Part shown: positions 1 to 64,000 of the stretch, one piece after another
How positions within the stretch are numbered: the first letter of the stretch is position 1
Layout: every line of letters begins with the position of its first letter
Assembly (NCBI RefSeq): GCF_009765825.1
Contig: NZ_LMUR01000010.1
Coordinates: forward strand, 299,437 to 363,436
DNA: 64,000 bases
From: Granulicella sp. L60
GTDB lineage: Bacteria > Acidobacteriota > Terriglobia > Terriglobales > Acidobacteriaceae
Direction of reading: 5' to 3'
Translations under genes and position numbers: made by a program
Notes under the pieces: model-generated
The model's input: the letters and a program-made list of their open reading frames with translations, nothing else
Told to the model about the DNA's origin: nothing
The model's database searches: none

Positions 1-118
1 CGGCCGCATGATGAACGGTGAAGAAGGAAGCAATCAATAGAGCGAGGATCAGATATCTACGTGGCGGACTGCCGGAGATCCTGTGTTCCACTTTTATCTG
101 TTCGTATGCTTTCCTCAT
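1..118 (-). CDS. Exported protein, N-terminus only (probable outer-membrane efflux component)
   Basis: Only the first 39 codons are in the window; the gene runs off the left edge. The translation has a basic N-terminus (MRKAYEQIKVEH) followed by a hydrophobic stretch LILALLIASFFTV that reads as a signal peptide. It begins four bases after the stop of the MFS transporter, so it is the third gene of the efflux operon. By operon logic (membrane-fusion protein, MFS pump, third exported protein) it is most likely the TolC/NodT-type outer-membrane factor, but no diagnostic domain is visible in this fragment. Confidence 0.55.
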   Translation of the reverse strand, partial: MRKAYEQIKVEHRISGSPPRRYLILALLIASFFTVHHAA

Positions 119-122
119 AGCA

Positions 123-1739
123 CTATGTCCTCTGAGCCTTTAAGGCAGCGATCATTTGTTTGTATTGGGTCTTTGCCGGTTCCATCGAGGCGATCACAAT
201 CAGGCAGGCAATGGATGCACAGCCAAGCAGAAGGAAACAGTCCGTGACCGCTAAGGTGAACGCCTGCTTTCGCACGGTCAGGGCAAGCAGGGTCGATGCG
301 CGGCCCATAGCGACATCCGAAGTGGTTGCCTGGGCCTGCATGCCGGCCGTGAGAGCAGAGATGCGTTCATTCGTAGCGAGCGAACCCGATTGAACGTTGA
401 GACCCAGGATATTCGAGTGATACTCCTCACGGATTTGAAGGAAGTGCCCCATGAAGGCCGCACCAATTTCGCCGCCAAAGAGGCGAATCGTCTGGAAGAA
501 CCCAGAGAACGTGAGCAGATCGATGCCGCGGCTCATTGCTCCCGAGTTCAGTATGTCCAGAACAATCGAACCGACCAGCCCGTTGAACGCGATGCCTTCT
601 CCCAACGCCAGGACCAGTTGGCTGGCCATAAAGTTTGTTCCCGACCAGTCGGACGAGAGGTTGGCATTCATCAGACATCCCAGTCCCATCAGGCCGAAAC
701 CTGCCGCGAGGATGATGCGATTGTCGACTCGGCCCAGCAGATAAACCGCGAGCAGACCGGCGAGAACCTGCGGAATGGCCAGCCACAACAGGACAGGACC
801 GACTTCAACGTTGCTGTAGCCCTGAACGCTTGTCAGATAACTCGGAATAACGACCACGGCGGAGAGCAGAAGAAACCGAAAGAAGATAAGAACGAATGCC
901 AGCAGTATGGGAGTGCTGCGCCGGAGAAAGGGAAAGTTGATCAGTGGATTGGGCTGCGTGAAATGCCGAACCGCCGAACAAATGACAAGGAACGTGCCAC
1001 TGACTACCAGCGCAACGAAAGTGCCGGAGCGCCACCAATCCAGTCGCTGTCCCTGATCGAGGGCGCCATAGAGCATTGCCGCTCCGGCGCTGGCATACAG
1101 GAACCCGCGCCAGGACGGTTTCGGCTGACCAGGCTTTGGCTGAGGCAAAGGTTGTGGCGGAATGCCGAGGTAAACGAAGAGCATCATCAGCGGAGACAGC
1201 AATGCGTCTGTCCAGAAGATCCATCGCCATGAAAGTGCATGGATGAGCCAGCCTTCATACGAATGGGCGATATGCGTCGATACAACGATGTCTACCGCAT
1301 ATACGGAGATTCCATAGAGCGCGTAGCGCTGCGGTATGTTGCGAAGGATAAAGGACAGGCTTAGCGGATAGAACGTACCCGCCGTCAGTCCGCCCGCCAC
1401 CAGAAGAGCGATGAGCATGGAGAAGTGAGTGGCGAAAGGCATGACAAGACAAAATATCGAAAAGCTTCCCGCACAGGCCAACAGCACTCGACGTGGGCCG
1501 AGCAGACCGCCCAGATAGACAGAGAATGGTCCGACGAACATCATCCCCATGTTGTAAGAAGTTCCTATCCATGAGGCCTCATCGAAATCAAGATGCAGTG
1601 CGCCGCGCAGATCGGCTATGCCTACGCTGAGCAACCGACCCAGAAAGGTTGCAAGCGCAGCGCCGAGCAACACTCCTGCAATTCCAAATGCAGGATGGTA
1701 GGTTCGCGCGTGCACGTTTTCTTGTGGCAACTCTGGCAT
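123..1739 (-). CDS. DHA2-family MFS multidrug transporter (EmrB-like)
   Basis: 538 residues with about 14 hydrophobic membrane segments, typical of the drug:H+ antiporter-2 (14-spanner) family. The first transmembrane helix (GVLLGAALATFLGRLLSVGI) is followed by the conserved IADLRGALHLDFDEASWI region and by LGGLLGPRRVLLACA, equivalent to the loop 2-3 motif. The reading frame is open further upstream, but the ATG at 1739 gives the usual family N-terminus and lies 7 bp behind the membrane-fusion gene. It presumably exports amphipathic drugs across the inner membrane together with the adjacent HlyD-like protein and the third exported protein. The substrate cannot be read from sequence. Confidence 0.9.
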   Translation of the reverse strand: MPELPQENVHARTYHPAFGIAGVLLGAALATFLGRLLSVGIADLRGALHLDFDEASWIGTSYNMGMMFVGPFSVYLGGLLGPRRVLLACAGSFSIFCLVMPFATHFSMLIALLVAGGLTAGTFYPLSLSFILRNIPQRYALYGISVYAVDIVVSTHIAHSYEGWLIHALSWRWIFWTDALLSPLMMLFVYLGIPPQPLPQPKPGQPKPSWRGFLYASAGAAMLYGALDQGQRLDWWRSGTFVALVVSGTFLVICSAVRHFTQPNPLINFPFLRRSTPILLAFVLIFFRFLLLSAVVVIPSYLTSVQGYSNVEVGPVLLWLAIPQVLAGLLAVYLLGRVDNRIILAAGFGLMGLGCLMNANLSSDWSGTNFMASQLVLALGEGIAFNGLVGSIVLDILNSGAMSRGIDLLTFSGFFQTIRLFGGEIGAAFMGHFLQIREEYHSNILGLNVQSGSLATNERISALTAGMQAQATTSDVAMGRASTLLALTVRKQAFTLAVTDCFLLLGCASIACLIVIASMEPAKTQYKQMIAALKAQRT

Positions 1740-1746
1740 CGAAGGA

Positions 1747-2877
1747 TTACCTCGCAGTGAAGTTGCCGGATGGGCGAATCGCAACCTCTGCGGAGAATCC
1801 TGGACGCAACACTGCGACATCAGAAGCCTGATCGAGAACGATTTTGACCGGGATGCGTTGCACAACTTTGGTGTAGTTGCCCGTTGCATTATCCGGCGGC
1901 AGCAGAGCAAACTGCGAACCGCTTGCCGGCGCTATCTCAAGAACATGACCATGGAAAGATGAGGATGGAAGAGCATCGATATGTACATCGGCGCTGTCTC
2001 CCTGGCGCACGCGTCCGAGTTGAGTCTCCCTGTAATTGGCCTGAATCCAGATTCCGCTTTGCACCAGATTGACCACCTGAACGCCGGCTCCGACAAGTTG
2101 CCCAGGATGGACGCGAAACTCTCCAACCGAACCGTCGGCGGGAGCGAAGATTTTGGTGTAGCTCAGGTTGACCTGGGCTACGACGATCGCGGCTTTTTTC
2201 GCATCAATCTGAGCGAGCAGGCCTGCGTCTTTGGAGTTCAATGCCAATCGCTGCTGCTTCGCACCAGCCAGCGCGGCCTGAGCGCCGCTTGCAGCGGCCT
2301 GAGCCTTTGCCAGATCGGCCTGATGTGCCAGCAGGCCAGCCACAACGCTCAGCTTTGCAGCCTCTGCCGTCTCGAACTGCTGTTTTGTGGCTGCTCTATT
2401 GCTCAGCAGTGCCTGCTGACGCGTGAATTCGGATTCGGCCTGACTCACATTGGCTTGTGTCGCACTAATTCCTGCGTCTGCCGCAGCTACCGCAGCCTGC
2501 GCCTGCTCTATGCCTGACTCGGCAGCGGTTATGCTCGCATCGGCCGCTCGCTTTGCATCCTGATTTCCGGCGTATTCTGCCTTCGCGCCCTCGAGTGCTG
2601 CTTCCGCCTCTTTGAGCATCGCCTGATAGTCCGCATCATCGAGTTCCACCAGCAGTTGCCCTGCCTTTACGGCTTGGTAATCCCCTACCGTAACGCGTCG
2701 TACCGTCCCGCTGATGCGTGTACTCAGAGGGGTTTGATTTGCGCGCACATAGGCATCATCGGTCCTCTGCACTGCTGCTCCGGACTCATTGCTGGTCCAA
2801 TGGCCCCGAATGATAAGAAAAAGTCCCACAGCTATACCGAGGACAACGATTGGGACAATGACCGCACGTTTTGTCAT
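1747..2877 (-). CDS. HlyD/EmrA-type periplasmic membrane-fusion protein
   Basis: 376 residues. One N-terminal transmembrane helix (VIVPIVVLGIAVGLFLII) is followed by the biotinyl-lipoyl-like half motif (RTDDAYVRANQTPLSTRISG), a long alanine/glutamine-rich coiled-coil hairpin (about residues 90-230) and a C-terminal beta-barrel region with the second lipoyl half (LSYTKIFAPADGSVGEF). The periplasmic adaptor links the MFS pump to an outer-membrane channel. The ATG at 2877 is chosen because the open frame above it starts only with GTG and adds no conserved residues. First gene of the efflux operon; a 19-bp element at 2960-2978 lies about 85 bp upstream. Confidence 0.9.
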   Translation of the reverse strand: MTKRAVIVPIVVLGIAVGLFLIIRGHWTSNESGAAVQRTDDAYVRANQTPLSTRISGTVRRVTVGDYQAVKAGQLLVELDDADYQAMLKEAEAALEGAKAEYAGNQDAKRAADASITAAESGIEQAQAAVAAADAGISATQANVSQAESEFTRQQALLSNRAATKQQFETAEAAKLSVVAGLLAHQADLAKAQAAASGAQAALAGAKQQRLALNSKDAGLLAQIDAKKAAIVVAQVNLSYTKIFAPADGSVGEFRVHPGQLVGAGVQVVNLVQSGIWIQANYRETQLGRVRQGDSADVHIDALPSSSFHGHVLEIAPASGSQFALLPPDNATGNYTKVVQRIPVKIVLDQASDVAVLRPGFSAEVAIRPSGNFTAR

Positions 2878-2959
2878 GCTCAGAGCATCTCTCCATCGGG
2901 CGGTATGGCTAAGTTCCCGACTCAGAATGTCAATGGTAAGCACAGCATGCAGAGCTGGC

Positions 2960-2978
2960 TATCATATGTTTCTATTAG
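2960..2978. promoter_or_regulatory. 19-bp upstream element shared with the PAS kinase gene
   Basis: TATCATATGTTTCTATTAG at 2960-2978 recurs with 18 of 19 bases identical, in opposite orientation, at 7546-7564. One copy lies upstream of the efflux operon, the other upstream of the PAS kinase operon. A shared regulator site is an inference. Confidence 0.4.
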
Positions 2979-3052
2979 AAGCTGTACTGTGGGTGCTCCT
3001 GGCTCAACGGTCCTTCCGAATGTCGGGCAGAGTCTAGAGATCCACAATTGGT

Positions 3053-3433
3053 CTAACTGAGTTCCAATAGAGCAGCCGAGACGGCGGACAATAGCTTTTT
3101 TCCGTCAAACGGCTTCTTGAAAAAATAGCGGGGCACCGGTTCCGCTGGAGATCGGGCATTCATCAGTTCCTCACGACCCGTGATGAGGATGACAGGCAGA
3201 TCCGGGCGATCGAGGTGCGCAATCCTTAAGAGGCCAAAGCCGTCAATTCCAGGCATGCTGATATCGGAGATCAGGCAGTCTACCTTAGAGAGAACCCCGG
3301 ATTCCAGAAAGGCCTCCCCTGATGGAAACAGGCGGACGAAATGGCCGGCCGATTCGAGCAGGCTCTCCAGAGACTCGAGAATCCGATAATCATCATCCAC
3401 GACCGCTATGGTTCGTTTAATTTCATCAGTCAT
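3053..3433 (-). CDS. Stand-alone receiver-domain response regulator
   Basis: 126 residues consisting of one CheY-like receiver domain: acidic pair in TIAVVDDDYRI, phospho-acceptor Asp in DCLISDISMPGIDG, Thr in LITGREE and Lys in FFKKPFD. No output domain follows. The upstream in-frame start is a TTG, so the ATG at 3433 is preferred, although no strong ribosome site is visible. It is the last gene after the FixJ-type regulator and PAS kinase on the same strand and probably acts as a second phosphate acceptor or a regulator of that kinase, as in FixJ-type systems with extra single-domain receivers. Confidence 0.85.
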   Translation of the reverse strand: MTDEIKRTIAVVDDDYRILESLESLLESAGHFVRLFPSGEAFLESGVLSKVDCLISDISMPGIDGFGLLRIAHLDRPDLPVILITGREELMNARSPAEPVPRYFFKKPFDGKKLLSAVSAALLELS

Positions 3434-3495
3434 TTCGGTTCGCTTTACGGATAGATTCAATGGTACGGAGTTTGCACCCTATGTCTATAACGGTT

Positions 3496-4134
3496 TTATA
3501 AGGGGGTCGATTCAGAGGACGGAATGGCGATCTCTAACTTCCCGGCCATCCTCACCAACTCTGCCAATGAATTCGCCGCCATCTTCCGCATGATTTGGCC
3601 GCGATGAATCTGTAAGGTGGTCTCGCTTATGCCAAGTTGCGATGCGGCTTGTTTGTTGAGAAGACCAGCCACAACCAAAGGCAGCACATCTCGCTCGCGC
3701 GGAGTCAGATGAGAGAAGCGTTCCTTCAAGCGATTTACCTGGTCTCGATCCAGACGAGACCTCGTGTCCCGTGCTAGCGCCTCCTCGACCGCCCTCAACA
3801 GCTGTTCCCGTCCGAATGGTTTCGGAAGGAAATCAACTGCCCCCGCCTTCATCGCCCGCACTGTTGATGGAATGTCGCCGTATCCGGTGATAAAGACGAT
3901 CGGAGGATGGACTCGATCAGCTATTTGTCTTTGAAGATCCAAGCCATTGACATCAGGTAGTCGTACATCGAGAATCAGGCAGGTCGGAAGATCTGGCTTG
4001 GGAAACTCGATATATTCTGTCGCCGATCCGAACACCATCACACGAAAATCTAATGACGAGAGCAGTTCCAACAGTGCCTCGCCTACACGAGGGTCGTCAT
4101 CCACAACAAACACCATATGGTCTTTTGCATTCAT
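3496..4134 (-). CDS. FixJ/NarL-type response regulator
   Basis: 212 residues: receiver domain (about 1-125; VFVVDDDPRVGEALLE, Asp in CLILDVRLPDVNGLDL, Thr in FITGYGDIP, Lys in FLPKPFG) and a C-terminal LuxR-type HTH (about 145-205; LTPRERDVLPLVVAGLLNKQ, then ISETTLQIHRGQIMRKM). The spacing and the GDIPSTVRAMKAGA segment are typical of the FixJ/TodT group. Its ATG follows the stop codon of the PAS kinase directly, with no gap (TGA then ATG), so the two are translationally linked and form a cognate pair. Targets are unknown; the 19-bp element upstream of the kinase and the efflux operon is a candidate site. Confidence 0.92.
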   Translation of the reverse strand: MNAKDHMVFVVDDDPRVGEALLELLSSLDFRVMVFGSATEYIEFPKPDLPTCLILDVRLPDVNGLDLQRQIADRVHPPIVFITGYGDIPSTVRAMKAGAVDFLPKPFGREQLLRAVEEALARDTRSRLDRDQVNRLKERFSHLTPRERDVLPLVVAGLLNKQAASQLGISETTLQIHRGQIMRKMAANSLAELVRMAGKLEIAIPSSESTPL

Positions 4135-7100
4135 TCAAGCCTTCTCCGCCAGAACAGGAAGTCTAAAACTGAAGGTCGCTCCCTGATCCTTGTTTCGAGT
4201 GACCCAAATACTGCCCCCATGTGCTTCGATGATCGAACGGCATATGGACAGGCCCATCCCCATCCCCTTTTCTTTTGTTGTGAAAAATGGTTCGAAGACT
4301 CTCTCCACATCCACGAGCCCGCTTCCATAATCGCAAACTTCAATCAGTATTGAGTTCAGGTCGTCGCTTCTGGAACGTAGAATGAGTTGCTTTGTACCAT
4401 AGGCCACCCCGTCCATAGCTTCAATCCCATTGTTTACCAGATTGATCATCAGTTGCTGCATCTGGACGCGATCGGCCAGAGTCATGGGTACCTCTAGACT
4501 CAGTTCCATTCGAACGTTGACCCGTTTTCTCTGAACTTCGTTCGACACTAAACGGAGCACTTCGTGGATCACTTCGTTCATGTCGAGCGGTGCTTTATTT
4601 GCGATCTCCTGCTTGAAAAGCGCTCGGATCCGCTGGATCACTGCCGCAGACGCATTTCCATCCCGGACAATTCTCTGCACGGCCAGTCTTGCGCGTTCCA
4701 AATTCGGCGGGTCGATCGATAGCCACATCTCGCAAGCTTCGCCGTTCGCCACGACAGCCGCAAGAGGCTGATTGATCTCGTGGGCAATAGAAGCCGACAA
4801 TTCGGCCACGGTCGCGATTTGGGTTGCACGTGTCAGTCTTGCCTGAGTGGCGCGTAACATCTCCGCCATCCTCCTGCTCTCATCTATCTCGATATTGAGA
4901 CCGTACCATTGCGTGATTCGGTTCTCTCTGTCGCGCAGGGGCTCAGCGAGTGTTTGAATCCAACGATAGACGCCGTCAGCACGTCGCATTCGATGTGTGA
5001 TTTCAAGGGGCTCTCCCGTTTCGAGGACGTGACGCCACGACCCTATTGTCGTTTCGACGTCGTCGGGATGGACCAGGGTGACCCACTTAAACTCCAGAAG
5101 TTCTTCCAATGTTCTGCCCGTGTAATTGCAAAAGCGCTGATTTGCGTAGACCACTTTCCCGTCGCCGGGCATTGCACACCATACGAAAGCGGGAATTGTC
5201 TCGATTATCAATCGAAGCTGGTGTTCACTTCCTCGCAACGCCTCTTCTACCTTCCAGCGTTCGGTAATGTCCATCGCAGTCCCGATAAATTCGATAAGAT
5301 CTCCCGACTCGCTAAACATAGGGTGGCCAACGACATGGATGTGTTTGAGTATTCCGCACGGAAGAATAATCCGGTAGGTCACTTCGTAGCCTGATTTTTC
5401 CCTTATGGCTCGATCTATTTTCTCCTGCCATTTGGCCTGATCCGCCGGGTGAATACGCTGAAGCCTGTCTTCCCAGGTCGGCATGCCTCTTTCAGGATCG
5501 AAGCCAAAGATACGCAAACATTCCTTGGAGAGATAGGTAGGATTCTTTCCCGGGACGCTCCAGCCGAAACTTCCTGTATGTGTGAGTCTCTGTCCCTCCA
5601 GCAGATAGCTTTCGCTCCGACGCAGTGCTTCGTGTGCTCGCCTTGTCTCGGTAATGTCGGTCACGGCTCCAAGAAATTTCGAGGTGCCTGCCTCATCTCT
5701 TTCAGTATGTGCCACAAGGCGGAGATGCTTCACAGATTCATCTGGCAATAACAACCGATATTCGAGGTCGCAATCCTCTATATCGCGCATTGCCCGATCG
5801 ACGTACGCTTGGAATCGGGCCTTGTCCCCGGGATGTACCCGGTGCAGGATATGTTGAATGGTTGGCCTGATGTTACGGTCATACGCGAAGATCCGAAAGG
5901 TCTCGTCTGACCAAATCATCTCCCCCGTGGAAATCTTGCACCCAAAACTTCCGGTCTGGCTCAAACGTTGGGCCGTAAGCAGATAAGCTTCGCTTCGCTT
6001 CAAACTCTCTTCGCTTGCACGCAAGGCGTCCTCCATGCGTCTGCGGTCTTCCACGTCAGTATTAATTCCGATCCATTTGACGATGCTGCCTTCGCTGCCT
6101 CGCACGGGACTTCCACGGAAAAGAAACCTGCGATATTCGCCATCGTAACGACGGATGCGGCATTCTGACTCGAAGAAGTCGCCAATCTTCAGGGCTCTCT
6201 GCACGTCTTCCATCATGCGGGGTATATCGTCAGGGTGAATCGTGACCAGAAAGCCCCAACCGATTGCCTCGTCAATGGATAGCCCCGAGTACTCGAGCCA
6301 TTGCCGGTTGAAGAAGTCAGCCGAGCCATCTGGCCCCGAAGTCCAGCTCAAGCCAGGGGTCGTATCAATCACAAGCCGCAATTGGTTAGCTACCTCAATC
6401 TCTTTTTGCCGTAATTCCTCCTCTGTTCGTTTGCGGTCCTCGATATCCGTGCTTGATGCGTACCACTTGACGACGCTGCCACCCTTGTTACAAAGGGGAG
6501 CAACCTGGAAGAGGAACCGACGATACAACCCATCAAAGCGTCGTACCCTCGCTTCGAACTCGCCGGGCTTACAGGATCCGATAATCAGATTCCATTTATC
6601 GGTAAATAAAGGGAGATCCTCTGGATGGATCGTAGAAATCAGGTTCCATGCCCACGTTCTCGGATCGACATGCATGGTTGAGCCTTGAAGTTCTCGATCC
6701 AGTGCACTTTCCAAAGAGAGCCCTAAATAGTCCAGCCAACGCTGATTAAGGTAATCTACCGAACCATCCGGTCGGGCGCTGTGGATGAATGCGGGAGTCG
6801 TGTCCACGACCAAACGAAGCCGTTCATCCTCTCTCTTTAGTTCCTCAATATCGGTTGCGGTACAGAGCCAACGCGAGATTTCGCCATCCGCGCCAATTAA
6901 TGGCTTGTAACGGAAGAGAAACCACCGGTATTCTCCGTCTTTGCCAAGAGCGCGCCTTTCAATCTCGAAAGGTAGACCCGCGGATAGATTGCGTTGCCGT
7001 TCACCTCTTGCCTTCGCGATGTCATCTGGATGAATATCTAGACGAATTCGCTCGACTGTCTCAATATTTTTCATCTGGTCCAGGGTGCGTCCAGTGTAGT

Positions 7101-7515
7101 CAAGCACCATCTGGTTTGCTTCGAGGAGGCGGCCGCCGGGATCCAGGACAAGAACGTGGTGAGGAATGAAGTCGATGAGCTCGCGAAGCTCTTTTGCGTG
7201 ACCCCTAATCTTTTCTTCCCTTGATCGGATGAGATAGCGAATGGCGAACGCTGCGGCTATGAACGCGACAAATCGGGGATAGGCAGTTGAGGCAATTGAG
7301 AAGTGGTGTCGCGGCGTAAGAAAAAAGAAGTCGAACGCAAGCACTGAGAGTCCGGCTCCCACAAGGCTCGGATAATGGCCGCCATATAGAGAGCTGACCA
7401 TGACTCCAAGGAGTAGGCAAGTAGCCTCTGCGCCAGAGATCCAGCCCACGAAGACGGCGATCGAGCATGCCGCAATCACTAGGCCATAACGATAAACATT
7501 AGAGTAGGACTTCAT
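4135..7515 (-). CDS. Membrane sensor histidine kinase with six PAS domains
   Basis: 1126 residues. Residues about 10-95 form four membrane helices of the DUF4118/KdpD type (AVFVGWISGAEATCLLLGVM). Six PAS/PAC units follow, each opening with a phrase such as LRLVVDTTPAFIHSARPDGS or LSQTGSFGCKISTGE. The dimerisation/phospho-acceptor domain has ELSASIAHEINQPLAAVVAN (His about 910), and the ATPase domain has an N box (NLVNNGIEAMDG), DYGSGL and GMGMGLSICRSIIEAHGGSI. The PAS chain probably senses redox, small ligands or light. The start at 7515 has AGGAA upstream; the longer frame begins at a TTG. It heads the three-gene two-component operon. Confidence 0.92.
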   Translation of the reverse strand: MKSYSNVYRYGLVIAACSIAVFVGWISGAEATCLLLGVMVSSLYGGHYPSLVGAGLSVLAFDFFFLTPRHHFSIASTAYPRFVAFIAAAFAIRYLIRSREEKIRGHAKELRELIDFIPHHVLVLDPGGRLLEANQMVLDYTGRTLDQMKNIETVERIRLDIHPDDIAKARGERQRNLSAGLPFEIERRALGKDGEYRWFLFRYKPLIGADGEISRWLCTATDIEELKREDERLRLVVDTTPAFIHSARPDGSVDYLNQRWLDYLGLSLESALDRELQGSTMHVDPRTWAWNLISTIHPEDLPLFTDKWNLIIGSCKPGEFEARVRRFDGLYRRFLFQVAPLCNKGGSVVKWYASSTDIEDRKRTEEELRQKEIEVANQLRLVIDTTPGLSWTSGPDGSADFFNRQWLEYSGLSIDEAIGWGFLVTIHPDDIPRMMEDVQRALKIGDFFESECRIRRYDGEYRRFLFRGSPVRGSEGSIVKWIGINTDVEDRRRMEDALRASEESLKRSEAYLLTAQRLSQTGSFGCKISTGEMIWSDETFRIFAYDRNIRPTIQHILHRVHPGDKARFQAYVDRAMRDIEDCDLEYRLLLPDESVKHLRLVAHTERDEAGTSKFLGAVTDITETRRAHEALRRSESYLLEGQRLTHTGSFGWSVPGKNPTYLSKECLRIFGFDPERGMPTWEDRLQRIHPADQAKWQEKIDRAIREKSGYEVTYRIILPCGILKHIHVVGHPMFSESGDLIEFIGTAMDITERWKVEEALRGSEHQLRLIIETIPAFVWCAMPGDGKVVYANQRFCNYTGRTLEELLEFKWVTLVHPDDVETTIGSWRHVLETGEPLEITHRMRRADGVYRWIQTLAEPLRDRENRITQWYGLNIEIDESRRMAEMLRATQARLTRATQIATVAELSASIAHEINQPLAAVVANGEACEMWLSIDPPNLERARLAVQRIVRDGNASAAVIQRIRALFKQEIANKAPLDMNEVIHEVLRLVSNEVQRKRVNVRMELSLEVPMTLADRVQMQQLMINLVNNGIEAMDGVAYGTKQLILRSRSDDLNSILIEVCDYGSGLVDVERVFEPFFTTKEKGMGMGLSICRSIIEAHGGSIWVTRNKDQGATFSFRLPVLAEKA

Positions 7516-7907
7516 TTGTCGGTTCCTGCTTCGGTAGCTCAACGCCTAATAGAAACATGTGATATGCAGTTCCGGAGTGCGTCCGTAAGATTACAACTCG
7601 AGCATGGTTATAACCATTTTCCCTCGATTCTTCGGCTCCTCGCAGGCCTTCGATTGGCCTGAGAGGACAAATGTCGTGCATGAGTGTGACGCAAAACGTC
7701 CTGATTTCACACCGCGCACAAGGCATTGTTACAGCAAGGACCTCCAAGAGATCCACGAGACTCACGCATGGTTGTCATTGCCGCCCGTCTCAGGATTGTC
7801 TCCTTTGCCAAATTGTGAGAATCGGACAAGTCGCTGAAGTTTATCCCGGCACACACGAGAGTTAAGTCGCAACAGAGCAGGCCTACAACCATCCATGGAG
7901 AACCCCA
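7516..7907. other. Intergenic region between divergent operons
   Basis: 392 bp between the PAS kinase (leftward) and the lactate/cyd/acetoin operon (rightward). It holds the 19-bp element at 7546-7564 and must carry both promoters. Short open frames cross it on both strands, but none has a convincing ribosome site or protein character. GGAG at 7897-7900 is the ribosome site of the rightward operon. Confidence 0.5.
7546..7564. promoter_or_regulatory. Second copy of the 19-bp shared upstream element
   Basis: The minus-strand sequence TATCACATGTTTCTATTAG matches 2960-2978 with one difference. It ends about 30 bp upstream of the PAS kinase ATG. The two copies face opposite ways relative to their genes. 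Confidence 0.4.
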
Positions 7908-10859
7908 ATGCTGACGCTATTAGAACCAGATGCAGCAAAAATCACCCCCACTGAGCATGCTCCAACCCACGATCGTGCCCCAGAAGAGTTGGCGCTGGGT
8001 ACCCCACTGTGGCTGCGTGATGACCTTGTTGAAATCCTGGGCGACGCACAGGTGCATTCGCGAGTCATCGATCTCGTCAAGTACGCGACTGATGCGAGTC
8101 CCTACCGGATGTTCCCAAAGGTGGTGGTAACGCCGCGAACCGTCGAAGAGATCGCCAGGATCTTCGCTTACGCGCAGGAGAAGAAGCTTCCCGTAACCAT
8201 TCGCTCTGCCGGTTCGAGCCTCAGTGGCCAGTCGCAAGGCGACGGCATTCTGATCGATGGTCGAAAGCATTGGGCCGGGATGACGGTCGAGGACGGCGGC
8301 AAGCGTCTTAGAGTGCGGCCAGGAACGGTCATGTTCCGAGCAAACCTCGCATTACATCCCTACGGCTACCGACTAGGACCCGACCCGGCAAGTTCTGGCG
8401 TGGCGACCGTGGGAGGTGTAATTGCAAACAACGCCAGCGGAATGTGTTGCGGAACCGTCGAGAATTCTTACAAGACACTCGAATCGGTGTCGTTTCTGCT
8501 TCCCTCGGGCACACATATTAATACTGCGGATCCAGACGCTGAAAATCAGTTCAGTGTTGCGGAACCCGATCTGGCCGCTGGGCTGATGGAGATCAGGGAA
8601 GAGATCCACAAAGACACGAAGCTCGTTGAACGGCTCAAGAAGAAGTACAGCATCAAGAACACGACGGGCTACCATATGGGGGCCTTCCTTGATGAATCGA
8701 CGCCGCTCGGAATCTTCCGCAAGCTGCTCGTGGGCTCGGAAGGCACATTGGCCTTCATCTCAGAAGGTGTCTTCGAGACGGTGCCTGACGATAAGTACCG
8801 ACTGACAGCTTTCCTCGTCTTCCCCGACATGCACTCCGCATGTGCTGCCGTAGCTCCCTTTATTGCTCATGGTGCAGCTGCCGCAGAACTCTCCGATCGT
8901 GGATGTTTACACGCTGTAGAGGGTAAGCCTGGCGTACCTGACCGCTGGAAGACTTTGCCAAGTGAAGCAACCGCGCTGCTGGTGGAGTTTCGCGAACCAA
9001 CTCCCGAGAAGCTCAGAGAGGCAGGCGCTGCGGCTCAATCGGTACTCGAAGGACTTCAGTTGCTTGAAAAGGCGGAGTTCACTCAAGACCCACATCTTGC
9101 GGCGCAATACTGGACCATCCGCAGCGGACTACTACCATCTATTGGTGGGGCTCGCCCCAGCGGTACATCGTTGATCCTCGAAGACGTTTGCTTTCCTCCG
9201 GACAAGCTTGCGGACGGTGCGCTCGATTTGCAAAAGCTTTTCCCTAAGCATGGTTATGATGGAGTGGTCTTTGGCCACGCTTCTGCAGGCAATCTCCACT
9301 TTCTGATTACACCCTCATTGAATACGGAAGCGGATGTCGAGCGGTTCGACGGATTTCTGCAGGATGTAGTGAAGCTCGTCGTTGACAAGTACGACGGCTC
9401 ACTGAAGGCCGAGCACGGAACAGGCCGTAACATCGCTCCCTTCGTTGAGCACGAGTGGGGTCTGAAGCTCACCGACATGATGTGGCGGCTGAAGCGTCTT
9501 GCCGATCCAAATCTCATGCTGGCTCCGGACGTAATGCTGACCAGGGATACGAAAGCGCATCTTCGTCATCTGCACACGGTGCCCACGGTCGAGCAGGAGG
9601 TCGATCGCTGTATTGAATGTGGCTACTGCGAATCCGTGTGTCCGAGCCGTCACATCACCACAACGCCGCGGCAGCGCATTGTTATAAGACGCGAGATGCT
9701 GCGCCAACCGACTGGTTCTATCGTCACCGAGGCACTCCTAAAGCAGTACGAGTACGACGCGATCGAGACCTGCGCCGGCGATGGCAGTTGCGCGCTGGCC
9801 TGCCCGGTAGGCATCAACACTGGCATGTTGATGAAGCGATTCCGTCATGAGGAACACAACACCACTCAGGAGCACGTCGCCGAGAAGATTGCGGAGAACT
9901 GGGGCGCTGCCGAGATAGGAGCACGAGCGGCTCTCACGCTGAATCATATTGCTACCAGTATGTATGGTGGATCTCTCGTAGCCGAGAGCGCTCTGAAGGT
10001 AGTCCGCTCGGTTGTGAGCAAGGACCTTGTGCCGGGATGGCTTCCGGTGATCCCGCCGGCTGCCACTCCCAAGGTTCCAGATACATCGCGTGAGGCCGCA
10101 GCCGCAGTCTATTTCCACGCATGTGTCAACCGGATGTTTGGGAACTCAGAGGAATCGAAGGGGCCAGGCATCGCCGATGCGATGGTCGCGGTGTCGGCTC
10201 GAGCAGGAATGCCGCTCTGGATCCCTGACGACCTATCTGGAACCTGTTGCGCAACAGTCTGGCACTCCAAGGGCTACGCCGATGGCAATAAATACATGGC
10301 CAACAAGATCGTCGAGAAGATGTGGGAGTGGAGCAATGGCGGAAAGATTCCGGTCGTCTGCGATGCCAGTTCCTGCACATTCGGAATCACGACCGAGATT
10401 CTCGGTTATCTGACGCTGCAGAATTCGGAACGACACAAGCAGTTGAAACTGATTGACTCCGTGGGATGGGCGTATGACTACCTCTTGCCGAAGCTCAAGG
10501 TAGAACGTCAGATCGAGTCTGCTGTGATCCATCCAGTCTGTGCCATTCATCATCTTGGATTGGTCGAGAAGATGCAGTTGCTCGGCGAGGCTCTGGCAAA
10601 GAAGGCCGTAACGCCGATCTACGCTACCTGCTGCGCCTTCGCTGGTGACCGGGGCTTTCTACATCCAGAGTTGACTCAGTCCGCTACTTCGGAAGAGGTG
10701 AACGAGATCGGAGATCAGGAGTTTGAAAAGTACCTGTGCAGCAACCGGACGTGCGAGTTGGGCATGAATCTCGCAACTGGGAAGGACTATCAATCGGTGA
10801 TCTTCCTGCTTGAGGAACTGACACGACCCCAAGCGCAAGACGCCCCATCCGTCGCGTAA
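7908..10859 (+). CDS. FAD- and Fe-S-containing D-2-hydroxyacid (D-lactate-type) dehydrogenase
   Basis: 983 residues, a GlcD-GlpC type fusion. The N-terminal half is a FAD_binding_4/FAD-oxidase C domain (PVTIRSAGSSLSGQSQGDG and GVATVGGVIANNASGMCCGT), with a conserved substrate-side segment GHASAGNLHF and KAEHGTGRNIAPF. The C-terminal half carries two ferredoxin-like clusters (CIECGYCESVCP and CAGDGSCALACP) and CCG-domain cysteine motifs (FHACVNRMFG, GTCCATVWHSKGY, YATCCAFAGDRGF). This matches membrane-associated, quinone-linked D-lactate or D-2-hydroxyglutarate dehydrogenases of YdiJ/Dld-II size. The neighbouring quinol oxidase and pyruvate-to-acetoin genes favour D-lactate. First gene of a five-gene operon; GGAG lies 8 bp before the ATG. 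Confidence 0.88.
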   Translation: MLTLLEPDAAKITPTEHAPTHDRAPEELALGTPLWLRDDLVEILGDAQVHSRVIDLVKYATDASPYRMFPKVVVTPRTVEEIARIFAYAQEKKLPVTIRSAGSSLSGQSQGDGILIDGRKHWAGMTVEDGGKRLRVRPGTVMFRANLALHPYGYRLGPDPASSGVATVGGVIANNASGMCCGTVENSYKTLESVSFLLPSGTHINTADPDAENQFSVAEPDLAAGLMEIREEIHKDTKLVERLKKKYSIKNTTGYHMGAFLDESTPLGIFRKLLVGSEGTLAFISEGVFETVPDDKYRLTAFLVFPDMHSACAAVAPFIAHGAAAAELSDRGCLHAVEGKPGVPDRWKTLPSEATALLVEFREPTPEKLREAGAAAQSVLEGLQLLEKAEFTQDPHLAAQYWTIRSGLLPSIGGARPSGTSLILEDVCFPPDKLADGALDLQKLFPKHGYDGVVFGHASAGNLHFLITPSLNTEADVERFDGFLQDVVKLVVDKYDGSLKAEHGTGRNIAPFVEHEWGLKLTDMMWRLKRLADPNLMLAPDVMLTRDTKAHLRHLHTVPTVEQEVDRCIECGYCESVCPSRHITTTPRQRIVIRREMLRQPTGSIVTEALLKQYEYDAIETCAGDGSCALACPVGINTGMLMKRFRHEEHNTTQEHVAEKIAENWGAAEIGARAALTLNHIATSMYGGSLVAESALKVVRSVVSKDLVPGWLPVIPPAATPKVPDTSREAAAAVYFHACVNRMFGNSEESKGPGIADAMVAVSARAGMPLWIPDDLSGTCCATVWHSKGYADGNKYMANKIVEKMWEWSNGGKIPVVCDASSCTFGITTEILGYLTLQNSERHKQLKLIDSVGWAYDYLLPKLKVERQIESAVIHPVCAIHHLGLVEKMQLLGEALAKKAVTPIYATCCAFAGDRGFLHPELTQSATSEEVNEIGDQEFEKYLCSNRTCELGMNLATGKDYQSVIFLLEELTRPQAQDAPSVA

Positions 10860-10875
10860 GGGAGAGACGTTGCAA

Positions 10876-12204
10876 ATGGATAACTTTCTTGCAGCTCGCT
10901 CTCAGATGGGGATGTCCCTTGCCTTCCACATCGTCTTCGCGGTGATTGGTGTCTCGCTGCCATTGATGATGACCATCGCCGAATGGCGGTGGAGATCGAC
11001 AGGCGATCCGGCCTATCTCCTGCTTGCAAAACGCTGGGCGAAGGGGACAACCATCCTCTTCGCCGTCGGCGCGATCTCAGGGACTGTTTTGTCATTCGAG
11101 CTTGGTTTGCTTTGGCCGAGGTTCATGCAGTATGCCGGAGCTGTGATCGGAATGCCATTTTCTCTGGAAGGATTCGCGTTCTTCACGGAAGCCATCTTCC
11201 TCGGCATTTATTTATATGGGTGGAACCGTGTGCCCGGTTGGTTCCATCTCTTCTCAGGCATCATCGTGTCTTTGAGTGGATTGCTGTCCGCCATCTTCGT
11301 TACGCTAGTCAACGGGTGGATGAACACACCGACTGGCTTCGACATCGTCGATGGCAAGTTCCAGAACATCCACCCCTTCGCCGCAATGCTAAACCCGGCG
11401 GGCATTCCGGAGGCGGTACACATGGTACTTGCCGCCTACACTGCCGCGGGATTTGCGACGGCTGGAATCCATAGCTGGCTTCTGTTGCGTCGAGGCAGAA
11501 ATCGCTTCGATGAAGTCGCCATCGGAATTGCACTGTGTGTCGGTGGAGCAGCTGTTTTGATTCAGGGTGTAAGTGGGGATGCTCTCGCCCGTATGGTTGC
11601 AGTGAAGCAGCCAATGAAGCTGGCGAGCCTCGAGGGACAGTTCAAAACAGAAGTGGGGGCTCCGCTAAGCATCGGCGGTCTTCCTTTTCCAGACGAGCGG
11701 GTAACGAAGTACGCCATCAAAATACCGCATGGTCTGAGCCTTCTCGCCTTCCACACTCCGAACGCTCTGATCAAGGGACTCGATCAGGAACCTTCGAAGG
11801 ACTGGCCGAATGTGCGAATGGTGCATATCTGTTTTCAGATCATGGTGGGCTGCGGAAGCCTGTTATCGTTCTTCGCCCTCATCGCAGCTGGGCTCTCCTG
11901 GAAACGTGGCCCTTTGAGTAAACAGAAGTTGTTTCTCAAGGCAGCTGTCCTGGTTAGTCCGCTTGGGTTCGTCGCCCTGGAGGCCGGATGGATGGTGACT
12001 GAGTTGGGCCGTCAGCCCTGGATTGTCTACCATCTGATGCGCACAAGAGATGCAGTGACTACCATGCCGAACATCACAATTACGTTTCTGATGATGACCT
12101 TCGTCTATCTTGTTCTTGGAATCATCGTCGTCTGGTTGCTGAGCAAGCATGTGATCGCACCAGCCGAGAGAAAGCAACTTGACGGCCCCGGGGTGCTGGT
12201 ATGA
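10876..12204 (+). CDS. cydA: Cytochrome bd-type ubiquinol oxidase subunit I
   Basis: 442 residues with about nine membrane helices. Family features seen are the N-terminal ARSQMGMSLAFHIVFAVIGV with its haem-ligand His, the region GLLWPRFMQYAGAVIGMPFSLEGFAFFTEA, and a short Q loop typical of the cyanide-insensitive (CioA) subgroup. It forms the haem-bearing subunit of the quinol:O2 oxidase in the inner membrane. ATG 10876 is preferred over the TTG at 10870 because GGGAGAG lies about 10 bp before it. It starts 16 bp after the dehydrogenase and overlaps cydB by 4 bp. It likely drains quinol electrons produced by the upstream dehydrogenase. Confidence 0.93.
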   Translation: MDNFLAARSQMGMSLAFHIVFAVIGVSLPLMMTIAEWRWRSTGDPAYLLLAKRWAKGTTILFAVGAISGTVLSFELGLLWPRFMQYAGAVIGMPFSLEGFAFFTEAIFLGIYLYGWNRVPGWFHLFSGIIVSLSGLLSAIFVTLVNGWMNTPTGFDIVDGKFQNIHPFAAMLNPAGIPEAVHMVLAAYTAAGFATAGIHSWLLLRRGRNRFDEVAIGIALCVGGAAVLIQGVSGDALARMVAVKQPMKLASLEGQFKTEVGAPLSIGGLPFPDERVTKYAIKIPHGLSLLAFHTPNALIKGLDQEPSKDWPNVRMVHICFQIMVGCGSLLSFFALIAAGLSWKRGPLSKQKLFLKAAVLVSPLGFVALEAGWMVTELGRQPWIVYHLMRTRDAVTTMPNITITFLMMTFVYLVLGIIVVWLLSKHVIAPAERKQLDGPGVLV

Positions 12205-13226
12205 ATCCAGCAATGATTCTGGCAGGCATCATGCTTGGCGCACTCGTGATCTACTCTCTGCTCGCCGGGGCCGACTATGGCGCGGGCTTCTGGGACCTTA
12301 TGTGTTCCGGACCCCGCCAGGAGAAACAGCGGGAGCTGATCGCGCAAGCGATTGAACCGGTATGGGAGACAAACCATGTGTGGCTCATTCTGGTGGTTGT
12401 TCTCATGTTTGCAGGCTTCGCGCCCGCGTTCGGTGCAATCAGCATAGCCCTTGGTGTCCCAGTCTTTCTCATCCTTCTGGGCGTCGTACTGCGAGGCTCA
12501 TCCTATGTCTTCCGTACCTATTTCGCAGGAAGCATCAGGACGCAGCTCTACTGGGGTAAGGTTTTTTCGGTATCGAGCAGCATGACGCCGCTCTTTCTCG
12601 GAATCGTGATCGGGGCTATCTCAAGCGATACGGTCGTCGTGAGAGATGGCATCAGCGAAAATGGCTTTCTCGGAACGTGGTTTCATCCATTCTCGGTAAT
12701 TGTCGGCGTTCTCTCGCTCTCGCTGTTCGCCTATCTGTCGGCGTGTTATCTAACCGTAGAAACCGATGACCCTGCACTTCAGGATGATTTCAGAAGCCGG
12801 GCTCTCTTCTCCGGTTTTATCTCTCTTATGGCAGCGTTTGCGACATACGTTGTCGCAGGTGACAACGCGCGGGAGATACGGGATGGTCTTTCGGGCGCTC
12901 CCTATGTGTTGTTGGTCGAATCCTGCGCTGCGATCGCAGCATTCGTCGCATTTCAGGCACTTTGGTCGAGACACTATCTTCGTGCCAGAATCGCAGCCGC
13001 GGCCCAGGTCGGTCTGATCATCATCGGATGGGGCGCAGCGCAGTATCCGTACCTCGTTAGGCCAGGCTTGACTATCTTCAATAGTTCAGCACCTTCCAAC
13101 GTCCTTGTAGAGATTGAGATCGCGTGTGCCTTTGGAGGAGCTATTCTGTTTCCCTCGCTGTTCCTTCTTTATCGAATATTCAAGGCACATCGCAAAGCTG
13201 TCCTTGCCGACACCACACCTGTTTAG
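12201..13226 (+). CDS. cydB: Cytochrome bd-type ubiquinol oxidase subunit II
   Basis: 341 residues with eight or nine membrane helices. Characteristic segments are YSLLAGADYGAGFWDLMC, IEPVWETNHVWLILVVVLMF and the FAPAFGAISIALGVPVFLIL stretch. It pairs with subunit I to make the bd-type oxidase. The start codon overlaps the cydA stop (ATGA), indicating translational coupling. No cydX-like small subunit is visible; the next gene begins 22 bp downstream. Confidence 0.93.
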   Translation: MNPAMILAGIMLGALVIYSLLAGADYGAGFWDLMCSGPRQEKQRELIAQAIEPVWETNHVWLILVVVLMFAGFAPAFGAISIALGVPVFLILLGVVLRGSSYVFRTYFAGSIRTQLYWGKVFSVSSSMTPLFLGIVIGAISSDTVVVRDGISENGFLGTWFHPFSVIVGVLSLSLFAYLSACYLTVETDDPALQDDFRSRALFSGFISLMAAFATYVVAGDNAREIRDGLSGAPYVLLVESCAAIAAFVAFQALWSRHYLRARIAAAAQVGLIIIGWGAAQYPYLVRPGLTIFNSSAPSNVLVEIEIACAFGGAILFPSLFLLYRIFKAHRKAVLADTTPV

Positions 13227-13248
13227 GCTTATCCCCGGAGAACTGCCC

Positions 13249-14094
13249 ATGCCCATGCTCGATTGTGAAATACCACAGCAGCTCGAAATCGCTCTGAAAG
13301 AACGCTCCAGGACGACCGGCGAATCGATCGCTCGGATTGTTACATCAGCCCTTTCCCGGGCTCTGGAGATACCGGTGCATACGCTGTTTCAGGTCTCCAC
13401 ATCAGGAGCTCTTGTTCAAGGCATCTACGAAAGGGCCGTTTCCAGCTCCTTTCTGCTCAACTACGGCGATTTTGGGCTCGGCACCTTCGACAATCTCGAC
13501 GGAGAGATGGTCGTGTTGGATGGAAGCATCTATCAGGTGCGCAGCGATGGCACGGTTAGCAAGATTGTCGATGACACAGGAACACCCTTCGCCGTGGTTG
13601 TACATTTTCTTGCCGACCAGGACCAAACCATCGAGAACGCTCCGACCTTCGAGGAACTCACAAAGCTCTGTGATCAGTATCGGGACTCCGAAAATCTCTT
13701 CTATGCCTTCCGCATTGATGGCCACTTCGAGCAGGTTCGCACTCGCGCCATGAAAGCCACGCTGGACGGACTTCCTCTGGCGAAGGCTGCCGCTATCCAA
13801 CCGGAATTTGACTTCAGGGACATCGACGGAACCCTCGTCGGACTGTGGTCCCCGCAGTTCTCGAGCGCGCTCAACGTTGCAGGCTACCACTTCCATTTCC
13901 TCTCTGAGGACCGAACCAAGGGAGGACATCTGCTTCAGTGCAATGGAAGAGACCTGCGGATACGAGTAGAGAGGCTCAACGACTTCCACCTCTCTCTTCC
14001 AGAGTCAGAAGAGTTTCTGCGAGCCGACCTGACAAAAGATACTGCGAAAGAACTTGCCTACGCGGAACAAGCTCACAAAAAGGAAAATCTCTAA
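13249..14094 (+). CDS. budA: Alpha-acetolactate decarboxylase with N-terminal RHH-like segment
   Basis: 281 residues. From residue about 45 the protein is a typical acetolactate decarboxylase (HTLFQVSTSGALVQGIYE, GDFGLGTFDNLDGEMVVLDG), with the zinc site in AGYHFHFLSEDRTKGGHLL. It converts acetolactate to acetoin in the cytoplasm. Before it, residues about 5-40 (CEIPQQLEIALKERSRTTGE, then SIARIVTSALSRALE) look like a ribbon-helix-helix DNA-binding unit, which the classical enzyme lacks. ATG 13249 is chosen because CGGAGA lies 8-9 bp upstream. Its TAA overlaps the synthase ATG by one base. Confidence 0.9.
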   Translation: MPMLDCEIPQQLEIALKERSRTTGESIARIVTSALSRALEIPVHTLFQVSTSGALVQGIYERAVSSSFLLNYGDFGLGTFDNLDGEMVVLDGSIYQVRSDGTVSKIVDDTGTPFAVVVHFLADQDQTIENAPTFEELTKLCDQYRDSENLFYAFRIDGHFEQVRTRAMKATLDGLPLAKAAAIQPEFDFRDIDGTLVGLWSPQFSSALNVAGYHFHFLSEDRTKGGHLLQCNGRDLRIRVERLNDFHLSLPESEEFLRADLTKDTAKELAYAEQAHKKENL

Positions 14095-15773
14095 TGTCCA
14101 GTGAACAGAAGCCAAACGATCAGCTTACGGGCGCGGATATTGTCGTCAAGACGCTCGAACAGCAGGACGTGAAATGGGTCTTCGGGGTGCCGGGGGCCAA
14201 GATCGACAAGGTCTTTAACACCCTGGTTGACTCTTCCATTCAAACCGTCGTCTGCCGTCACGAACAGAACGCCGCCTTCATCGCGGGAGGTATCGGAAGA
14301 ATGACCGGCAAAGCCGGTGTGGCAATCGCGACCTCTGGTCCTGGTGTCTCCAATCTAGTCACCGGATTGGCCACGGCAAATACCGAAGGTGACCCGGTGA
14401 TTGCGCTTGGTGGCGCCGTACCGCTCGCCGACAGATTGAAGAAAATTCATCAGTCGATGGACTCGGTGAATCTCATGCGGGCCGTGACGAAGTACAGCGC
14501 AGAGGTTGACTCATCGGAATCGGTCTCAGAGGTAATGGCAGCCGCATTTCGAAGCGCTGAGTCCGACCGGCCGGGAGCGGCCTTTGTGAGTCTGCCCATG
14601 GACATCATGGTCGCACCCGCGAAGTGCGAAGTTCTGACCTTGCCGACACACTCCACCCCCGGCCCCGCAGACTCCGAAGCAGTCAAAGAAGCTGCACGTC
14701 TGATCAATCAAGCGAAAAGGCCGGTGGTATTGCTTGGTCTGCTGGCGAGTAAGCCGGAGAACGCAGCCGCAGTTCATGCACTGATAGAGATTGGAAAACT
14801 GGCGGTGGTAGGGACATTTCAAGCCGCCGGTGCGGTCTCGGCGAATCTTTTCGGCAACTTCGGTGGGAGAGTTGGCCAAATCAACAATCAACCAGCGGAT
14901 GAGATTCTTGCCTCGGGAGATTTAGTAGTCACGATAGGATACGATCCTGTCGAGTACTGGCCTTCCATCTGGAACAAAGGCAACAAGCGCCCCATTGTGC
15001 ATCTGGACTCTCTTCCGGCAGACATAGACAACTCTTACAGCCCGACAGTCGAGTTGATTGGAGACATCGCTGGGACGATCCGTCTGTTGACGCCCTTGGT
15101 TTCCCACTCCACTCTCGATCCGGCCATCAGGCGATTGCTGGACAAGATAACTGAAGGCCGGGAGGAGTTGGTGCGTTCATCTGCCGCAATGAATGGCGCT
15201 CCAGTCCATCCGCTCAGGCTCGTCTCTGAACTACAGAACATCCTCACGCCTGACACGACGCTCTGCCTGGACATGGGTTCTTTCCACCTCTGGATGGCAC
15301 GACACCTCTATAGCTTCCGAGCGAGACAGATACTGATCAGCAACGGACAGCAGACCTTGGGAGTCGCACTCCCGTGGGCAATTGCAGCTACACTCGTCCG
15401 ACCAGCAGAAAAGGTCCTGTCGATCTCCGGCGATGGTGGTTTTCTCTTTTCGGGAATGGAACTTGAGACTGCTGTGCGGCTGCAATCCCATCTCATCCAC
15501 ATGATCTGGATCGATGGTACTTACAACATGGTTGCTGTCCAGGAAGAGCAGAAGTATGGCCGCTCTTCTGGCACCACGTTTGGCCCGCTTGATCCTGTGA
15601 AGTACGCCGAGGCGTTCGGTGCACGAGGGTTCATGATCCATTCTCCTGATCAAATTAGCTCAGTGCTCAAACAAGCCTTCGACGCCTCTGGCCCCGTTCT
15701 GATCGGCGTGCACGTCGACTATCGCGACAATCACAGGCTCTTTGAGCAGGTGAATGAGCGGGCGATGCACTAA
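14094..15773 (+). CDS. alsS: Catabolic acetolactate synthase
   Basis: 559 residues with the three thiamine-diphosphate enzyme domains: N-terminal Pyr domain (WVFGVPGAKIDKVF, catalytic Glu in VVCRHEQNAAFIAGG), central domain, and C-terminal PP domain (LSISGDGGFLFSGMELETAV with the GDGG Mg-binding motif). The absence of a regulatory small subunit and the pairing with acetolactate decarboxylase mark it as the AlsS type, condensing two pyruvates to acetolactate for acetoin. AAAAGGAA lies about 10 bp before the ATG at 14094, which overlaps the preceding TAA. Last gene of the operon. Confidence 0.92.
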   Translation: MSSEQKPNDQLTGADIVVKTLEQQDVKWVFGVPGAKIDKVFNTLVDSSIQTVVCRHEQNAAFIAGGIGRMTGKAGVAIATSGPGVSNLVTGLATANTEGDPVIALGGAVPLADRLKKIHQSMDSVNLMRAVTKYSAEVDSSESVSEVMAAAFRSAESDRPGAAFVSLPMDIMVAPAKCEVLTLPTHSTPGPADSEAVKEAARLINQAKRPVVLLGLLASKPENAAAVHALIEIGKLAVVGTFQAAGAVSANLFGNFGGRVGQINNQPADEILASGDLVVTIGYDPVEYWPSIWNKGNKRPIVHLDSLPADIDNSYSPTVELIGDIAGTIRLLTPLVSHSTLDPAIRRLLDKITEGREELVRSSAAMNGAPVHPLRLVSELQNILTPDTTLCLDMGSFHLWMARHLYSFRARQILISNGQQTLGVALPWAIAATLVRPAEKVLSISGDGGFLFSGMELETAVRLQSHLIHMIWIDGTYNMVAVQEEQKYGRSSGTTFGPLDPVKYAEAFGARGFMIHSPDQISSVLKQAFDASGPVLIGVHVDYRDNHRLFEQVNERAMH

Positions 15774-15935
15774 TTTTCGGCCGAAGTTCTCACTGACAGG
15801 CAACAGTGCATATTTCAATCAATGCGCCAGCGGGTTTTGAGAACAGCACAGTCTGACAGGCCACAAGAGAACAGCCGGGCGCGTCACACCATCAAAATGC
15901 CATTCGGTGATACTGCCTACACAATCTGCTTGACG

Positions 15936-16364
15936 TCAGGCGGGATGAATCCCGTCAAGCTCGGGCAGCAACACTACGCTCTCCTGTTCACGGGGGTCGG
16001 TCCGCGCGATCACAGCGACGACCGGATCGGTGGCGCTGGGGTTGTAGGGCAGATGCGGAACATCGGCGGGGATGTAAAAGAAGCTTCCGGGCTCTACGAT
16101 GGAATGGTGCTCGAGGCGTTCTCCATGCCAGACGCCGGAGGTGCCGCTGAGTGCATAGATGGCGGTTTCATGTGTGCTGTGCTTGTGCGCCCGAGCACGG
16201 CCTCCGGGCGGAATGGTGACGAGCTGCATGTGGATTGCCTGCGCGCCAACGGTTTCCGCTGATATAGCCACAGCGTACTCGAGGCCCTGTTTGCCGATGT
16301 ACGACTCGCTTGGATGCAGGACACGGCACAGAGGAAGCGCTGTGGTTTGCGGGGAAGCACTCAT
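15936..16364 (-). CDS. Small cupin-domain protein
   Basis: 142 residues forming a single cupin barrel. The metal-site first motif is IPPGGRARAHKHSTHETAIY, and the second is SFFYIPADVPHLPYN. Such proteins are small-molecule isomerases, dioxygenases or sensors; no specific reaction can be assigned. ATG 16364 has AAAGGA about 10 bp upstream. It is convergent with alsS and divergent from the TetR gene. Confidence 0.85.
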   Translation of the reverse strand: MSASPQTTALPLCRVLHPSESYIGKQGLEYAVAISAETVGAQAIHMQLVTIPPGGRARAHKHSTHETAIYALSGTSGVWHGERLEHHSIVEPGSFFYIPADVPHLPYNPSATDPVVAVIARTDPREQESVVLLPELDGIHPA

Positions 16365-16762
16365 TCGTTGGGGTCCTTTATTTTGGGGGAAATCGCAGAT
16401 ATCACTGCAGCCAATTTTATCACTCGGGTTAAGCGCTATTTCAGGAAGAACCCAACTTGCTCTATGTCCTCAATCTCGTTGTTCGAAGCGAATGGTGCCA
16501 CGGGCCTGACGCGAGACCCAGTAATGTGGACTTCGTACTTGGGAGATATTTCGCACATCGCGGTAGCTGTCCCAATTGTTCGTCTGGTGGGTTCAAGAGC
16601 GCTTAGTTCAACGCACACTTCCGGTTGTGAAGAAATCCTCCACGACAGGCAGCGTGGACAGAGTCTCGGCCGGGTCGTCAACCTCCCGCACTGCCAGACG
16701 ATAACCTATCCAGGTTCTAAACTAAGCTTGGGTAGAACCCTGAAACGAGAAGGAGGCTTGCC
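16365..16762. other. Intergenic region, cupin / TetR
   Basis: 398 bp between divergent genes. No coding region is convincing. It contains the inverted repeat GGTTCTA...TAGAACC at 16713-16739, and AAGGAGG at 16750-16756, the ribosome site of the TetR gene. Confidence 0.45.
16713..16739. promoter_or_regulatory. Inverted repeat upstream of tetR-family gene
   Basis: Arms GGTTCTA (16713-16719) and TAGAACC (16733-16739), separated by 13 bases, lie 24 bp before the GTG start. A possible autoregulatory or -35/-10 overlapping site. It differs from the palindrome before the SDR gene. Confidence 0.3.
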
Positions 16763-17356
16763 GTGACCAAGACGAGAATGGGGCGCCCGCGTGAATTCGA
16801 CGAGGAAACCGTATTGGACGCCGCTATGAGGGTGTTCTGGGATAAGGGTTACGAAGGAACATCGATGGCTGACCTGGCGAATGTGATGAAGCTTAGCCCG
16901 TCCAGCATATACGCGGCCTTCGGTGATAAGAAAGCGCTCTTCCAACGTGCAGCAGACAAGTACGCGAAAGATGCGACCGACTTTTATCAAGGATCACTAG
17001 CACAGCCTACCTTCCGCGCCGTGATCCAGGATCTACTCGCCAAAACAGTAGATTATTTAACGACGCCCGGTCACCCCAGGACCTGCTTTACCTTGGGAGC
17101 AATGCCGTTTAGCTCGGATACAGAGCCCATTCGCCTCATGCTGCTAAAGGTAAGAAAGCGAGGGCAGGCGGCTTTGAAAGCTCGTCTGGAGATTGCACGA
17201 AAGAGCGGCGATCTCTCTAGCGATACAGATGCTGCCGATTTGGCTCGCTTCATTTCCGTTGTCATCGGAGGGCTCGTCATCCAGGCCGAGGGCGGGGCGT
17301 CCAAGGCTGAGATGAGACGAACGGCAAGTTTAACCTTGCGTTACCTGGGCTTTTGA
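16763..17356 (+). CDS. TetR/AcrR-family transcriptional regulator
   Basis: 197 residues. The N-terminal HTH is clear (REFDEETVLDAAMRVFWDKG, then GTSMADLANVMKLSPSSIYA and FGDKKALF); the C-terminal half resembles the TetR_C group with LTTPGHPRTCFTLGAM. It starts with GTG behind a perfect AAGGAGG. It probably represses the following SDR gene, whose upstream region carries a 20-bp palindrome 85 bp after this gene's stop. Confidence 0.92.
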   Translation: MTKTRMGRPREFDEETVLDAAMRVFWDKGYEGTSMADLANVMKLSPSSIYAAFGDKKALFQRAADKYAKDATDFYQGSLAQPTFRAVIQDLLAKTVDYLTTPGHPRTCFTLGAMPFSSDTEPIRLMLLKVRKRGQAALKARLEIARKSGDLSSDTDAADLARFISVVIGGLVIQAEGGASKAEMRRTASLTLRYLGF

Positions 17357-17441
17357 GTTTTCACGTACCTCCTGACCGCTAACAGCTTTACGCCTTGTCC
17401 GACTGGACTAAGCTTCCTCGCATTAGGTTAGCGAAGCTATT

Positions 17442-17487
17442 TATGGAATATTGATTCCATAACGACTTATGTTATGTATATTCCATA
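17442..17487. promoter_or_regulatory. Probable TetR-family operator before the SDR gene
   Basis: TATGGAAT (17442-17449), ATTG spacer, ATTCCATA (17454-17461) is a perfect 8-bp-arm palindrome. A third half-site ATTCCATA recurs at 17480-17487. The pair lies 50-95 bp before the SDR start and just after the TetR gene. Confidence 0.6.
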
Positions 17488-17536
17488 TATGCGCCACGAT
17501 TTTGGTGGGATAGTCATTCGCAGCAAAGGAGAGCAA

Positions 17537-18271
17537 ATGTCAGAAGTTCTTAAGGGGAAAGTCGCCCTTATCACAGGAGGAAGCAGTGGCATCGGATTGG
17601 CCACTGCTGTGCGCTTCGTAAATGAGGGTGCTTACGTATTCATCACTGGGCGACGTCAAACGGAGTTGGACAACGCCAAAACTCTGATTGGTAGAAATGT
17701 CACTACGGTGCAGGGAGACGTGACCAAGCTCGCCGACCTCGACGCACTTTACGAGACGATCACGAGAGAAAAGGGTCACCTTGACGTAATCTTTGCGAAC
17801 GCAGGGGGCGGAGGGTTTGAGCCGTTTGAGGCAGTCACGCCAGAATCGTTCGATGCGACCTTCAATCTCAATATCCGTGGGACCTTCTTCACGATCCAGA
17901 AGGGCCTGCCACTTCTGAACGATGGCGCATCCATCATCATGACTGGTTCTATCGCAGCGGTGAAGGTGGTGCCATACCTGGGCACCTATGGAGCGGCGAA
18001 AGCGGCTCTTCGGTCGCTAGCACGAACATTGACCGTCGAGCTTAAGGACCGGAAAATCCGGACGAACCTGCTTAGTCCTGGCCCAGTCGATACACCGCCG
18101 ATGGCGGGATTTCCAAAAGAGGTGCTTGGGGCCATGGTGGCTTCTATTCCATTGGGGCGTATGGCCTCTTCGGAAGAACTGGCCGCCGCCGCCTTATTTC
18201 TTGCGTCGAGTGAATCGAGCTTTATAACCGGAATTGAGCTCTTTGCAGACGGAGGTGCAGCTCAAATCTAA
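17537..18271 (+). CDS. Short-chain dehydrogenase/reductase (SDR)
   Basis: 244 residues of the classical SDR type: cofactor motif LITGGSSGIGLATAVRF, NAGG at about residue 88, catalytic Ser in IIMTGSIAAVKV, and YGAAK (Tyr/Lys). It oxidises or reduces an unidentified carbonyl compound with NAD(P)H. ATG 17537 has AAAGGAGAG upstream; the frame above it lacks a ribosome site. Control by the adjacent TetR protein is inferred from the operator-like palindrome. Confidence 0.92.
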   Translation: MSEVLKGKVALITGGSSGIGLATAVRFVNEGAYVFITGRRQTELDNAKTLIGRNVTTVQGDVTKLADLDALYETITREKGHLDVIFANAGGGGFEPFEAVTPESFDATFNLNIRGTFFTIQKGLPLLNDGASIIMTGSIAAVKVVPYLGTYGAAKAALRSLARTLTVELKDRKIRTNLLSPGPVDTPPMAGFPKEVLGAMVASIPLGRMASSEELAAAALFLASSESSFITGIELFADGGAAQI

Positions 18272-18283
18272 GGAATCAAAACG

Positions 18284-18334
18284 AAGGTGCGTGGAGGCTC
18301 TATCCGATCCTCCGGGCACCTTTGTTCTTGCTTT
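18284..18334 (+). terminator. Rho-independent terminator after the SDR gene
   Basis: Arms AAGGTGC (18284-18290) and GCACCTT (18316-18322), plus an inner GGAGG/CCTCC pair (18293-18297 and 18309-18313), are followed by the T-rich stretch TTGTTCTTGCTTTCC. Confidence 0.6.
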
Positions 18335-18638
18335 CCGAAACTACGAACGGACGAATCGGGTTAAGGCAGCCACAGATGTTGTCTGCCACGCAGAGCTAGC
18401 TGCGATCTTAAACAGAAGGCACACGGTCTCCGCGCTCGAAATATAACCCAATCCAATCGCAGTTGCACTGACTGTAACGACCAGGGCCATAAGGATACAA
18501 ATTGGAGGGGGGCATTCGTCAGTTCATTTCTGTTGGGCTTGCACTTACTCTGCCGATCAAATCTCGCGCCTGTGGGGCCTCAGCTCACCCGGTCAACGAC
18601 ACAGTGTGGCCGTGCGCTCTGCGCAATGCGGAGGTGTG
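18335..18638. other. Intergenic region before the HTH protein gene
   Basis: About 300 bp with no convincing gene. It must hold the promoter of the next gene; GGAGG sits at its end, 5 bp before the ATG. No repeats or RNA structures stand out. Confidence 0.4.
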
Positions 18639-20264
18639 ATGCCATTCCACAGGCGAAACGCATACTTTGAAAGCGCGGAGACCCGAGATCGGCTGATGCG
18701 GCTGTGGAAGGTTTCCAAGCGAGAGCTTGGGCTCGGACGCGGCAACAAGTTTTATCTGCCCACTCTGGCGAATCTGGCACGATTCGCTCGGACGTTACAT
18801 CTGGATACCGGCGGAGCTCTTCGGGCGTTCGGGATCGATCCGAATGTGATTCGGGATACTACCTGGCGTTGGCGTTCCGAACGCACTCGGCCTATCAGCT
18901 CGTATGAATTTGATCGCGGAGGGATGATCACGGTTCCTCTTGCATATTCAACGGACGCGTCAGTATGGGAGAGAAATGCTTTTCTCAGCGAATTGGTTCC
19001 TCGCTTTCAAAGTGTACCGAGACGGGCGCTTGCGAATGAGTTGTGGCAGAACGCGCAATGCTACTATGCGCGGTTGGGATTGGGAGACTTTAGCTGTCTA
19101 CCCCTAATACCGCCAGGAGCCTCGCTACAGATCGGGCGAGTCAGTGCGGGCGAGAGGGCGAACCCGGACCCGAAGACGCTTTACTTTATGAAGCTGCCAT
19201 ATGGTTATGGCTGTGGTTACTGTCGTTTATTGCCCGAGGCATTGGAAGTCCATGAGGTTGGCGAAAGATTCCCGCCCAAGCGTTTCCGGTACCTGGGGCC
19301 TGCGCTGAGTGAGGACGTCGCCGCGGAACCGGACCCTGGACGCCGAGCGAAACTTGAGGCCGAACGGCTGATACGAATCTGTGAGAATCGGGTCCGGATC
19401 TTGGGGAAAATAGTTGCCTTCTATGTTGACTTTGAAGAGCCATGGGCCGAGGCGAACAGGCGGTGTGATGAGCCAAGCGACGTCCCGGCTAGACTGATCG
19501 CTGAAATGGGGTCGTTAGCGGAGCTGGTTGAACTGGAGAGAAGACGTTGGAGATGGACACAACATGAGCTGGACGCCTTCTCAGAGCAGATTCACTCCGC
19601 AATCGGCTTTACCGTGAGCGGTCGCAGAATCCAGGGAATCGTCAGGAGCGAGACACCTCGCCTGAGCACAGCGGTTGCTCTGAGTGTGTTGTATTGTCAT
19701 CGCCTGGAGGATGTTCTTGCGAAATGCGGACTACTCCTTCCAGACTCGACGCGCTACGACCTTCAAACGCTCCTGGCTGCGACTTCGGTTGATGACCTAC
19801 CAACACTTGAGGATTTGGACAGCCGGGTAGGTTCGCCTCCTGAGCCTTTCAGCCGGCATACCGACCTGCTTCGAGAATGGATACAGTTTCCCTCGGTGTT
19901 GCCGTCGTTGGAGCCGTCTCTTTCCCTGCGGAGCACGCGAAAGATTTTGCGCCTCAATCAGACTTCACTCTATAAGGGACTTGACCCGCTTTTGCCAACT
20001 GGCTCTCTGCTGATAGCAGAGACGCAGTTCCGGAGTCGTTCAATGCTCCGAGAGGAAGAGATGAATCTACCAAAATGGAGACGACCTATCTATGTGTTTG
20101 AGACCCGTCGCTTAGGATTGATCTGTAGCCACGCTGCTCGGAACGAAACTGGGGAAATAGTCACTTTGCTCCCTTGCTCCGGCTCAGAACAAGCGCCTCA
20201 GATCTTCCGGTCGCAGGATATTGATCTGATCTCCGTGGTGGTTGGTGCCGCTTCGCGCTTTTAG
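18639..20264 (+). CDS. Large uncharacterised protein with two HTH-like segments
   Basis: 541 residues, not assigned to a family I can name. Residues about 20-60 (LMRLWKVSKRELGLGRGNKF, then YLPTLANLARFARTLHLDTG) and about 305-370 (RRRWRWTQHELDAFSEQIHS, then PRLSTAVALSVLYCHRLEDV) resemble XRE-type helix-turn-helix units. The C-terminus (LDPLLPTGSLLIAETQ through PIYVFETRRLGLICSHA) resembles the beta-rich fold of S24/LexA-like C-terminal domains, but no Ser-Lys protease pair is evident. It may be a DNA-binding regulator. ATG 18639 has GGAGG 5 bp upstream, favoured over a GTG at 18606. Confidence 0.55.
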   Translation: MPFHRRNAYFESAETRDRLMRLWKVSKRELGLGRGNKFYLPTLANLARFARTLHLDTGGALRAFGIDPNVIRDTTWRWRSERTRPISSYEFDRGGMITVPLAYSTDASVWERNAFLSELVPRFQSVPRRALANELWQNAQCYYARLGLGDFSCLPLIPPGASLQIGRVSAGERANPDPKTLYFMKLPYGYGCGYCRLLPEALEVHEVGERFPPKRFRYLGPALSEDVAAEPDPGRRAKLEAERLIRICENRVRILGKIVAFYVDFEEPWAEANRRCDEPSDVPARLIAEMGSLAELVELERRRWRWTQHELDAFSEQIHSAIGFTVSGRRIQGIVRSETPRLSTAVALSVLYCHRLEDVLAKCGLLLPDSTRYDLQTLLAATSVDDLPTLEDLDSRVGSPPEPFSRHTDLLREWIQFPSVLPSLEPSLSLRSTRKILRLNQTSLYKGLDPLLPTGSLLIAETQFRSRSMLREEEMNLPKWRRPIYVFETRRLGLICSHAARNETGEIVTLLPCSGSEQAPQIFRSQDIDLISVVVGAASRF

Positions 20265-20746
20265 GCAACATATCTCTGATTCCAAAATGAAGAAAAGCAC
20301 ACAAATTTCTAATAGATAATTGGGCTACATGTTGCTAAACCTTTAGAAAGAAATGAATAAGCGTTGAGGCTGCCATCGCTAAACCGATTCACCCCGGACA
20401 TATTGCAACTGGCAGTAAAATGATTCGACGAACTGGTCCAACCGGTCGTCGCTCCAGATAGAGAGCATTTGGAACAGGTGGTCGCAGTGCGACCGGGTCT
20501 TAGGTGTAGTGCCGAGCGATCATGTGCTTTTCCCAGGCTTGTCGAGTTGTGAGTGTTGAATTGTTCGTGACTGTGGAGGCTCAGATCCTTTGATGCGTCG
20601 TCAGAGATTCAAGTTTTCAGACTCCCGTATGTCAGCGATCCCCGCGAAATCTGACAATTCAACTCAAAACTTGTTAGCCCATTCCATCGAGGCGCGGAGG
20701 GCTAAGGGAAATAGCTATTGCCCCGAGAGCTTGTGGAGAACGTCCT
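20265..20746. other. Intergenic region, 482 bp
   Basis: The first 80 bp are AT-rich relative to the surroundings. A small dyad GGTCGCA-G-TGCGACC lies at 20480-20494. An open frame of 62 codons from 20590 overlaps the next gene's start and has no clear ribosome site, so it is not called. Confidence 0.4.
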
Positions 20747-21439
20747 GTGAAGAAGCCTCTTTCCGGCCCCAGACGTGAGGCGCTAGATCGGCTAAAGCGG
20801 AAGCCAACGGAGGTCCCCGTGGTAACCGGTCAAGAGAGTGTATCTGGACATTCGCAGACAACGCGATTGCTTTTCTGTGGGGTTCAAAACGATGAGGATC
20901 TTAGAAAGTTCAAGGACGCGTTGGGCGAGGTCGATTTTGTTTCCGTCCACTCGACAGAACCGGATGAGGTCTTGCCGTATTGGCGACACTTCATGCCGCA
21001 CTACACGATTCTCGGTAGCCAGGATGAAGAATCGATCAAGGCCGCTCTGGAGGTTCTGCGTGATGTGGCCGGCAAGGAAGACGATTGTGCCGTGCTGGCG
21101 GCCACGATTACGGAGCAGCTCAAACTTGACCGGACGCTAAGCGAGAGACAGGCAGAGATCGTCCGCTATCTCGCGAACGGTTGTAGCAACAAGCAGATCG
21201 CCGAGTTCATGGAGGTCCAACCGAGAACCGTCAAGGAATGGCTGACGGAACTGTTCCGTATCTTCTATGTAGGGAACAGGACGGAGCTGGTAGGGCGCTT
21301 GAACGAGATCAACTGGGCCGAGTCGGCTGCGTTGTTGAAGATTGATGTCCACAAGAACGAAAAGCTCGAACTGGTGCAACGACCAGATTCCGACGATTGC
21401 GACCTCGAAGCGGACGGGACAAGGGGCCGAAAGAAATGA
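20747..21439 (+). CDS. LuxR-type HTH regulator without a receiver
   Basis: 230 residues. The C-terminal half has a LuxR/GerE HTH (about 128-190: LSERQAEIVRYLANGCSNKQ, then IAEFMEVQPRTVKEWLTELF). The N-terminal 120 residues (LLFCGVQNDEDLRKFKDALG) have alternating strand/helix spacing like a receiver, but I do not see a full acidic pocket, so phosphorylation is doubtful. GTG start with GGAGA about 9 bp upstream. Part of the orphan-regulator group 18.6-22.8 kb; targets unknown. Confidence 0.75.
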   Translation: MKKPLSGPRREALDRLKRKPTEVPVVTGQESVSGHSQTTRLLFCGVQNDEDLRKFKDALGEVDFVSVHSTEPDEVLPYWRHFMPHYTILGSQDEESIKAALEVLRDVAGKEDDCAVLAATITEQLKLDRTLSERQAEIVRYLANGCSNKQIAEFMEVQPRTVKEWLTELFRIFYVGNRTELVGRLNEINWAESAALLKIDVHKNEKLELVQRPDSDDCDLEADGTRGRKK

Positions 21440-21477
21440 CCAAACTACACACGGGAGCTTTGCTCAGAAGCTAATTC

Positions 21478-21747
21478 CTACTTACGTCTTTTGGGCCGTT
21501 TCGGATGGACGTCGTCCGCTTCATTTTCAATGTCGATAAAGAGACTGCTGACGTGAACCTCAAGCCCATTTGCAATTCTTTCGGCCATACCCACAGTGAT
21601 GTCGGTCTTTCCTCGCTCGATCACCGAAATGTAATTCTGATTTTCTTCGGGGACCATGGCGACGGCCAGATCCAATTGCTTCCATCCTCGTTCTTTGCGC
21701 AGTCTTCTGATTCTGCGACCTAAGAGGATGCGAATACTGGTTGCCAT
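21478..21747 (-). CDS. XRE-family HTH regulator
   Basis: 89 residues, essentially one Cro/CI-type HTH: LLGRRIRRLRKERGWKQLDL, then YISVIERGKTDITVGMAERI and a basic tail (HPKRPKRRK). It is convergent with the LuxR-type gene, 38 bp away. A perfect 26-bp palindrome begins 29 bp upstream of its ATG, which is the classical position of an autoregulatory operator. Confidence 0.88.
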   Translation of the reverse strand: MATSIRILLGRRIRRLRKERGWKQLDLAVAMVPEENQNYISVIERGKTDITVGMAERIANGLEVHVSSLFIDIENEADDVHPKRPKRRK

Positions 21748-21775
21748 CCCTTTAGGATCACGGTATTCTCAAAAT

Positions 21776-21801
21776 CAAATAGCCGGTATACCGGCTATTT
21801 G
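21776..21801. promoter_or_regulatory. Perfect 26-bp palindrome, likely XRE operator
   Basis: The arm CAAATAGCCGGTA (21776-21788) is followed directly by its exact reverse complement (21789-21801). It shares the ATAGCC/GGCTAT halves with the 18-bp palindrome at 22806-22823. Confidence 0.6.
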
Positions 21802-22013
21802 GGGTTGAATAATCTCGACCTAAATCGAGACTTCATGCCCCCTGCTGTATCGTAGCGTTACTGATAACTGTGTCTTTAGAGGATTGGCATTTCGTGGCAC
21901 CGTGGCCATTTTCTATTCGGCTGAGTAGAGAGATTGCAGGTGTCCGCTTTGGGTTGTTGGCGAAAGGGCAGGGTCAGTAACCCCATCTAGGCGTTTTTGG
22001 AGAGCTCCTCAAG

Positions 22014-22775
22014 ATGAAGCGGCGCAGGGTCCTTTTGGTAGATGACGATGATGAGAGTTCGCGAAAAACAGAAAGAGCACTCCGATTTCGCGAATGGGAT
22101 GTTCTCCGCGTGAGGAAGCTGGACGACGGTCTCTGTGCGCTCAACGAGGGGACCTTCGATACGGTGCTGGTAGATCTCTGCGGCGAAGAGGGACTTCTAG
22201 CCGCGCTTTCATTGAAGGGGCATTTGCGGGAGATCGGGAGCCTGGCGTCCGTGCTCATGATTTCGGCAGGCGGACACCTTGAAGAACTGTCCGCTCTCGA
22301 GGCTGGGGTAGACGACTGGATCGCGAAGCCAAGCACGCCGGCAGTTGTTGAAGCACGGCTGCGGATTCGGCTTCTCCGTCGTTCGGAGATGCGATCGTTG
22401 TCTGCTGGTGCCTTTGAGATTGATCTCGACAGTCACGTCGGGAAGCTGGGGGGGCGGGAGATCTGTTTCACCGAAACCGAGACGAAAGTGCTCGAAGTTC
22501 TGCTGGAGCACCCCGGACGCATCGTCAGTAAGATGGCGCTCATTGAGCGGGTATATGGTCTCGGCTATCCAGGAACAGATCATGGTTTACAGAGTGCGGT
22601 GAAACGCATTCGTCTGAAGATCGAGGCAAACCCAAAAGAACCTGTCTGTCTCCTCAATGTGCATGGTCAAGGCTACCGATTTGATCCGCCCAAAATTGTG
22701 ATGTCGATCTCTGAGGCTCCAAAGCGGACTCGATCAGACGAGCGTCCTGCTCCTGAACTCGTAGCGAGTCGTTGA
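22014..22775 (+). CDS. OmpR/PhoB-type response regulator
   Basis: 253 residues: receiver domain (RRVLLVDDDDESSRKT, Asp in TVLVDLCGEEG, Ser in VLMISAGG, Lys in WIAKPSTP) and winged-helix output domain (about 135-225: FTETETKVLEVLLEHPGRIV, then HGLQSAVKRIRLKIEANPKE and VHGQGYRFDPP). The DLCG segment replaces the usual DxxMP. No partner kinase gene is adjacent, so it is an orphan. A proline/arginine-rich tail follows the output domain. Confidence 0.85.
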   Translation: MKRRRVLLVDDDDESSRKTERALRFREWDVLRVRKLDDGLCALNEGTFDTVLVDLCGEEGLLAALSLKGHLREIGSLASVLMISAGGHLEELSALEAGVDDWIAKPSTPAVVEARLRIRLLRRSEMRSLSAGAFEIDLDSHVGKLGGREICFTETETKVLEVLLEHPGRIVSKMALIERVYGLGYPGTDHGLQSAVKRIRLKIEANPKEPVCLLNVHGQGYRFDPPKIVMSISEAPKRTRSDERPAPELVASR

Positions 22776-23207
22776 TCTGAGCGTACCCTCACGCCAAAGG
22801 ATCTTTATAGCCAATTGGCTATACCGTGCCGGTAAATAGCGGGTACTGCGACGGATATCCCCGCGCCAAACCTTCTACCATGACATCAAAAAGCGTCTCC
22901 GATTAGAAGGGCGCATCAGCGTTGGCTGGGCGCGTGGAGGTCCTATGTCTTCCACGATCCTGCAAACGCTGGACCAGATAAAGATGCTTTTCTTCCAAGT
23001 CCCAGAGTTACCAATTCAGCGGTGTCGCCGGGCGAGCATGTTGATTGGAGCAACAGATGGTGGCATCCCAATTCGCTGTTCTACCCACGTCGGCTCGACG
23101 GGGCGCGTCCGCAGGTCCTGCTCCTCGCCGCTCAGTCTCTGATTGGCGACCGGACGATTCATCCCAATCCACATATGTCGGCTTACGTCCTTCCGAGGAG
23201 AAGCCCT
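22776..23207. other. Intergenic region before the sigma-factor gene
   Basis: 432 bp holding the 18-bp palindrome at 22806-22823 and presumably the ECF promoter. A 65-codon frame at 22945-23142 has GGAGG upstream but encodes no recognisable protein; it may be a leader peptide or chance. Confidence 0.4.
22806..22823. promoter_or_regulatory. Perfect 18-bp palindrome related to the XRE operator
   Basis: TATAGCCAATTGGCTATA. It has the same ATAGCC/GGCTAT half-sites as 21776-21801 but a 4-bp instead of 8-bp centre. It lies 30 bp after the OmpR-type gene and upstream of the sigma/anti-sigma pair. Confidence 0.5.
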
Positions 23208-23750
23208 ATGTCTAAGAGCGAAGCCTCCCAACGGTCCTGGCGTGATGTCTTTGCAGTGTACGAGAGCAGTTGGCATTCGGTTTACCGTCGTGCGCGATCA
23301 ATCGCGAGGAACCATCAGGACGCCGAGGATGCAACTCAAGAGGCTTTTCTTCGGCTATACGAGCAAACGGAGTCTGATGAGAGACGGTTTGCGAGTCCGG
23401 TGGCATGGGTCAACACCGTGGCAAAAAACCTCATTTTGGAAGGGTTTCGGCGAGCGAAGCGTGAGGATACGATAGACGCTGATGATGCGACCTTGTTTGA
23501 GGAGCTTGCCTATCAAGGGGAAACCCCGGAGGAGTCGGCGGTCGCCGGCCAGGAGACCGAGCGATTGCGGTCTGTCCTGTTAGGATTGCCAGCTATAGAA
23601 CAGCAATGCCTTAGTCTTATGGCAATGGGATGGAACTTCAGGCAGATCGCGAATGCGACAGGGTTGTCGTACCACGCAACGATTGACAAGACGCGCAGAG
23701 CACTGAGAAAAGTAGGAAACGGAATTGGGGACGACAGAGCAAATCCATAG
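23208..23750 (+). CDS. ECF-type RNA polymerase sigma factor
   Basis: 180 residues with region 2 (RRARSIARNHQDAEDATQEA, then FLRLYEQ and the -10 recognition stretch SPVAWVNTVAKNLILEGFRR) and region 4 (LPAIEQQCLSLMAMGWNFRQ, then IANATGLSYHATIDKTRRAL). ATG 23208 has GAGGAG 8 bp upstream; the longer frame has no support. It lies 1 bp before the anti-sigma gene, so the two form a pair. Regulon unknown. Confidence 0.9.
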   Translation: MSKSEASQRSWRDVFAVYESSWHSVYRRARSIARNHQDAEDATQEAFLRLYEQTESDERRFASPVAWVNTVAKNLILEGFRRAKREDTIDADDATLFEELAYQGETPEESAVAGQETERLRSVLLGLPAIEQQCLSLMAMGWNFRQIANATGLSYHATIDKTRRALRKVGNGIGDDRANP

Positions 23751-23751
23751 C

Positions 23752-25239
23752 ATGTCGAAAAGATCCCATCTAAGCGACGACGTTTTGCTCCTCATCACGA
23801 TGAGGGAACTTCCGAAGACCGCCAGGCAAGAGGCCGCCGACCATCTTCGTCAGTGTGCGAGCTGCCGCCAAAGGCTGCGCGGATTTTTCGATGTCCGCCG
23901 CAACATGCAGCAACTCGGGGATCAGGAGTTGCGCGCCTTCGCTTCGGGAGTCTCCGAGACGGAAGTCAGTAACCATCCGTCTGCGGGAAGAGTTTTCGGC
24001 TTCGTTGGGACCTCACTGGCGGCGGTGTTCCTTGTGGTCGCTGGTTACCTTGCGTTAGTGAAACCACGCACAGTCAGCGCAGATGAACTTCTGTCGCGCG
24101 CCACTTCGCATGAAACCAACCTCGCTGAGCCCAGACGCTACAGTCTGCGGATGGGCAAAACGAATTGCGTCGATGGCGTACCGGGTCCGAAGGGGGTCTC
24201 AGTTGGAAAGCCAAGCCCTTGTGAAAGTATTCGTCGAACGCTGGTGAAAGGGAAATGGGACGTAGCTCACCCGCTGGCTGCCGCTTCCTTTCAGAGTTGG
24301 CGACACTCACTCTCGAGGCCCCATGATGTCGTTACTCAAGATGAGAAGACCTGGAAGCTCCGGACTGAAACGGATAGTGGTGAGCTCCGGGCGGCCAGCA
24401 TCAGTGTTCGCAAATCTGATTACGCACCCCAAGTGATCACGCTTGAATACGCTGGTCTCGAACCGATCTTCATCGAAGAGGCTTCGATTCCCGAGTTTCC
24501 AGTCCCAGAAAGAAGCCTGGAGACGGCTTCCTCCGGAGTCAACAAAATGCCTTTAGAAGCGGAGCCTGATCCGCTCGACGTTCGCGAAGTTCGCGCATGG
24601 GTGACGTTACATAAGGTAGGCGCGGATTCTGGATGGGAAGCAACGGTGATCCGCCAGCCTGATCGAGTGATTGTGGGTGGCTTAGTAGGCGACGCGACAA
24701 GACAGAAGGAGATCGAGTCGGCAATGGCTCAAGTCGATCCGCAGATTGAGATCGAACTTCACACAACGGCATCGGCGACGGCATCGGACCGTTCATTGTT
24801 TCCAGAGCGGCAGTTGGGAGCTTCAGCTCCTCCCCTTGCAGAGGACTGGCTGGAGCAGCACTTTCCGGCACCAAATGAGCGAAGTGCCTACTCCAGCCAT
24901 GTGTCTGAACTGTCGCGGTCGTTGTTGGGTCAGATTTTCTTGTACAGCAAGTTAAACTCGCGCTATCAGGTCCTTCACGCCTGTCCCTGCGCGAAGGATC
25001 TTGAGCCTGACCTCTCGTCCCAGCGTGAACGCATCGCTTCTCTCCAGCAGGAGTTGGCATCCATCCTTGCTCCTGTCATCGGTGACCAGGCAGTCCACAA
25101 GCCGGTAAGGCCGCTGACATATCCCCAAGTGGTAGAGCTCGACAGACTGGTGCGGAATACATTTACTGCTCAGTCAGAATCCTCAACGACACTCTCCGAA
25201 GCCTTGGACGGACTGCGGTCGGGTCTTTCGAAGCCTTAG
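23752..25239 (+). CDS. Membrane anti-sigma factor with zinc-finger (zf-HC2) domain
   Basis: 495 residues. The cytoplasmic N-terminus carries the HxxxCxxC zinc motif in ADHLRQCASCRQRL (about 30-43). One membrane helix follows (GTSLAAVFLVVAGYLALV, about 82-100), then a long extracytoplasmic part of nearly 390 residues with two Cys pairs (KTNCVDG/SPCES and HACPCAK). This fits a sequestering partner of the preceding sigma factor that senses an envelope signal. The start at 23752 is preferred over the TTG at 23725, which lies inside the sigma gene. Confidence 0.82.
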   Translation: MSKRSHLSDDVLLLITMRELPKTARQEAADHLRQCASCRQRLRGFFDVRRNMQQLGDQELRAFASGVSETEVSNHPSAGRVFGFVGTSLAAVFLVVAGYLALVKPRTVSADELLSRATSHETNLAEPRRYSLRMGKTNCVDGVPGPKGVSVGKPSPCESIRRTLVKGKWDVAHPLAAASFQSWRHSLSRPHDVVTQDEKTWKLRTETDSGELRAASISVRKSDYAPQVITLEYAGLEPIFIEEASIPEFPVPERSLETASSGVNKMPLEAEPDPLDVREVRAWVTLHKVGADSGWEATVIRQPDRVIVGGLVGDATRQKEIESAMAQVDPQIEIELHTTASATASDRSLFPERQLGASAPPLAEDWLEQHFPAPNERSAYSSHVSELSRSLLGQIFLYSKLNSRYQVLHACPCAKDLEPDLSSQRERIASLQQELASILAPVIGDQAVHKPVRPLTYPQVVELDRLVRNTFTAQSESSTTLSEALDGLRSGLSKP

Positions 25240-25410
25240 CAGCGTTCGGTTGCATCCCTTCCGATGAGCGCTAGTGATCTCGGACCGCAATAACTCGTGT
25301 GAATTTATTTACATTCCATTAACGAATACCCGACCTGCCAATCATCATGCGAGTACACCTAAGCAATCTTGGTTCGGGGTATCCATTCAGTGAGTCTCTC
25401 TTTTCTGCGA

Positions 25411-25956
25411 ATGTCCGCACGATCTCTTTCGTCCTTGTCTTCGGTAACAATCATTGCTTTCGTCCTCGGAACGTCCGTAGTAGCCCTTGGCGCTCAGCCC
25501 GATCAACCCACCATGGGTGCGGTTACGGTTGGCAAATCAGCTCCTGCCTTCAGTGTTGTCACATTGGATGGCAAAGAGGTTTCGCTTTCAAACTATAGGG
25601 GGAAAGCCCTGATCGTGAATTTTTGGGCGACTTGGTGCGGAGCTTGCAAACTGGAAATGCCCTGGCTGGCGCAGCTCCGCGATGAGTACGCCAACCGAGG
25701 GTTTGAGGTAGTGAGCATAGTCACTGACGGTGCCAGTGAAGAAGCTGTAAGGCGGATTGCCGACAAGTACGGTGTGAAGTATACGGTCGCTCGTTGCAAT
25801 CATAAAACCGCTCAAGCATACGGCGGCCTCCCATATTTGCCGGAATCCTTCTACATCGGCAGGGATGGGAAGGTGATCCTCGCATCTGCCGATGCAGGCT
25901 CCAAAGAGGAGATTGAAGCAAACATTCGTAGACTGCTAGGACTTAGCCCCAAATAG
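25411..25956 (+). CDS. TlpA/ResA-like exported thioredoxin-fold protein
   Basis: 181 residues. An N-terminal signal segment (SSVTIIAFVLGTSVVALGAQ) precedes an AhpC/TSA-Redoxin domain with the active site NFWATWCGACKLEMPWLAQL and the cis-proline region GGLPYLPESFYIGRDG. Likely a periplasmic thiol-disulfide reductant. ATG 25411 is used because the open frame upstream begins with TTG; no strong ribosome site is visible. Confidence 0.85.
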   Translation: MSARSLSSLSSVTIIAFVLGTSVVALGAQPDQPTMGAVTVGKSAPAFSVVTLDGKEVSLSNYRGKALIVNFWATWCGACKLEMPWLAQLRDEYANRGFEVVSIVTDGASEEAVRRIADKYGVKYTVARCNHKTAQAYGGLPYLPESFYIGRDGKVILASADAGSKEEIEANIRRLLGLSPK

Positions 25957-25989
25957 TCGGAACGCGGCATTAATAAAGGTGTGGGTCTT

Positions 25990-27038
25990 ATGGATGCTCT
26001 TATTTCTTCCTCTACAGTCAGCCGACGTCGATTTCTGCGACAAAGCTTCGGATTTAGCGCACTAGCTACGCTGGGATTTTGGCCGGATACGGTTTTTTCT
26101 TTGCCGTCTGACCCTGCCGCTGCGGAACTGCTCATGGTCGGAGACTGGGGATACGACGACGACGACCATGCCGGGCAGTCCTGTGTGGCTGCTGGGATGC
26201 GCGAGTATGCGAAGCAACACGAGCTCAAGACGCAGGCTTTACTGATGCTTGGAGACAACTGGTATGGCGACCTTACTGGAGGCGTCCACTCTCCCCGCTG
26301 GCAGACACAGTTTGAAGAGATGTATCCGGCCGATGTGTTCGCCTGCCCTGCCTACGCTATACCAGGGAACCACGACTATCAACGTTGGCCCGAGAGCAAG
26401 GTAGCTGCCGAGCTGGAATACGCCCGCGTTGGCATGAACGGTGCAAGTCGGACTCGCTGGACCATGCCCTCCCTTTGGCACCGGTTTGGGTTTCGTTTAC
26501 TGTGAAGAATCCCCTTATCACTTTAATCGCGCTCGATAGCAATATGCCCTTCGATGACGGGAGCCTTGGCAAAGGGCGGAACTTTACGCTGACACCACAG
26601 CAACAGGCGGAGCAGCTTGCATGGCTGGAAACGGAACTCGCCCGGCCGCGAACCACGAAATTTCTGGTCGTTATGGGACATCATCCTGTCTACTCGGACG
26701 GAATGCATGGCGACCATCCCGTGCTGGTTCGTGATTGGGACCCGCTGTTTCGCAAACACAAGGTCGATCTCTATTTGGCAGGTCATGACCATGACCTGCA
26801 ACATCTGGAGTTCGAGGGCCATCCGACCAGTTTCTTTCTCTCGGGTGGCGGTGGGGCCGATTTATACGACCTCAAGAACGATCCTTTGCCGCGGAGGAAG
26901 TACGCCCAGAAGGTGTATGGCTTCAGTCATCTTTCCGTGACGCCAAAGCAGATGATCCTGCGCCATCTTGATAGTAATGGGCGGCCCCTTCATGCATTCT
27001 CCAAGACTCCCCGTGGCAAAATAACGATCTCCACTTAG
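25990..27038 (+). pseudogene. Tat-exported metallophosphoesterase, split by a frameshift
   Basis: Two consecutive frames together make one calcineurin-like phosphoesterase of about 350 residues. The first (to 26505) has a twin-arginine signal (SRRRFLRQSFGFSALA), metal ligands in MVGDWGYDDDDH, MLGDNWYGD and PGNHDYQRW. The second, frame-shifted by one base and becoming homologous at about 26490, continues with VKNPLITLIALDSNMPFDD, VVMGHHPVYSDG and LAGHDHDLQHLEFEG. The frame switch lies near 26485-26505 after WTMPSLWHRFGF. All metal-binding motifs survive, so the break is either recent or a sequencing error. If intact, it would be a periplasmic phosphatase of the purple-acid-phosphatase-like group. 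Confidence 0.8.
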
Positions 27039-27256
27039 TGGAAAAGGAGAGCGAGAAGTGAACTCGACTCTTCATTCGGCACACATTTTTGACTAACTGA
27101 AGTTCTATAAGCGCCATGCGTATAGTCCAGCGTGACCAAGACGAGTCCGTTGAAGTGTACCGACGCAACTTTATTCGTTCCCTATTAACAAACTCCAACT
27201 CCGCCAATCATTACATCAGCACGCAACTGAGACCTTGATTCGGAGTGCCCATTCCT

Positions 27257-29350
27257 ATGAGCCTTTCTTCCTCTGGCGGCAAGCCTGAGCAACTCGTCCG
27301 TTCATACGTTTTCCTATTTCTCGTTATCGTATTGCTGTGTGGTCAGAGTGGCTTCGGCCAGCAGATACGGATACTCAATGAGGCGGTTGTTAGCCCTCCA
27401 CAAGGCGGCCAACACAGCTGGTATGACATTGAGGCTGATCCTAACAACTCCAAGAATCTCATTGTTTGTGGGATGCGATGGGACGCGAAAGACAACGCTG
27501 AGCGTGGCTTTGTGTACTCATCGCAAGATGGAGGTGTGACGTGGCATCTCGCACTTGAGGACAAACACTCTAGCTGGGTTTCTGAGGAATCGTGTGCTTA
27601 TGGGGTGCATGGTATCGCATATTTTATAGCTGGCGCTTCCAAGATCGACGATGCGGGAGGGTTACACCATGACCAAGGTATAACGAGAATATATGTCTCT
27701 CGCGATGGGGGAAAGAGCTGGACTCTTGGAACCGAGACTGGATGGACGGATTTCTCAGCTTCCGTAGTCGACATAAATAAAGGTGAAAACGAGAACCGGT
27801 TATATATCTTTTTCAACAATCTGTGGACCTACTATTCTTCAGTTCATGACCAAGGTAAACCGACTAATTTACCTAAGTTCAGCGATAAGGTAAGTGAGTT
27901 CGATACGACGGGGAATACGACAGGCCTAATCAGTTATAAGTATGGGGATGTTCATCCTGCTGGTCCGTTCTATAACGATGCCATGTACAAGCTGCGACTC
28001 CATGGCTCGTATCCGGCACAAAATCTTTTATTAAAAGACGGTTCCTTATTAAGCCTTTTCTGGTCGAAGAGAAGGACATTTGGTGCTGATGGCAGGCAAG
28101 ATGGTAGAGAATTTATCCTTGCTGCTCAGCATACTGATCCCCAACGCCGGGTATTGTCTGAACCGGTTGTCTTACAGCAATCGACAGAGGTCCGGCAACA
28201 ACAACCAATGGCGTGTAATTCATACCTCTCTGCGCCAGCTGCATATGACAAAGTGGCAAATAAGATCTATACAGTCTACCTCGGGAGCCAAGGGACCCAT
28301 TGCACGTTGGTGTTAGCGACATCCACAGACAACGGAGCCACTTGGTCTTCGCATCCGTGGGTTGAGAAATCGGGTGCTCTCTCGGACTCCACAAAGATTC
28401 CGGAGCGTCGATATAAATCGCTGGCACTAGCAAGGAACAACGATGGCTCTTTAGCTCTTTTGTGGCGCGATACAAACGACAGTGACTGCTGGAATTTTGC
28501 TGCATCCACAGATGACGGATTAACGTTTTCGCATCCCAAGCAGCTTTCGGGTTGCCAGCTTGAATCTGGATCAAAATACAGACTCAGCAGTGCCACGCTG
28601 GACTTTTTCGTTGCGCAGGCTGACCCCTCCGATCCCCAAGATTATGCAAGTTTGCGCATCGAAAACCACGATAACTTTGCCCGTAGTCATACCACTGGTA
28701 TTGCCGTTTCTAGCGATGGCGTCTTTCATCCGACATGGGTCACCTTTGGAAAAGGTGAGGGCCAATTGCATACTGCTGCAATTGCGATTCAAGCGCATCC
28801 CGATAGCAAAGTGCAAAGGGTTGAACTTCCGCAAGATTGGAAAGAAATCACGGGCAGGGTCCAGTTTCTGTACGGCGGAGACCAACAATACGATCCTGCA
28901 TCTGGGTTGCTTACCGTCAAGACAATCATACGCAATAGCGGTAAGCAGATCCTTCAGGCACCCCTCAGGTTAGAAATCACTGCATATTCTGACGTCGGCA
29001 CCGTCTACCCGATAAACGTGCAGTCCGAAGGTGCGAACCAGTATTGGGATGTTGGCGGATACCTGCCTAGTGGTGGTCTGGAGCCAGGAGGTGTAAGTCA
29101 GCCTATACCGCTGATTCTCCACTTTGTCCCTGATGCTGATGCGGAGCCTTCCGATTCCCTTGCTTCGTTGTCGATGCATCTGCTTTCGATGAATGCATCT
29201 GTTAGTCCTTTGGATTCTCGCACAAAAGGAAAAGATCAAGCACCGCTGTTGTCCCCTCCTCATATCGCTCCGAACTCCTCTGCTCGATCACAGGGGTTGG
29301 GCTCCAACCTTGATACCGATCCGCAAAAGCCACAGAACGACATTCCCTAG
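27257..29350 (+). CDS. Secreted sialidase-like (BNR/Asp-box repeat) protein
   Basis: 697 residues. A hydrophobic signal segment (SYVFLFLVIVLLCGQSGFGQ) is followed by a beta-propeller with repeated Asp-box motifs: SSQDGGVTWHL, SRDGGKSWTLG, STDNGATWSSH and STDDGLTFS. This is the exo-alpha-sialidase/BNR superfamily, but I cannot confirm the Arg triad and Tyr-Glu of true sialidases, so it may be a glycan-binding or other propeller. The C-terminal part (about 540-650) looks like a beta-sandwich. It is followed 90 bp later by the TonB receptor, suggesting joint use of an external substrate. Confidence 0.7.
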   Translation: MSLSSSGGKPEQLVRSYVFLFLVIVLLCGQSGFGQQIRILNEAVVSPPQGGQHSWYDIEADPNNSKNLIVCGMRWDAKDNAERGFVYSSQDGGVTWHLALEDKHSSWVSEESCAYGVHGIAYFIAGASKIDDAGGLHHDQGITRIYVSRDGGKSWTLGTETGWTDFSASVVDINKGENENRLYIFFNNLWTYYSSVHDQGKPTNLPKFSDKVSEFDTTGNTTGLISYKYGDVHPAGPFYNDAMYKLRLHGSYPAQNLLLKDGSLLSLFWSKRRTFGADGRQDGREFILAAQHTDPQRRVLSEPVVLQQSTEVRQQQPMACNSYLSAPAAYDKVANKIYTVYLGSQGTHCTLVLATSTDNGATWSSHPWVEKSGALSDSTKIPERRYKSLALARNNDGSLALLWRDTNDSDCWNFAASTDDGLTFSHPKQLSGCQLESGSKYRLSSATLDFFVAQADPSDPQDYASLRIENHDNFARSHTTGIAVSSDGVFHPTWVTFGKGEGQLHTAAIAIQAHPDSKVQRVELPQDWKEITGRVQFLYGGDQQYDPASGLLTVKTIIRNSGKQILQAPLRLEITAYSDVGTVYPINVQSEGANQYWDVGGYLPSGGLEPGGVSQPIPLILHFVPDADAEPSDSLASLSMHLLSMNASVSPLDSRTKGKDQAPLLSPPHIAPNSSARSQGLGSNLDTDPQKPQNDIP

Positions 29351-29440
29351 TGAACGTTAGGCGCAATGGCGCAATTCGGTACATATCCTCGTTTTCTTAG
29401 TTATGAAGAATTTGTGATCTCTCATTCTCAGGAGAAATTT

Positions 29441-32400
29441 GTGTTCATAAAAAAGTGTTCATTTGTCTTCTTGCTGTCGATTGCTTCAGCAGCTTCAGCT
29501 CAAAACGCACAGTTAACCGGGTTGGTAAAAGACCCCAGCGGTGCATGTATCGCTCGAGCCACTGTAACACTCGCAAACCAGGATACGGGGGCCGTATCAA
29601 CAGCCAAAACGAACGCTGTTGGGTTCTATAACTTTTCATCCGTTATTGCTGGAAGATACGCTGTTAAAGCCGAGGCAAAAAGTTTTGCAAAAACAATGGT
29701 CGATGGTTTACGGGTCGAAACATCTGGGGATCAGAGGCTCGATATTGAACTTAGCGTTCCGCGTGGAAGCGAAACCATAACGGTGCAAGCTGGCTCCGTC
29801 AATATGAATACTGAAGATGCTTCGGTCAGCACCGTTGTCAACCAAGCCCTCATTGGCGAACTACCATTGAACGGACGTAGTCTTGACACTCTCTTCTTAC
29901 TTACCCCTGGCGTGGTTCCATCGGGGACGCAGAATGGTGGCGGTCAATACTCGGTCAACGGCCAGCGATCTTCCGGCAACCAACTAACCGTGGACGGTGC
30001 CTCCGGAAATGTGTTCCTGAGTTCGACGTTCGCTGGCAGTCCTGTGACGGGGTCTGGTCAGACTGGTGTAGCCGGATCGACGTATGCCACCTCGGCCTCC
30101 GGGGGTACTAATGGCCTGTTGCCGGTAGATGCAATTGAAGAGTATCGGATGGAGACATCCACCTATTCGGCAGAGTATGGGCGTTCGCCCGGTGGTCAAA
30201 TCCAAATGCGGACGCGGGGAGGAACAAACACATTTCATGGGTCTGTCTTTGAATATTTTCGCAATCAGGTGATGGATGCGACCGACTGGTTCGTAAAGTA
30301 CAACGGCCTGAAACAGTCGCCACTTAGAATGAATGACTTCGGAGGCACCGTAGGTGGCACCATTTTCAAAAACAAACTATTCTTCTTCGTTGCGCACGAG
30401 ACCCTTGATCTTGATCAGCCAAACAGTACTAAGGCAAGCGTTCCAAGTGCCTTCGCACTGCAATCGGCCAGTGCGACCTTTGCACCGCTTATAGCAGCAT
30501 TCCCCAAGGGAAATGGTGGAACCGCCGCTACCAGTAAGAATCCACAATACACCGATATTTACAATGCTGCCTATGCGACGAAGATAATCGATCACTCAAC
30601 GTCCGCCCGGTTTGACGCTAATCTGCCAGGGGGATACAAAGCATTCTTCCGCTTCAACCTTGCTCCGTCGTCTTCGACGAATACACTTTGGGACTCAAGC
30701 AACTCCTCGCTTGGGTTGAATACTTATACGGGTGGCGTCACTAAATCGTTCACGTCGTCGTTGCTCAACGAATTGACGGCTAATTACAGTACGAACCATA
30801 CAGCATTTAGTTATAAGTTGCTTCCCATAGATGGAGGCGATCCGAGCGGCCTCAATCAATTCTGTTCCACTGAGGCATATAGTCCCGGTGGTAGTTCTTC
30901 GCGTTGTACGTTTACTGGTGTGCGAGGCTGGACAGGGATCAATTTAGGTGTGCCACAGGCAGGCGATGTGAGCCAGTGGAATGTAATTGACAAACTCCAT
31001 TGGACGATGGGCCGACATTCCCTTACTTTTGGCACTGATTTTCGGCGCCTGTTGACCAGTTTTGCGCCCTATACGAACGACACTGTTTATCTTGGCTTTT
31101 TCAATAGTCCTACTGTTATCTCGGGTACTGCCTTTGATGAAGCAGCGACCCAAACAGCAACATTCAACAAACTCTCATTTCCAGTGGATAATCTGTCTCT
31201 ATTCGCTCAAGACGCCTGGCATATTACAAGCCGCCTCACAGTGAATTATGGTTTACGGTGGGAATATAATCCGCCAGTGTCCGATGGGAACGGCGGACCC
31301 CTTGCTCTCATCGGAAGTTCAACCAATCTTTCAAGCCTAGTACCTGCGCCAACCGGTACTCCACTTTATAGGGCGGAACATGGTGCTTTTGCTCCTCGGC
31401 TGGGATTTGCCTACCAGCTTCAGAATCGTCAAGGCTTTGCTACTGTGTTGCGCGCAGGGGCTGGAATATTCTACGACACGGGGCAGGCTGCCACTACATT
31501 GGGCAGCGTCAGCAATAGTTACCCCTACGTCATTACTGCTTCAGCAAGCAATGTTCCCTTCAGTCAGATCAACTTCAAATCGCTTCAGCAAAGCGCTCCG
31601 GCGCAGACTTTGCCCCAGGACACTCTCTATGCTGTCGATCCGCATCTGACACTCCCTTATACGGGACAATGGAACCTCGCCGTTGAGCAGCAGCTCTTTG
31701 GCAACACTTCGGTAAGCGCAACGTACTTGGGCGCCGATGGAGAGAAGCTTGGATCGACTATAGCTGCACAGGGCCTCACTCCGTCGCTTGTTACGCCAAC
31801 AGACGGAGAGCTATTTTTGTTGACCAATCGCGGTAGATCGAACTATCAGGCGCTGCAGCTCCAGGCGACGGTTCGCGCGGCCTCTGGAATCGATGCTCTC
31901 GTGGCTTATACGTACTCGCACAATCTGGACAATGGAACGTCCGATTTTTCAGGTCCGAGTGCCAATGTGACGGACTACTGGGGAAATGCAGACAACGATA
32001 TCCGTCATGTCTTTTCGGCTGGAATGAGTCTGAGGCCTAAAGGCATGTCTGAAAGTAAGCTGCTCAAAGTGGTGTCAACGGGTTGGGTAGTGAACACATT
32101 TATACGGCTGCAAACCGCAACGCCTCTATCCGTATTTGCCACCATTTATACGGTAGACAACAGCAACCAAGGCTTCGCCGATCGCGTTCCGGGAGTTCCG
32201 GTATACAAACATGGTCCTAGTACGGGAGTATGCGCGGTTACCGAGAGCTGCATCCCTGGTGGCGTTCAGCTAAACCCAGCAGCATTTGCCGATCCTCCGA
32301 GAGATCCCGTGACCTTGGCACTGCTTAGAGACGGCGATAGTGGCCGGAACGCCTATAGGCTATTTGGACTACATGAGTTCGACCTATCTACGGGAAGAAA

Positions 32401-32626
32401 GTTCGCTGTTACGGAGCGTGTGGGTTTCGAGTTCAAAGCGGAGGCCTTCAACATACTGAATACCCCGACATTCGCGAATGTGCAGACAGGACTAGATTTC
32501 AACACAAACTTCGGACAAGCCCAAAACACCTATTCGGCTTTTACTGGGGGAAACGGGGGGCAAAATTCGACTTTTCAGCTTGGTGGCGCAAGAAACATAC
32601 AACTTACGGGCAGACTAACGTTCTGA
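29441..32626 (+). CDS. Oar-like TonB-dependent outer-membrane receptor with carboxypeptidase-regulatory N-domain
   Basis: 1061 residues. A signal peptide (CSFVFLLSIASAASAQ) leads into a CarboxypepD_reg-like domain (TGLVKDPSGACIARATVTLA, about 25-110). A plug region follows (NQALIGELPLNGRSLDTLFL, ... GGQYSVNGQRSSGNQLTVDG) and then a long beta-barrel ending in a terminal Phe (QLTGRLTF). Such receptors are highly expanded in Acidobacteriota and import or bind large ligands. GTG 29441 is chosen because AGGAG lies just upstream and the signal peptide starts there; the ATG at 29366 would add a non-conserved leader. It is convergent with the RiPP operon. Confidence 0.9.
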   Translation: MFIKKCSFVFLLSIASAASAQNAQLTGLVKDPSGACIARATVTLANQDTGAVSTAKTNAVGFYNFSSVIAGRYAVKAEAKSFAKTMVDGLRVETSGDQRLDIELSVPRGSETITVQAGSVNMNTEDASVSTVVNQALIGELPLNGRSLDTLFLLTPGVVPSGTQNGGGQYSVNGQRSSGNQLTVDGASGNVFLSSTFAGSPVTGSGQTGVAGSTYATSASGGTNGLLPVDAIEEYRMETSTYSAEYGRSPGGQIQMRTRGGTNTFHGSVFEYFRNQVMDATDWFVKYNGLKQSPLRMNDFGGTVGGTIFKNKLFFFVAHETLDLDQPNSTKASVPSAFALQSASATFAPLIAAFPKGNGGTAATSKNPQYTDIYNAAYATKIIDHSTSARFDANLPGGYKAFFRFNLAPSSSTNTLWDSSNSSLGLNTYTGGVTKSFTSSLLNELTANYSTNHTAFSYKLLPIDGGDPSGLNQFCSTEAYSPGGSSSRCTFTGVRGWTGINLGVPQAGDVSQWNVIDKLHWTMGRHSLTFGTDFRRLLTSFAPYTNDTVYLGFFNSPTVISGTAFDEAATQTATFNKLSFPVDNLSLFAQDAWHITSRLTVNYGLRWEYNPPVSDGNGGPLALIGSSTNLSSLVPAPTGTPLYRAEHGAFAPRLGFAYQLQNRQGFATVLRAGAGIFYDTGQAATTLGSVSNSYPYVITASASNVPFSQINFKSLQQSAPAQTLPQDTLYAVDPHLTLPYTGQWNLAVEQQLFGNTSVSATYLGADGEKLGSTIAAQGLTPSLVTPTDGELFLLTNRGRSNYQALQLQATVRAASGIDALVAYTYSHNLDNGTSDFSGPSANVTDYWGNADNDIRHVFSAGMSLRPKGMSESKLLKVVSTGWVVNTFIRLQTATPLSVFATIYTVDNSNQGFADRVPGVPVYKHGPSTGVCAVTESCIPGGVQLNPAAFADPPRDPVTLALLRDGDSGRNAYRLFGLHEFDLSTGRKFAVTERVGFEFKAEAFNILNTPTFANVQTGLDFNTNFGQAQNTYSAFTGGNGGQNSTFQLGGARNIQLTGRLTF

Positions 32627-32670
32627 AAACGTTGCAAATACCTTATCATCTCAGCATTGTTGAGAAGTTA

Positions 32671-32690
32671 GGGGGGGTAGTCCCCCCCCC
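32671..32690. terminator. G/C-run hairpin between convergent units
   Basis: Seven G (32671-32677), TAGT, nine C (32682-32690) can form a very stable hairpin 45 bp after the TonB receptor stop and 14 bp after the last RiPP precursor stop. It could end transcription from both sides. No clear T-run follows on the plus strand. Confidence 0.45.
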
Positions 32691-32703
32691 GACTGACCAT
32701 CAC

Positions 32704-32853
32704 CTATTCATCTACTTCATAGGCGCCGTTTGTGCCATTGCTTGGATCGCTTGAATCGCTGCAGAGGTTGTTGGGTTTTCCCGCGCCGCCACCGCTTTCG
32801 ACGAGGTGAATAGCCCTACCGAGGGGTTGCATTGTTGGTACTTGATATTTCAT
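32704..32853 (-). CDS. RiPP (lasso-type) precursor peptide 1
   Basis: 49 residues, preceded by AAGGAG 8-9 bp upstream of the ATG. The leader MKYQVPTMQPLGRAIHLVES carries the YxxP motif recognised by PqqD-like (RRE) B1 proteins. A predicted ring segment GKPNNLCSD (residues 25-33) would close Gly25 to Asp33. The tail SSDPSNGTNG ends in AYEVDE. Last gene of the RiPP operon, followed by the G/C hairpin. It shares the YQ.PT..PL leader, the xKxxxxCxD segment and the GAYEVDE end with precursor 2. The leader residue at -2 is not the usual Thr, so the cleavage point is a guess. Confidence 0.85.
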   Translation of the reverse strand: MKYQVPTMQPLGRAIHLVESGGGAGKPNNLCSDSSDPSNGTNGAYEVDE

Positions 32854-32938
32854 ATCCTTCTCCTTAGACATTGGTGATGTTGAGTTGATCTGGCATGGGT
32901 TCGTAGATCTAGTGCTCCATGTCTTCCGGGAGCAAGCC

Positions 32939-33082
32939 CTATTCGTCTACTTCGTATGCTCCTGCGGATTTCGCATCACCACCATCTGGGCAATGATGTG
33001 TGTTTTTGTTGCCGCCGTTTGTGTGGGTGATCAATTTGGAGGCAAGCTCCAGTGGACTGAGCGTAGGCTGTTGGTAACGCAT
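32939..33082 (-). CDS. RiPP (lasso-type) precursor peptide 2
   Basis: 47 residues with AAGGAG about 8 bp before the ATG. The leader MRYQQPTLSPLELASKLITH has the YxxPxLxPL form. The predicted ring segment is NKNTHHCPD (residues 25-33), aligned position by position with precursor 1 (C31 and D33 in both). The tail GGDAKSA ends in GAYEVDE. It lies 85 bp upstream of precursor 1 and 80 bp downstream of precursor 3 and shows the same layout. A long open frame on the opposite strand is a shadow. Confidence 0.88.
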   Translation of the reverse strand: MRYQQPTLSPLELASKLITHTNGGNKNTHHCPDGGDAKSAGAYEVDE

Positions 33083-33162
33083 GATAGTTCTCCTTTCAGA
33101 TTCATGGCCGGCTTTGGCGGTCGGCCACGCTTGCTGTCACTGTTCACCGACGGTGACGATTT

Positions 33163-33297
33163 CTATTCATCGACCTCATATGCGCCATCGCTATAACAAG
33201 GGCCGCTGGTGTCTTGACACTGTGTCGCACATTTGTCGTAGTTAGCTATCCGATTGAGGGGATGTGCGGGGGATGTGAATGGGCGCGTGTATTGCAT
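33163..33297 (-). CDS. RiPP (lasso-type) precursor peptide 3, cysteine-rich
   Basis: 44 residues, AAAAGGAAG upstream of the ATG. The leader MQYTRPFTSPAHPLNRIANY keeps YxxP. The predicted ring segment is DKCATQCQD (residues 21-29) and the tail TSGPCYSD ends in GAYEVDE. Three Cys (23, 27, 34) could form disulfides or thioethers, unlike the single Cys of the other two. Its first 52 bases overlap the 3' end of the cyclase gene in another frame, so translation is probably coupled. It shows that the family tolerates a variable middle but not a variable C-terminus. Confidence 0.85.
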   Translation of the reverse strand: MQYTRPFTSPAHPLNRIANYDKCATQCQDTSGPCYSDGAYEVDE

Positions 33298-35210
33298 TGT
33301 GTGTCTTCCTTTTCAGAAACTGGCGTCGTATTGACGCCGCGTAAGTTGGCCAATTGCATCGGCATGTTGCGCTGCATAAGCCAGTAACAAGCTCCTAGAA
33401 CACCGTGGAGCAGCACAACTGGTGCCTCCTTACCCTGACGCAGCCTTTCTATGTCCTTAAGCACTTGGGTCACGTCAATGTAGCGTTCCCCGATGGCTGA
33501 CTTAGGCAGCAGTGATTCGAGGGCCGCCGCGGAGTCGATCAGCTCTAAGGCTATTTCCCGTTTCCCCAACCACTTCGTCTTGCGGAAAAGTACAACATCT
33601 GGCACGATGCCCTTCAGCGCCCGTCGCATCAACGATCGCCGCTGTTTCGCACGGAGAAGCTGTTCTTCAGGAATAGCAAAGAGAAAAGCGACGAGGTCGC
33701 GGTCGTAATAAGGAAGCGTCAACCGCCCATCTACCCCTGTAATACTCAATGGCCTGTTCTGAAGAGTCGAAGCGAGCGTGAGATAAGCGGAATTGGGAGA
33801 ATTTGGGCCGGGCAGGTAATCCTGCCATGTTCGAACAGCGCTGAGGCTTCGTTCACGGGCGTCATAGCGCTTGGCGAACTCGGGTTGTAGCCAGGTCGAC
33901 ACTTCCGCGGTTGCATCCAGTTTTGCCCGCACGGTCAAAGGCATGAGCTCAAGGACAGAGCGGCCCAGCAGTGTCCAGATAGGAACCTTTCGCTGCAAAC
34001 TCCAAGCCTGAATTTGCTCCCAGTATGTTGGTAGGTGCAAAGTCCAGAGCGATGTTGCAAGTTGCGGTACAGGATTCTGGACTCCACCAAGGAGCTCATC
34101 TCCGCCAAGACCTGCGAGATGAACCCGGTTGGACTGTGCTGCTGTCGCGTCAGATACTCGGAGTTCATGCTGTAATGTGCTGTTGAAGGAGCCAGGTAGT
34201 GGAGAAAAGCGTTCAGCAGGCAATGGGACGAGCCCAAGCCTGGACTTGGACATTTGCAAGTGGGTTCCCGTCTTGCCGATATGTGCCTCAATTGCCTCGT
34301 AGTACGGACGTTCGTCACCACCAGGCTCGTCCAACGAATAATACGAGAGGGTATTGATAAGAGCATTGGCTTCGCCTCGATTGATCAGGTCGTAAGCAAT
34401 ACACACAATCGAACTGGAGTCGAGCCCTCCGCTCAAATCTGCTTGGATGGGGTAGTTGGTTCGCATACGGTGACGCAGTGACTGTCGCAGAAAGTAGCGG
34501 AAATGCTCTTCGTATTCAGCATCCGACTTGTAGCGGATGGGCCGTTGATGAGCGAAGCTCCAGTAACGCTGAATGCGAAGTCGATGAGTGTCGACCTCAA
34601 CATATGATCCCGGTGGCACCGCTTGAATCTCAGCATAAGGAGTGAGCTGCGGCTCAGGATGGGAAACAAAGTAGCCAGCGAAGTATTCGTCGCATAGCGC
34701 AAACTCCTCGCCACTGTGCAGAACGAGAGTCGTAAGGTTCGTCGACCAGAACAGGCTCTTAGGGGTTCGCAGATAATAGAGCTTACGAATGCCGATGTAG
34801 TCCCTTGCAAGAATGAGGCGCCGCCGTCTCCGATCCCAGACCGTCATTGCCCAATCGCCAATAAGACGTCGGAAGCAATCTGTACCCCAATGATCGAAAG
34901 CCGCAGCAGCAAGTTCCGCATCGGTGGGAAGATCGACCGATCTGCTGTCCAGAGCGAGAAGCAGTTCCTCCTGATTATCCAGTCGGCCGTCCCATAGCAC
35001 TCGATTCCCGTCCCGACTGTGAATCGGCTGTACTTCCAACGAGTCCTCTGCGGTGACGTAATAGGCGCGATATAGAAGTGTGAGGCCATCTTCTGCATGC
35101 TCCCCGCGGCCGTCAGGTCCATGTTGAGCAAGTGACTGCTCAAACGCCAGTATCTGGGACGGGTCTACAGGGGCGTGATCGAAATGCCAGATGCCTGCTT
35201 GCATACTCAT
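33246..35210 (-). CDS. Asparagine-synthetase-like lasso peptide cyclase (McjC/LarC-type)
   Basis: 654 residues. The N-terminal Ntn/glutaminase-like domain (WDGRLDNQEELLLAL, LIGDWAMTVWDR) lacks the catalytic Cys after the initiator (MSMQAG), as expected of a cyclase that needs no glutamine. The synthetase domain has the ATP pyrophosphatase loop QADLSGGLDSSSIVC (about residue 258) and HLAGLGGDELLGG. It adenylates an Asp/Glu side chain and closes the macrolactam with the new N-terminus of the core. GGAG lies 6 bp before ATG 35210, 9 bp after the B2 gene. Its 3' end overlaps precursor 3. Confidence 0.9.
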   Translation of the reverse strand: MSMQAGIWHFDHAPVDPSQILAFEQSLAQHGPDGRGEHAEDGLTLLYRAYYVTAEDSLEVQPIHSRDGNRVLWDGRLDNQEELLLALDSRSVDLPTDAELAAAAFDHWGTDCFRRLIGDWAMTVWDRRRRRLILARDYIGIRKLYYLRTPKSLFWSTNLTTLVLHSGEEFALCDEYFAGYFVSHPEPQLTPYAEIQAVPPGSYVEVDTHRLRIQRYWSFAHQRPIRYKSDAEYEEHFRYFLRQSLRHRMRTNYPIQADLSGGLDSSSIVCIAYDLINRGEANALINTLSYYSLDEPGGDERPYYEAIEAHIGKTGTHLQMSKSRLGLVPLPAERFSPLPGSFNSTLQHELRVSDATAAQSNRVHLAGLGGDELLGGVQNPVPQLATSLWTLHLPTYWEQIQAWSLQRKVPIWTLLGRSVLELMPLTVRAKLDATAEVSTWLQPEFAKRYDARERSLSAVRTWQDYLPGPNSPNSAYLTLASTLQNRPLSITGVDGRLTLPYYDRDLVAFLFAIPEEQLLRAKQRRSLMRRALKGIVPDVVLFRKTKWLGKREIALELIDSAAALESLLPKSAIGERYIDVTQVLKDIERLRQGKEAPVVLLHGVLGACYWLMQRNMPMQLANLRGVNTTPVSEKEDTQCNTRAHSHPPHIPSIG

Positions 35211-35219
35211 GCAGTTCTC

Positions 35220-35594
35220 CTAGCAGCGGTCCAGGATTAAATACTCTGCCTGTACTTCAGGCTTGTCGTTTACAACGCGTCCATCGACTTCGACCCAGGC
35301 ATGCGATTTGAGTGGCAGCCGTTGTGCTCCTATAGTGAGTTCTGCGGCTATTCCATGTTGTCGAAGCAGCACAGTCGCCACGGTGGACCGCTGCAGGCAT
35401 AGTGCGTGCTTGGGGTACCACATGCATGCATGAGCTACTGCCGTACAGATTGTCTCTATGTCGTTTGGACTTGGGGTGTGTCTCGCGACGGGGATGTTCC
35501 GAACCTGTTTATACAGAGCGAAAAAGTCATGCTTCCGAAGGAAGAAATCATACCGCAGCAGTTCAATCAGGGAACGAAGGATCAATCTACGCAT
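35220..35594 (-). CDS. Lasso peptide biosynthesis B2 protein (leader protease)
   Basis: 124 residues of the transglutaminase-like B2 family. The catalytic Cys is in ALCLQRSTVATVLLRQHG and the His/Asp in KSHAWVEVDGRVVND. It cuts the leader off the precursor together with the separate B1 protein. ATG 35594 is used (GAGG about 8 bp upstream), which overlaps the end of the oligopeptidase gene by 8 bp; the longer open frame would overlap it by 47 bp. Split B1/B2 is the usual arrangement outside McjB-type clusters. Confidence 0.9.
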   Translation of the reverse strand: MRRLILRSLIELLRYDFFLRKHDFFALYKQVRNIPVARHTPSPNDIETICTAVAHACMWYPKHALCLQRSTVATVLLRQHGIAAELTIGAQRLPLKSHAWVEVDGRVVNDKPEVQAEYLILDRC

Positions 35595-37650
35595 GGGGTA
35601 CCTCGATCTCGAGTTGCCGGCACAGAAAGGCAACTCGATGAACTAATGCATCGATTCGCGTGGATAAGGGAAGAGTGGCGAAATGACCACGCAGAGGATT
35701 CCAGTCGAGAAGGACCGGGTTCGCATCGCGTTCTTCCACCGGAAGCGCACTCATTGCGGCCTGGAGACGCGCGATGTATTTGAGCGCGTGCATGGGGTCA
35801 CAACGAGTGTCTGCGCCTCCCGAAACCATGAGCAGAGCGGGGTATGAAACCCCGTCTTTGATGTTGTGATACGGCGAGTAGTCCAGGAGTATCGGGAAAT
35901 CATATGGATCTTCAGAAGAGCCGAACTGGGAGAGGTAGAACTGAGTATTGTCAAAGCGGTGGTAACGGAGCATGTCGAGGAATGGAGCGACGCAAAGCAC
36001 GGCTCGGATAAGATCTGGCCGTTGTGTCATGGCGACCCCCATGAGCAAACCTGAATTGGAGCCACCAGCAACTGCGAGTTTCCTGGGGTGGGTGAACCCC
36101 TTCCCAGTCAGATAGTCGGCCGCCGCAATGAAATCAGAGTGAACGGTCGGGCGATTTCTGCGAATACCAGCCTGGTGCCAGGCTTCTCCGAACTCGCCTC
36201 CGCCTCGCACATTGGCTATGGCAAAGTGACCGCCGATTTCGACGAAGTAACTCGCCAGGGGGGAATATCGTGGTGTGAGGCTAATGCCTGCAGCGCCATA
36301 GGCGGTCAGCACTGTAGGAACCGATCCACGTTTGAACGTTTCGGGTTTACCCAGAATCGTTATGGGGATCTGCGTACCGTCCGGTGCGGCGTAGGTGGAG
36401 CGCCGAGCATCGAAGGAAAGCCTGGCGAGACGCTCTTCCGAAAATGGCTCGTTCGATTGTGTCTGGAAAAGATAGCGATATACCGAAGGGGGCTGACAGT
36501 AGGATTCGAAGCTGTAGAAGAACTCCGTTGTGTCGCCACCGATGATACTGATGCTGCCAGATTCCGGCGTCGTGAGCGTGCTGACCAAGCTGCCGTCGAG
36601 CGTGTAAATCCGAACTGTGCTGGCCAGATCCTCCACAGTGGCGACAACTAAGTAGTCGCTGAAGATTCGCCAACTCTGAATGCGCTGCGGTCCTTCCTCG
36701 AGTACAAGTTCCGCCGCTTCAATATCAGGAGCTGCGAGTGAGGTCTTAAGGATGCGAAGGTTTGGAGCCTGGACGTTTGTAGCGAAGAACAGTGACTCTC
36801 CCGCAATCCTGAAGTCGTACTGGTCTGTCGTGTCCTCAAGTAAGGCGAGAATTGGATTGCCACAGGTGCCCAGGTTCTGAAGGTAGTAGCTTTGAAAGAC
36901 TTCATCAGGCTTGGCCTTGATAGTGACATGCATCGCGATACCTGACTCGCGGTCCAGACCGCTGACCAAACGAAGCTTCTCGGATCGGCCGCCATAGAAC
37001 ACAGTTTTGTCTTGAGCGAGTTCCGTGCCGAGTTGGTGAATCTTAACGCTCTTGGGTTGGGTCGGGTTACCCACCTCTTCGGTCACATAGAGGAATCCCT
37101 TTCCATTCTTGAGGAACGAGAAGCCGCGCAGTGCCCCTTTGGGCAATTCATCTGGTAGAGTGGCTCCCGTCGTCACGTCGAGAATGCGAACGCGTCGGGC
37201 ACCTTGCCCACCTGTACGGACCCCATAGGCCAGCAGGCCCCCATCTGCAGAAACGTCGACGATGGTGACCGAAGCATCCTTCCCCTCTCCAAGGGATTCC
37301 GGATCAAGCAATCGACGGTCTTCTCCATTGAAGCTTTCTCTCAGATAAATGCTGGACTGTTCTTCGCCGCGGTTACGCTTCGAAAAGAAGTAGCGATCCG
37401 CTACCTTCCTCACCTCACCGATACTTCCTATATCAAACAGCTCTGCGAGACGTTGCCGCATGAGATCGCTGTCTGGAAGGCCCGCAAAGTAGCTTTGGGT
37501 GTAAAGCGTCTGCTCATTGGTCCAGGCTTGCGTTTGTTTCGATTGATGGTCTTCGAGCCAGCGGTATGGATCGACAACGGACACACCGTGGTATATGTCT
37601 GTGACCGGCTTCGGAACGGAGTAGGGGGCGAGTATTTGCGTGACGCTCAT
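35587..37650 (-). CDS. S9A prolyl oligopeptidase inside the RiPP operon
   Basis: 687 residues. A seven-bladed propeller occupies about 70-400 after the family's N-terminal DPYRWLEDHQSKQTQAWTNE. The alpha/beta-hydrolase domain carries Ser in LAVAGGSNSGLLMG, Asp in SGGADTRCDPMHA and His in WNPLRGHFATLP. No signal peptide, so it should act in the cytoplasm. S9 enzymes in other lasso clusters are isopeptidases that linearise the peptide after uptake; here the gene sits between tailoring and maturation genes, so leader trimming, C-terminal trimming or self-protection are all possible. The ATG overlaps the kinase stop (ATGA). Confidence 0.88.
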   Translation of the reverse strand: MSVTQILAPYSVPKPVTDIYHGVSVVDPYRWLEDHQSKQTQAWTNEQTLYTQSYFAGLPDSDLMRQRLAELFDIGSIGEVRKVADRYFFSKRNRGEEQSSIYLRESFNGEDRRLLDPESLGEGKDASVTIVDVSADGGLLAYGVRTGGQGARRVRILDVTTGATLPDELPKGALRGFSFLKNGKGFLYVTEEVGNPTQPKSVKIHQLGTELAQDKTVFYGGRSEKLRLVSGLDRESGIAMHVTIKAKPDEVFQSYYLQNLGTCGNPILALLEDTTDQYDFRIAGESLFFATNVQAPNLRILKTSLAAPDIEAAELVLEEGPQRIQSWRIFSDYLVVATVEDLASTVRIYTLDGSLVSTLTTPESGSISIIGGDTTEFFYSFESYCQPPSVYRYLFQTQSNEPFSEERLARLSFDARRSTYAAPDGTQIPITILGKPETFKRGSVPTVLTAYGAAGISLTPRYSPLASYFVEIGGHFAIANVRGGGEFGEAWHQAGIRRNRPTVHSDFIAAADYLTGKGFTHPRKLAVAGGSNSGLLMGVAMTQRPDLIRAVLCVAPFLDMLRYHRFDNTQFYLSQFGSSEDPYDFPILLDYSPYHNIKDGVSYPALLMVSGGADTRCDPMHALKYIARLQAAMSALPVEERDANPVLLDWNPLRGHFATLPLSTRIDALVHRVAFLCRQLEIEVPHA

Positions 37651-39041
37651 AGCACACCTACCGGTTGTAAGAGTTCAAGTTCTCGTTGCAACCGTCGCAG
37701 GAGGCTTCTGTTCACCTTGTCGAGCATGGGGCTCGTATCCTGGTTTGCGGGATTGGCTTGTCCTTGAAGAGCGTGGATCAATACTGCCACCGCGGGCGAG
37801 AGACGCAGGCCTGCGTCGACACGACTACGCCCCAGGAGTGAGGTCCAACTGCGATAGGCATAGTTGCGGTGCATGCGTTCTCGCCACTCTGCATGGCTGG
37901 GGTGGTCTTTGATCGTGCGGTTCCAGAAAAACTCCCAGGATATAAAGGGGAAGGCCACGTAAGCTTCCGCCCAGTCGATAAGGATCGGCCACCCATTCTT
38001 GACGATGACGTTATGAGGACTGAAGTCGCCGTGGGCGATGCTGTACGGAATGTCGACGTCTTCGACCTGATGGCAGAGGTCGCGGCAGCCTTGGGCAATA
38101 TCCCGCAACTCTGCCCTGCTGAGCATCGCCGGCGGAGAGCTTGGTTGCCTCGCTGCGACCTCGATCATGGATTCGAAAAAGGGATCGATGGATTCCAGAA
38201 TCCTGGGAATGCGCCAGTCTGCGCAGCCGAGGTCCAGAAGCTTGTCCTCACAATTCGTAAACACGGTCTGCACCTTGGCCAGAATGCGGGCTGTCAAAGC
38301 CCAGGGCCTTCCATCCGGCTCTACGTCCAGTTCGTGCCCGTTGACCTCTTCTGCCAGCCATCCATTGACCTCCGGCTTGGTTGCTACTACCTTGGAGAAC
38401 CACCAGGGGCATTGCGCAGTCAGCAATTGCGTTATAGCGAACTCGCGCACATTGGGTTCACCCACCGCTTTGAACCAGAGGGCGGCCGGGGTTTCAGGGG
38501 TAGCCTCGCCAATTGGCTCTACCCCGATTCGGAAGAGTGCAAACCATGGGTCGCCATTCCACTGCTTGAAGCTGACCTCCCGCAGACCGAGAGTTGAAAG
38601 CTGAGATGTATACCAATCGCGGAGCTCATCAAGCCCCCTATAACGACCGAAGCTGCTCGGCCTTTCCCCAGAGTCGTAAGACTCGAATTCATGGAGACCT
38701 TCGACCAGAACTTGTCGATCTTCGATGCTAAGCTGTGCTCTCGCCTGTTCTGGCGTAACCCAGTTGAATGACGCGGGAGCGTCCAGGCTGTCATTCTGGA
38801 AGCGACATATCGCCGTCAGAGCCCCGGTTCGACCTTCTCCTTCGACACGAGCGGAGAGAATCAGAAACAGATCAATCCCATACTTGTCGCGGGCGACATC
38901 GGTTACTGAATGTGCGAGTCGAGTGAACCGCGGAATCTCAACGGTGGGAAGGCTTTCAGAGGCCCCGCAGCGATTTACGAGGACCTGTTTATGTCTGTCG
39001 AGAACAACCAGATAGACGAGTTGGTGCGCTTCCTCTGACAT
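37647..39041 (-). CDS. NUDIX-like/aminoglycoside-phosphotransferase-fold fusion 1
   Basis: 464 residues. The N-terminal 130 residues (LVYLVVLDRHKQVLVNRCG, ... LAHSVTDVARDKYGI) look like a degenerate NUDIX fold. The C-terminal part is an APH/choline-kinase fold with catalytic loop IAHGDFSPHNVIVKNG and metal Asp in PILIDWAEAYVAF. The substrate is unknown. In this operon a peptide or a peptide-bound sugar/amino acid is plausible, and several Ser/Thr occur in the precursor tails. ATG 39041 has GAGGAGA 7 bp upstream, better than the GTG at 39056. It lies 16 bp after its paralogue. Confidence 0.78.
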   Translation of the reverse strand: MSEEAHQLVYLVVLDRHKQVLVNRCGASESLPTVEIPRFTRLAHSVTDVARDKYGIDLFLILSARVEGEGRTGALTAICRFQNDSLDAPASFNWVTPEQARAQLSIEDRQVLVEGLHEFESYDSGERPSSFGRYRGLDELRDWYTSQLSTLGLREVSFKQWNGDPWFALFRIGVEPIGEATPETPAALWFKAVGEPNVREFAITQLLTAQCPWWFSKVVATKPEVNGWLAEEVNGHELDVEPDGRPWALTARILAKVQTVFTNCEDKLLDLGCADWRIPRILESIDPFFESMIEVAARQPSSPPAMLSRAELRDIAQGCRDLCHQVEDVDIPYSIAHGDFSPHNVIVKNGWPILIDWAEAYVAFPFISWEFFWNRTIKDHPSHAEWRERMHRNYAYRSWTSLLGRSRVDAGLRLSPAVAVLIHALQGQANPANQDTSPMLDKVNRSLLRRLQRELELLQPVGVL

Positions 39042-39057
39042 CGATTTTCTCCTCACA

Positions 39058-40365
39058 TCATGCGTACATGACCGACCTTGTGGTTTGCAGTTCTTTGAGC
39101 TGATGGTGCAGCAACCTCGCTAAGGATCGGAGGTAGCTGTCGTAGGGACTTGGGCCATGGCACTCGCGCTCGTGATAGAACATTGCTACCGCGAGAACTG
39201 CAAACGTCGGCAAGAGGCGAGCCCCCACCTCAACAGACGACTTCCCGTATGAGTCGGCCCAGGGTTCTAAATAGGTGCGGCGGAGCGTATTTTGCCAGGG
39301 TTTGCGTTCTGGCGCTTCGACGGCCATGCGATTCCACAGATACTCGCCGGCGATCAGGGGTAGGCTCACGCACGCTTCTGCCCAGTCGATGTAGATCGGT
39401 TTCTGTTGATGGATGAGTGTGTTGTGCGGGCTGAAATCTGCGTTCGCCAGCCCCTCTGAGAAGGGCAGGTCTGCAGCCGCTAGACACAATTCTTCTACCC
39501 CTCGTTCCAATAAAGAGAGATCGGTCGCTCTCAGTATGGCTGGTGTCAGCGTCTGCTGCCGCTCCATAGCCGATGCGATGTGTGTAAGAAACCCTGGCAG
39601 CCTCTCGACAAGGGCGGAAGGGCGAAGATCGGCTGCACCGGAGGCCAGCAGTATCTCGGAATTGCCCATCCAATCTACCTGAATCTCCGCGAGGGATCTG
39701 GCTACTTTCTTCCACGTATCAAGGTTCTCTATCGCATGCAGCTCTGTGCCTTCAATGTGCTGCAAGAGAAAGGCATTCCATCGCGCCTCGGAGGCAACAA
39801 CCCGCGGGAAGTATTGTGGATGGCGATCCGCAAGTAACCTTGAGATCCAAAATTCACGAACGTTGAAGTCGGTCACTGATTTGAACCAGAAGGTAGGACC
39901 GTTTGTGAAGACTTGAAGCAGGACGCCCCCGACCCGGCCATTCCATTGTTCGAGACGGTGAACCGAGTAGCCCATGCTTTGCAAGGTGTTGATTATCCAT
40001 TCAGTTGTCTCGGTGTACCAGGCGTACCCCCCGAACTCCGGGTTTGTAGTATCGACGGAAGAAAGAACAGACGCAAACTCTTGTCCCGCTAGATCGCCGG
40101 CGTCGCTCCAGGTGAGACCAGAGGGAAGACCGTTCTCAGGTCTGTGCAACCGCACGACATGAAGCCGTGTTTCGGGATTGTTTGGCAGCACAAGAGAGAA
40201 GATATCGAGGTGTAATTGTTCGCGCACAGCTCGCGACAACATAATGCCAACTCGACCGGGCGATACATCGACTTCAGGCAGCGACCAGCCAGCGGGGGAC
40301 CTCCGAACGGCCACTCGGCCAAATTCATTGAGAATCAATAGGGTAGCTTTGTATGTCTGTGTCAC
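39058..40365 (-). CDS. NUDIX-like/aminoglycoside-phosphotransferase-fold fusion 2
   Basis: 435 residues, paralogous to the downstream gene in length and layout: NUDIX-like start (KATLLILNEFGRVAVRRSPA), then APH fold with FWFKSVTDFNVREFWISRLL and the loop GLANADFSPHNTLIHQQKPI, YIDWAEA. Here the canonical HGD is NAD, so the His of the catalytic loop is replaced while the Asp and the later Asn remain. Activity may be altered. GTG 40365 overlaps the methyltransferase TGA (GTGA) and has AGAGGGGG upstream. Confidence 0.76.
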   Translation of the reverse strand: MTQTYKATLLILNEFGRVAVRRSPAGWSLPEVDVSPGRVGIMLSRAVREQLHLDIFSLVLPNNPETRLHVVRLHRPENGLPSGLTWSDAGDLAGQEFASVLSSVDTTNPEFGGYAWYTETTEWIINTLQSMGYSVHRLEQWNGRVGGVLLQVFTNGPTFWFKSVTDFNVREFWISRLLADRHPQYFPRVVASEARWNAFLLQHIEGTELHAIENLDTWKKVARSLAEIQVDWMGNSEILLASGAADLRPSALVERLPGFLTHIASAMERQQTLTPAILRATDLSLLERGVEELCLAAADLPFSEGLANADFSPHNTLIHQQKPIYIDWAEACVSLPLIAGEYLWNRMAVEAPERKPWQNTLRRTYLEPWADSYGKSSVEVGARLLPTFAVLAVAMFYHERECHGPSPYDSYLRSLARLLHHQLKELQTTRSVMYA

Positions 40366-41762
40366 ACTGCACCCCCTCTTGGCCCGCACACAAGCAGCCT
40401 GCGTCCATCCTTCGCCGGGGTCAGTATGTCTACATGCGGAAAATGACGACCCAAGGCGCTTGCGAATTCCTCTGGGGAGTACCAGGAGTCTGCGTCAGGG
40501 CGCCATTCCGCTGGCTGGACGCGTTCGCGACCGACATATTCTACGAGTGCCCGTCCGCTGGAGAAGCTCTTTACACCGCTTGCGATCTCTTCAAAGTCCA
40601 AACGGTACTTGCCGAAGACCATGTGGTGCGCCAAGGCGAAGCACAGCACAAGATCGGACTTTAGACGTTCTGTCGCTGGAGGGAACCAGCGATGGTTGAC
40701 TCCCCGCCCCGGCGTGGGAAGAGTGAAGTCAAGGACCACCGGGTAAAGCGACAGATCACTCTCTTGTGTGTTGGTGTAGGCGACGTCTACAAGAGCAGGA
40801 TCGAAATCGGCGGCTATGACCTCACGACCCTGTTGTGCGGCTTGACGTGCATAATGACCTGTATTCGCACCCAGATCGAGCACACTGCTAATTTTCTCTC
40901 GCTCGAGAATCGACGTCAGAACTTCCTGCTTGCGAGCCCAGGATGTTCCGATGCCCAAGTCGCAGTCCGTCGCAAAGTAGTCGATCCAACGGTTAGCGGG
41001 CGCCGACAAGGCGAGGGACTCGATCTCCGCTGCCGCTTGTTCGAGGAATGGTATAACACTGCTCTCTGCGCCATCGGGGTTCCATTCGGTCCATGCAGAC
41101 TCAAGATGTTCGATGTCCCTTTGCGACACGCCTTCTCGAAGATCCTCGCACAGCCTTCTCGCCGTGTGCTCACAACCATGCTCCACGAGCAGTAATGGGC
41201 GAATGAAGAAGCTGGCGAGCTTTTCATAACTCCGCGCAAAGGTTTGAGAGTCGAGGCGCACGATGGAGGCGGGATTGGCATACGAAAACTGTCGTCCGTC
41301 GAACAGCAGTGTCCATGGGTGCGGGTTCCGCAGGGTGAGGTCGTGCTCGGCGAGTCGGACAAACAACTCGATGAGACGAAGGCTCGCCGCACGCCACATC
41401 TTTGGAGACCACTCATGCCAGTAAGTAATCCGCGGGGTGGAATCGAGTTCGTAGACGGCATCGAACCCAGGCACTGACGAAGGACGGCGGTCCAATCCGA
41501 AAAGTAAGCGTTGTGCGAACAGGTCATCAAGGACGTGAGAATGCAGTAAGTTGGTGACGAATTCGGCATGTGGGGCCAGGACACCCAGCCAGAGGCGCCG
41601 TTCACGCCAGAACAGCCGAGCTTGAGGATCGCCGAAGTAGCGAGCGTAGTAGTGCAGCCTGGAAGAATCAATTGGCTCATCCGCCGCTTGCTCGAACAAG
41701 CGAGGGCCATCCTGCCGAGCGACCTCGGCCAACGCAAGCGAGCTGCGCGCGACGGCATTCAT
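40362..41762 (-). CDS. Class I SAM-dependent methyltransferase with N-terminal domain
   Basis: 466 residues. The last 190 residues form a Rossmann methyltransferase with motif I SSVLDLGANTGHYARQAA and acidic loop VIAADFDPALV. The first 250 residues (RNPHPWTLLFDGRQFSYANP) resemble the N-terminal kinase-like domain found in a family of larger class I methyltransferases. It could methylate the precursor, for example a carboxylate or side chain, or a small building block. ATGA overlap with the redoxin gene upstream. Confidence 0.8.
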   Translation of the reverse strand: MNAVARSSLALAEVARQDGPRLFEQAADEPIDSSRLHYYARYFGDPQARLFWRERRLWLGVLAPHAEFVTNLLHSHVLDDLFAQRLLFGLDRRPSSVPGFDAVYELDSTPRITYWHEWSPKMWRAASLRLIELFVRLAEHDLTLRNPHPWTLLFDGRQFSYANPASIVRLDSQTFARSYEKLASFFIRPLLLVEHGCEHTARRLCEDLREGVSQRDIEHLESAWTEWNPDGAESSVIPFLEQAAAEIESLALSAPANRWIDYFATDCDLGIGTSWARKQEVLTSILEREKISSVLDLGANTGHYARQAAQQGREVIAADFDPALVDVAYTNTQESDLSLYPVVLDFTLPTPGRGVNHRWFPPATERLKSDLVLCFALAHHMVFGKYRLDFEEIASGVKSFSSGRALVEYVGRERVQPAEWRPDADSWYSPEEFASALGRHFPHVDILTPAKDGRRLLVCGPRGGAV

Positions 41763-42286
41763 AGAGTCGCCTCGACTCTTTCGGACACGGACCTGACGAC
41801 GGGGGACAACTCGTCGAGAAGCATCCGAAGGTTTATCGCCGTGTCGTTGAACAACTGGTGTTGGCCAGTGAAGACCCCGCGCAACTGCTGTTGGCTATCG
41901 ATGGCGATGAGCGTCGGAAAGTAAAGCCATGTCGAGCGTGGAATGCTGAGGGCATTGCAAAGGTCACGGTTCGTGCAATGCCTGAGCGGAAAGCTGGTGT
42001 GTGTTTCGTCCGCGAACTCTGCCAATCCCTCTTCACATGCGTTCTGAATGCAGATCCCAACAAACTCGATTTCGGGGGAATACTCGTAACGAAGCTCTGA
42101 AAGAGACCGGGCGAGTTGTTTGCAACTTCCGCAGTCGATACCCAGAACAAACAGCAGAACGGCTCGTCCGCCCGATCCTGCAAGATGCAACGGAGTGTTC
42201 TCCTCTGTTGCGGGAAGCAGGATCATATCCCGTATGGGTTCCGCCGAAGACTCTGGATTGCTAAGGAAGCTACGAGACATCTCCAT
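41759..42286 (-). CDS. Thioredoxin-fold redoxin with CGSC motif
   Basis: 175 residues. Single redoxin domain with the active-site segment LFVLGIDCGSCKQLARSLSE (CxxC = CGSC). No obvious signal peptide, so it is likely cytoplasmic, unlike the TlpA-like protein at 25.4 kb. It may control the redox state of the Cys in the precursors' CxD segment. ATG 42286 has AAAGGA 8 bp upstream; a much longer frame above it overlaps the B1 gene and is not conserved in character. It lies 13 bp after B1. Confidence 0.78.
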   Translation of the reverse strand: MEMSRSFLSNPESSAEPIRDMILLPATEENTPLHLAGSGGRAVLLFVLGIDCGSCKQLARSLSELRYEYSPEIEFVGICIQNACEEGLAEFADETHTSFPLRHCTNRDLCNALSIPRSTWLYFPTLIAIDSQQQLRGVFTGQHQLFNDTAINLRMLLDELSPVVRSVSERVEATL

Positions 42287-42299
42287 TTCCGGGTCCTTT

Positions 42300-42572
42300 C
42301 TAAACCGAGGGCATTTCCGATTCGACGATTCCGTAGGAACGCAGCTGCGCCATGAAGTTCGCGAGATCAGGTCGGACGATTTCGGGAAAGACCTCGCATT
42401 CTCGGCTGATGGTCGCAATGATCTGGTCTTCAGGAACGGACTGCTTGAGAAGTTCGAGAATTCTCCCGCCCACTGGATCAGAGGTGAACATCAGGCCGCT
42501 CTTGATCTCCATGACGACGGCACCATCCGGGGTGTTGATTAGGCGTGTTGATCTGGAAATCTGTTCACTCAT
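42300..42572 (-). CDS. PqqD-like RiPP recognition element (lasso B1 protein)
   Basis: 90 residues of the PqqD/RRE winged-helix fold: TRLINTPDGAVVMEIKSGLM, then FTSDPVGGRILELLKQSVPE and VRPDLANFMAQLRSYGIVES. It binds the YxxP motif of the leader and delivers the precursor to the B2 protease and the cyclase. First gene of the leftward operon, with AAAGGATAG about 11 bp upstream. Confidence 0.88.
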   Translation of the reverse strand: MSEQISRSTRLINTPDGAVVMEIKSGLMFTSDPVGGRILELLKQSVPEDQIIATISRECEVFPEIVRPDLANFMAQLRSYGIVESEMPSV

Positions 42573-42675
42573 GGCGACTGCCTATCCTTTCGAATGCGAC
42601 GGGCGGGAACTCCTGGGAGAGGGGGACGTCGATTCAGGTGAAAGGATCATGCGCTCATGTCCATGGTCTGCGCCA

Positions 42676-42701
42676 TGTCCATTTGGCCTGTCCATTTGGT
42701 C
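42676..42701. promoter_or_regulatory. Tandem 13-bp repeat pair A
   Basis: TGTCCATTTGGCC (42676-42688) and TGTCCATTTGGTC (42689-42701) stand head to tail. The core CCA-TT-TGG is a dyad. The pair begins 104 bp upstream of the B1 start. Confidence 0.55.
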
Positions 42702-42954
42702 CGCCCTTGTGGCCGGCCAACCGGCCATAGCGGTACGTTTCAATCTGTGCTAGGCGCAGTTATCGCGATATGGGGAATGTCGCAAATGATGGATATGCTC
42801 GGCGGACTTATGTCCACGGAACAGGCGAATTTACAGGTAAAACCGCGTTGTAAGGCGATGTCGAACAGCAGCTATTTGGGGCAACTGCAACGCGGCCAAA
42901 ATTGGATGCGCATAAGAGAGCAAATTCCTTTCACACTTTTTTGTGGAAGGTCTA

Positions 42955-42980
42955 TGGCCATTTGGCCATGCCATCTGGTC
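42955..42980. promoter_or_regulatory. Tandem 13-bp repeat pair B
   Basis: TGGCCATTTGGCC (42955-42967) and ATGCCATCTGGTC (42968-42980), with the same 13-bp period and core as pair A. The pair ends 100 bp upstream of the exporter start at 43080. Confidence 0.5.
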
Positions 42981-43079
42981 ATGGTGACAGGTGTTCGAAC
43001 GCTTATACAGTTGTGTGCAGATGAACGAGGGATGGTGTTGAAATCAATGCCAGTTCTATCACCAAGCCGGGTGCAGAAC

Positions 43080-44855
43080 ATGTCTCTGCTTCGCAAGCTG
43101 CCGAAGCTTGCAAGAGAGGTGTGGCAGAGCAGTCCCGTGCTCACGATTCTGATTGTGCCGCTGAGAATGCTTGGTGCCCCGTTGCCAGTGGCTCTCCTGG
43201 CGGTCGCGGGAGCAATCCTCGATAGCATCAATCGCGTGCAACGATACGGCGGCAGCTTGCACAAGCTATGGCTTTTGCTGGCGCTCGAAGCAGGTCTCGT
43301 CGTCGCGAACGACCTCATCTCTCGTTGTAGCTCTCATTGCGACACTCTCATCAGTGATCGCTTTTCGTTGCACCTCAATCTCCGTCTGATGCAACATTGC
43401 GCGGACCTCGATCTTGAGAACTTCGAGAGCCCGGCGTTTCAGGATCGTCTGGAACGGGCAAGGACGCAGGCATCGTCGCAGGTTGCCTTGCTTCGAACTC
43501 TGTTACAGATCGGCCAGCAGACCGTGGGGGTAGTCGGGATGATCGCCAGCGCGTTCGTGCTGGCTCCTGGCCTGATTGCCATTCAGCTAATCGGAGTGTT
43601 CCCCGTAGTGTTCGCTGAGAGCTACTTCGCGAAGTACCGGTACACGCTTAACCGAAGCAGGACCGCTGTGCGTCGCCTCATGGAATACCTGTTGATCCTC
43701 GGCACCAGCTCTGCTGTTGCCAAGGAGCTCAAGTTATTCAGGCTGGGCGGACACATCAGGGAGCAGTATCGTTCAATCGGCGAGAAGTACAACCGCGAAG
43801 ATGCTGAGTTGTCCGGAAAGCAAATGTATATCGGCGTCGCTCTCATGGGCCTGGGCACTGCCGTCTACTACGCAGCTTATGGCGTCCTCTTATACAGGGC
43901 CGCTCATGGTGGATTGTCGATAGGGCGTTTGGTCTTTCTGTCGGGGATACTCCAGCGCACGAAGAGTCAGCTCTCTGGACTCTTTTCGGGCATCTCACGG
44001 ACGCTGGATCAGTTGATGTATCTCGGTGACGTCTTTGAACTGTTCGGCGAGACGTCCAGAATTCAAAGACCAAGAGACCCAAAAGTGTTTCCGGTTTCAA
44101 TTCAATCGGGCATCGAGTTCCGCCACGTCTCCTTCGCATACGCCGGTTCTTCGAAGTGGGCCCTGCGGGATGTATCGTTCCGGATCGCACCCGGCGAGCG
44201 GATCGCTCTGGTTGGAGAGAATGGAGCGGGAAAAACCACAGTGATCAAGTTGCTGACCCGGCTCTACGATCCGACCGAAGGTCAAATATTGATTGATGGC
44301 ACAGACCTGCGGGAGTTTGCACCCGAGGATCTTCGGGGCGCCGTGACGGCTGTCTTTCAGGATTTTGTTCATTACGACCTGTCCGTCAAGGACAACATCG
44401 GTTTCGGCAATATCGACAGACTCAGCGATCTCGATAGCATCGCTCGCGCGGCGAAAGAGGCTCGTGCGGCGTCCGTAATTGAGAACCTTCCGAGGCGCTA
44501 CGATCAAATTCTCGGTAAGCGGTTTGATGAAGGGATGGAGTTATCGGGAGGGCAATGGCAGAAGCTTGCTCTGGCGCGCGCGTACATGAGGGATGCGGCT
44601 GTTGTCGTTCTGGATGAGCCGACAGCGGCGATCGATGCTCGTGCCGAGGCGGCGCTCTTTCACGATTTTGCGGAGATGATGACGGGGAAGATCGCCCTGC
44701 TCATCTCCCATCGGTTTTCCACGGTCAGGATCGCAGACCGAATTTTGGTGCTGGAAGGAGGGATGATTCGGGAACAAGGGAGCCACGAGGAATTGCTCGC
44801 CGCGGACGGCGAGTACGCGCAACTGTTCGAACTTCAGGCCGCCGGATATCGGTGA
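43080..44855 (+). CDS. ABC exporter (membrane domain fused to ATPase), lasso D-type
   Basis: 591 residues. The N-terminal half has six membrane helices (PLRMLGAPLPVALLAVAGAI, ... QTVGVVGMIASAFVLAPGLI). The ATPase has Walker A ALVGENGAGKTTVIKLL, Q-loop TAVFQDFVHYDLSV, signature LSGGQWQKLALARAY and Walker B VVVLDEPTAAIDAR. It is the likely exporter and immunity pump for the mature peptides. ATG 43080 gives the normal family N-terminus; starts at 43032 or 43047 are possible, as ribosome sites are weak. Divergent from the biosynthetic operon. Confidence 0.87.
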   Translation: MSLLRKLPKLAREVWQSSPVLTILIVPLRMLGAPLPVALLAVAGAILDSINRVQRYGGSLHKLWLLLALEAGLVVANDLISRCSSHCDTLISDRFSLHLNLRLMQHCADLDLENFESPAFQDRLERARTQASSQVALLRTLLQIGQQTVGVVGMIASAFVLAPGLIAIQLIGVFPVVFAESYFAKYRYTLNRSRTAVRRLMEYLLILGTSSAVAKELKLFRLGGHIREQYRSIGEKYNREDAELSGKQMYIGVALMGLGTAVYYAAYGVLLYRAAHGGLSIGRLVFLSGILQRTKSQLSGLFSGISRTLDQLMYLGDVFELFGETSRIQRPRDPKVFPVSIQSGIEFRHVSFAYAGSSKWALRDVSFRIAPGERIALVGENGAGKTTVIKLLTRLYDPTEGQILIDGTDLREFAPEDLRGAVTAVFQDFVHYDLSVKDNIGFGNIDRLSDLDSIARAAKEARAASVIENLPRRYDQILGKRFDEGMELSGGQWQKLALARAYMRDAAVVVLDEPTAAIDARAEAALFHDFAEMMTGKIALLISHRFSTVRIADRILVLEGGMIREQGSHEELLAADGEYAQLFELQAAGYR

Positions 44856-45065
44856 GCTTGTCTGAGCGCGGTCAAGCAGACCATGCCGCCTTTGTATGGG
44901 AACGTAGAGCGTACCTGAGTACGCCGAAGATGTGACTCCCTCCGATGGCGACTTTCATCTGGGTAGAAATGCATTCCGTTTCAAATCAGGTACGTCGCAG
45001 TTGCTTTGGATAGCTCGTCTTCAACTTTTTGGTTACTCAATCCTATTGTTCAAAGGCAGGTTTGC

Positions 45066-45989
45066 ATGCAGAGCAGAAATCCCATTGAAGTCAACATACT
45101 GATTGTCGTGATCGCGCAAGAAGGCAGCTTCCTTCGGGCCTCTAAGAAACTCGGCGTCGCGGCACCATCACTCACGAGAAGAGTGTCCTCGATCGAGAGG
45201 AGCATAGGAGTAAAGCTATTCGCCAGAACCACTCGTAACGTGGAGCTGACCACAGCAGGCAGACTCTTCGTTCAGGAATCCTCTCTTTCCCTTAGCCACG
45301 CAGAACGAGCGTGGGAGCTTGCCAGGTTTCAGGGACAGATCGAGATCGGCCCGTACCGTATAGGGTATTCCCCGTACACCCACAGCGCGTTCCTGCCACT
45401 CCTGAATGGGCTTAGTCCGGTCAACGTGGCTCCATCCGATGAGCCGTCGAACATCGTGCTGCAAACGGCAAACACTCCGGAGCTGATCGAGGATGTCCTT
45501 CGGGGGCGCCTCCACGCGGCGTTGGGTGTTGGTCCGATCTCTGACCGAGACCTCTGGGTGCAAAGACTGGGACGAGAGGGATTCTCCGTCTGCCTGTCGA
45601 GAAACCATCGGTTAGCGCAGAGTACCGGCGTGACGGTTCAGGACCTTCATGGGGAAACGATATTTTGGATGCCGCGGTCGTCGCAGCCACAGTTCTACAT
45701 CCAGGTCGCGAAATACATGCGCAGTCTCGGAGTCAGACCGATCTTCCGAGAGGTGAGGGCCGCATCGCACGCGTTTGAATTCGTGAGTCATGGATTCGGG
45801 GTCGCCCTGCTTCCTCGTTCTGCGTCGCGAATGTCCCATGCGGGAACCGTATTCAAGCCGCTCACGGACCGCTACCTCGGCATCGAGACGTTACTGTTCA
45901 TGCGACGGGATCAGAGACACGGAGAGATCAAGGAGTTGATCGATGAACTCTTCCGTCAACTAACCGCCCTCAAAATTGAGATCAACTGA
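45066..45989 (+). CDS. LysR-family transcriptional regulator
   Basis: 307 residues. N-terminal winged HTH: FLRASKKLGVAAPSLTRRVS, then SIERSIGVKLFARTTRNVEL. The C-terminal periplasmic-binding-protein-like effector domain has HSAFLPLLNGL and FVSHGFGVALLPRSA. ATG 45066 has AGGCAGG upstream. It lies 210 bp after the exporter gene; control of the RiPP cluster through the paired 13-bp repeats is possible but unproved. Confidence 0.88.
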   Translation: MQSRNPIEVNILIVVIAQEGSFLRASKKLGVAAPSLTRRVSSIERSIGVKLFARTTRNVELTTAGRLFVQESSLSLSHAERAWELARFQGQIEIGPYRIGYSPYTHSAFLPLLNGLSPVNVAPSDEPSNIVLQTANTPELIEDVLRGRLHAALGVGPISDRDLWVQRLGREGFSVCLSRNHRLAQSTGVTVQDLHGETIFWMPRSSQPQFYIQVAKYMRSLGVRPIFREVRAASHAFEFVSHGFGVALLPRSASRMSHAGTVFKPLTDRYLGIETLLFMRRDQRHGEIKELIDELFRQLTALKIEIN

Positions 45990-46044
45990 ACGGTAAGGGA
46001 CTCGCCCGGACCGTGTAACATCAACAAACCCTGGAGGACACATC

Positions 46045-46668
46045 ATGAGAAATGCGTTTCGAGCCTGTCTATTGGCTTGCTTATTTCTCACTGCTTGTAA
46101 GAGCAGCGATAAGCCAAGTAACGAGAACTTCGCGAAAGCCATCGACGCGTACCTCGCGAAACACGGTAAGCTCTGCGCTTCGATCGGTCGGCCATTCCCG
46201 GTGGACATTTCGGCATCCACACTGAAGGACCAGTCTGGAACTGGCCCACAAATGGCGGCCCTGGAGCAGGCTGGTTTGGTGTATTCCTCGGATGCTACTG
46301 CCGTCTCACCGGGAATCCTCGGGGGCGCGACGCAGCACCCGGTCAAGCGGTATGAGGTCAGCGATCAGGGCAAGACCTATTTCCAGGAGCTGCCGGGCGT
46401 GTTCGGGAAGACCGGCAGTTTCTGCTATGGCGAGAAGGCGGTCGACGCGGTGGTCACGTCGTCCGCGCCTCAGACGACTGCCGGATCGAAACAGGCTGAG
46501 GTCACCTACACCTATAAGGTGCTGAACATCGCACCGTGGGCAGAGCGACCCGAGATACAGCGAGTATTCGGCGATATCAGGACTACACTGGCCGGTGCGT
46601 CGAAGGTAAATGAGACGACTGGTCTGCAACTGACGGACCAGGGATGGGTCGTGCCCGGACAACCGTAG
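46045..46668 (+). CDS. Uncharacterised lipoprotein
   Basis: 207 residues with a lipoprotein signal (ACLLACLFLTACKSS; lipobox LTAC). The mature part has no recognised domain; it contains two Cys (KLCASIG and GSFCYGEK). GGAGGA lies about 8 bp before the ATG. Its stop is followed by a run of seven T and ten G (46675-46691) and then by the convergent VirB11 gene. Confidence 0.75.
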   Translation: MRNAFRACLLACLFLTACKSSDKPSNENFAKAIDAYLAKHGKLCASIGRPFPVDISASTLKDQSGTGPQMAALEQAGLVYSSDATAVSPGILGGATQHPVKRYEVSDQGKTYFQELPGVFGKTGSFCYGEKAVDAVVTSSAPQTTAGSKQAEVTYTYKVLNIAPWAERPEIQRVFGDIRTTLAGASKVNETTGLQLTDQGWVVPGQP

Positions 46669-46692
46669 TCGCAGTTTTTTTGGGGGGGGGGC

Positions 46693-47610
46693 TCACAAGT
46701 CCTGTCTGACCTCGCCCAGTCGTCGTATCTCCGTGACGTGTCGCCATCCGTCCTCGTTCATTACATGCGCGATGACATCAATGGATCGTCTGCATTCGTC
46801 TTCGATGTCATGTAATGGGACGCCGCCTGAGCCGCGCATTGCAAGTTGCGCCAGACGGCGCAACGCATCTCCGGCGCTGTTGGCGTGGATCGTCGAGAGC
46901 GAACCACGATGACCTGTGTTCAAAGCGTCAAGGAAGACCCGCGCCTCCGGTCCGCGAATCTCCCCCACAATGATCCGGTCCGGCCTATGGCGAAGAGCTG
47001 CCTTCAACAGGTCGGCGAAGCCAATTTGGCTCTTGTGAGTATCGAGCTGGGCCTCAGCAGAGATGACGTGCTGCTTCCTTATATAGAGTTCGGCTACATC
47101 TTCCAGGATCAGGATGCGGTCGTTGTCCGGGATGAAACCCGCGATGACATTCGTCAAGGTGGTCTTACCGGCGCCCGTCCCACCGGAAATTAGTAGGTTA
47201 TCCCCTCGGCGTATCGCGTCCGATAAATGCCCTCCCTGCTCCGCGGTGACCATCCTGCGTTCGATCAGGTCGTCCATTGTGAACCCACGGCTGGTGAACT
47301 TTCGTATCGTTATCATGGGCTGAGGATTGACCACTGGTGGGATGAGCGCAGCCATACGGCTCCCGTCCGGCAATCGCAGATTCAGGATTGGCGAGTCGGC
47401 ATCGAGTTTCTTGCCGAAGCGGTTGGCGATCACTTCGAGGCTCGTCAGAAGTGCGCCATCTTCAAATTGGATGTCCGGCTGAAACACGATGCGGCCCTTC
47501 TCCTCTATCCAGACGGAGCCGTCAGGATTCACCATGATCTCGGAGATGGTCCTGCTAGAAAGAAGATGCTCTATAGGTTTAAGAAACGGAATAATCACGT
47601 CGAAGCTCAT
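46693..47610 (-). CDS. trbB: Conjugal transfer ATPase TrbB/VirB11 type
   Basis: 305 residues of the type II/IV secretion ATPase family: N-terminal domain (ISEIMVNPDGSVWIEEKGRI), Walker A LLISGGTGAGKTTLTNVIAG, Asp box ILILEDVAELYI, Walker B RPDRIIVGEIRGPEA and His box LNTGHRGSLSTIHANSA. A hexameric cytoplasmic motor of the conjugative type IV secretion system. The last gene of the minus-strand conjugation block in this window, 160 bp after the coupling protein gene. Confidence 0.92.
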   Translation of the reverse strand: MSFDVIIPFLKPIEHLLSSRTISEIMVNPDGSVWIEEKGRIVFQPDIQFEDGALLTSLEVIANRFGKKLDADSPILNLRLPDGSRMAALIPPVVNPQPMITIRKFTSRGFTMDDLIERRMVTAEQGGHLSDAIRRGDNLLISGGTGAGKTTLTNVIAGFIPDNDRILILEDVAELYIRKQHVISAEAQLDTHKSQIGFADLLKAALRHRPDRIIVGEIRGPEARVFLDALNTGHRGSLSTIHANSAGDALRRLAQLAMRGSGGVPLHDIEDECRRSIDVIAHVMNEDGWRHVTEIRRLGEVRQDL

Positions 47611-47773
47611 CGTTGATCTCCCTCGTCGGTTGAATGTCTGGAATGCAAGTCATCGTTGTGGTCGTGGCGGCGGTAATGTGGGAATCGCAACGCGATTTCC
47701 AAGGGCAGTGGGAAGGGTGGAAAACGGCTCGATCGTTTTCCGTGCTTTCCACTGCCCGTCATTTCCACCGCCT

Positions 47774-49810
47774 TCATGCCGGGACCCTCTTTGGATCGAA
47801 GCCGATCTGTTCCTGTTCGAACCAGCTCATCGTCGCAGGCAGGAAGTCAGGCTTAAGATAGCAGTAGGTCGGTGGCAGAGGAGTGATGCCATCGAACGCG
47901 ACGACTACAGACTGCATATTGTTGAGATCGAAGAAGACCTTCTCTTCGAAGAGCGGCTCCTTATGTTTCTGGTACTGCTTGGAGGCGGACACGGAACCTT
48001 TGCTCGACGAGGTGCGTCCGCTCAGCAGACCGACATTGGCATTCGTACTCGACTCGGAGACGGTGTAACTAATCCGTGTCCGGTCTGCCTTGCCGCACAA
48101 CTCGGATGCATACCGGGCCGTCTCGGGATCGGTGGTGGTCAGAAACACCTTCGTCCGGAATGCCTGCAGCAGCGTCTTGACACCCTCATTCGGCAGCGCG
48201 TCATTCAGACTGGACACGCTTTGCGTGGCGACAATGGGGATGCACTTTGGCTGCCGGGAGATCGACAAAAATCGTTCATCCCCCGTAGGGTTGTCACCAC
48301 CTACCGTGGCGAAGTTCTGGTACTCGTCACAGAGGAAGACGGTGGCTCGGAAGTGTCTTTCAGGGTGAGCATCCATGACCGGTATTCGCAATTGGACGGC
48401 CCGCTGATAGTCAATCTTCATCATGGTTCCGATGGTCTTGGCGAGGGCAGGATTGAGGGCTACGGGGAAGTTCAGGCCGACGACTCTCCCGGTCTCGATC
48501 AGTTCATCGAACGGCGGCAGTACGCGCCCTGTTGGATCAGAGGGACAGGGCTTACCCTCGTACAGCTCCTTTGGCGGACAGAACACGCGACGGACCTTCG
48601 CATCGGTCTCGAAGAGGGACAGAAAGACCACGATACCCTGCACGATCGAGGTCTTGACCTCGGAGCGAAAGAACTTCCAGTGTTCCCAGTACCAATACTG
48701 GACGCTGTCGAACTGGTCACGCTGCTCTGCCTGGGACGGTCTCCGCGTATACACAGCAAATTCCGCAGATGTATGCTGCACCAGCAATTGTTCCAGGGTC
48801 TCGGTCCATGCGACCAGATAAAGCCCCTCATCTTCGCGCCATTCAAACCCCAGCGGGGACAGAAGTCCCTCGTGCTCTCGGTACGCATCTTTGTCTAGAC
48901 CGATGTAGCTCGTCATGCTGAAGCGGGTTCCAACTTCGATCATGAGTTCTTCGAGGCGCCCGGCGCTGATGACAGTACGGAAGATATCGACCATAGTCAG
49001 GTATCCGTCCCGAATGCGATGGAGCAGGATCACGTACCGGACAAGGTCCGTGTAGGACTGCTGCCAGAACGGCTCCTTGCCCTTGCCCCATATCGAAGTA
49101 ATGATGGAGGCGATATTGAACGCCTGCGCGTAGGCATCGAGAGTATTGTTCAGCGGGTTATACCGAAGATCACCGTCGAGCGAGATGTCGTCATAGTCGT
49201 TTTCTCGTCCGCACGACTTTAGAATGCGTTGTGCCTGCCGGCAGAGATCCCCCTTCACCTCAAGGACGATGCCCGAGAGTTTCTGTTCCGGATCGTTGGC
49301 GCGATAAGCGAATAGCTGACGCATCGCCGGGAGGATCAATCCCAAGGTCTTACCGGAGCCGATAGAGCCGAACGACGCAATTCCGGTATAGAGACCTCGT
49401 TCGGGGATGGAGAGCCATCGCGGGGTCGGACTGGGCCGTGGAACGAGTTGACGGTGTACCTCTCCGAGTACCAGTTGCAGCTCGTCTCTGGTACGTGGAT
49501 CGGGATACGGAGGCAGAGAACCCACACCCTGTTCCAGTTGCTTCCTATAGATGTGGACATAAACCAGGGAGAAAAGCATGGAGAAGATCAGGAATGGCGT
49601 GCTGTAGAGAAACAGGTCGTAGCTCCATACCAGACCGAGGTAGATGGATGGCCGTTCGAGCGAGACCAACCGCAGCAAAGGGTCTGTCTGATTGATTGGA
49701 TACAGACTATTGAGGATGATCCCGCAGGTCGCGCTAAGTCCGAGCGACAGAAGGATGCGGTACTCGACCAGGGGACGAACAAGCTGTTGAAGCGGGGCTC
49801 TCAGACGCAT
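47774..49810 (-). CDS. traG: Type IV coupling protein (TraG/VirD4 family)
   Basis: 678 residues. Two or three N-terminal membrane helices (SLGLSATCGIILNSLYPI, FLIFSMLFSLVYVHIY). Walker A is GIASFGSIGSGKTLGLILPA. A Walker B-like segment is TVFLCDEYQNFATVGGDN, and KCIPIVATQSVSSLNDAL is followed by a TraG-C-like region. It brings the relaxase-DNA complex to the secretion channel. It lies 17 bp after the small protein upstream. Confidence 0.9.
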   Translation of the reverse strand: MRLRAPLQQLVRPLVEYRILLSLGLSATCGIILNSLYPINQTDPLLRLVSLERPSIYLGLVWSYDLFLYSTPFLIFSMLFSLVYVHIYRKQLEQGVGSLPPYPDPRTRDELQLVLGEVHRQLVPRPSPTPRWLSIPERGLYTGIASFGSIGSGKTLGLILPAMRQLFAYRANDPEQKLSGIVLEVKGDLCRQAQRILKSCGRENDYDDISLDGDLRYNPLNNTLDAYAQAFNIASIITSIWGKGKEPFWQQSYTDLVRYVILLHRIRDGYLTMVDIFRTVISAGRLEELMIEVGTRFSMTSYIGLDKDAYREHEGLLSPLGFEWREDEGLYLVAWTETLEQLLVQHTSAEFAVYTRRPSQAEQRDQFDSVQYWYWEHWKFFRSEVKTSIVQGIVVFLSLFETDAKVRRVFCPPKELYEGKPCPSDPTGRVLPPFDELIETGRVVGLNFPVALNPALAKTIGTMMKIDYQRAVQLRIPVMDAHPERHFRATVFLCDEYQNFATVGGDNPTGDERFLSISRQPKCIPIVATQSVSSLNDALPNEGVKTLLQAFRTKVFLTTTDPETARYASELCGKADRTRISYTVSESSTNANVGLLSGRTSSSKGSVSASKQYQKHKEPLFEEKVFFDLNNMQSVVVAFDGITPLPPTYCYLKPDFLPATMSWFEQEQIGFDPKRVPA

Positions 49811-49827
49811 GTTGGCGGCGTCTCCTT

Positions 49828-50145
49828 TTACGCGTGAGTTGTGCTGTTGGCTGGAATCGAGTCAGGTTTACGGACCGGCTCAGTTGCAGGCTTGACCGGT
49901 GAGGTAGCGGCCTTAGTCTCGGTGGAAGGACGCGCGGGACTCGGAGACCGGCTGGCCTTGTACTTGAGGAAGTCCTCTTCCTGTGTCAGAGCGAAGCGCA
50001 AAAGCTCATTGATGATGTACTTGCGTTCGTTATCGGACCACTCGCACATCAGGTCGATGTCATTCGAGATGCTGTCCTCGATGTTGGTCTTCAGGAGGAC
50101 GAGCCGAACCTTACTGGCGCCATGCTCGATCTTGAACTTACTCAT
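49828..50145 (-). CDS. Small acidic/proline-tailed protein of the conjugation operon
   Basis: 105 residues. The N-terminal 65 residues (KVRLVLLKTNIEDSISNDID, then NERKYIINELLRFALTQEED) have a short strand followed by two helices, which would fit a ribbon-helix-helix-like fold; the tail is rich in Pro, Thr and Ser. GAGAGGAA lies 8 bp before the ATG. It starts 60 bp after the five-copy iteron array and may bind it. No family assigned. Confidence 0.65.
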   Translation of the reverse strand: MSKFKIEHGASKVRLVLLKTNIEDSISNDIDLMCEWSDNERKYIINELLRFALTQEEDFLKYKASRSPSPARPSTETKAATSPVKPATEPVRKPDSIPANSTTHA

Positions 50146-50204
50146 CTATGGTTCCTCTCTGGCCGCAGATGCGACCTCGCGATGTACAACACTGGGACTA
50201 ACTC

Positions 50205-50311
50205 GGTACCGACTTTGGTCAGGTTTAGGTACTCACTTTGGCCAACTCAGGTACCGTGTCTGGACCGGATGGAGTACCGACTCTGGACTCGATCTGGTAC
50301 CGACTTTGGTC
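50205..50311. repeat. Five-copy iteron array, 22-23 bp period
   Basis: Copies of GGTACCGACTTTGGTC start at 50205, 50228, 50250, 50273 and 50296 (16-bp unit; first and last identical, the others with two to four changes). Spacers are 6-7 bp, so all copies lie on the same DNA face. This is typical of origin or autoregulatory iterons on plasmids and integrative elements. Confidence 0.75.
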
Positions 50312-50319
50312 AACGGCAG

Positions 50320-50394
50320 GCCGGGGGTGGGAGCGACCAGCGCGGCGTCAGCCGACGCGGCAGCCCGGAGGGCGGGGTCGCTCCCACCCCCGGC
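50320..50394. repeat. 19-bp-arm inverted repeat next to the iterons
   Basis: The arm from 50320 to 50338 (GCCGGGGGTGGGAGCGACC) is exactly complementary to 50376-50394. The 37-base centre contains a smaller GCGTC/GACGC hairpin. It could be a terminator for the gene ending at 50444, or part of an origin (oriT/oriV). Confidence 0.65.
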
Positions 50395-50443
50395 ACATAC
50401 CCCTCCCTGACCCCACATACTGGCGCAAATCGTTGGGTTATAG

Positions 50444-51493
50444 TCACTTATCATCCTTCACATGGGTATCGTGGTGGATATGGTGATGGGTATCGTCGTC
50501 CTCGTCGGATAGAGGTTCAGGACGGGCAGGTTCTAAGGGATAGCGATACGGGAGGACCACAGTGGAGAAGGTCACACGCATCGAAGTCTGGAGAAATCTT
50601 TGACGGACCTTCTCCACTGTGGTGCTTCCGGACTTCCAAGCAGCGTAGAGAGCCTGGTGCTCCAGCGAGGTGTAAAGAACTTCGCCTTCACGCAGAGTCT
50701 TAAGGTCGCTCGATAAGACGCCACGTCCGCCGACCTCGGATTGCTGGCGAACAGCCAGGAATTCGAGGAAGTGATCGACGCCGAGCGGTGTCACGGGAGT
50801 GACACCGCGCAGGCGGTCGGCAGGCAGGAAGCGATTGAAGGTGACCTTAGCTCGCGCAGAATTGCTCTCCGAGTCAGCGACGAAGATCAACTCGAACTCC
50901 CCGAGAGCAGCAAACAACGGCTGATATTGTTTGAGGTAACGCTCGAAGCGCGTTGTCGTCGCCTGCCCCTCATCGAAGAACGTGAAGCGTGGAACGCCAA
51001 CGTTCGAGACGAGGATGGGGAACCCATCCGAGAAATACATCAGGCGCCCGGCATAGCTCCGGGGCAGGAGTTCGGTACGGACACCGCACTGCGTGGTGAA
51101 GAAGTCAACTTTGTTGACTTCTTCAACGAGCATGTTCGCGCTCAGGTGTGCGAGGACGAAGTCCAGCACCATGAGCCGCGACTTGATATGCGCGTCACCC
51201 TTGATGCGGCGATTCTGAGAGTGTGGCCGTTCAAGGGCGGCATAGAGGGTCTTCGACTTCAGGTGATAGATATGCCAGCCCCTGCCGCACTCGATCACCT
51301 GAATGTGATTCCGGCGATCCGCTTTGCGGAGCAGCCGGTCAAGGACCGTCCCACGGTCCCGACCGGCGAAGCGGTTGTACTGTCGGCGCAGGAAGTAGCC
51401 GGAGTGAACCGCAACCAGATAGAGGAACGTTGCTTCGCGTTCAAGATAGCCGATGGCTTCGAGAGATGAGATCGCATCGTATTCCATCGTCAT
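50444..51493 (-). CDS. Uncharacterised protein of the conjugative element, winged-helix type
   Basis: 349 residues. The N-terminus (LEREATFLYLVAVHSGYFLR, QYNRFAGRDRGTVLDRLLRK) has the pattern of a winged-helix domain that reads gene order in replication-relaxation-like proteins. The middle (FVLAHLSANMLVEEVNKVDF) and the Asp/His-rich tail (DEDDDTHHHIHHDTHVKDDK) are unusual; the His tail may bind metal. The start overlaps the preceding stop (ATGA). No firm function. Confidence 0.6.
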   Translation of the reverse strand: MTMEYDAISSLEAIGYLEREATFLYLVAVHSGYFLRRQYNRFAGRDRGTVLDRLLRKADRRNHIQVIECGRGWHIYHLKSKTLYAALERPHSQNRRIKGDAHIKSRLMVLDFVLAHLSANMLVEEVNKVDFFTTQCGVRTELLPRSYAGRLMYFSDGFPILVSNVGVPRFTFFDEGQATTTRFERYLKQYQPLFAALGEFELIFVADSESNSARAKVTFNRFLPADRLRGVTPVTPLGVDHFLEFLAVRQQSEVGGRGVLSSDLKTLREGEVLYTSLEHQALYAAWKSGSTTVEKVRQRFLQTSMRVTFSTVVLPYRYPLEPARPEPLSDEDDDTHHHIHHDTHVKDDK

Positions 51494-52548
51494 AGCTCCA
51501 GGATGTCTCGCATGGGATAGTGTTCGTCTTCGATCTTTGAGGTGATGGTGGCGCGGTCGGCAGATGAGGCGTAGTTGCGGAAACCCGCCTGTGCTTTCGA
51601 GCGGAGATGACCGGCATGGTATGCCGCGGTCAGGACCTCGATATCTTCATGGCCTGTACGCGATCGATCGTCTGCTTCTACGTTCTGTTCTGGATCGCGT
51701 GGCAGGTCATATTCGATCCGAGCATCAGGAATCTGAATTTTTCCATCAACCAAGGGCAGCTCCAGGCGTTCGGCGACCTCGCGCTTGATCTCGGCCATGT
51801 CGCGTTTGGGATCGGCCTTGCGCTCGGCGTAGATCGCCTTCTGGACCTGGGACTTGATCTCGAAGTCGAGCTTGACTCGCAGATTCGTGCCGCCCTTGTC
51901 CGCGATCTTCTCTGACTCCTTCTGGTACGCACGATAAATCTGGGAGTCGTGTTCGACCTCGCGAGGTTTTACCAGTCCGGCATAGAGCCTCTGGTCTTTC
52001 GGTAGGTCGCCCTGCTTGAGGAGGAAGCGGCGACCGTCCTGAGTGAGGGTGACCACCTCGACGCGCTCAATCGTGCGCCGGCGCCCGTCGCGGCGCAGAT
52101 TGACCTGAGAGGTTTCGACGAGACCTTTGTCTCGGAGATACCGAAGGTCATTCTCAAGAGGACGTGATTTTCCGTTGTAAAGCGTCTCGCGGAGGTCCGC
52201 GACGCGGACGACGCGAAAGCGCCCTGCCTCGGTCAGGAGTTGTTTCTCTTCCGGACGCAATTCAAGTCCGACGATATTACTCGCTGTCCGAGACGGACGC
52301 CGAGGATCGGCGGAGGGCTCAGGACGGCGACGGTCACGCGGAGCATCTCGCGCACCCGCGTCGCGCGGGCGCTTCGCATGCGGACGGGTGCGGCGAGAGT
52401 CTGCATCCTTCACCTCCAGAGACTTCAGGCGATGGAGGATCGGGTTGTCAGGGACCTTGCGGGAGACGGACCGTTCGCCGGGCTGTGGAGCAACGCGTTC
52501 GTCGCCATCGCGACGACGGGGCGGTTCCTGGGGGATGTCGATTCTCAT
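51490..52548 (-). CDS. Winged-helix protein resembling the replication-relaxation family
   Basis: 352 residues. A basic, disordered N-terminus (about 1-90, rich in Arg/Pro) is followed by a winged helix (LTEAGRFRVVRVADLRETLY, then LENDLRYLRDKGLVETSQVN). The C-terminal part has EHDSQIYRAYQKE and IQIPDARIEYDLP, in the style of the nuclease-like half of replication-relaxation proteins. Assignment rests on pattern only. It overlaps both neighbours by four bases, so it belongs to one operon from 54.1 to 50.4 kb. Confidence 0.5.
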   Translation of the reverse strand: MRIDIPQEPPRRRDGDERVAPQPGERSVSRKVPDNPILHRLKSLEVKDADSRRTRPHAKRPRDAGARDAPRDRRRPEPSADPRRPSRTASNIVGLELRPEEKQLLTEAGRFRVVRVADLRETLYNGKSRPLENDLRYLRDKGLVETSQVNLRRDGRRRTIERVEVVTLTQDGRRFLLKQGDLPKDQRLYAGLVKPREVEHDSQIYRAYQKESEKIADKGGTNLRVKLDFEIKSQVQKAIYAERKADPKRDMAEIKREVAERLELPLVDGKIQIPDARIEYDLPRDPEQNVEADDRSRTGHEDIEVLTAAYHAGHLRSKAQAGFRNYASSADRATITSKIEDEHYPMRDILEL

Positions 52549-52838
52549 GCGGCCTCCCCGTCATCGCCGCGCTCCGCAGGAGCAGGCGTGAAGTCGATCG
52601 CTGTCTGGGTGTTCGCAGATTTCGTGGATGACTTCTTCTGGCGGTTCGCCGGGGGAGAAGGCAAAACGGTCTCGTCAGAGACCGGCGGAGCCTTCGGAAG
52701 TTGGCCGACGACACGACGAACGTCGTAGTCGGCCACGCGCGTGAAGCGGTTCATCTGCTTGTCGGCGACCTCGCGCATCGCACGGATCTTGCCGACGAGA
52801 TCAGGCGTGCGTTCCATATATTGGTCTTCGCTGGGCAT
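52545..52838 (-). CDS. Small hydrophilic protein
   Basis: 97 residues, no domain recognised. The N-terminal half (DLVGKIRAMREVADKQMNRF) is helical and the rest is Pro/Ser/Lys-rich. It overlaps the next gene by four bases (ATGA) and lies 2 bp after the membrane protein gene, which supports it as a real operon member. Confidence 0.6.
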   Translation of the reverse strand: MPSEDQYMERTPDLVGKIRAMREVADKQMNRFTRVADYDVRRVVGQLPKAPPVSDETVLPSPPANRQKKSSTKSANTQTAIDFTPAPAERGDDGEAA

Positions 52839-52840
52839 AG

Positions 52841-53149
52841 TTACTGTTCCTCCTCTGATCCGCCGAAGCGAGAAAGTATTTCTTCGGAGAGTTCACTCTG
52901 TCCGGTTTGAATCTCCTGATCGAGGTGCCGGAGCTTGCGACCGGCATCCCGGAGGAAGAACTTGCGTTCGATCCAGATGGTGACGCCGAGGATGTTGGCG
53001 AAGAGCAGAGCGCAGTAAAGTGCGATGCTCTGGAGATCGTGATGAAGGATGAAGCTGCGCCAGGGGGTGAGGAAGCGCAGCTCCGCGCTCAACCAGAACC
53101 CGAGAGCGAGAAAGATTAGCGTGGCGACAAATACAGCATTGGCGAACAT
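52841..53149 (-). CDS. Small two-helix membrane protein
   Basis: 102 residues with two hydrophobic segments (AVFVATLIFLALGFWLSAEL and SIALYCALLFANILGVTIWI) and a charged C-terminal coiled tail. No family recognised. It follows the SSB-like gene and two hairpins by about 90 bp. Possibly an accessory membrane component of the conjugative element. Confidence 0.6.
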   Translation of the reverse strand: MFANAVFVATLIFLALGFWLSAELRFLTPWRSFILHHDLQSIALYCALLFANILGVTIWIERKFFLRDAGRKLRHLDQEIQTGQSELSEEILSRFGGSEEEQ

Positions 53150-53196
53150 CGGATTCCTTTCCGCCGCGATAACAGAGCGGCACTGTCAGAAGAAAA

Positions 53197-53220
53197 GCGG
53201 AGAGGCGTCAGCCTCTCCGC
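53197..53220. terminator. 10-bp-stem hairpin after SSB-like gene 2
   Basis: Stem GCGGAGAGGC / GCCTCTCCGC with loop GTCA. The same GGAGAGGC/GCCTCTCC arms occur in the hairpin at 58271-58300. No T-run. Confidence 0.5.
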
Positions 53221-53230
53221 GAAAGAGGGC

Positions 53231-53248
53231 GGACGGCGTTAGCCGTCC
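53231..53248. other. Hairpin with the SSB-like gene 2 stop codon in its loop
   Basis: Stem GGACGGC / GCCGTCC with loop GTTA; the minus-strand stop TAA (53239-53241) lies in the loop. Confidence 0.5.
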
Positions 53249-53634
53249 TCGCCTGTATCGATGACCAGCAGAGGGCGATCCAGTTTGCGAACCTGAATCG
53301 CGCGGATCTCGCTGACGTAACGCTTCGCGGTGGAGCGTTCACCCTCGACAACCACTGGGCGGTCATAGTCGTGGATGTAGAGTTCGCCTTCGACCTCGAC
53401 ATAATCGCCACGCTTCATGCCGCGGGTGAAGCCGCAAAACCACGGGCCGGGGCAGACGACCCGATGAACGGTAGTGCGTGGAGCCCACTCGTTGGTAGCG
53501 ATGTCCCATGTGCCGGACATCAGGGCCAGGAAGAGGACGCTGAATGCGTCCTCTGTGATCCCGTCCGAAGGTGGTACTTTGGCGTCCTCTGCGAGGAAGC
53601 CGCGTAACTTGATGGCATTCTCGAAGAGATTCAT
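53239..53634 (-). CDS. SSB-like OB-fold protein 2
   Basis: 131 residues. The N-terminus MNLFENAIKLRGFLAEDAKV and the segment GMKRGDYVEVEGELYIHDYD, then VSEIRAIQVRKL parallel the adjacent true SSB paralogue, so it is a divergent OB-fold protein. The first strand is followed by an insertion with PGPWFCGFTRG where SSB has the shorter EWHRIVAFGK. GGGAGGTG lies about 8 bp before ATG 53634; the longer open frame above it is the shadow of SSB 1. The gene ends inside a stop-codon hairpin. Tandem with SSB 1, 31 bp apart. Confidence 0.75.
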   Translation of the reverse strand: MNLFENAIKLRGFLAEDAKVPPSDGITEDAFSVLFLALMSGTWDIATNEWAPRTTVHRVVCPGPWFCGFTRGMKRGDYVEVEGELYIHDYDRPVVVEGERSTAKRYVSEIRAIQVRKLDRPLLVIDTGEDG

Positions 53635-53650
53635 GGTTGCACCTCCCGAG

Positions 53651-53684
53651 GGAGGACAACGCGGCCTAAGCCGCGTCGTCCTCC
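53651..53684. other. Hairpin with the SSB 1 stop codon in its loop
   Basis: The 15-bp stem 53651-53665 / 53670-53684 (one G-U wobble in minus-strand RNA) encloses a 4-base loop; the TAG stop (53666-53668) lies at the loop. Confidence 0.55.
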
Positions 53685-54079
53685 GTGACCGGCTCGGCGT
53701 CGAGGTTCTCGTCGCGTGAGCTCTCAGGCTTGGCCAGCTTATCGACCTTGCTGGCACGCACCTCCCAATCGCGGATCTTGATCTTGGTCTTCTTCTTGTC
53801 CTTGACACCATCGATTTCGCGCGGGCTGCTCTGCATCTCGCCCTCAACCTCGACGTAGTCACCCTTCTTCAGAGGCTTCGCGTCATCGGCTGGCTTGCCG
53901 AAGGCGACGATGCGATGCCATTCGGTGCGGTTGACCCACTCGTTCGTCTGCTTGTTTTTGTAGCCTGACTTGGTGGCGAGCGAGAAGACCACGAGGGTCC
54001 GCTGGTTCTTGGTTGCGAAGCTCTCGGCGTCCTTGCCGACGAAGCCCTTCAGAGTGATTTTGTTTTCGTAGAGTGCCAT
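53666..54079 (-). CDS. ssb: Single-stranded DNA-binding protein 1
   Basis: 137 residues with the SSB OB-fold: MALYENKITLKGFVGKDAES, VVFSLATKSGYKNKQTNEWV, NRTEWHRIVAFGK and KKGDYVEVEGEMQS, then an acidic tail (SRDENLDAEPVTEDDAA). The tail lacks the usual DDDIPF-type end. It protects single-stranded DNA, here probably during transfer of the mobile element. AAGGAGA lies about 8 bp before ATG 54079. Upstream is the hairpin-rich element shared with SSB-like gene 3. Confidence 0.9.
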   Translation of the reverse strand: MALYENKITLKGFVGKDAESFATKNQRTLVVFSLATKSGYKNKQTNEWVNRTEWHRIVAFGKPADDAKPLKKGDYVEVEGEMQSSPREIDGVKDKKKTKIKIRDWEVRASKVDKLAKPESSRDENLDAEPVTEDDAA

Positions 54080-54130
54080 TGTGTTTCTCCTTGTTTGTAT
54101 TTGCCCGGATTGCCCTCGGGACACTCTTGC

Positions 54131-54302
54131 GCGAAGCGACGGGAGGTGCCCCGCTCCCAAGTGCCAAGCGGCGCTTTTGCGGAAGGTTCGGAAAATCTTT
54201 TCGTCCGCGTTCTGTGCGGAGATTTGCCGAAAAGATTTTCTGAAAGCCGTAAAAGCAGAGCCGCGCCGTGCCGCAGGGCGCGGGATAAGCACCGAGCGAG
54301 TG
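54131..54302. repeat. Hairpin-rich upstream element, copy 1
   Basis: About 170 bp, highly similar in the same orientation to 58759-58920. It contains AAAATCTTTTCG (54193-54203 region) facing CGAAAAGATTTT (54228-54239 region) and the outer CTTTTGCGG/CCGTAAAAG pair. It lies upstream of ssb 1, and a decayed SSB copy begins just beyond it on the other strand. Confidence 0.65.
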
Positions 54303-54333
54303 ACCGAGGGTGAGCAGGGGAAATACGGGAGAA

Positions 54334-54617
54334 ATGGCACACTACGGAAACACTCGTTTGAAGGGCTTCATCGCGTTCAGGACGCCGATGCAACCAAGAA
54401 CCAGTGGTGCTGCGTCTGCTCGCCACCAAGCCAGGCTGCAAAAGCAGAGAGTGGGTCAACCGCACCGAGTGATTCTCTCCGCCGCCCTCCGCACCCTGCC
54501 ATGCGATGGACCTGAAGAGAGAGATCGTGGGGGAGGGCGAGATGCAGAGCATGAACTCTAAGAGATCAAGGACAAGAAGAAGCTCGTGCCTCATCCGTGA
54601 TTGGGAGGTGTGTGCCT
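54334..54617 (+). pseudogene. Decayed SSB gene copy
   Basis: Pieces of an SSB reading frame appear in order but in different frames. First MAHYGNT-RLKGFI, comparable with the start of SSB 1. Then VQDADATKNQW, EWVNRTE, EIVGEGEMQSM, EIKDKKK and IRDWEVCA, each matching a segment of SSB 1 at the expected distance. Several frameshifts and stops separate them. It is divergent from ssb 1 across the hairpin-rich element. Confidence 0.7.
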
Positions 54618-54644
54618 GCCTGTCCATAGAGGAGAGCCCTGTGC

Positions 54645-56411
54645 TCATGGGATCCTCTCGTCGCCGGGCCGGTCACGGAGGACCTGATCGACTGCTGCAA
54701 TCCGTCTCCCGATCCAGTGCATGACTGGAACAGCCATCGAGTTGCCGAGCGCTTTGTAGCGAGGGCCATCGGCTGCCATCTTTCCGCGATACTCGACCAG
54801 GGTGTAATCGGCGGGGAATCCCTGTAACCGCTCGCACTCGCGTGGAGTCAATCGCCGCACGGCCATCTGAGGCGTCATAACGCCATCGACGCGTCCGCCC
54901 TCCCCGCCACGCTGAAGGGTTCCCGCTACATCAGTCGATGCAGTGAGTTCTCCAGACCAGGAGACGGACTGTTCCTGGAGCACGGCGGTCGTAGAGCTGT
55001 TCTCGATGCTTCCAGGAGCGCGGGTCCGGAGGCTTCCTGCGGTTTCAGTGGATGAGGCGACACTTGCGGTGCCATCGCTACCGTGGAGCGTGAACGCAAT
55101 CGTCGGCGCGTTGCGTCCGGTGGCATTGGAGTTGGTGCCAAGCGACTGCATCACATCGCCGCTGAGGACATCTCCATCCTGGTTCTGTGCGAAGGCGATC
55201 GCTACCTGGCCGCCACCATTGGCATGGCTCCGATCATGCCCCATGCCACGCAGCGTCGGTGCAATGTTATCTGCGTCGGCGCCATAATCTTTCGCGGAAA
55301 AGGCAATGTAGGATTGCTGCTTCGCTCCGCGCTGAGCTGCAAGAGCACCGACAGTGTTGCCGTCGCCACCGTGTAGCCGAACTTCATCTCGCGTGTTTTG
55401 CGCAAAGGCGACAGCCTGAGCGCCGCCATTCTCAAGAGTGTGTGCGACATCATCGGAAAAGCCGCTACCGTTTGATTGGGTATGCGCGGTGCAGATCGCT
55501 ACAGGCACCATGGGCGTTCCACGCCCGGTGCCGTCCTCGCTCGCGTCGAAGCCATCGGCTGAGAGCGCGTGCGTGATGAGAGTTTCGGTTTCAAAGTCCT
55601 GCCTTCCCATGCCGCCCGCATTGAGGCAATGAGAGGTGTCTCCGGTGCTGGGAATTAGGCCGCCGCTGAGGTCGAAGTCTGTTCCCGGTCCGCCACCGCC
55701 ATGAGCGCGCGCGCTAAGGGTGGGGGCAACGTCTTTCCTCGTTTCACGGCGCGGCGGAGGATACCCCGACAGGCTGTGGCGCTCAAGTAGTACCGCTGCG
55801 GGACCTCGCCAGTCTCCAAGATGTCCGACAACGAAGACGCGACGCCGTCGCTGGGGAACTCCAAAATGCTGAGCGTCCAGAACTCGGTAGGCGATCCCAT
55901 ACCCGAGTTGGACCAGCATCCCGAGGAAGGCTCCAAACGTCCGTCCGTCGTCGATCGACAGGACTCCGGGGACGTTCTCCCACACCAGCCATAAGGGGCG
56001 GAGTCTGCCAGCAAGCCGAGCAAACTCGATGGTGAGGTTGCCACGCGGGTCATCCAGTCCTGCTCGCTTACCGGCGACGGAGAAAGACTGGCAAGGTGTT
56101 CCTCCGGCCAGAAGGTCGATTGCTCCAGCATCATCCGCTCCTATCTTCGTAAAATCTCCGGCGTTCACAATCGCGCCATCGGCAGGGAGAGCAACCACGT
56201 TGCGGATGGCTGCCGCGCGCTGCTTCGCCTCCTTCCGATTGGGGGCATCGTTCGGATTGGGCATGTGCTGCGGACGCGATGCGCCATAGCGCGAGCGCAA
56301 CAGCCATGCACAGAAAGGATCGATCTCGGCGAACATCGCGGGCTGCCATCCCAATGGCTGCCACGCGATTGAGACAGCCTCGATCCCGGAGCAAACGGAG
56401 AGGTATCTCAT
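54645..56411 (-). CDS. DNA (cytosine-5) methyltransferase
   Basis: 588 residues. Motif I SVCSGIEAVSIAWQPLGW, motif IV with catalytic Cys LLAGGTPCQSFSVAGKRAGL, motif VI LWLVWENVPGVLS, motif VIII QRRRRVFVVGH and C-terminal motifs LTPRECERLQGFPADYTLVE and YKALGNSMAVPVMHWIGRRI. Between motifs VIII and IX is a long region of about 280 residues rich in Gly/Ala/Asp/Thr with loosely repeated phrases (VAFAQNTRDE, IAFAQNQDGD), as in phage-borne enzymes. No restriction gene is adjacent, so it is likely a solitary enzyme protecting the mobile element. ATGA overlap with the gene upstream. Confidence 0.92.
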   Translation of the reverse strand: MRYLSVCSGIEAVSIAWQPLGWQPAMFAEIDPFCAWLLRSRYGASRPQHMPNPNDAPNRKEAKQRAAAIRNVVALPADGAIVNAGDFTKIGADDAGAIDLLAGGTPCQSFSVAGKRAGLDDPRGNLTIEFARLAGRLRPLWLVWENVPGVLSIDDGRTFGAFLGMLVQLGYGIAYRVLDAQHFGVPQRRRRVFVVGHLGDWRGPAAVLLERHSLSGYPPPRRETRKDVAPTLSARAHGGGGPGTDFDLSGGLIPSTGDTSHCLNAGGMGRQDFETETLITHALSADGFDASEDGTGRGTPMVPVAICTAHTQSNGSGFSDDVAHTLENGGAQAVAFAQNTRDEVRLHGGDGNTVGALAAQRGAKQQSYIAFSAKDYGADADNIAPTLRGMGHDRSHANGGGQVAIAFAQNQDGDVLSGDVMQSLGTNSNATGRNAPTIAFTLHGSDGTASVASSTETAGSLRTRAPGSIENSSTTAVLQEQSVSWSGELTASTDVAGTLQRGGEGGRVDGVMTPQMAVRRLTPRECERLQGFPADYTLVEYRGKMAADGPRYKALGNSMAVPVMHWIGRRIAAVDQVLRDRPGDERIP

Positions 56412-57175
56412 GCAGACTCCCCTGCATGGCTATCTGAAAAGAGCAGCGGGAGCGACTCGCTGTATGCGAGTCCGCTCCACCGTGCGGTCGAATTGTTCAT
56501 CTCGATTCGTTCTGCCAGGACGGCGCCGCGACCTCCTTTGGTCGCAGGCGCATAGCTCCCAGTCCATCTCCCGTCGAGGCCGATATTGCGAGCGATGTTG
56601 GTGCTGTCGGCGCTGGAGAATGGGAAGGATGCGAAAACGTAGGGATCGAGCATACGCAGGCCATGCAACCTGGTGCGTGGCCTGCCTTGCTCGTCGCAGA
56701 AGGCAGACATGGCTTCGGCCATACGCCTCCACCAGGCGGGTGTGCCGATCCGTGCGAATTCGCCGGAACTGCCGATTGCGATACGTGCGAAGCCGCGTCC
56801 TATGAGTCGTTCTATTCTGCCGAGCGACTCGTGGAGGTGCCAGACAGGCACTCCATGTTGGGAAAGCGCGGCGTCGAAGACCAGAGCGTCGTTCTGCTCT
56901 TCGCTCCCGTCGATCACATCGGGAATCAGGAACCAATCGAAGCCAGGATGCCGTTGCCAAACGGCGACCCACTCATAAAACCGCCCCCAGTCCGTGATCG
57001 GTCTGCCCCCACGCCAGGCCGAGAACGCTCCGTTGTCGAGAGCGAAGGACTGACAAGCGTCCGCTACGAGATCGATTTGCTCCGGATGGGCGAACGAGAC
57101 CATTGCATGGCGGCGCATGAGAATCTGGGCAGCGGCTGAGTCAGGAGTGATGGGGGTGCCATGGTAATGAATCAT
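56408..57175 (-). CDS. Phage/mobile-element protein, possible TGT-like TIM barrel
   Basis: 255 residues. Conserved-looking phrases are FALDNGAFSAWRGGR, FDWFLIPDVIDGSEE, PVWHLHESLGRIERL, IAIGSSGEF and RLHGLRMLDPYVFASFPFSS. Alternating strands carrying D, H, GSSG and HGLR resemble the tRNA-guanine-transglycosylase-type barrels that phages use for DNA base change. That reading is a fold-pattern inference only. It lies in one operon with the C5 methyltransferase and the PAPS-reductase-like gene (four-base overlaps), which would fit a DNA-modification role. Confidence 0.55.
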   Translation of the reverse strand: MIHYHGTPITPDSAAAQILMRRHAMVSFAHPEQIDLVADACQSFALDNGAFSAWRGGRPITDWGRFYEWVAVWQRHPGFDWFLIPDVIDGSEEQNDALVFDAALSQHGVPVWHLHESLGRIERLIGRGFARIAIGSSGEFARIGTPAWWRRMAEAMSAFCDEQGRPRTRLHGLRMLDPYVFASFPFSSADSTNIARNIGLDGRWTGSYAPATKGGRGAVLAERIEMNNSTARWSGLAYSESLPLLFSDSHAGESA

Positions 57176-57405
57176 GCAGCACCTTCCCGTGATAGGCTGC
57201 GGGCATGCGATTCATCGAAGATGACAAGCTGCCCACGGACGTAGTGCGAAAGGAAATCACAGAGTCGCAGCATGCGCTCTGTTGCCTTGAGTGCGGCTTC
57301 GAGTATCCGTTCGACCCGCTGCAAGCGGGTACGATCGGAAGGTCGCTCTACGTACTCGCCATGCACAACTGCGCCGGGGCTGAAGAGTAAGGCGGTCACT
57401 CGCAT
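57172..57405 (-). CDS. Small protein of unknown function
   Basis: 77 residues, no domain recognised; a helical middle (RVERILEAALKATERMLRLC). It overlaps its neighbours by 4 and 10 bases, the same compact spacing as the rest of the operon, which is the main support. Confidence 0.5.
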   Translation of the reverse strand: MRVTALLFSPGAVVHGEYVERPSDRTRLQRVERILEAALKATERMLRLCDFLSHYVRGQLVIFDESHARSLSREGAA

Positions 57406-58238
57406 AGGCCAAACCTCGATTCACAGGAAGGCGGCGGCAGGATGCGGAAGAGATTGTTTTGGCGGCCTCCTCGATCGGTCTTTGCCCACGCAACTACCTC
57501 GTCGATCCAGTTGATCTCCATGCCTGGGACGCACGGTGCGAAGAACGTGCGTCTTACCTGCTGTTCCCATGCACGGACCTTGTCGATCATCTCGGGGAAG
57601 CGCGTTGCCCAATTGAGGATGTCGTCTTTACCGGAGTTGATACATGGGGCACAGCCGACACGCGAGAAGCCGAGCGTGTAGAGCGGATTGATCTGCTCTC
57701 CGTGGTGCTTCACGTAGTCGAAGCACATCTGCTTGGTCCAGTCGAAGACGGGGTTGTAGAGCTCGCAATCGTAGTAGTCGTCCCACTCCTGCCATTCGCG
57801 TTGGGAGCGTGACGGGGATTCGTCGCGACGAACGCCAGTGAAGCGCGCGTAGTTCCCGTTCGGATAGTGCTCCTCGATCCATCGCCGGATCGGCGCGAGC
57901 TTCAGCGCTTCCGTGCAGAACTGCGCCTTGCGGGATGGAAAGCGGCCTTTGATCCTCGCGAGTTCAGGAAAGGTGAGGTTGGCATCAGGATCGAGACCTT
58001 CCTTCTCGCACCACTCGTCGGTGCGGAAGTCTCCGACCTTTGCATTGACCTTTTCGATGGGGCAGACATGCTCGGAGTACCAGTCGATGTGCTCGATGGT
58101 CAGAGGATGTTCGTTTCCGCCTGCGTCCGAGTTCACGAGGACGACACGAGCGGAGCCGTAGCGGTTCAGCATGAACCGCGCAGCGGCCTGCGAGTCAATG
58201 CCGCCAGATACTCCGCCGATGTAGATCAACTCACTCAC
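57396..58238 (-). CDS. PAPS-reductase-like PP-loop protein
   Basis: 280 residues. The ATP pyrophosphatase loop IGGVSGGIDSQAAARFML opens the protein. KAQFCTEALKLAPIRRWIEE and FTGVRRDESPSRS are family motifs, and FSRVGCAPCINSGKDDI supplies a CxxC of possible Fe-S or metal use. The family includes sulfate assimilation enzymes, DndC of DNA phosphorothioation and many phage proteins. The mobile-element context makes a role in nucleic-acid or small-molecule sulfur chemistry more likely than cysteine synthesis. GTG 58238 has AGAGGAC upstream. Confidence 0.78.
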   Translation of the reverse strand: MSELIYIGGVSGGIDSQAAARFMLNRYGSARVVLVNSDAGGNEHPLTIEHIDWYSEHVCPIEKVNAKVGDFRTDEWCEKEGLDPDANLTFPELARIKGRFPSRKAQFCTEALKLAPIRRWIEEHYPNGNYARFTGVRRDESPSRSQREWQEWDDYYDCELYNPVFDWTKQMCFDYVKHHGEQINPLYTLGFSRVGCAPCINSGKDDILNWATRFPEMIDKVRAWEQQVRRTFFAPCVPGMEINWIDEVVAWAKTDRGGRQNNLFRILPPPSCESRFGLCE

Positions 58239-58270
58239 GTATGTCCTCTTGAAACTGCTGATGAAAAAGA

Positions 58271-58300
58271 TGGAGAGGCTGCGAACGAGCAGCCTCTCCA
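58271..58300. terminator. 12-bp-stem hairpin after SSB-like gene 3
   Basis: Stem TGGAGAGGCTGC / GCAGCCTCTCCA, 6-base loop, perfect. It begins about 10 bp after the stop at 58311 on the minus strand and shares arms with 53197-53220. No T-run. Confidence 0.55.
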
Positions 58301-58310
58301 CGAATCCTGT

Positions 58311-58706
58311 CTATTGCGGGTCTGGTCTGTAGAGAGCTATCAGTGTGTCTTCTCCTGCCGTCCTGCGGAAGGTGAGGTCGCGCCATGTGATCGAATTCGC
58401 AACCACTTCTGAGAAGGGATAGGCGATATTGATGTTAATCGGCTCCCCGATACGGTAGACATGGATGCGCGTCCGCAACTCGCCGCTGACGTTGATCTCC
58501 TCGTCGCGCGGAAGGATGCGGAGCATATCTGTCAGTTGCCCCACGCAGATGATGGTGTGTTCATCGACGTAGGCGTAAGCATCGTCTCCCTCGCTCAGAT
58601 AAGCTGCATGTACGCGAAGCCGAAAGCTGGTGTACGTCAGGTCGTTGCCGGCGACTGCGGTGGTGGGGACGCTTGCGATGAAGCCGGTAAGCGAGATGGT
58701 ATTCAT
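58311..58706 (-). CDS. SSB-like OB-fold protein 3
   Basis: 131 residues: MNTISLTGFIASVPTTAVAG, then YTSFRLRVHAAYLSEG, DEHTIICVGQLTDMLRI and EEINVSGELRTRIHVYRIGE. The order of strands matches an SSB OB fold, though sequence is far from SSB 1. GGAGG lies 9 bp before ATG 58706. It shares the hairpin-rich upstream element with ssb 1, suggesting common expression control. The longer open frame above it is only the shadow of that element. Confidence 0.68.
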   Translation of the reverse strand: MNTISLTGFIASVPTTAVAGNDLTYTSFRLRVHAAYLSEGDDAYAYVDEHTIICVGQLTDMLRILPRDEEINVSGELRTRIHVYRIGEPININIAYPFSEVVANSITWRDLTFRRTAGEDTLIALYRPDPQ

Positions 58707-58758
58707 TGGGATGTCCTCCGGTATTGGGTTTGCCCGAAGCGTGCTCGGGTCACCCCTG

Positions 58759-58920
58759 CGCGGAGCGACGTGAAGGTGCCCTGCTCCCAAGGCCAAGCGG
58801 CGTCTTTTACGGAAGGTTCGGAAAATGGTTTTGCGTTCTTTGCAAAAGGATTTTCTGAAAGCCGTAAAAGCAGAGACGCGCCGTGCCGCTGGGCGCGGGA
58901 TAAGCACCGAACGGGTGTCC
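58759..58920. repeat. Hairpin-rich upstream element, copy 2
   Basis: About 160 bp matching 54131-54302. Outer stem CTTTTACGG (58804-58812) / CCGTAAAAG (58862-58870) is perfect here but has a G-T pair in copy 1. The inner stem TTTTGC/GCAAAA differs from copy 1 yet still pairs. This suggests selection for structure. Confidence 0.65.
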
Positions 58921-58972
58921 GAGAACGGCTCGGGCAAAAGACCGGATGGGGATTCACTCACTAGGAGCCGTC

Positions 58973-59365
58973 TCATGCAACCCTCCTCGACTTCGGTCCG
59001 GGCCTATGCTGGCTGAGAACCTGAATTCCTGCGAGGATGTGGGCCATCGTAGTGTTGCGGCCATAGAGAACCATGTCCGCGTAACGGACCGGCGCAAGGT
59101 CGCCAGCGCGATCTACTAGCAGGACAGGGATCTGAGAACCGCACTCCAGCAGGCGATGGATGATCCTGCCGGCTGGATCGGCTTGTTGCGCATGGACGAG
59201 AACGCCACACACGAAGGCGGCCTCTCGGTCGCTTGCCAGGCGCGAAGCTTCTACGCTGTCGCGAACTGCGACAACGTGATACGGGTGTAGCTGCAACGCA
59301 AACAAGATCGTCGAGAGAAGTTCCTGGTCGGCGCAGTAAAGCAGAATGGATTTCTTCGGTCGCAT
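58973..59365 (-). CDS. Receiver-like protein without the acidic pocket
   Basis: 130 residues with the length and strand/helix order of a CheY-like domain: KSILLYCADQELLSTILFAL, VLLVDRAG and YADMVLYGRNTTM. The first strand is followed by CADQ rather than DD and the phospho-acceptor position is not Asp (CGVLVHAQQ), so phosphorylation is unlikely. It lies 5 bp after the VirB8 gene; perhaps an adaptor. Confidence 0.6.
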   Translation of the reverse strand: MRPKKSILLYCADQELLSTILFALQLHPYHVVAVRDSVEASRLASDREAAFVCGVLVHAQQADPAGRIIHRLLECGSQIPVLLVDRAGDLAPVRYADMVLYGRNTTMAHILAGIQVLSQHRPGPKSRRVA

Positions 59366-59370
59366 GGTCG

Positions 59371-60054
59371 TTAGCTCCCGAACGCCTGATCCTCATGGAC
59401 GTAGCTGATAACGAGACCGAGAGGATTAGTGAGTAGCATCTTGTTGGGGACTTCGTCGCGGAAGCCAAAGACGACGTTCGCTGTCCAGCGTTCGCGGCGT
59501 TGTTCGTCCTGATCGCCGGGCGAACGGAAGACCTTCTCGAATTCGATATGAGCGCGATAGGGCGCCTGACGGAGATCCTCAAGGACCACGGTCTTGATCT
59601 CGACATCGACGTTCGGGGCGCTGGGATCGAGGAGGAACGTCTCCAGCGTCTTTGCCCTGGTGACGCGCAGGAGCGTAGCTCCCTGCAACTCATCCGAAAA
59701 GAGGTCCATCGACTCGCGGAAGTCACGCTGCAACGTGGCGTGATTGCGACCGTAGTAAAGTTCCGCCCAATGAGCGAGGTAATACTTGCTCACGCGATCG
59801 ACAGGAACTTTGGAGAAGTCGGCGTAGCTGGAGACCTGCCCACGTCCCGCCTCCGAGACCGCGATGACGAGCGGCTTCAGCCGCAAGGCAGCGGTCTCGG
59901 CGCGATAGAGGAGCGTGAGCGAAGCGAGCGTGACGACGGAGAGCACGAGCAGCGCCACCTTGAGATAAGTGTTGGTGACAACAGGCTCGGCGTATAACTC
60001 CAGGAACCTGTGTCCGGCATCGGTGGTTCGAATCGCGTAGTTTGTAGCTGTCAT
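59371..60054 (-). CDS. trbF: Type IV secretion protein TrbF/VirB8 type
   Basis: 227 residues. N-terminal membrane helix (LKVALLVLSVVTLASLTLLY) after a short cytoplasmic tail, then a periplasmic NTF2-like domain (VSKYYLAHWAELYYGRNHAT, ... RRERWTANVVFGFRDEVPNK, LLTNPLGLVISYVHEDQAFG). The last segment with NPLG is diagnostic of VirB8/TrbF. Two bases separate it from the VirB6 gene. The longer open frame above ATG 60054 is a shadow of virB6. Confidence 0.88.
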   Translation of the reverse strand: MTATNYAIRTTDAGHRFLELYAEPVVTNTYLKVALLVLSVVTLASLTLLYRAETAALRLKPLVIAVSEAGRGQVSSYADFSKVPVDRVSKYYLAHWAELYYGRNHATLQRDFRESMDLFSDELQGATLLRVTRAKTLETFLLDPSAPNVDVEIKTVVLEDLRQAPYRAHIEFEKVFRSPGDQDEQRRERWTANVVFGFRDEVPNKMLLTNPLGLVISYVHEDQAFGS

Positions 60055-60056
60055 GA

Positions 60057-60878
60057 TTACCGTCCCATCGGGTTGACCCAGGTTCCACTGCGTCCGCTGA
60101 GAATGGCGCCGGTCAACTCGGGGATCTTGACCAGGCCATAGATGCAGACCATCAGGGTGATGAAGAGCGCAGGCAGATTCATCAGGGCGTTTGAGAGGCT
60201 GAGGGTGCCGATGACCTGGAACATCGAGGTCAGCACCTTCGAGAAGACGAAGATGAAGGCCGAGGCAATGACCTGATAGAAGCTGAAGCCAATGAATGCC
60301 TTGAACCATCCCCAGAAGAGCCAGTCCATCTTCGGCACCACAAACCAGGGGATGAAGACCGGGCCGATCAGCACGCATACGGCGGCGGCGACGTAGCCGT
60401 AAGCGATCACAGCAAAGGACACAGCCTCCATCGCGGCCAGAAGGAGCGCGAGGATCAGATACACCAGGTCTTCAAGGATGTTGAAGTTGCCCGGAGGCGC
60501 TCCGAGTTGTTGCTCGGCGGTAGTGACCGTGGTAGCGATCTGTTGCGTGGTGTCGGACTCGATCTGGCCGGAGATGCTGAGAGCCTCTTTGGTGACGAGG
60601 TCGCTGAAGCTATAGCCGACACCGGGGATCGGCGTCGAGTAGTAGGTCAGCATTCCAAGGCCAAACGAGATCAACAGGATCAGGTCGGCAAACTTGCCGA
60701 AGTGGAATCCGCCCTGTCCCTGCGAAGCGGACAGGGCGGATTTGATCCCAAACCAGACGATAAGAATGACGGCCAGGCCGCGGAACATATCGAGTCCCGC
60801 TGCCTGTAATGCCCCGCTGTTCGAGGACAGAAGCTGGCTGATGGCCTGGCCGAGAAAGGTAAACGGATTATCCTGCAT
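60057..60878 (-). CDS. trbL: Type IV secretion membrane protein TrbL/VirB6 type
   Basis: 273 residues with about six membrane helices (GLAVILIVWFGIKSALSA, LVYLILALLLAAMEAVSFAV, VCVLIGPVFIPWFVVP, ALMNLPALFITLMVCIYGLV). Position between VirB5- and VirB8-like genes and the GPVFIPWFVVP segment fit VirB6/TrbL. It forms the inner-membrane channel part. Confidence 0.87.
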   Translation of the reverse strand: MQDNPFTFLGQAISQLLSSNSGALQAAGLDMFRGLAVILIVWFGIKSALSASQGQGGFHFGKFADLILLISFGLGMLTYYSTPIPGVGYSFSDLVTKEALSISGQIESDTTQQIATTVTTAEQQLGAPPGNFNILEDLVYLILALLLAAMEAVSFAVIAYGYVAAAVCVLIGPVFIPWFVVPKMDWLFWGWFKAFIGFSFYQVIASAFIFVFSKVLTSMFQVIGTLSLSNALMNLPALFITLMVCIYGLVKIPELTGAILSGRSGTWVNPMGR

Positions 60879-60892
60879 GAACGACCTCCGGC

Positions 60893-61810
60893 TTACTGTG
60901 CTGTAGTGCTGAGTGAGATTGCGTGCAGTGACGTGCTCACGCCATTGCTCACGTTCTGCATGGTGTTGGAGAAGTTCTGCTGGAAATAAATGGCCTGGTT
61001 GATTAGGCGGTTCCGCTCATCGACCTGCTCCTTGGCGGCGAGCGCCTGTTGCGCGGCAACAGCAGCGAGGATCTGGTTAGCATCCTGCTGGGCGTGAATC
61101 TGGAGCATCGTGGCTGCGTTGATCTTGGCGAGCACACCGACTTCGGTCTGTTGGCTGGGATCGGTTGAGTAGGTATCGGATTCGAGGTTGGCCAGCTTCT
61201 GCTGGAAGCTCAGAGCGTCGGAGCGAATGGTTCCAACGGTGGACAACAGGTTGGTGATGTTCGACTGACCGATCTCGGAGTTTGTGTATTGGGTCTGGAC
61301 CGCGGCCTGGGTCGTTGCGTCGAGTCCGGAGAGATTGCTGTAACTCTGGAGCGGAGTTACAGCACCGCCGTAAGCAGACATGGCGCGTGTGGGACTGCCG
61401 ACGTTGAGTGCGTTGAGCCACGCTGTGGTCAGGCTGGAGTTGCTGGAGGCTGCGAAGCTGGGGTTTCCCAGTGTCTGCCACTGAGCAAAGTCCGATCTGT
61501 AGCGGGCCGCGAGGTTCTGCGGCATCTTCGACATCTGGAGAGCAAGGTTGTAGGTGGATTCGAGTTGGTTCAGTGTCTTGAAGGCGGTCTCATAGATTTG
61601 CTCCTCCTTCTGGAGGTGCTGCTCCCAGTTCTGCAGTTCGGTCGCCCACTTCTGGAGTTGTTGTTCACCTTGAGAGAGTTGTGAGATCGCATGGGCGCTC
61701 TGCGTGGGGTCGTACACGATGCCTGAGCCGAACTGCGCGTGCGCCGCAGGCGCGAGCGCGATTGCGGCGAACAAGCCGAAGGCGGAGAGAATAGTTTTTA
61801 CTGCTTTCAT
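60893..61810 (-). CDS. trbJ: Type IV secretion protein TrbJ/VirB5 type
   Basis: 305 residues. Signal peptide ILSAFGLFAAIALAPAAHAQ, then FGSGIVYDPTQSAHAISQLS, the TrbJ hallmark, and long Gln-rich helices (QQLQKWATELQNWEQHLQKE). A periplasmic or pilus-tip component. GGAGG lies before the ATG, just after the small lipoprotein stop. Confidence 0.9.
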   Translation of the reverse strand: MKAVKTILSAFGLFAAIALAPAAHAQFGSGIVYDPTQSAHAISQLSQGEQQLQKWATELQNWEQHLQKEEQIYETAFKTLNQLESTYNLALQMSKMPQNLAARYRSDFAQWQTLGNPSFAASSNSSLTTAWLNALNVGSPTRAMSAYGGAVTPLQSYSNLSGLDATTQAAVQTQYTNSEIGQSNITNLLSTVGTIRSDALSFQQKLANLESDTYSTDPSQQTEVGVLAKINAATMLQIHAQQDANQILAAVAAQQALAAKEQVDERNRLINQAIYFQQNFSNTMQNVSNGVSTSLHAISLSTTAQ

Positions 61811-61828
61811 GGTGAAACCTCCGTGGAG

Positions 61829-61981
61829 TTACAGGTGGATGGATACGGGACGGGACGGAGAACGCGTGGAAACGCGTTCGGGGGTCCAGTACCGATAGGG
61901 AGAGGGCTTCGGCGGCTGCGAGGGGGAGGCGCAGCCAACCACGAACATGCAGCCGAGACAAAGGATGACGGCGGCACGCAT
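61829..61981 (-). CDS. Small lipoprotein (VirB7/TrbK-like)
   Basis: 50 residues, too short for many gene callers. MRAAVILCLGCMFVVGCASP has a lipobox ending at Cys17 (VVGC), followed by a Pro/Arg-rich tail (PSQPPKPSPYRYWTPERVST). ATG overlaps the VirB10 stop (ATGA) and TrbJ starts 18 bp later, so it sits exactly where VirB7-type pilot or TrbK-type entry-exclusion lipoproteins sit in such operons. Confidence 0.75.
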   Translation of the reverse strand: MRAAVILCLGCMFVVGCASPSQPPKPSPYRYWTPERVSTRSPSRPVSIHL

Positions 61982-63246
61982 CAGAAGACCCCCGGCATAT
62001 CGTGGTTTTCATAAGCGGGCAGCAGCATGTCCTGGGTGAGGTAGACCTTGATGCGATGTCCCTCGGTGATCGTTATCGTCGGCGGGATATTGATGAAGCG
62101 GTTGAGAACGTTGGCACTCGACTGTGAGAGGCTCGAAGAGATACCCTGGCGATACGCTTCGGAGCCGGTCTCGTTGTAGCCGCTGTTGGTCGTGGCCTCT
62201 GCCGCACCCGCAATCACGCCGAGTGCGATCGATGTGCCGAAGATTTCGAGGTAGTGATTGTTGGTCTTATCCTTCAGCCCGGTATCTCCGATCTGATCGA
62301 GACCGTGGAACTGGTCGAGATCGACGGAGTATCCATCGGGCATGATGAGGCGGTGGAAGGTAACGGCAAGGCGCTTCTGACCGAAGCCGGCAACCTTCTG
62401 CGTACCGCCGAGAAGGAAACTGCCTTCGGGGATAAGCACATGCTGACCGTCATGGCTATAGATGGGGTTCGACACCATAACCTTGACCGGACCTGCAAAC
62501 TCTCCATCGAGCCTGTTTGTGAGAACAGTGTCGATGGTGGTGCCTTCATAGAGGACAAAGGGTTGGCCATGCGCGGAGTTGAGGTTGACCTCCGGAGCAC
62601 GCTTAGTCTCAGCGGCGGTCTGCGTAGCAGAAGCCTGCGACGGCGAGTTCGCAGAACGAGGAGCAGGCGTGGCCGCGTCTGTCTCCGGACGGGCGATCGC
62701 GTCAGCGGAGTCCGCTGGAGATGCCGATGGGCGCGAAGTGCCAGCATCGGCGGAGACGAGGTTCGAAGCGAAGCGAGCTTTGAAAGCCATGGCCTTTTCC
62801 GCGTCCGCGATGGGATCGCGGGGAGGCTCCGTGACAGTTGGCGCCGGCGACTGCGTAGCAGGAGCGACGGTGCCACCGACTTGAGTGGGAGTCTGGGTTC
62901 CAGCTGTCGTGGTGCCAGCAGACGCTTTTTGCTGTTGGGCCTGCTGTTGGCTTTGCCGTTGCTCCGCGGTCAGGTTCTGCTCCAGCTCTGCAATCTTGCG
63001 GGCGTTGGCATCGCTGGAGAAAGGCGTGGCGTTCGGGAGAGCGGCAGGCGTGGTCTTCGCGTGGTTTTTCGAGAACATCACGGCGAGCAGGATGAGCACG
63101 GCGAGTCCTGCAACGACGTAACCCTGCGCTTGTTTGGGGACGACACCCTCCGGCAGTACGCGCCTATCGCGCAGGGCCGGAGGGGTTGGCGATTGAGGTG
63201 CAGCCTGCAGCTCGGATACTTCGGGATTCTGCTTTTCCTCTGGCAC
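61981..63246 (-). CDS. trbI: Type IV secretion protein TrbI/VirB10 type
   Basis: 421 residues. Single N-terminal membrane helix (GYVVAGLAVLILLAVMFSKN), Pro/Gln/Ala-rich periplasmic linker, then the C-terminal VirB10 barrel domain (LYEGTTIDTVLTNRLDGEFA, VLIPEGSFLLGGTQKVAGFG, RLAVTFHRLIMPDGYSVDLD). It spans both membranes and opens the outer channel. It lies 8 bp after the VirB9 gene. Confidence 0.92.
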   Translation of the reverse strand: MPEEKQNPEVSELQAAPQSPTPPALRDRRVLPEGVVPKQAQGYVVAGLAVLILLAVMFSKNHAKTTPAALPNATPFSSDANARKIAELEQNLTAEQRQSQQQAQQQKASAGTTTAGTQTPTQVGGTVAPATQSPAPTVTEPPRDPIADAEKAMAFKARFASNLVSADAGTSRPSASPADSADAIARPETDAATPAPRSANSPSQASATQTAAETKRAPEVNLNSAHGQPFVLYEGTTIDTVLTNRLDGEFAGPVKVMVSNPIYSHDGQHVLIPEGSFLLGGTQKVAGFGQKRLAVTFHRLIMPDGYSVDLDQFHGLDQIGDTGLKDKTNNHYLEIFGTSIALGVIAGAAEATTNSGYNETGSEAYRQGISSSLSQSSANVLNRFINIPPTITITEGHRIKVYLTQDMLLPAYENHDMPGVF

Positions 63247-63254
63247 ATTGCCTC

Positions 63255-64000
63255 CTATTTTCCGGACCGGTCGAAGCTGAGTTTGTGTTTGCCGATCTGG
63301 AGATAGCCGTGATCGACGACCGTCGGGATGACGTAGGTGCCGTCCTGCAACTGGAACGTGATCAAATCAGGCTTCTTGTCTTTCAGCTCGTAGATGGAGA
63401 ACTTCTCCGAAGCCGAGGACTTGATGTAGGTGAACTTGTCATCGTGATAAATCGCGGAGACATCGAAGGGGCTTTCGTTGTGGTAGGTGTAGTCGAACTT
63501 CAACGCCTTGATGGGATAGTCGGCGCGGAATTGTTCAACGGCGGTGACTGCATGAGTCTGAGCAAGCCGGGCCTGTTCCTGCGCTGCAATCACCTCGGAG
63601 GCAGAGACGAGTTTGCCAGCGTTGCCGGCGGCGGCAAGCAAGGATTGGTCGGACGGCTCGATAACAACCTTCAGGTCGGGATCGGCGGACCCGGCTTCGT
63701 CCAGGGTGAAGGAGTAGACGCTACCCTTGTCGGTAATCAGGTCGAGGCTGGAATGGATGCCTGCCTTGGCCGGATGCACAAAGCAGTAGCTCCCAGCCCA
63801 ATCGACGATCCAGAAGTCTTTGTCGCCGGTGGCGGCGTTCAGAATCTTCTCTGTGGGCGGAAGCTGAATGAGCGTGGTGTAGCTCATCTTTCCGCGAACA
63901 TTCACAATGTCGTTGGCGTGGTATTTGACGATGCGGGCGGTAGTCTGCTGGCCGTGCGCGACGGTGGCAGCAAGGCCGAGGAGGAGCGGGAAGATTGGCG
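63255..64000 (-). CDS. trbG: Type IV secretion protein TrbG/VirB9 type (5' end beyond window)
   Basis: The frame is open to the right edge. The last visible residues (PIFPLLLGLAATVAHGQQ) are a signal peptide, so only a few codons are missing. The body (TARIVKYHANDIVNVRGKMS, IQLPPTEKILNAATGDKDFW, then ALKFDYTYHNESPFDVSAIY) fits VirB9/TrbG, the periplasmic part of the outer-membrane core with VirB7 and VirB10. Confidence 0.85.
   Translation of the reverse strand, partial: PIFPLLLGLAATVAHGQQTTARIVKYHANDIVNVRGKMSYTTLIQLPPTEKILNAATGDKDFWIVDWAGSYCFVHPAKAGIHSSLDLITDKGSVYSFTLDEAGSADPDLKVVIEPSDQSLLAAAGNAGKLVSASEVIAAQEQARLAQTHAVTAVEQFRADYPIKALKFDYTYHNESPFDVSAIYHDDKFTYIKSSASEKFSIYELKDKKPDLITFQLQDGTYVIPTVVDHGYLQIGKHKLSFDRSGK

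Follow-up and report, generated by a model that had tools for sequence, protein, structure and literature searches.

The 64-kb stretch of DNA that was analysed (the window) carries a lasso-type RiPP gene cluster in which the cyclase would likely join a Lys side chain, instead of the N-terminal amine, to an Asp. This reading rests on domain matches, on a Lys-Asp spacing shared by three precursors and on the same spacing in precursors of related clusters. The features of the cluster are as follows.

32704..32853, minus strand: precursor P1, 49 aa; YxxP leader, V at -2, tail GAYEVDE
32707..32727, minus strand: P1 tail GAYEVDE (window pattern search; predicted follower role)
32755..32778, minus strand: P1 predicted ring KPNNLCSD, residues 26-33 (invariant K/C/D columns and Lys rule, see below)
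32939..33082, minus strand: precursor P2, 47 aa; YxxP leader, I at -2, tail GAYEVDE
32942..32962, minus strand: P2 tail GAYEVDE (window pattern search)
32984..33007, minus strand: P2 predicted ring KNTHHCPD, residues 26-33 (same basis)
33163..33297, minus strand: precursor P3, 44 aa; YxxP leader, I at -2, shifted one residue earlier relative to P1 and P2; tail GAYEVDE
33166..33186, minus strand: P3 tail GAYEVDE (window pattern search)
33211..33234, minus strand: P3 predicted ring KCATQCQD, residues 22-29 (same basis)
33246..35210, minus strand: C, Asn-synthetase-like cyclase that lacks Cys2, Gly376 within a GxGGDExxGG motif (Pfam/NCBIfam, alignment, model)
35220..35594, minus strand: B2, transglutaminase-like leader peptidase (Pfam/NCBIfam, query taken from the upstream start 35633)
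35587..37650, minus strand: POP, S9A prolyl oligopeptidase (profile match; nearest solved structures prolyl endopeptidases)
37647..39056, minus strand: APH1, kinase-like protein carrying an additional N-terminal domain (Pfam APH, 1.2e-6)
39058..40389, minus strand: APH2, paralogue of APH1 without the His of HxDxxxxN (Pfam, alignment)
40362..41762, minus strand: protein with a C-terminal methyltransferase domain (weak Methyltransf matches)
41759..42286, minus strand: redoxin-like protein, chosen start 42286 (Redoxin, 1.5e-7)
42300..42572, minus strand: B1, PqqD-like leader-binding protein (PqqD; TbiB1, 5v1u)
43080..44855, plus strand: D, divergent ABC exporter (ABC_tran match)

An earlier note had described a lasso cluster here, and its ORF coordinates were borne out, with B1, B2, C, the ABC gene and three YxxP precursors all present. 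The precursor coordinates, the ribosome-site-like sequences and the gaps of 80 and 85 bp between precursors also held. It had placed nine genes upstream of the precursors; the count is eight (B1, redoxin, methyltransferase-domain protein, two APH-like proteins, POP, B2 and C). P3 and C overlap by 52 bp, the P3 start codon lying within the cyclase gene. The ABC reading frame is open from 42657, and 43080 is a plausible start. Gene spacing makes one transcript for the whole cluster plausible; a sigma-70 consensus scan of 42500-43200 returned no minus-strand site. The Lys, the Asp at +7, the acidic tail, the prolyl oligopeptidase and the kinase-like genes had not featured in that description.

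Judged by domain content, the enzymes of the cluster are of lasso type. Pfam matches were obtained for B1 (PqqD, 3.5e-12), B2 (Transglut_core3, 3e-24), C (Asn_synthase PF00733, 1.6e-27, plus GATase domains) and the ABC protein (ABC_tran), and B1 matched the solved structure of TbiB1 (5v1u) at 7.7e-5. The NCBIfam lasso B2 model NF033537 scored 72.6 bits, above its cut-off of 33; the lasso cyclase model NF033535 scored 272.6 bits against C (cut-off 525) and the lasso B1 model 32.3 bits against B1 (cut-off 70), both below cut-off. C starts M-S-M and so has no Cys at position 2. Its predicted structure (pLDDT 84.7) was nearest to the folds of TsnB9, beta-lactam synthetase and AsnB. A Pfam scan of nine cluster proteins found no ATP-grasp domain. 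The B1, B2 and C domains on which the earlier reading had been staked were thus found, as were YxxP ORFs near related clusters.

In P1-P3 the leader Tyr and Pro of YxxP are invariant, and residue -2, which in lasso leaders is Thr or Ile/Val, is V, I and I respectively. Each precursor contains K-x4-C-x-D, with the K, C and D columns invariant on alignment, and ends in GAYEVDE. The tail-plus-stop pattern occurs three times in the window and in none of 100 shuffles; the shared tail exceeds chance. With the core start set by the leader (after [IV]x), positions 7-9 are free of Asp and Glu in all three cores, so an ordinary lasso product is not implied; such an acceptor could be reached only by an unusual cut, at Gly25 in P1 or at the Lys in all three. 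The earlier reading therefore stands for the machinery and for the reality of the precursors, and does not carry over to the product. A homologue search of a 5.8-billion-protein set returned three proteins among four candidates (P1, P2 and P0123, a close homologue of P3), probably because genes so short are rarely called.

From the observed anatomy, Lys-Asp spacing and tail we infer that lasso machinery makes a lactam between the Lys side chain and the Asp, each chemical step being part of the proposal. B1 would bind the YxxP leader, the cyclase would activate the Asp, and the Lys epsilon-amine would close the ring. B2 would then cleave behind [IV]-x, so that a short N-terminal segment stays free in front of the ring. 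The acidic tail is a predicted recognition or follower element and may be trimmed off by the prolyl oligopeptidase. Phosphorylation of the peptide may fall to an APH-like kinase, and the ABC protein would export it. The features common to the three precursors, K-x4-C-x-D and GAYEVDE, favour this proposal; that it has no known product counts against it.

Precursors adjoining related cyclases, mostly from Acidobacteriota, were compared. The class with a Y..DE tail comprised 93 unique precursors (80 non-redundant cores). All 93 have a Lys with Asp or Glu at +6 to +8 (the Lys rule); the tail is present in 93/93 by construction, the class being defined by it, which is not so for the Lys rule. The rule held in 80/80 non-redundant cores against 19.4 in shuffles (maximum 34 in 2000), and in the 21 of 21 precursors that came from loci fetched once it had been noticed. 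In 60 single-Lys cores the Asp/Glu frequency after Lys was 3-8% at +1 to +5, then 50%, 40% and 17% at +6, +7 and +8. Arg never replaces the Lys (0/93). Gly1 plus an acceptor at 7-9 was present in only 4/80 cores, residue 1 being Gly in 30/93. These counts argue for Lys-to-Asp closure. On the other side, 17/80 cores have some Asp/Glu at the canonical 7-9, and in 34/80 a Gly among core residues 1-10 stands at a 7-9 span from an Asp/Glu. Within the 27 loci with at least two precursors, the span differs in eight, which also tells against the proposal, and the Lys position differs in ten. A permutation test on these loci was set aside as evidence, its acceptors having been preselected by the Lys rule.

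From 133 ORFs, 123 were kept and ten were excluded from the Lys-rule count. The excluded ORFs were L127 (obeys the rule, failed the acidic-end filter), L030 (neither Lys nor tail), L077 (canonical-looking) and seven spurious-looking ORFs; the second ORF of L136, also spurious-looking, was kept. Two precursors of L112 and one of L148 fit the rule by eye and lie outside the counts. One locus, L042, belongs to a named strain, Acidicapsa dinghuensis 4GSKX.

Cyclase residue 376 is Gly in 69/69 aligned K-type rows and in 0/9 canonical rows, all nine of which have Asn, Cys or Ser; this favours Lys-to-Asp closure. Against it, two Pyrinomonadaceae clusters follow the Lys rule with Asn or Ser at 376, and L023, the second cyclase of a tandem pair, has Ala (read unaligned). 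In the five GK rows, residue 376 is Gly in L020 and Met, Gln or Asn in the other four. Positions 295, 503 and 524 also split K-type from G-type rows, but were put down to ancestry because the GK rows carry the K state there (4/5 at 524).

The main rival to side-chain closure is a classical lasso with Lys as residue 1, in which the cut would fall directly before the Lys, made by B2 or by another protease, POP for instance, and the alpha-amine would close a ring of 7-9 on the Asp/Glu. The inclusive Lys-to-acceptor spans (7, 8 and 9 residues in 42, 37 and 14 of 93) equal known lasso ring sizes (PMC10368454), as expected for this rival and to the detriment of Lys-to-Asp closure. However, [IV]Q stands at a fixed distance from YxxP and carries 3.1 and 2.0 bits ([IV] was a filter in the calculation; unfiltered, 97/98 have it), whereas the two residues before the Lys carry 0.56 and 0.40 bits. 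Cleavage after [IV]x is favoured over cleavage before Lys for this reason. Leader length would moreover have to vary within single clusters, as Lys position does, and alpha-amine chemistry leaves the invariance of the Lys unexplained. We regard this rival as rather unlikely. The two readings differ in calculated mass: cores cut after [IV]x and short of one water, with the tail in place and no disulfide or further modification, would weigh 2880.17, 2862.20 and 2843.06 Da for P1-P3, and products beginning at the Lys 2494.02, 2281.97 and 2450.93 Da.

It is also improbable that the Lys is kept for recognition or another modification, with any ring closing at another site, such as the acidic tail, or through another amine. 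Conserved tail acids, such as the Glu four residues past the tail Tyr (91/93), make another acceptor conceivable, but the tight Lys-Asp/Glu spacing, held while both shift relative to the leader, would go unexplained. Lys3 persists in the GK group (Arg in L024) though Gly1-Asp8 would suffice; the Lys of this group may be kept for some other reason, a point against Lys-to-Asp closure.

Ordinary lasso peptides with a ring starting after [IV]x, as the earlier note implied, are very unlikely. The B1, B2, C and ABC genes agree with them, and canonical Gly1 precursors adjoin relatives (more distant ones such as L063-L065; L150 in the same family), but the window cores and the scarcity of Gly1 with an acceptor at 7-9 speak against them. 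A decayed or silent cluster is scarcely credible: it would suit the rarity of the cluster, but every frame is open, the motifs are intact, and L058 retains the order APH2-APH1-POP-B2-C at 49-64% identity.

As to that rarity, no window-like cluster or cyclase besides the window's own was found in overlapping sets of 100, 398, 399 and 396 genomes, each including its own genome; the best other full-length match was at 42% identity, and a 203-residue piece in G665 was at 53%. Among the matches listed in a named-genome scan, L058 and L061 were close relatives, both partial. Cyclases at 47-88% identity (P0003-P0038) come from metagenome contigs.

Many K-type clusters likewise contain a prolyl oligopeptidase and a kinase-like gene; the redoxin and methyltransferase genes were seen in the window cluster only. 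POP is absent from 31/78 judgeable K-type loci, which weighs against the proposed scheme. Its best solved match was the prolyl endopeptidase 2bkl (6.4e-100). A role as lasso isopeptidase was considered for POP: by name, its 45 solved matches at E ≤1e-20 included prolyl endopeptidases, peptide cyclases and oligopeptidase B, and none was an isopeptidase. Cutting by POP on the C-terminal side of a Pro preceding the tail was considered and dropped: Pro is at Tyr-2 in 20/54 precursors with POP and 8/34 without, with no clear link. K191, E200, D339 and D356 of APH1 are invariant in 25 sequences, and the predicted APH1 structure (pLDDT 91.8) has choline kinase/APH folds.

More tentatively, these clusters may form a large unrecognised acidobacterial RiPP class, with Lys epsilon-amine to Asp/Glu closure over a 7-9 span, a free N-terminal segment, a conserved acidic C-terminal follower and Gly376 marking the switch from N-terminal-amine to Lys chemistry. 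Lasso core prediction assumes residue 1 and an acceptor at 7-9, so, should ring closure in these precursors occur on Lys, many clusters from Acidobacteriota filed as lasso would be mis-predicted. The cyclases would then represent a family of ligases that link side chain to side chain with no ATP-grasp protein involved.

Split B1/B2 lasso peptides with Ile/Val(-2) precursors are known from Bradymonas (bsf) and from Acidobacteriaceae (PMC10368454). The window cluster shares with them B1, B2, C, the ABC gene, a YxxP leader, Ile/Val at -2 and a kinase gene. It differs in lacking an acceptor at core 7-9, in its conserved internal Lys and identical acidic tails, in having three precursors after C and a prolyl oligopeptidase, and in its APH-like kinase, BsfK being called distantly HPr-kinase-like (PMC10368454). 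The available text of the soil-metagenome study (PMC9064862) gives BGC 44.1, an acidobacterial lasso cluster, the order ABC, B1, B2, C, A, genes that the window cluster shares; the comparison covered gene content and order. In that study Gly-Asp cores were sought and three lasso clusters, one of which gave Blastx hits to Acidobacteriia, were expressed, with no lasso detected. PCY1 and OphP, POP-family macrocyclases with the S9 prolyl oligopeptidase fold, are among the solved relatives of the window POP; unlike them, it is nearest to ordinary prolyl endopeptidases and is accompanied by a second ligase, C. Graspetides, as presented in the available text of PMC12291112 and PMC13097080, carry Lys-Asp/Glu side-chain lactams, the side-chain-to-side-chain linkage predicted here, whereas the window ligase is Asn-synthetase-like.

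The features named in the earlier note lie where it placed them, and its calls for the PqqD-like protein (B1), the transglutaminase-like peptidase (B2), the asparagine-synthetase-like cyclase (C) and the ABC exporter were each matched by the expected Pfam domain.

32704-32853, leftward, precursor P1
32939-33082, leftward, precursor P2
33163-33297, leftward, precursor P3
33246-35210, leftward, cyclase C
35220-35594, leftward, B2
42300-42572, leftward, B1
43080-44855, divergent, ABC exporter

B2 scored above the NCBIfam lasso cut-off; C and B1 matched lasso models at scores below the cut-offs. The B1-to-B2 interval encodes a redoxin, a methyltransferase-domain protein, two kinase-like proteins (APH1 and APH2) and a prolyl oligopeptidase (POP). 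Eight genes, rather than the nine previously counted, precede the precursors and are separated by short gaps or overlap. Directly downstream of P1, a G run stands opposite a C run (32671-32690); this short inverted repeat was not among the reports of a terminator scan. Convergent with the precursors, 29366-32626 encodes a large beta-barrel protein of the outer membrane that carries a carboxypeptidase-regulatory domain. Conjugation-type genes with T2SSE/VirB11-like, TraG/VirD4-like, VirB8 and TrbI domains occupy 46693-63246, to the right of the cluster, which may therefore adjoin an integrative element.

All three precursors end identically in GAYEVDE, a feature that had gone unnoticed; a DNA pattern for this end plus stop gave 3 matches in the window versus 0 in 100 shuffles. 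Before the tail, the sole invariant core residues are Lys, Cys and Asp at one spacing (KPNNLCSD, KNTHHCPD and KCATQCQD in P1, P2 and P3). If the leader ends after [IV]x (Ile/Val at -2 plus the next residue), the cores start SGGGAGK, HTNGGNK and NYDK, and Asp/Glu is absent from positions 7-9 of all three.

Cyclase matches, own genome included, were found in 3 of 100 relatives at 1e-100, 5 of 398 family genomes at 1e-135, 42 of 399 class genomes at 1e-70 and 14 of 396 phylum genomes at 1e-60, these genome sets overlapping; 25 more regions were added to the locus set. A named-genome scan with 24 aligned cyclases as query, one of them the window's, returned at least 79 loci, by title mostly Acidobacteriota. 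Short ORFs near a cyclase were taken as candidate precursors when they had YxxP and a correctly spaced [IV]. The 140 loci assembled before the phylum search yielded 133 unique precursor-like ORFs, of which 10 were excluded and 123 kept; 93 of the latter end in Y-x-x-(DE, DD, WE or AE).

These tailed precursors share one pattern, the Lys rule: in 93/93, Asp/Glu stands at +6, +7 or +8 from a Lys, giving Lys-to-acceptor spans of 7, 8 and 9 in 42, 37 and 14. After removal of cores at least 50% alike, the rule held in 80/80 (shuffle mean 19.4, maximum 34, 2000 shuffles), figures that overstate independence because the precursor sequences are related. Of the 93, 21 came from loci retrieved once the rule had been recognised, and 21/21 obey it; L115 and L128 among them are a near-identical pair. 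In single-Lys cores (n = 60), the frequency of Asp/Glu was 3-8% for offsets 1-5, compared with 50% at +6, 40% at +7 and 17% at +8, and the residues between Lys and acceptor carried only 0.3-0.7 bits. These spans are the same as lasso ring sizes, so a lasso with Lys as residue 1 of its ring is still the main rival to a Lys side chain joined to Asp by lasso machinery. The core position of Lys ranged from 2 to 9; across the 27 loci that have more than one precursor, Lys position differed in 10, acceptor position in 8 and span in 8. A second cluster obeying the rule (K-type) lies in the window's own genome, with precursor tail GAYEADE. Two Pyrinomonadaceae clusters (L044, L048) have precursors ending DFDE and obey the rule with Lys at position 3.

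No recognisable account of the Lys rule or tail was found in the open-licence literature searched. In that literature, AYEADE, AYDLDE and GYADWE did not occur and AYEVDE occurred in four insect papers. The terms 'lysine' and 'Acidobacteri' are both absent from the main text of a 2026 review of interlocked peptides (PMC13352647), as judged by a term search.

On a quickly built tree of 85 cyclases, precursor types required 3 changes versus 15.5 in shuffles. As drawn with a midpoint root, K-type rows did not form a single clade, and the window cyclase and L042 adjoined the canonical (Gly1 lasso type) rows. The column of window residue 376, directly following GxGGDE, was Gly in 69/69 K-type rows; 9/9 canonical rows had Asn, Cys or Ser there. 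Five rows with Gly1-x-Lys/Arg3 and Asp8 or Glu8/9 (GK rows), placed among K-type rows, had Met, Gln, Gln, Asn and, in L020 (Lys-to-Glu span 7), Gly. Gln was read by eye in L030, whose precursor lacks Lys, and in L061. There were exceptions: L044 and L048 have Asn/Ser, and in L023 the second cyclase carries Ala at this site (read unaligned). Residue 376 is a correlate of precursor type, with few independent changes, and not proof. Clusters with GYxDWE-type tails carry two tandem cyclase genes; in six (L026, L027, L032, L035, L037, L038) GGDE is lost or altered in the second, which may be a non-catalytic partner. At L131 (G214:C1), an in-frame TAG interrupts a cyclase relative, and the precursor-like ORF next to it has no acidic tail, so this cluster may be decaying.

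Where flanks sufficed, the recurring order was ABC, B1, APH-like, POP, B2, C, precursors; L058 kept APH2-APH1-POP-B2-C at 49-64% identity. With some genomes counted twice, POP relatives were present in 47/82 K-type loci (absent 31, undecidable 4), 6/10 GK, 0/2 Pyrinomonadaceae and 0/9 canonical loci, and APH1 relatives in 30/82 K-type loci. The nearest relatives of POP among solved structures are prolyl endopeptidases. The APH-like structure model resembles choline kinases and APHs, and the family retains residues with kinase roles. A tblastn search at 1e-3 across the 140 loci, many of which are short, found no relative of the redoxin or the methyltransferase, and a Cys within the K...D segment occurred in 4 cores, 3 being the window's; we read these together as a putative lineage-specific Cys modification.

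Across the 80 cores, P+12 (mostly I/V) carried 3.1 bits, [IV] having served as a filter for this set, and P+13 (mostly Q) 2.0 bits; [IV] was present in 97/98 precursors of a set selected without that filter. The following Gly/Ser-rich residue carried 1.0 bits, and the two residues preceding Lys 0.56 and 0.40 bits. Complicating the picture, 17/80 cores had Asp/Glu at the canonical 7-9, and in 34/80 some early Gly lay at a 7-9 span from an acceptor. Lasso B2 proteins recognise position -2, with Ile among the accepted residues (PMC10368454). From the sequence pattern we infer that leader cleavage follows [IV]x, so that one to eight residues would precede Lys, which would act as a side-chain nucleophile.
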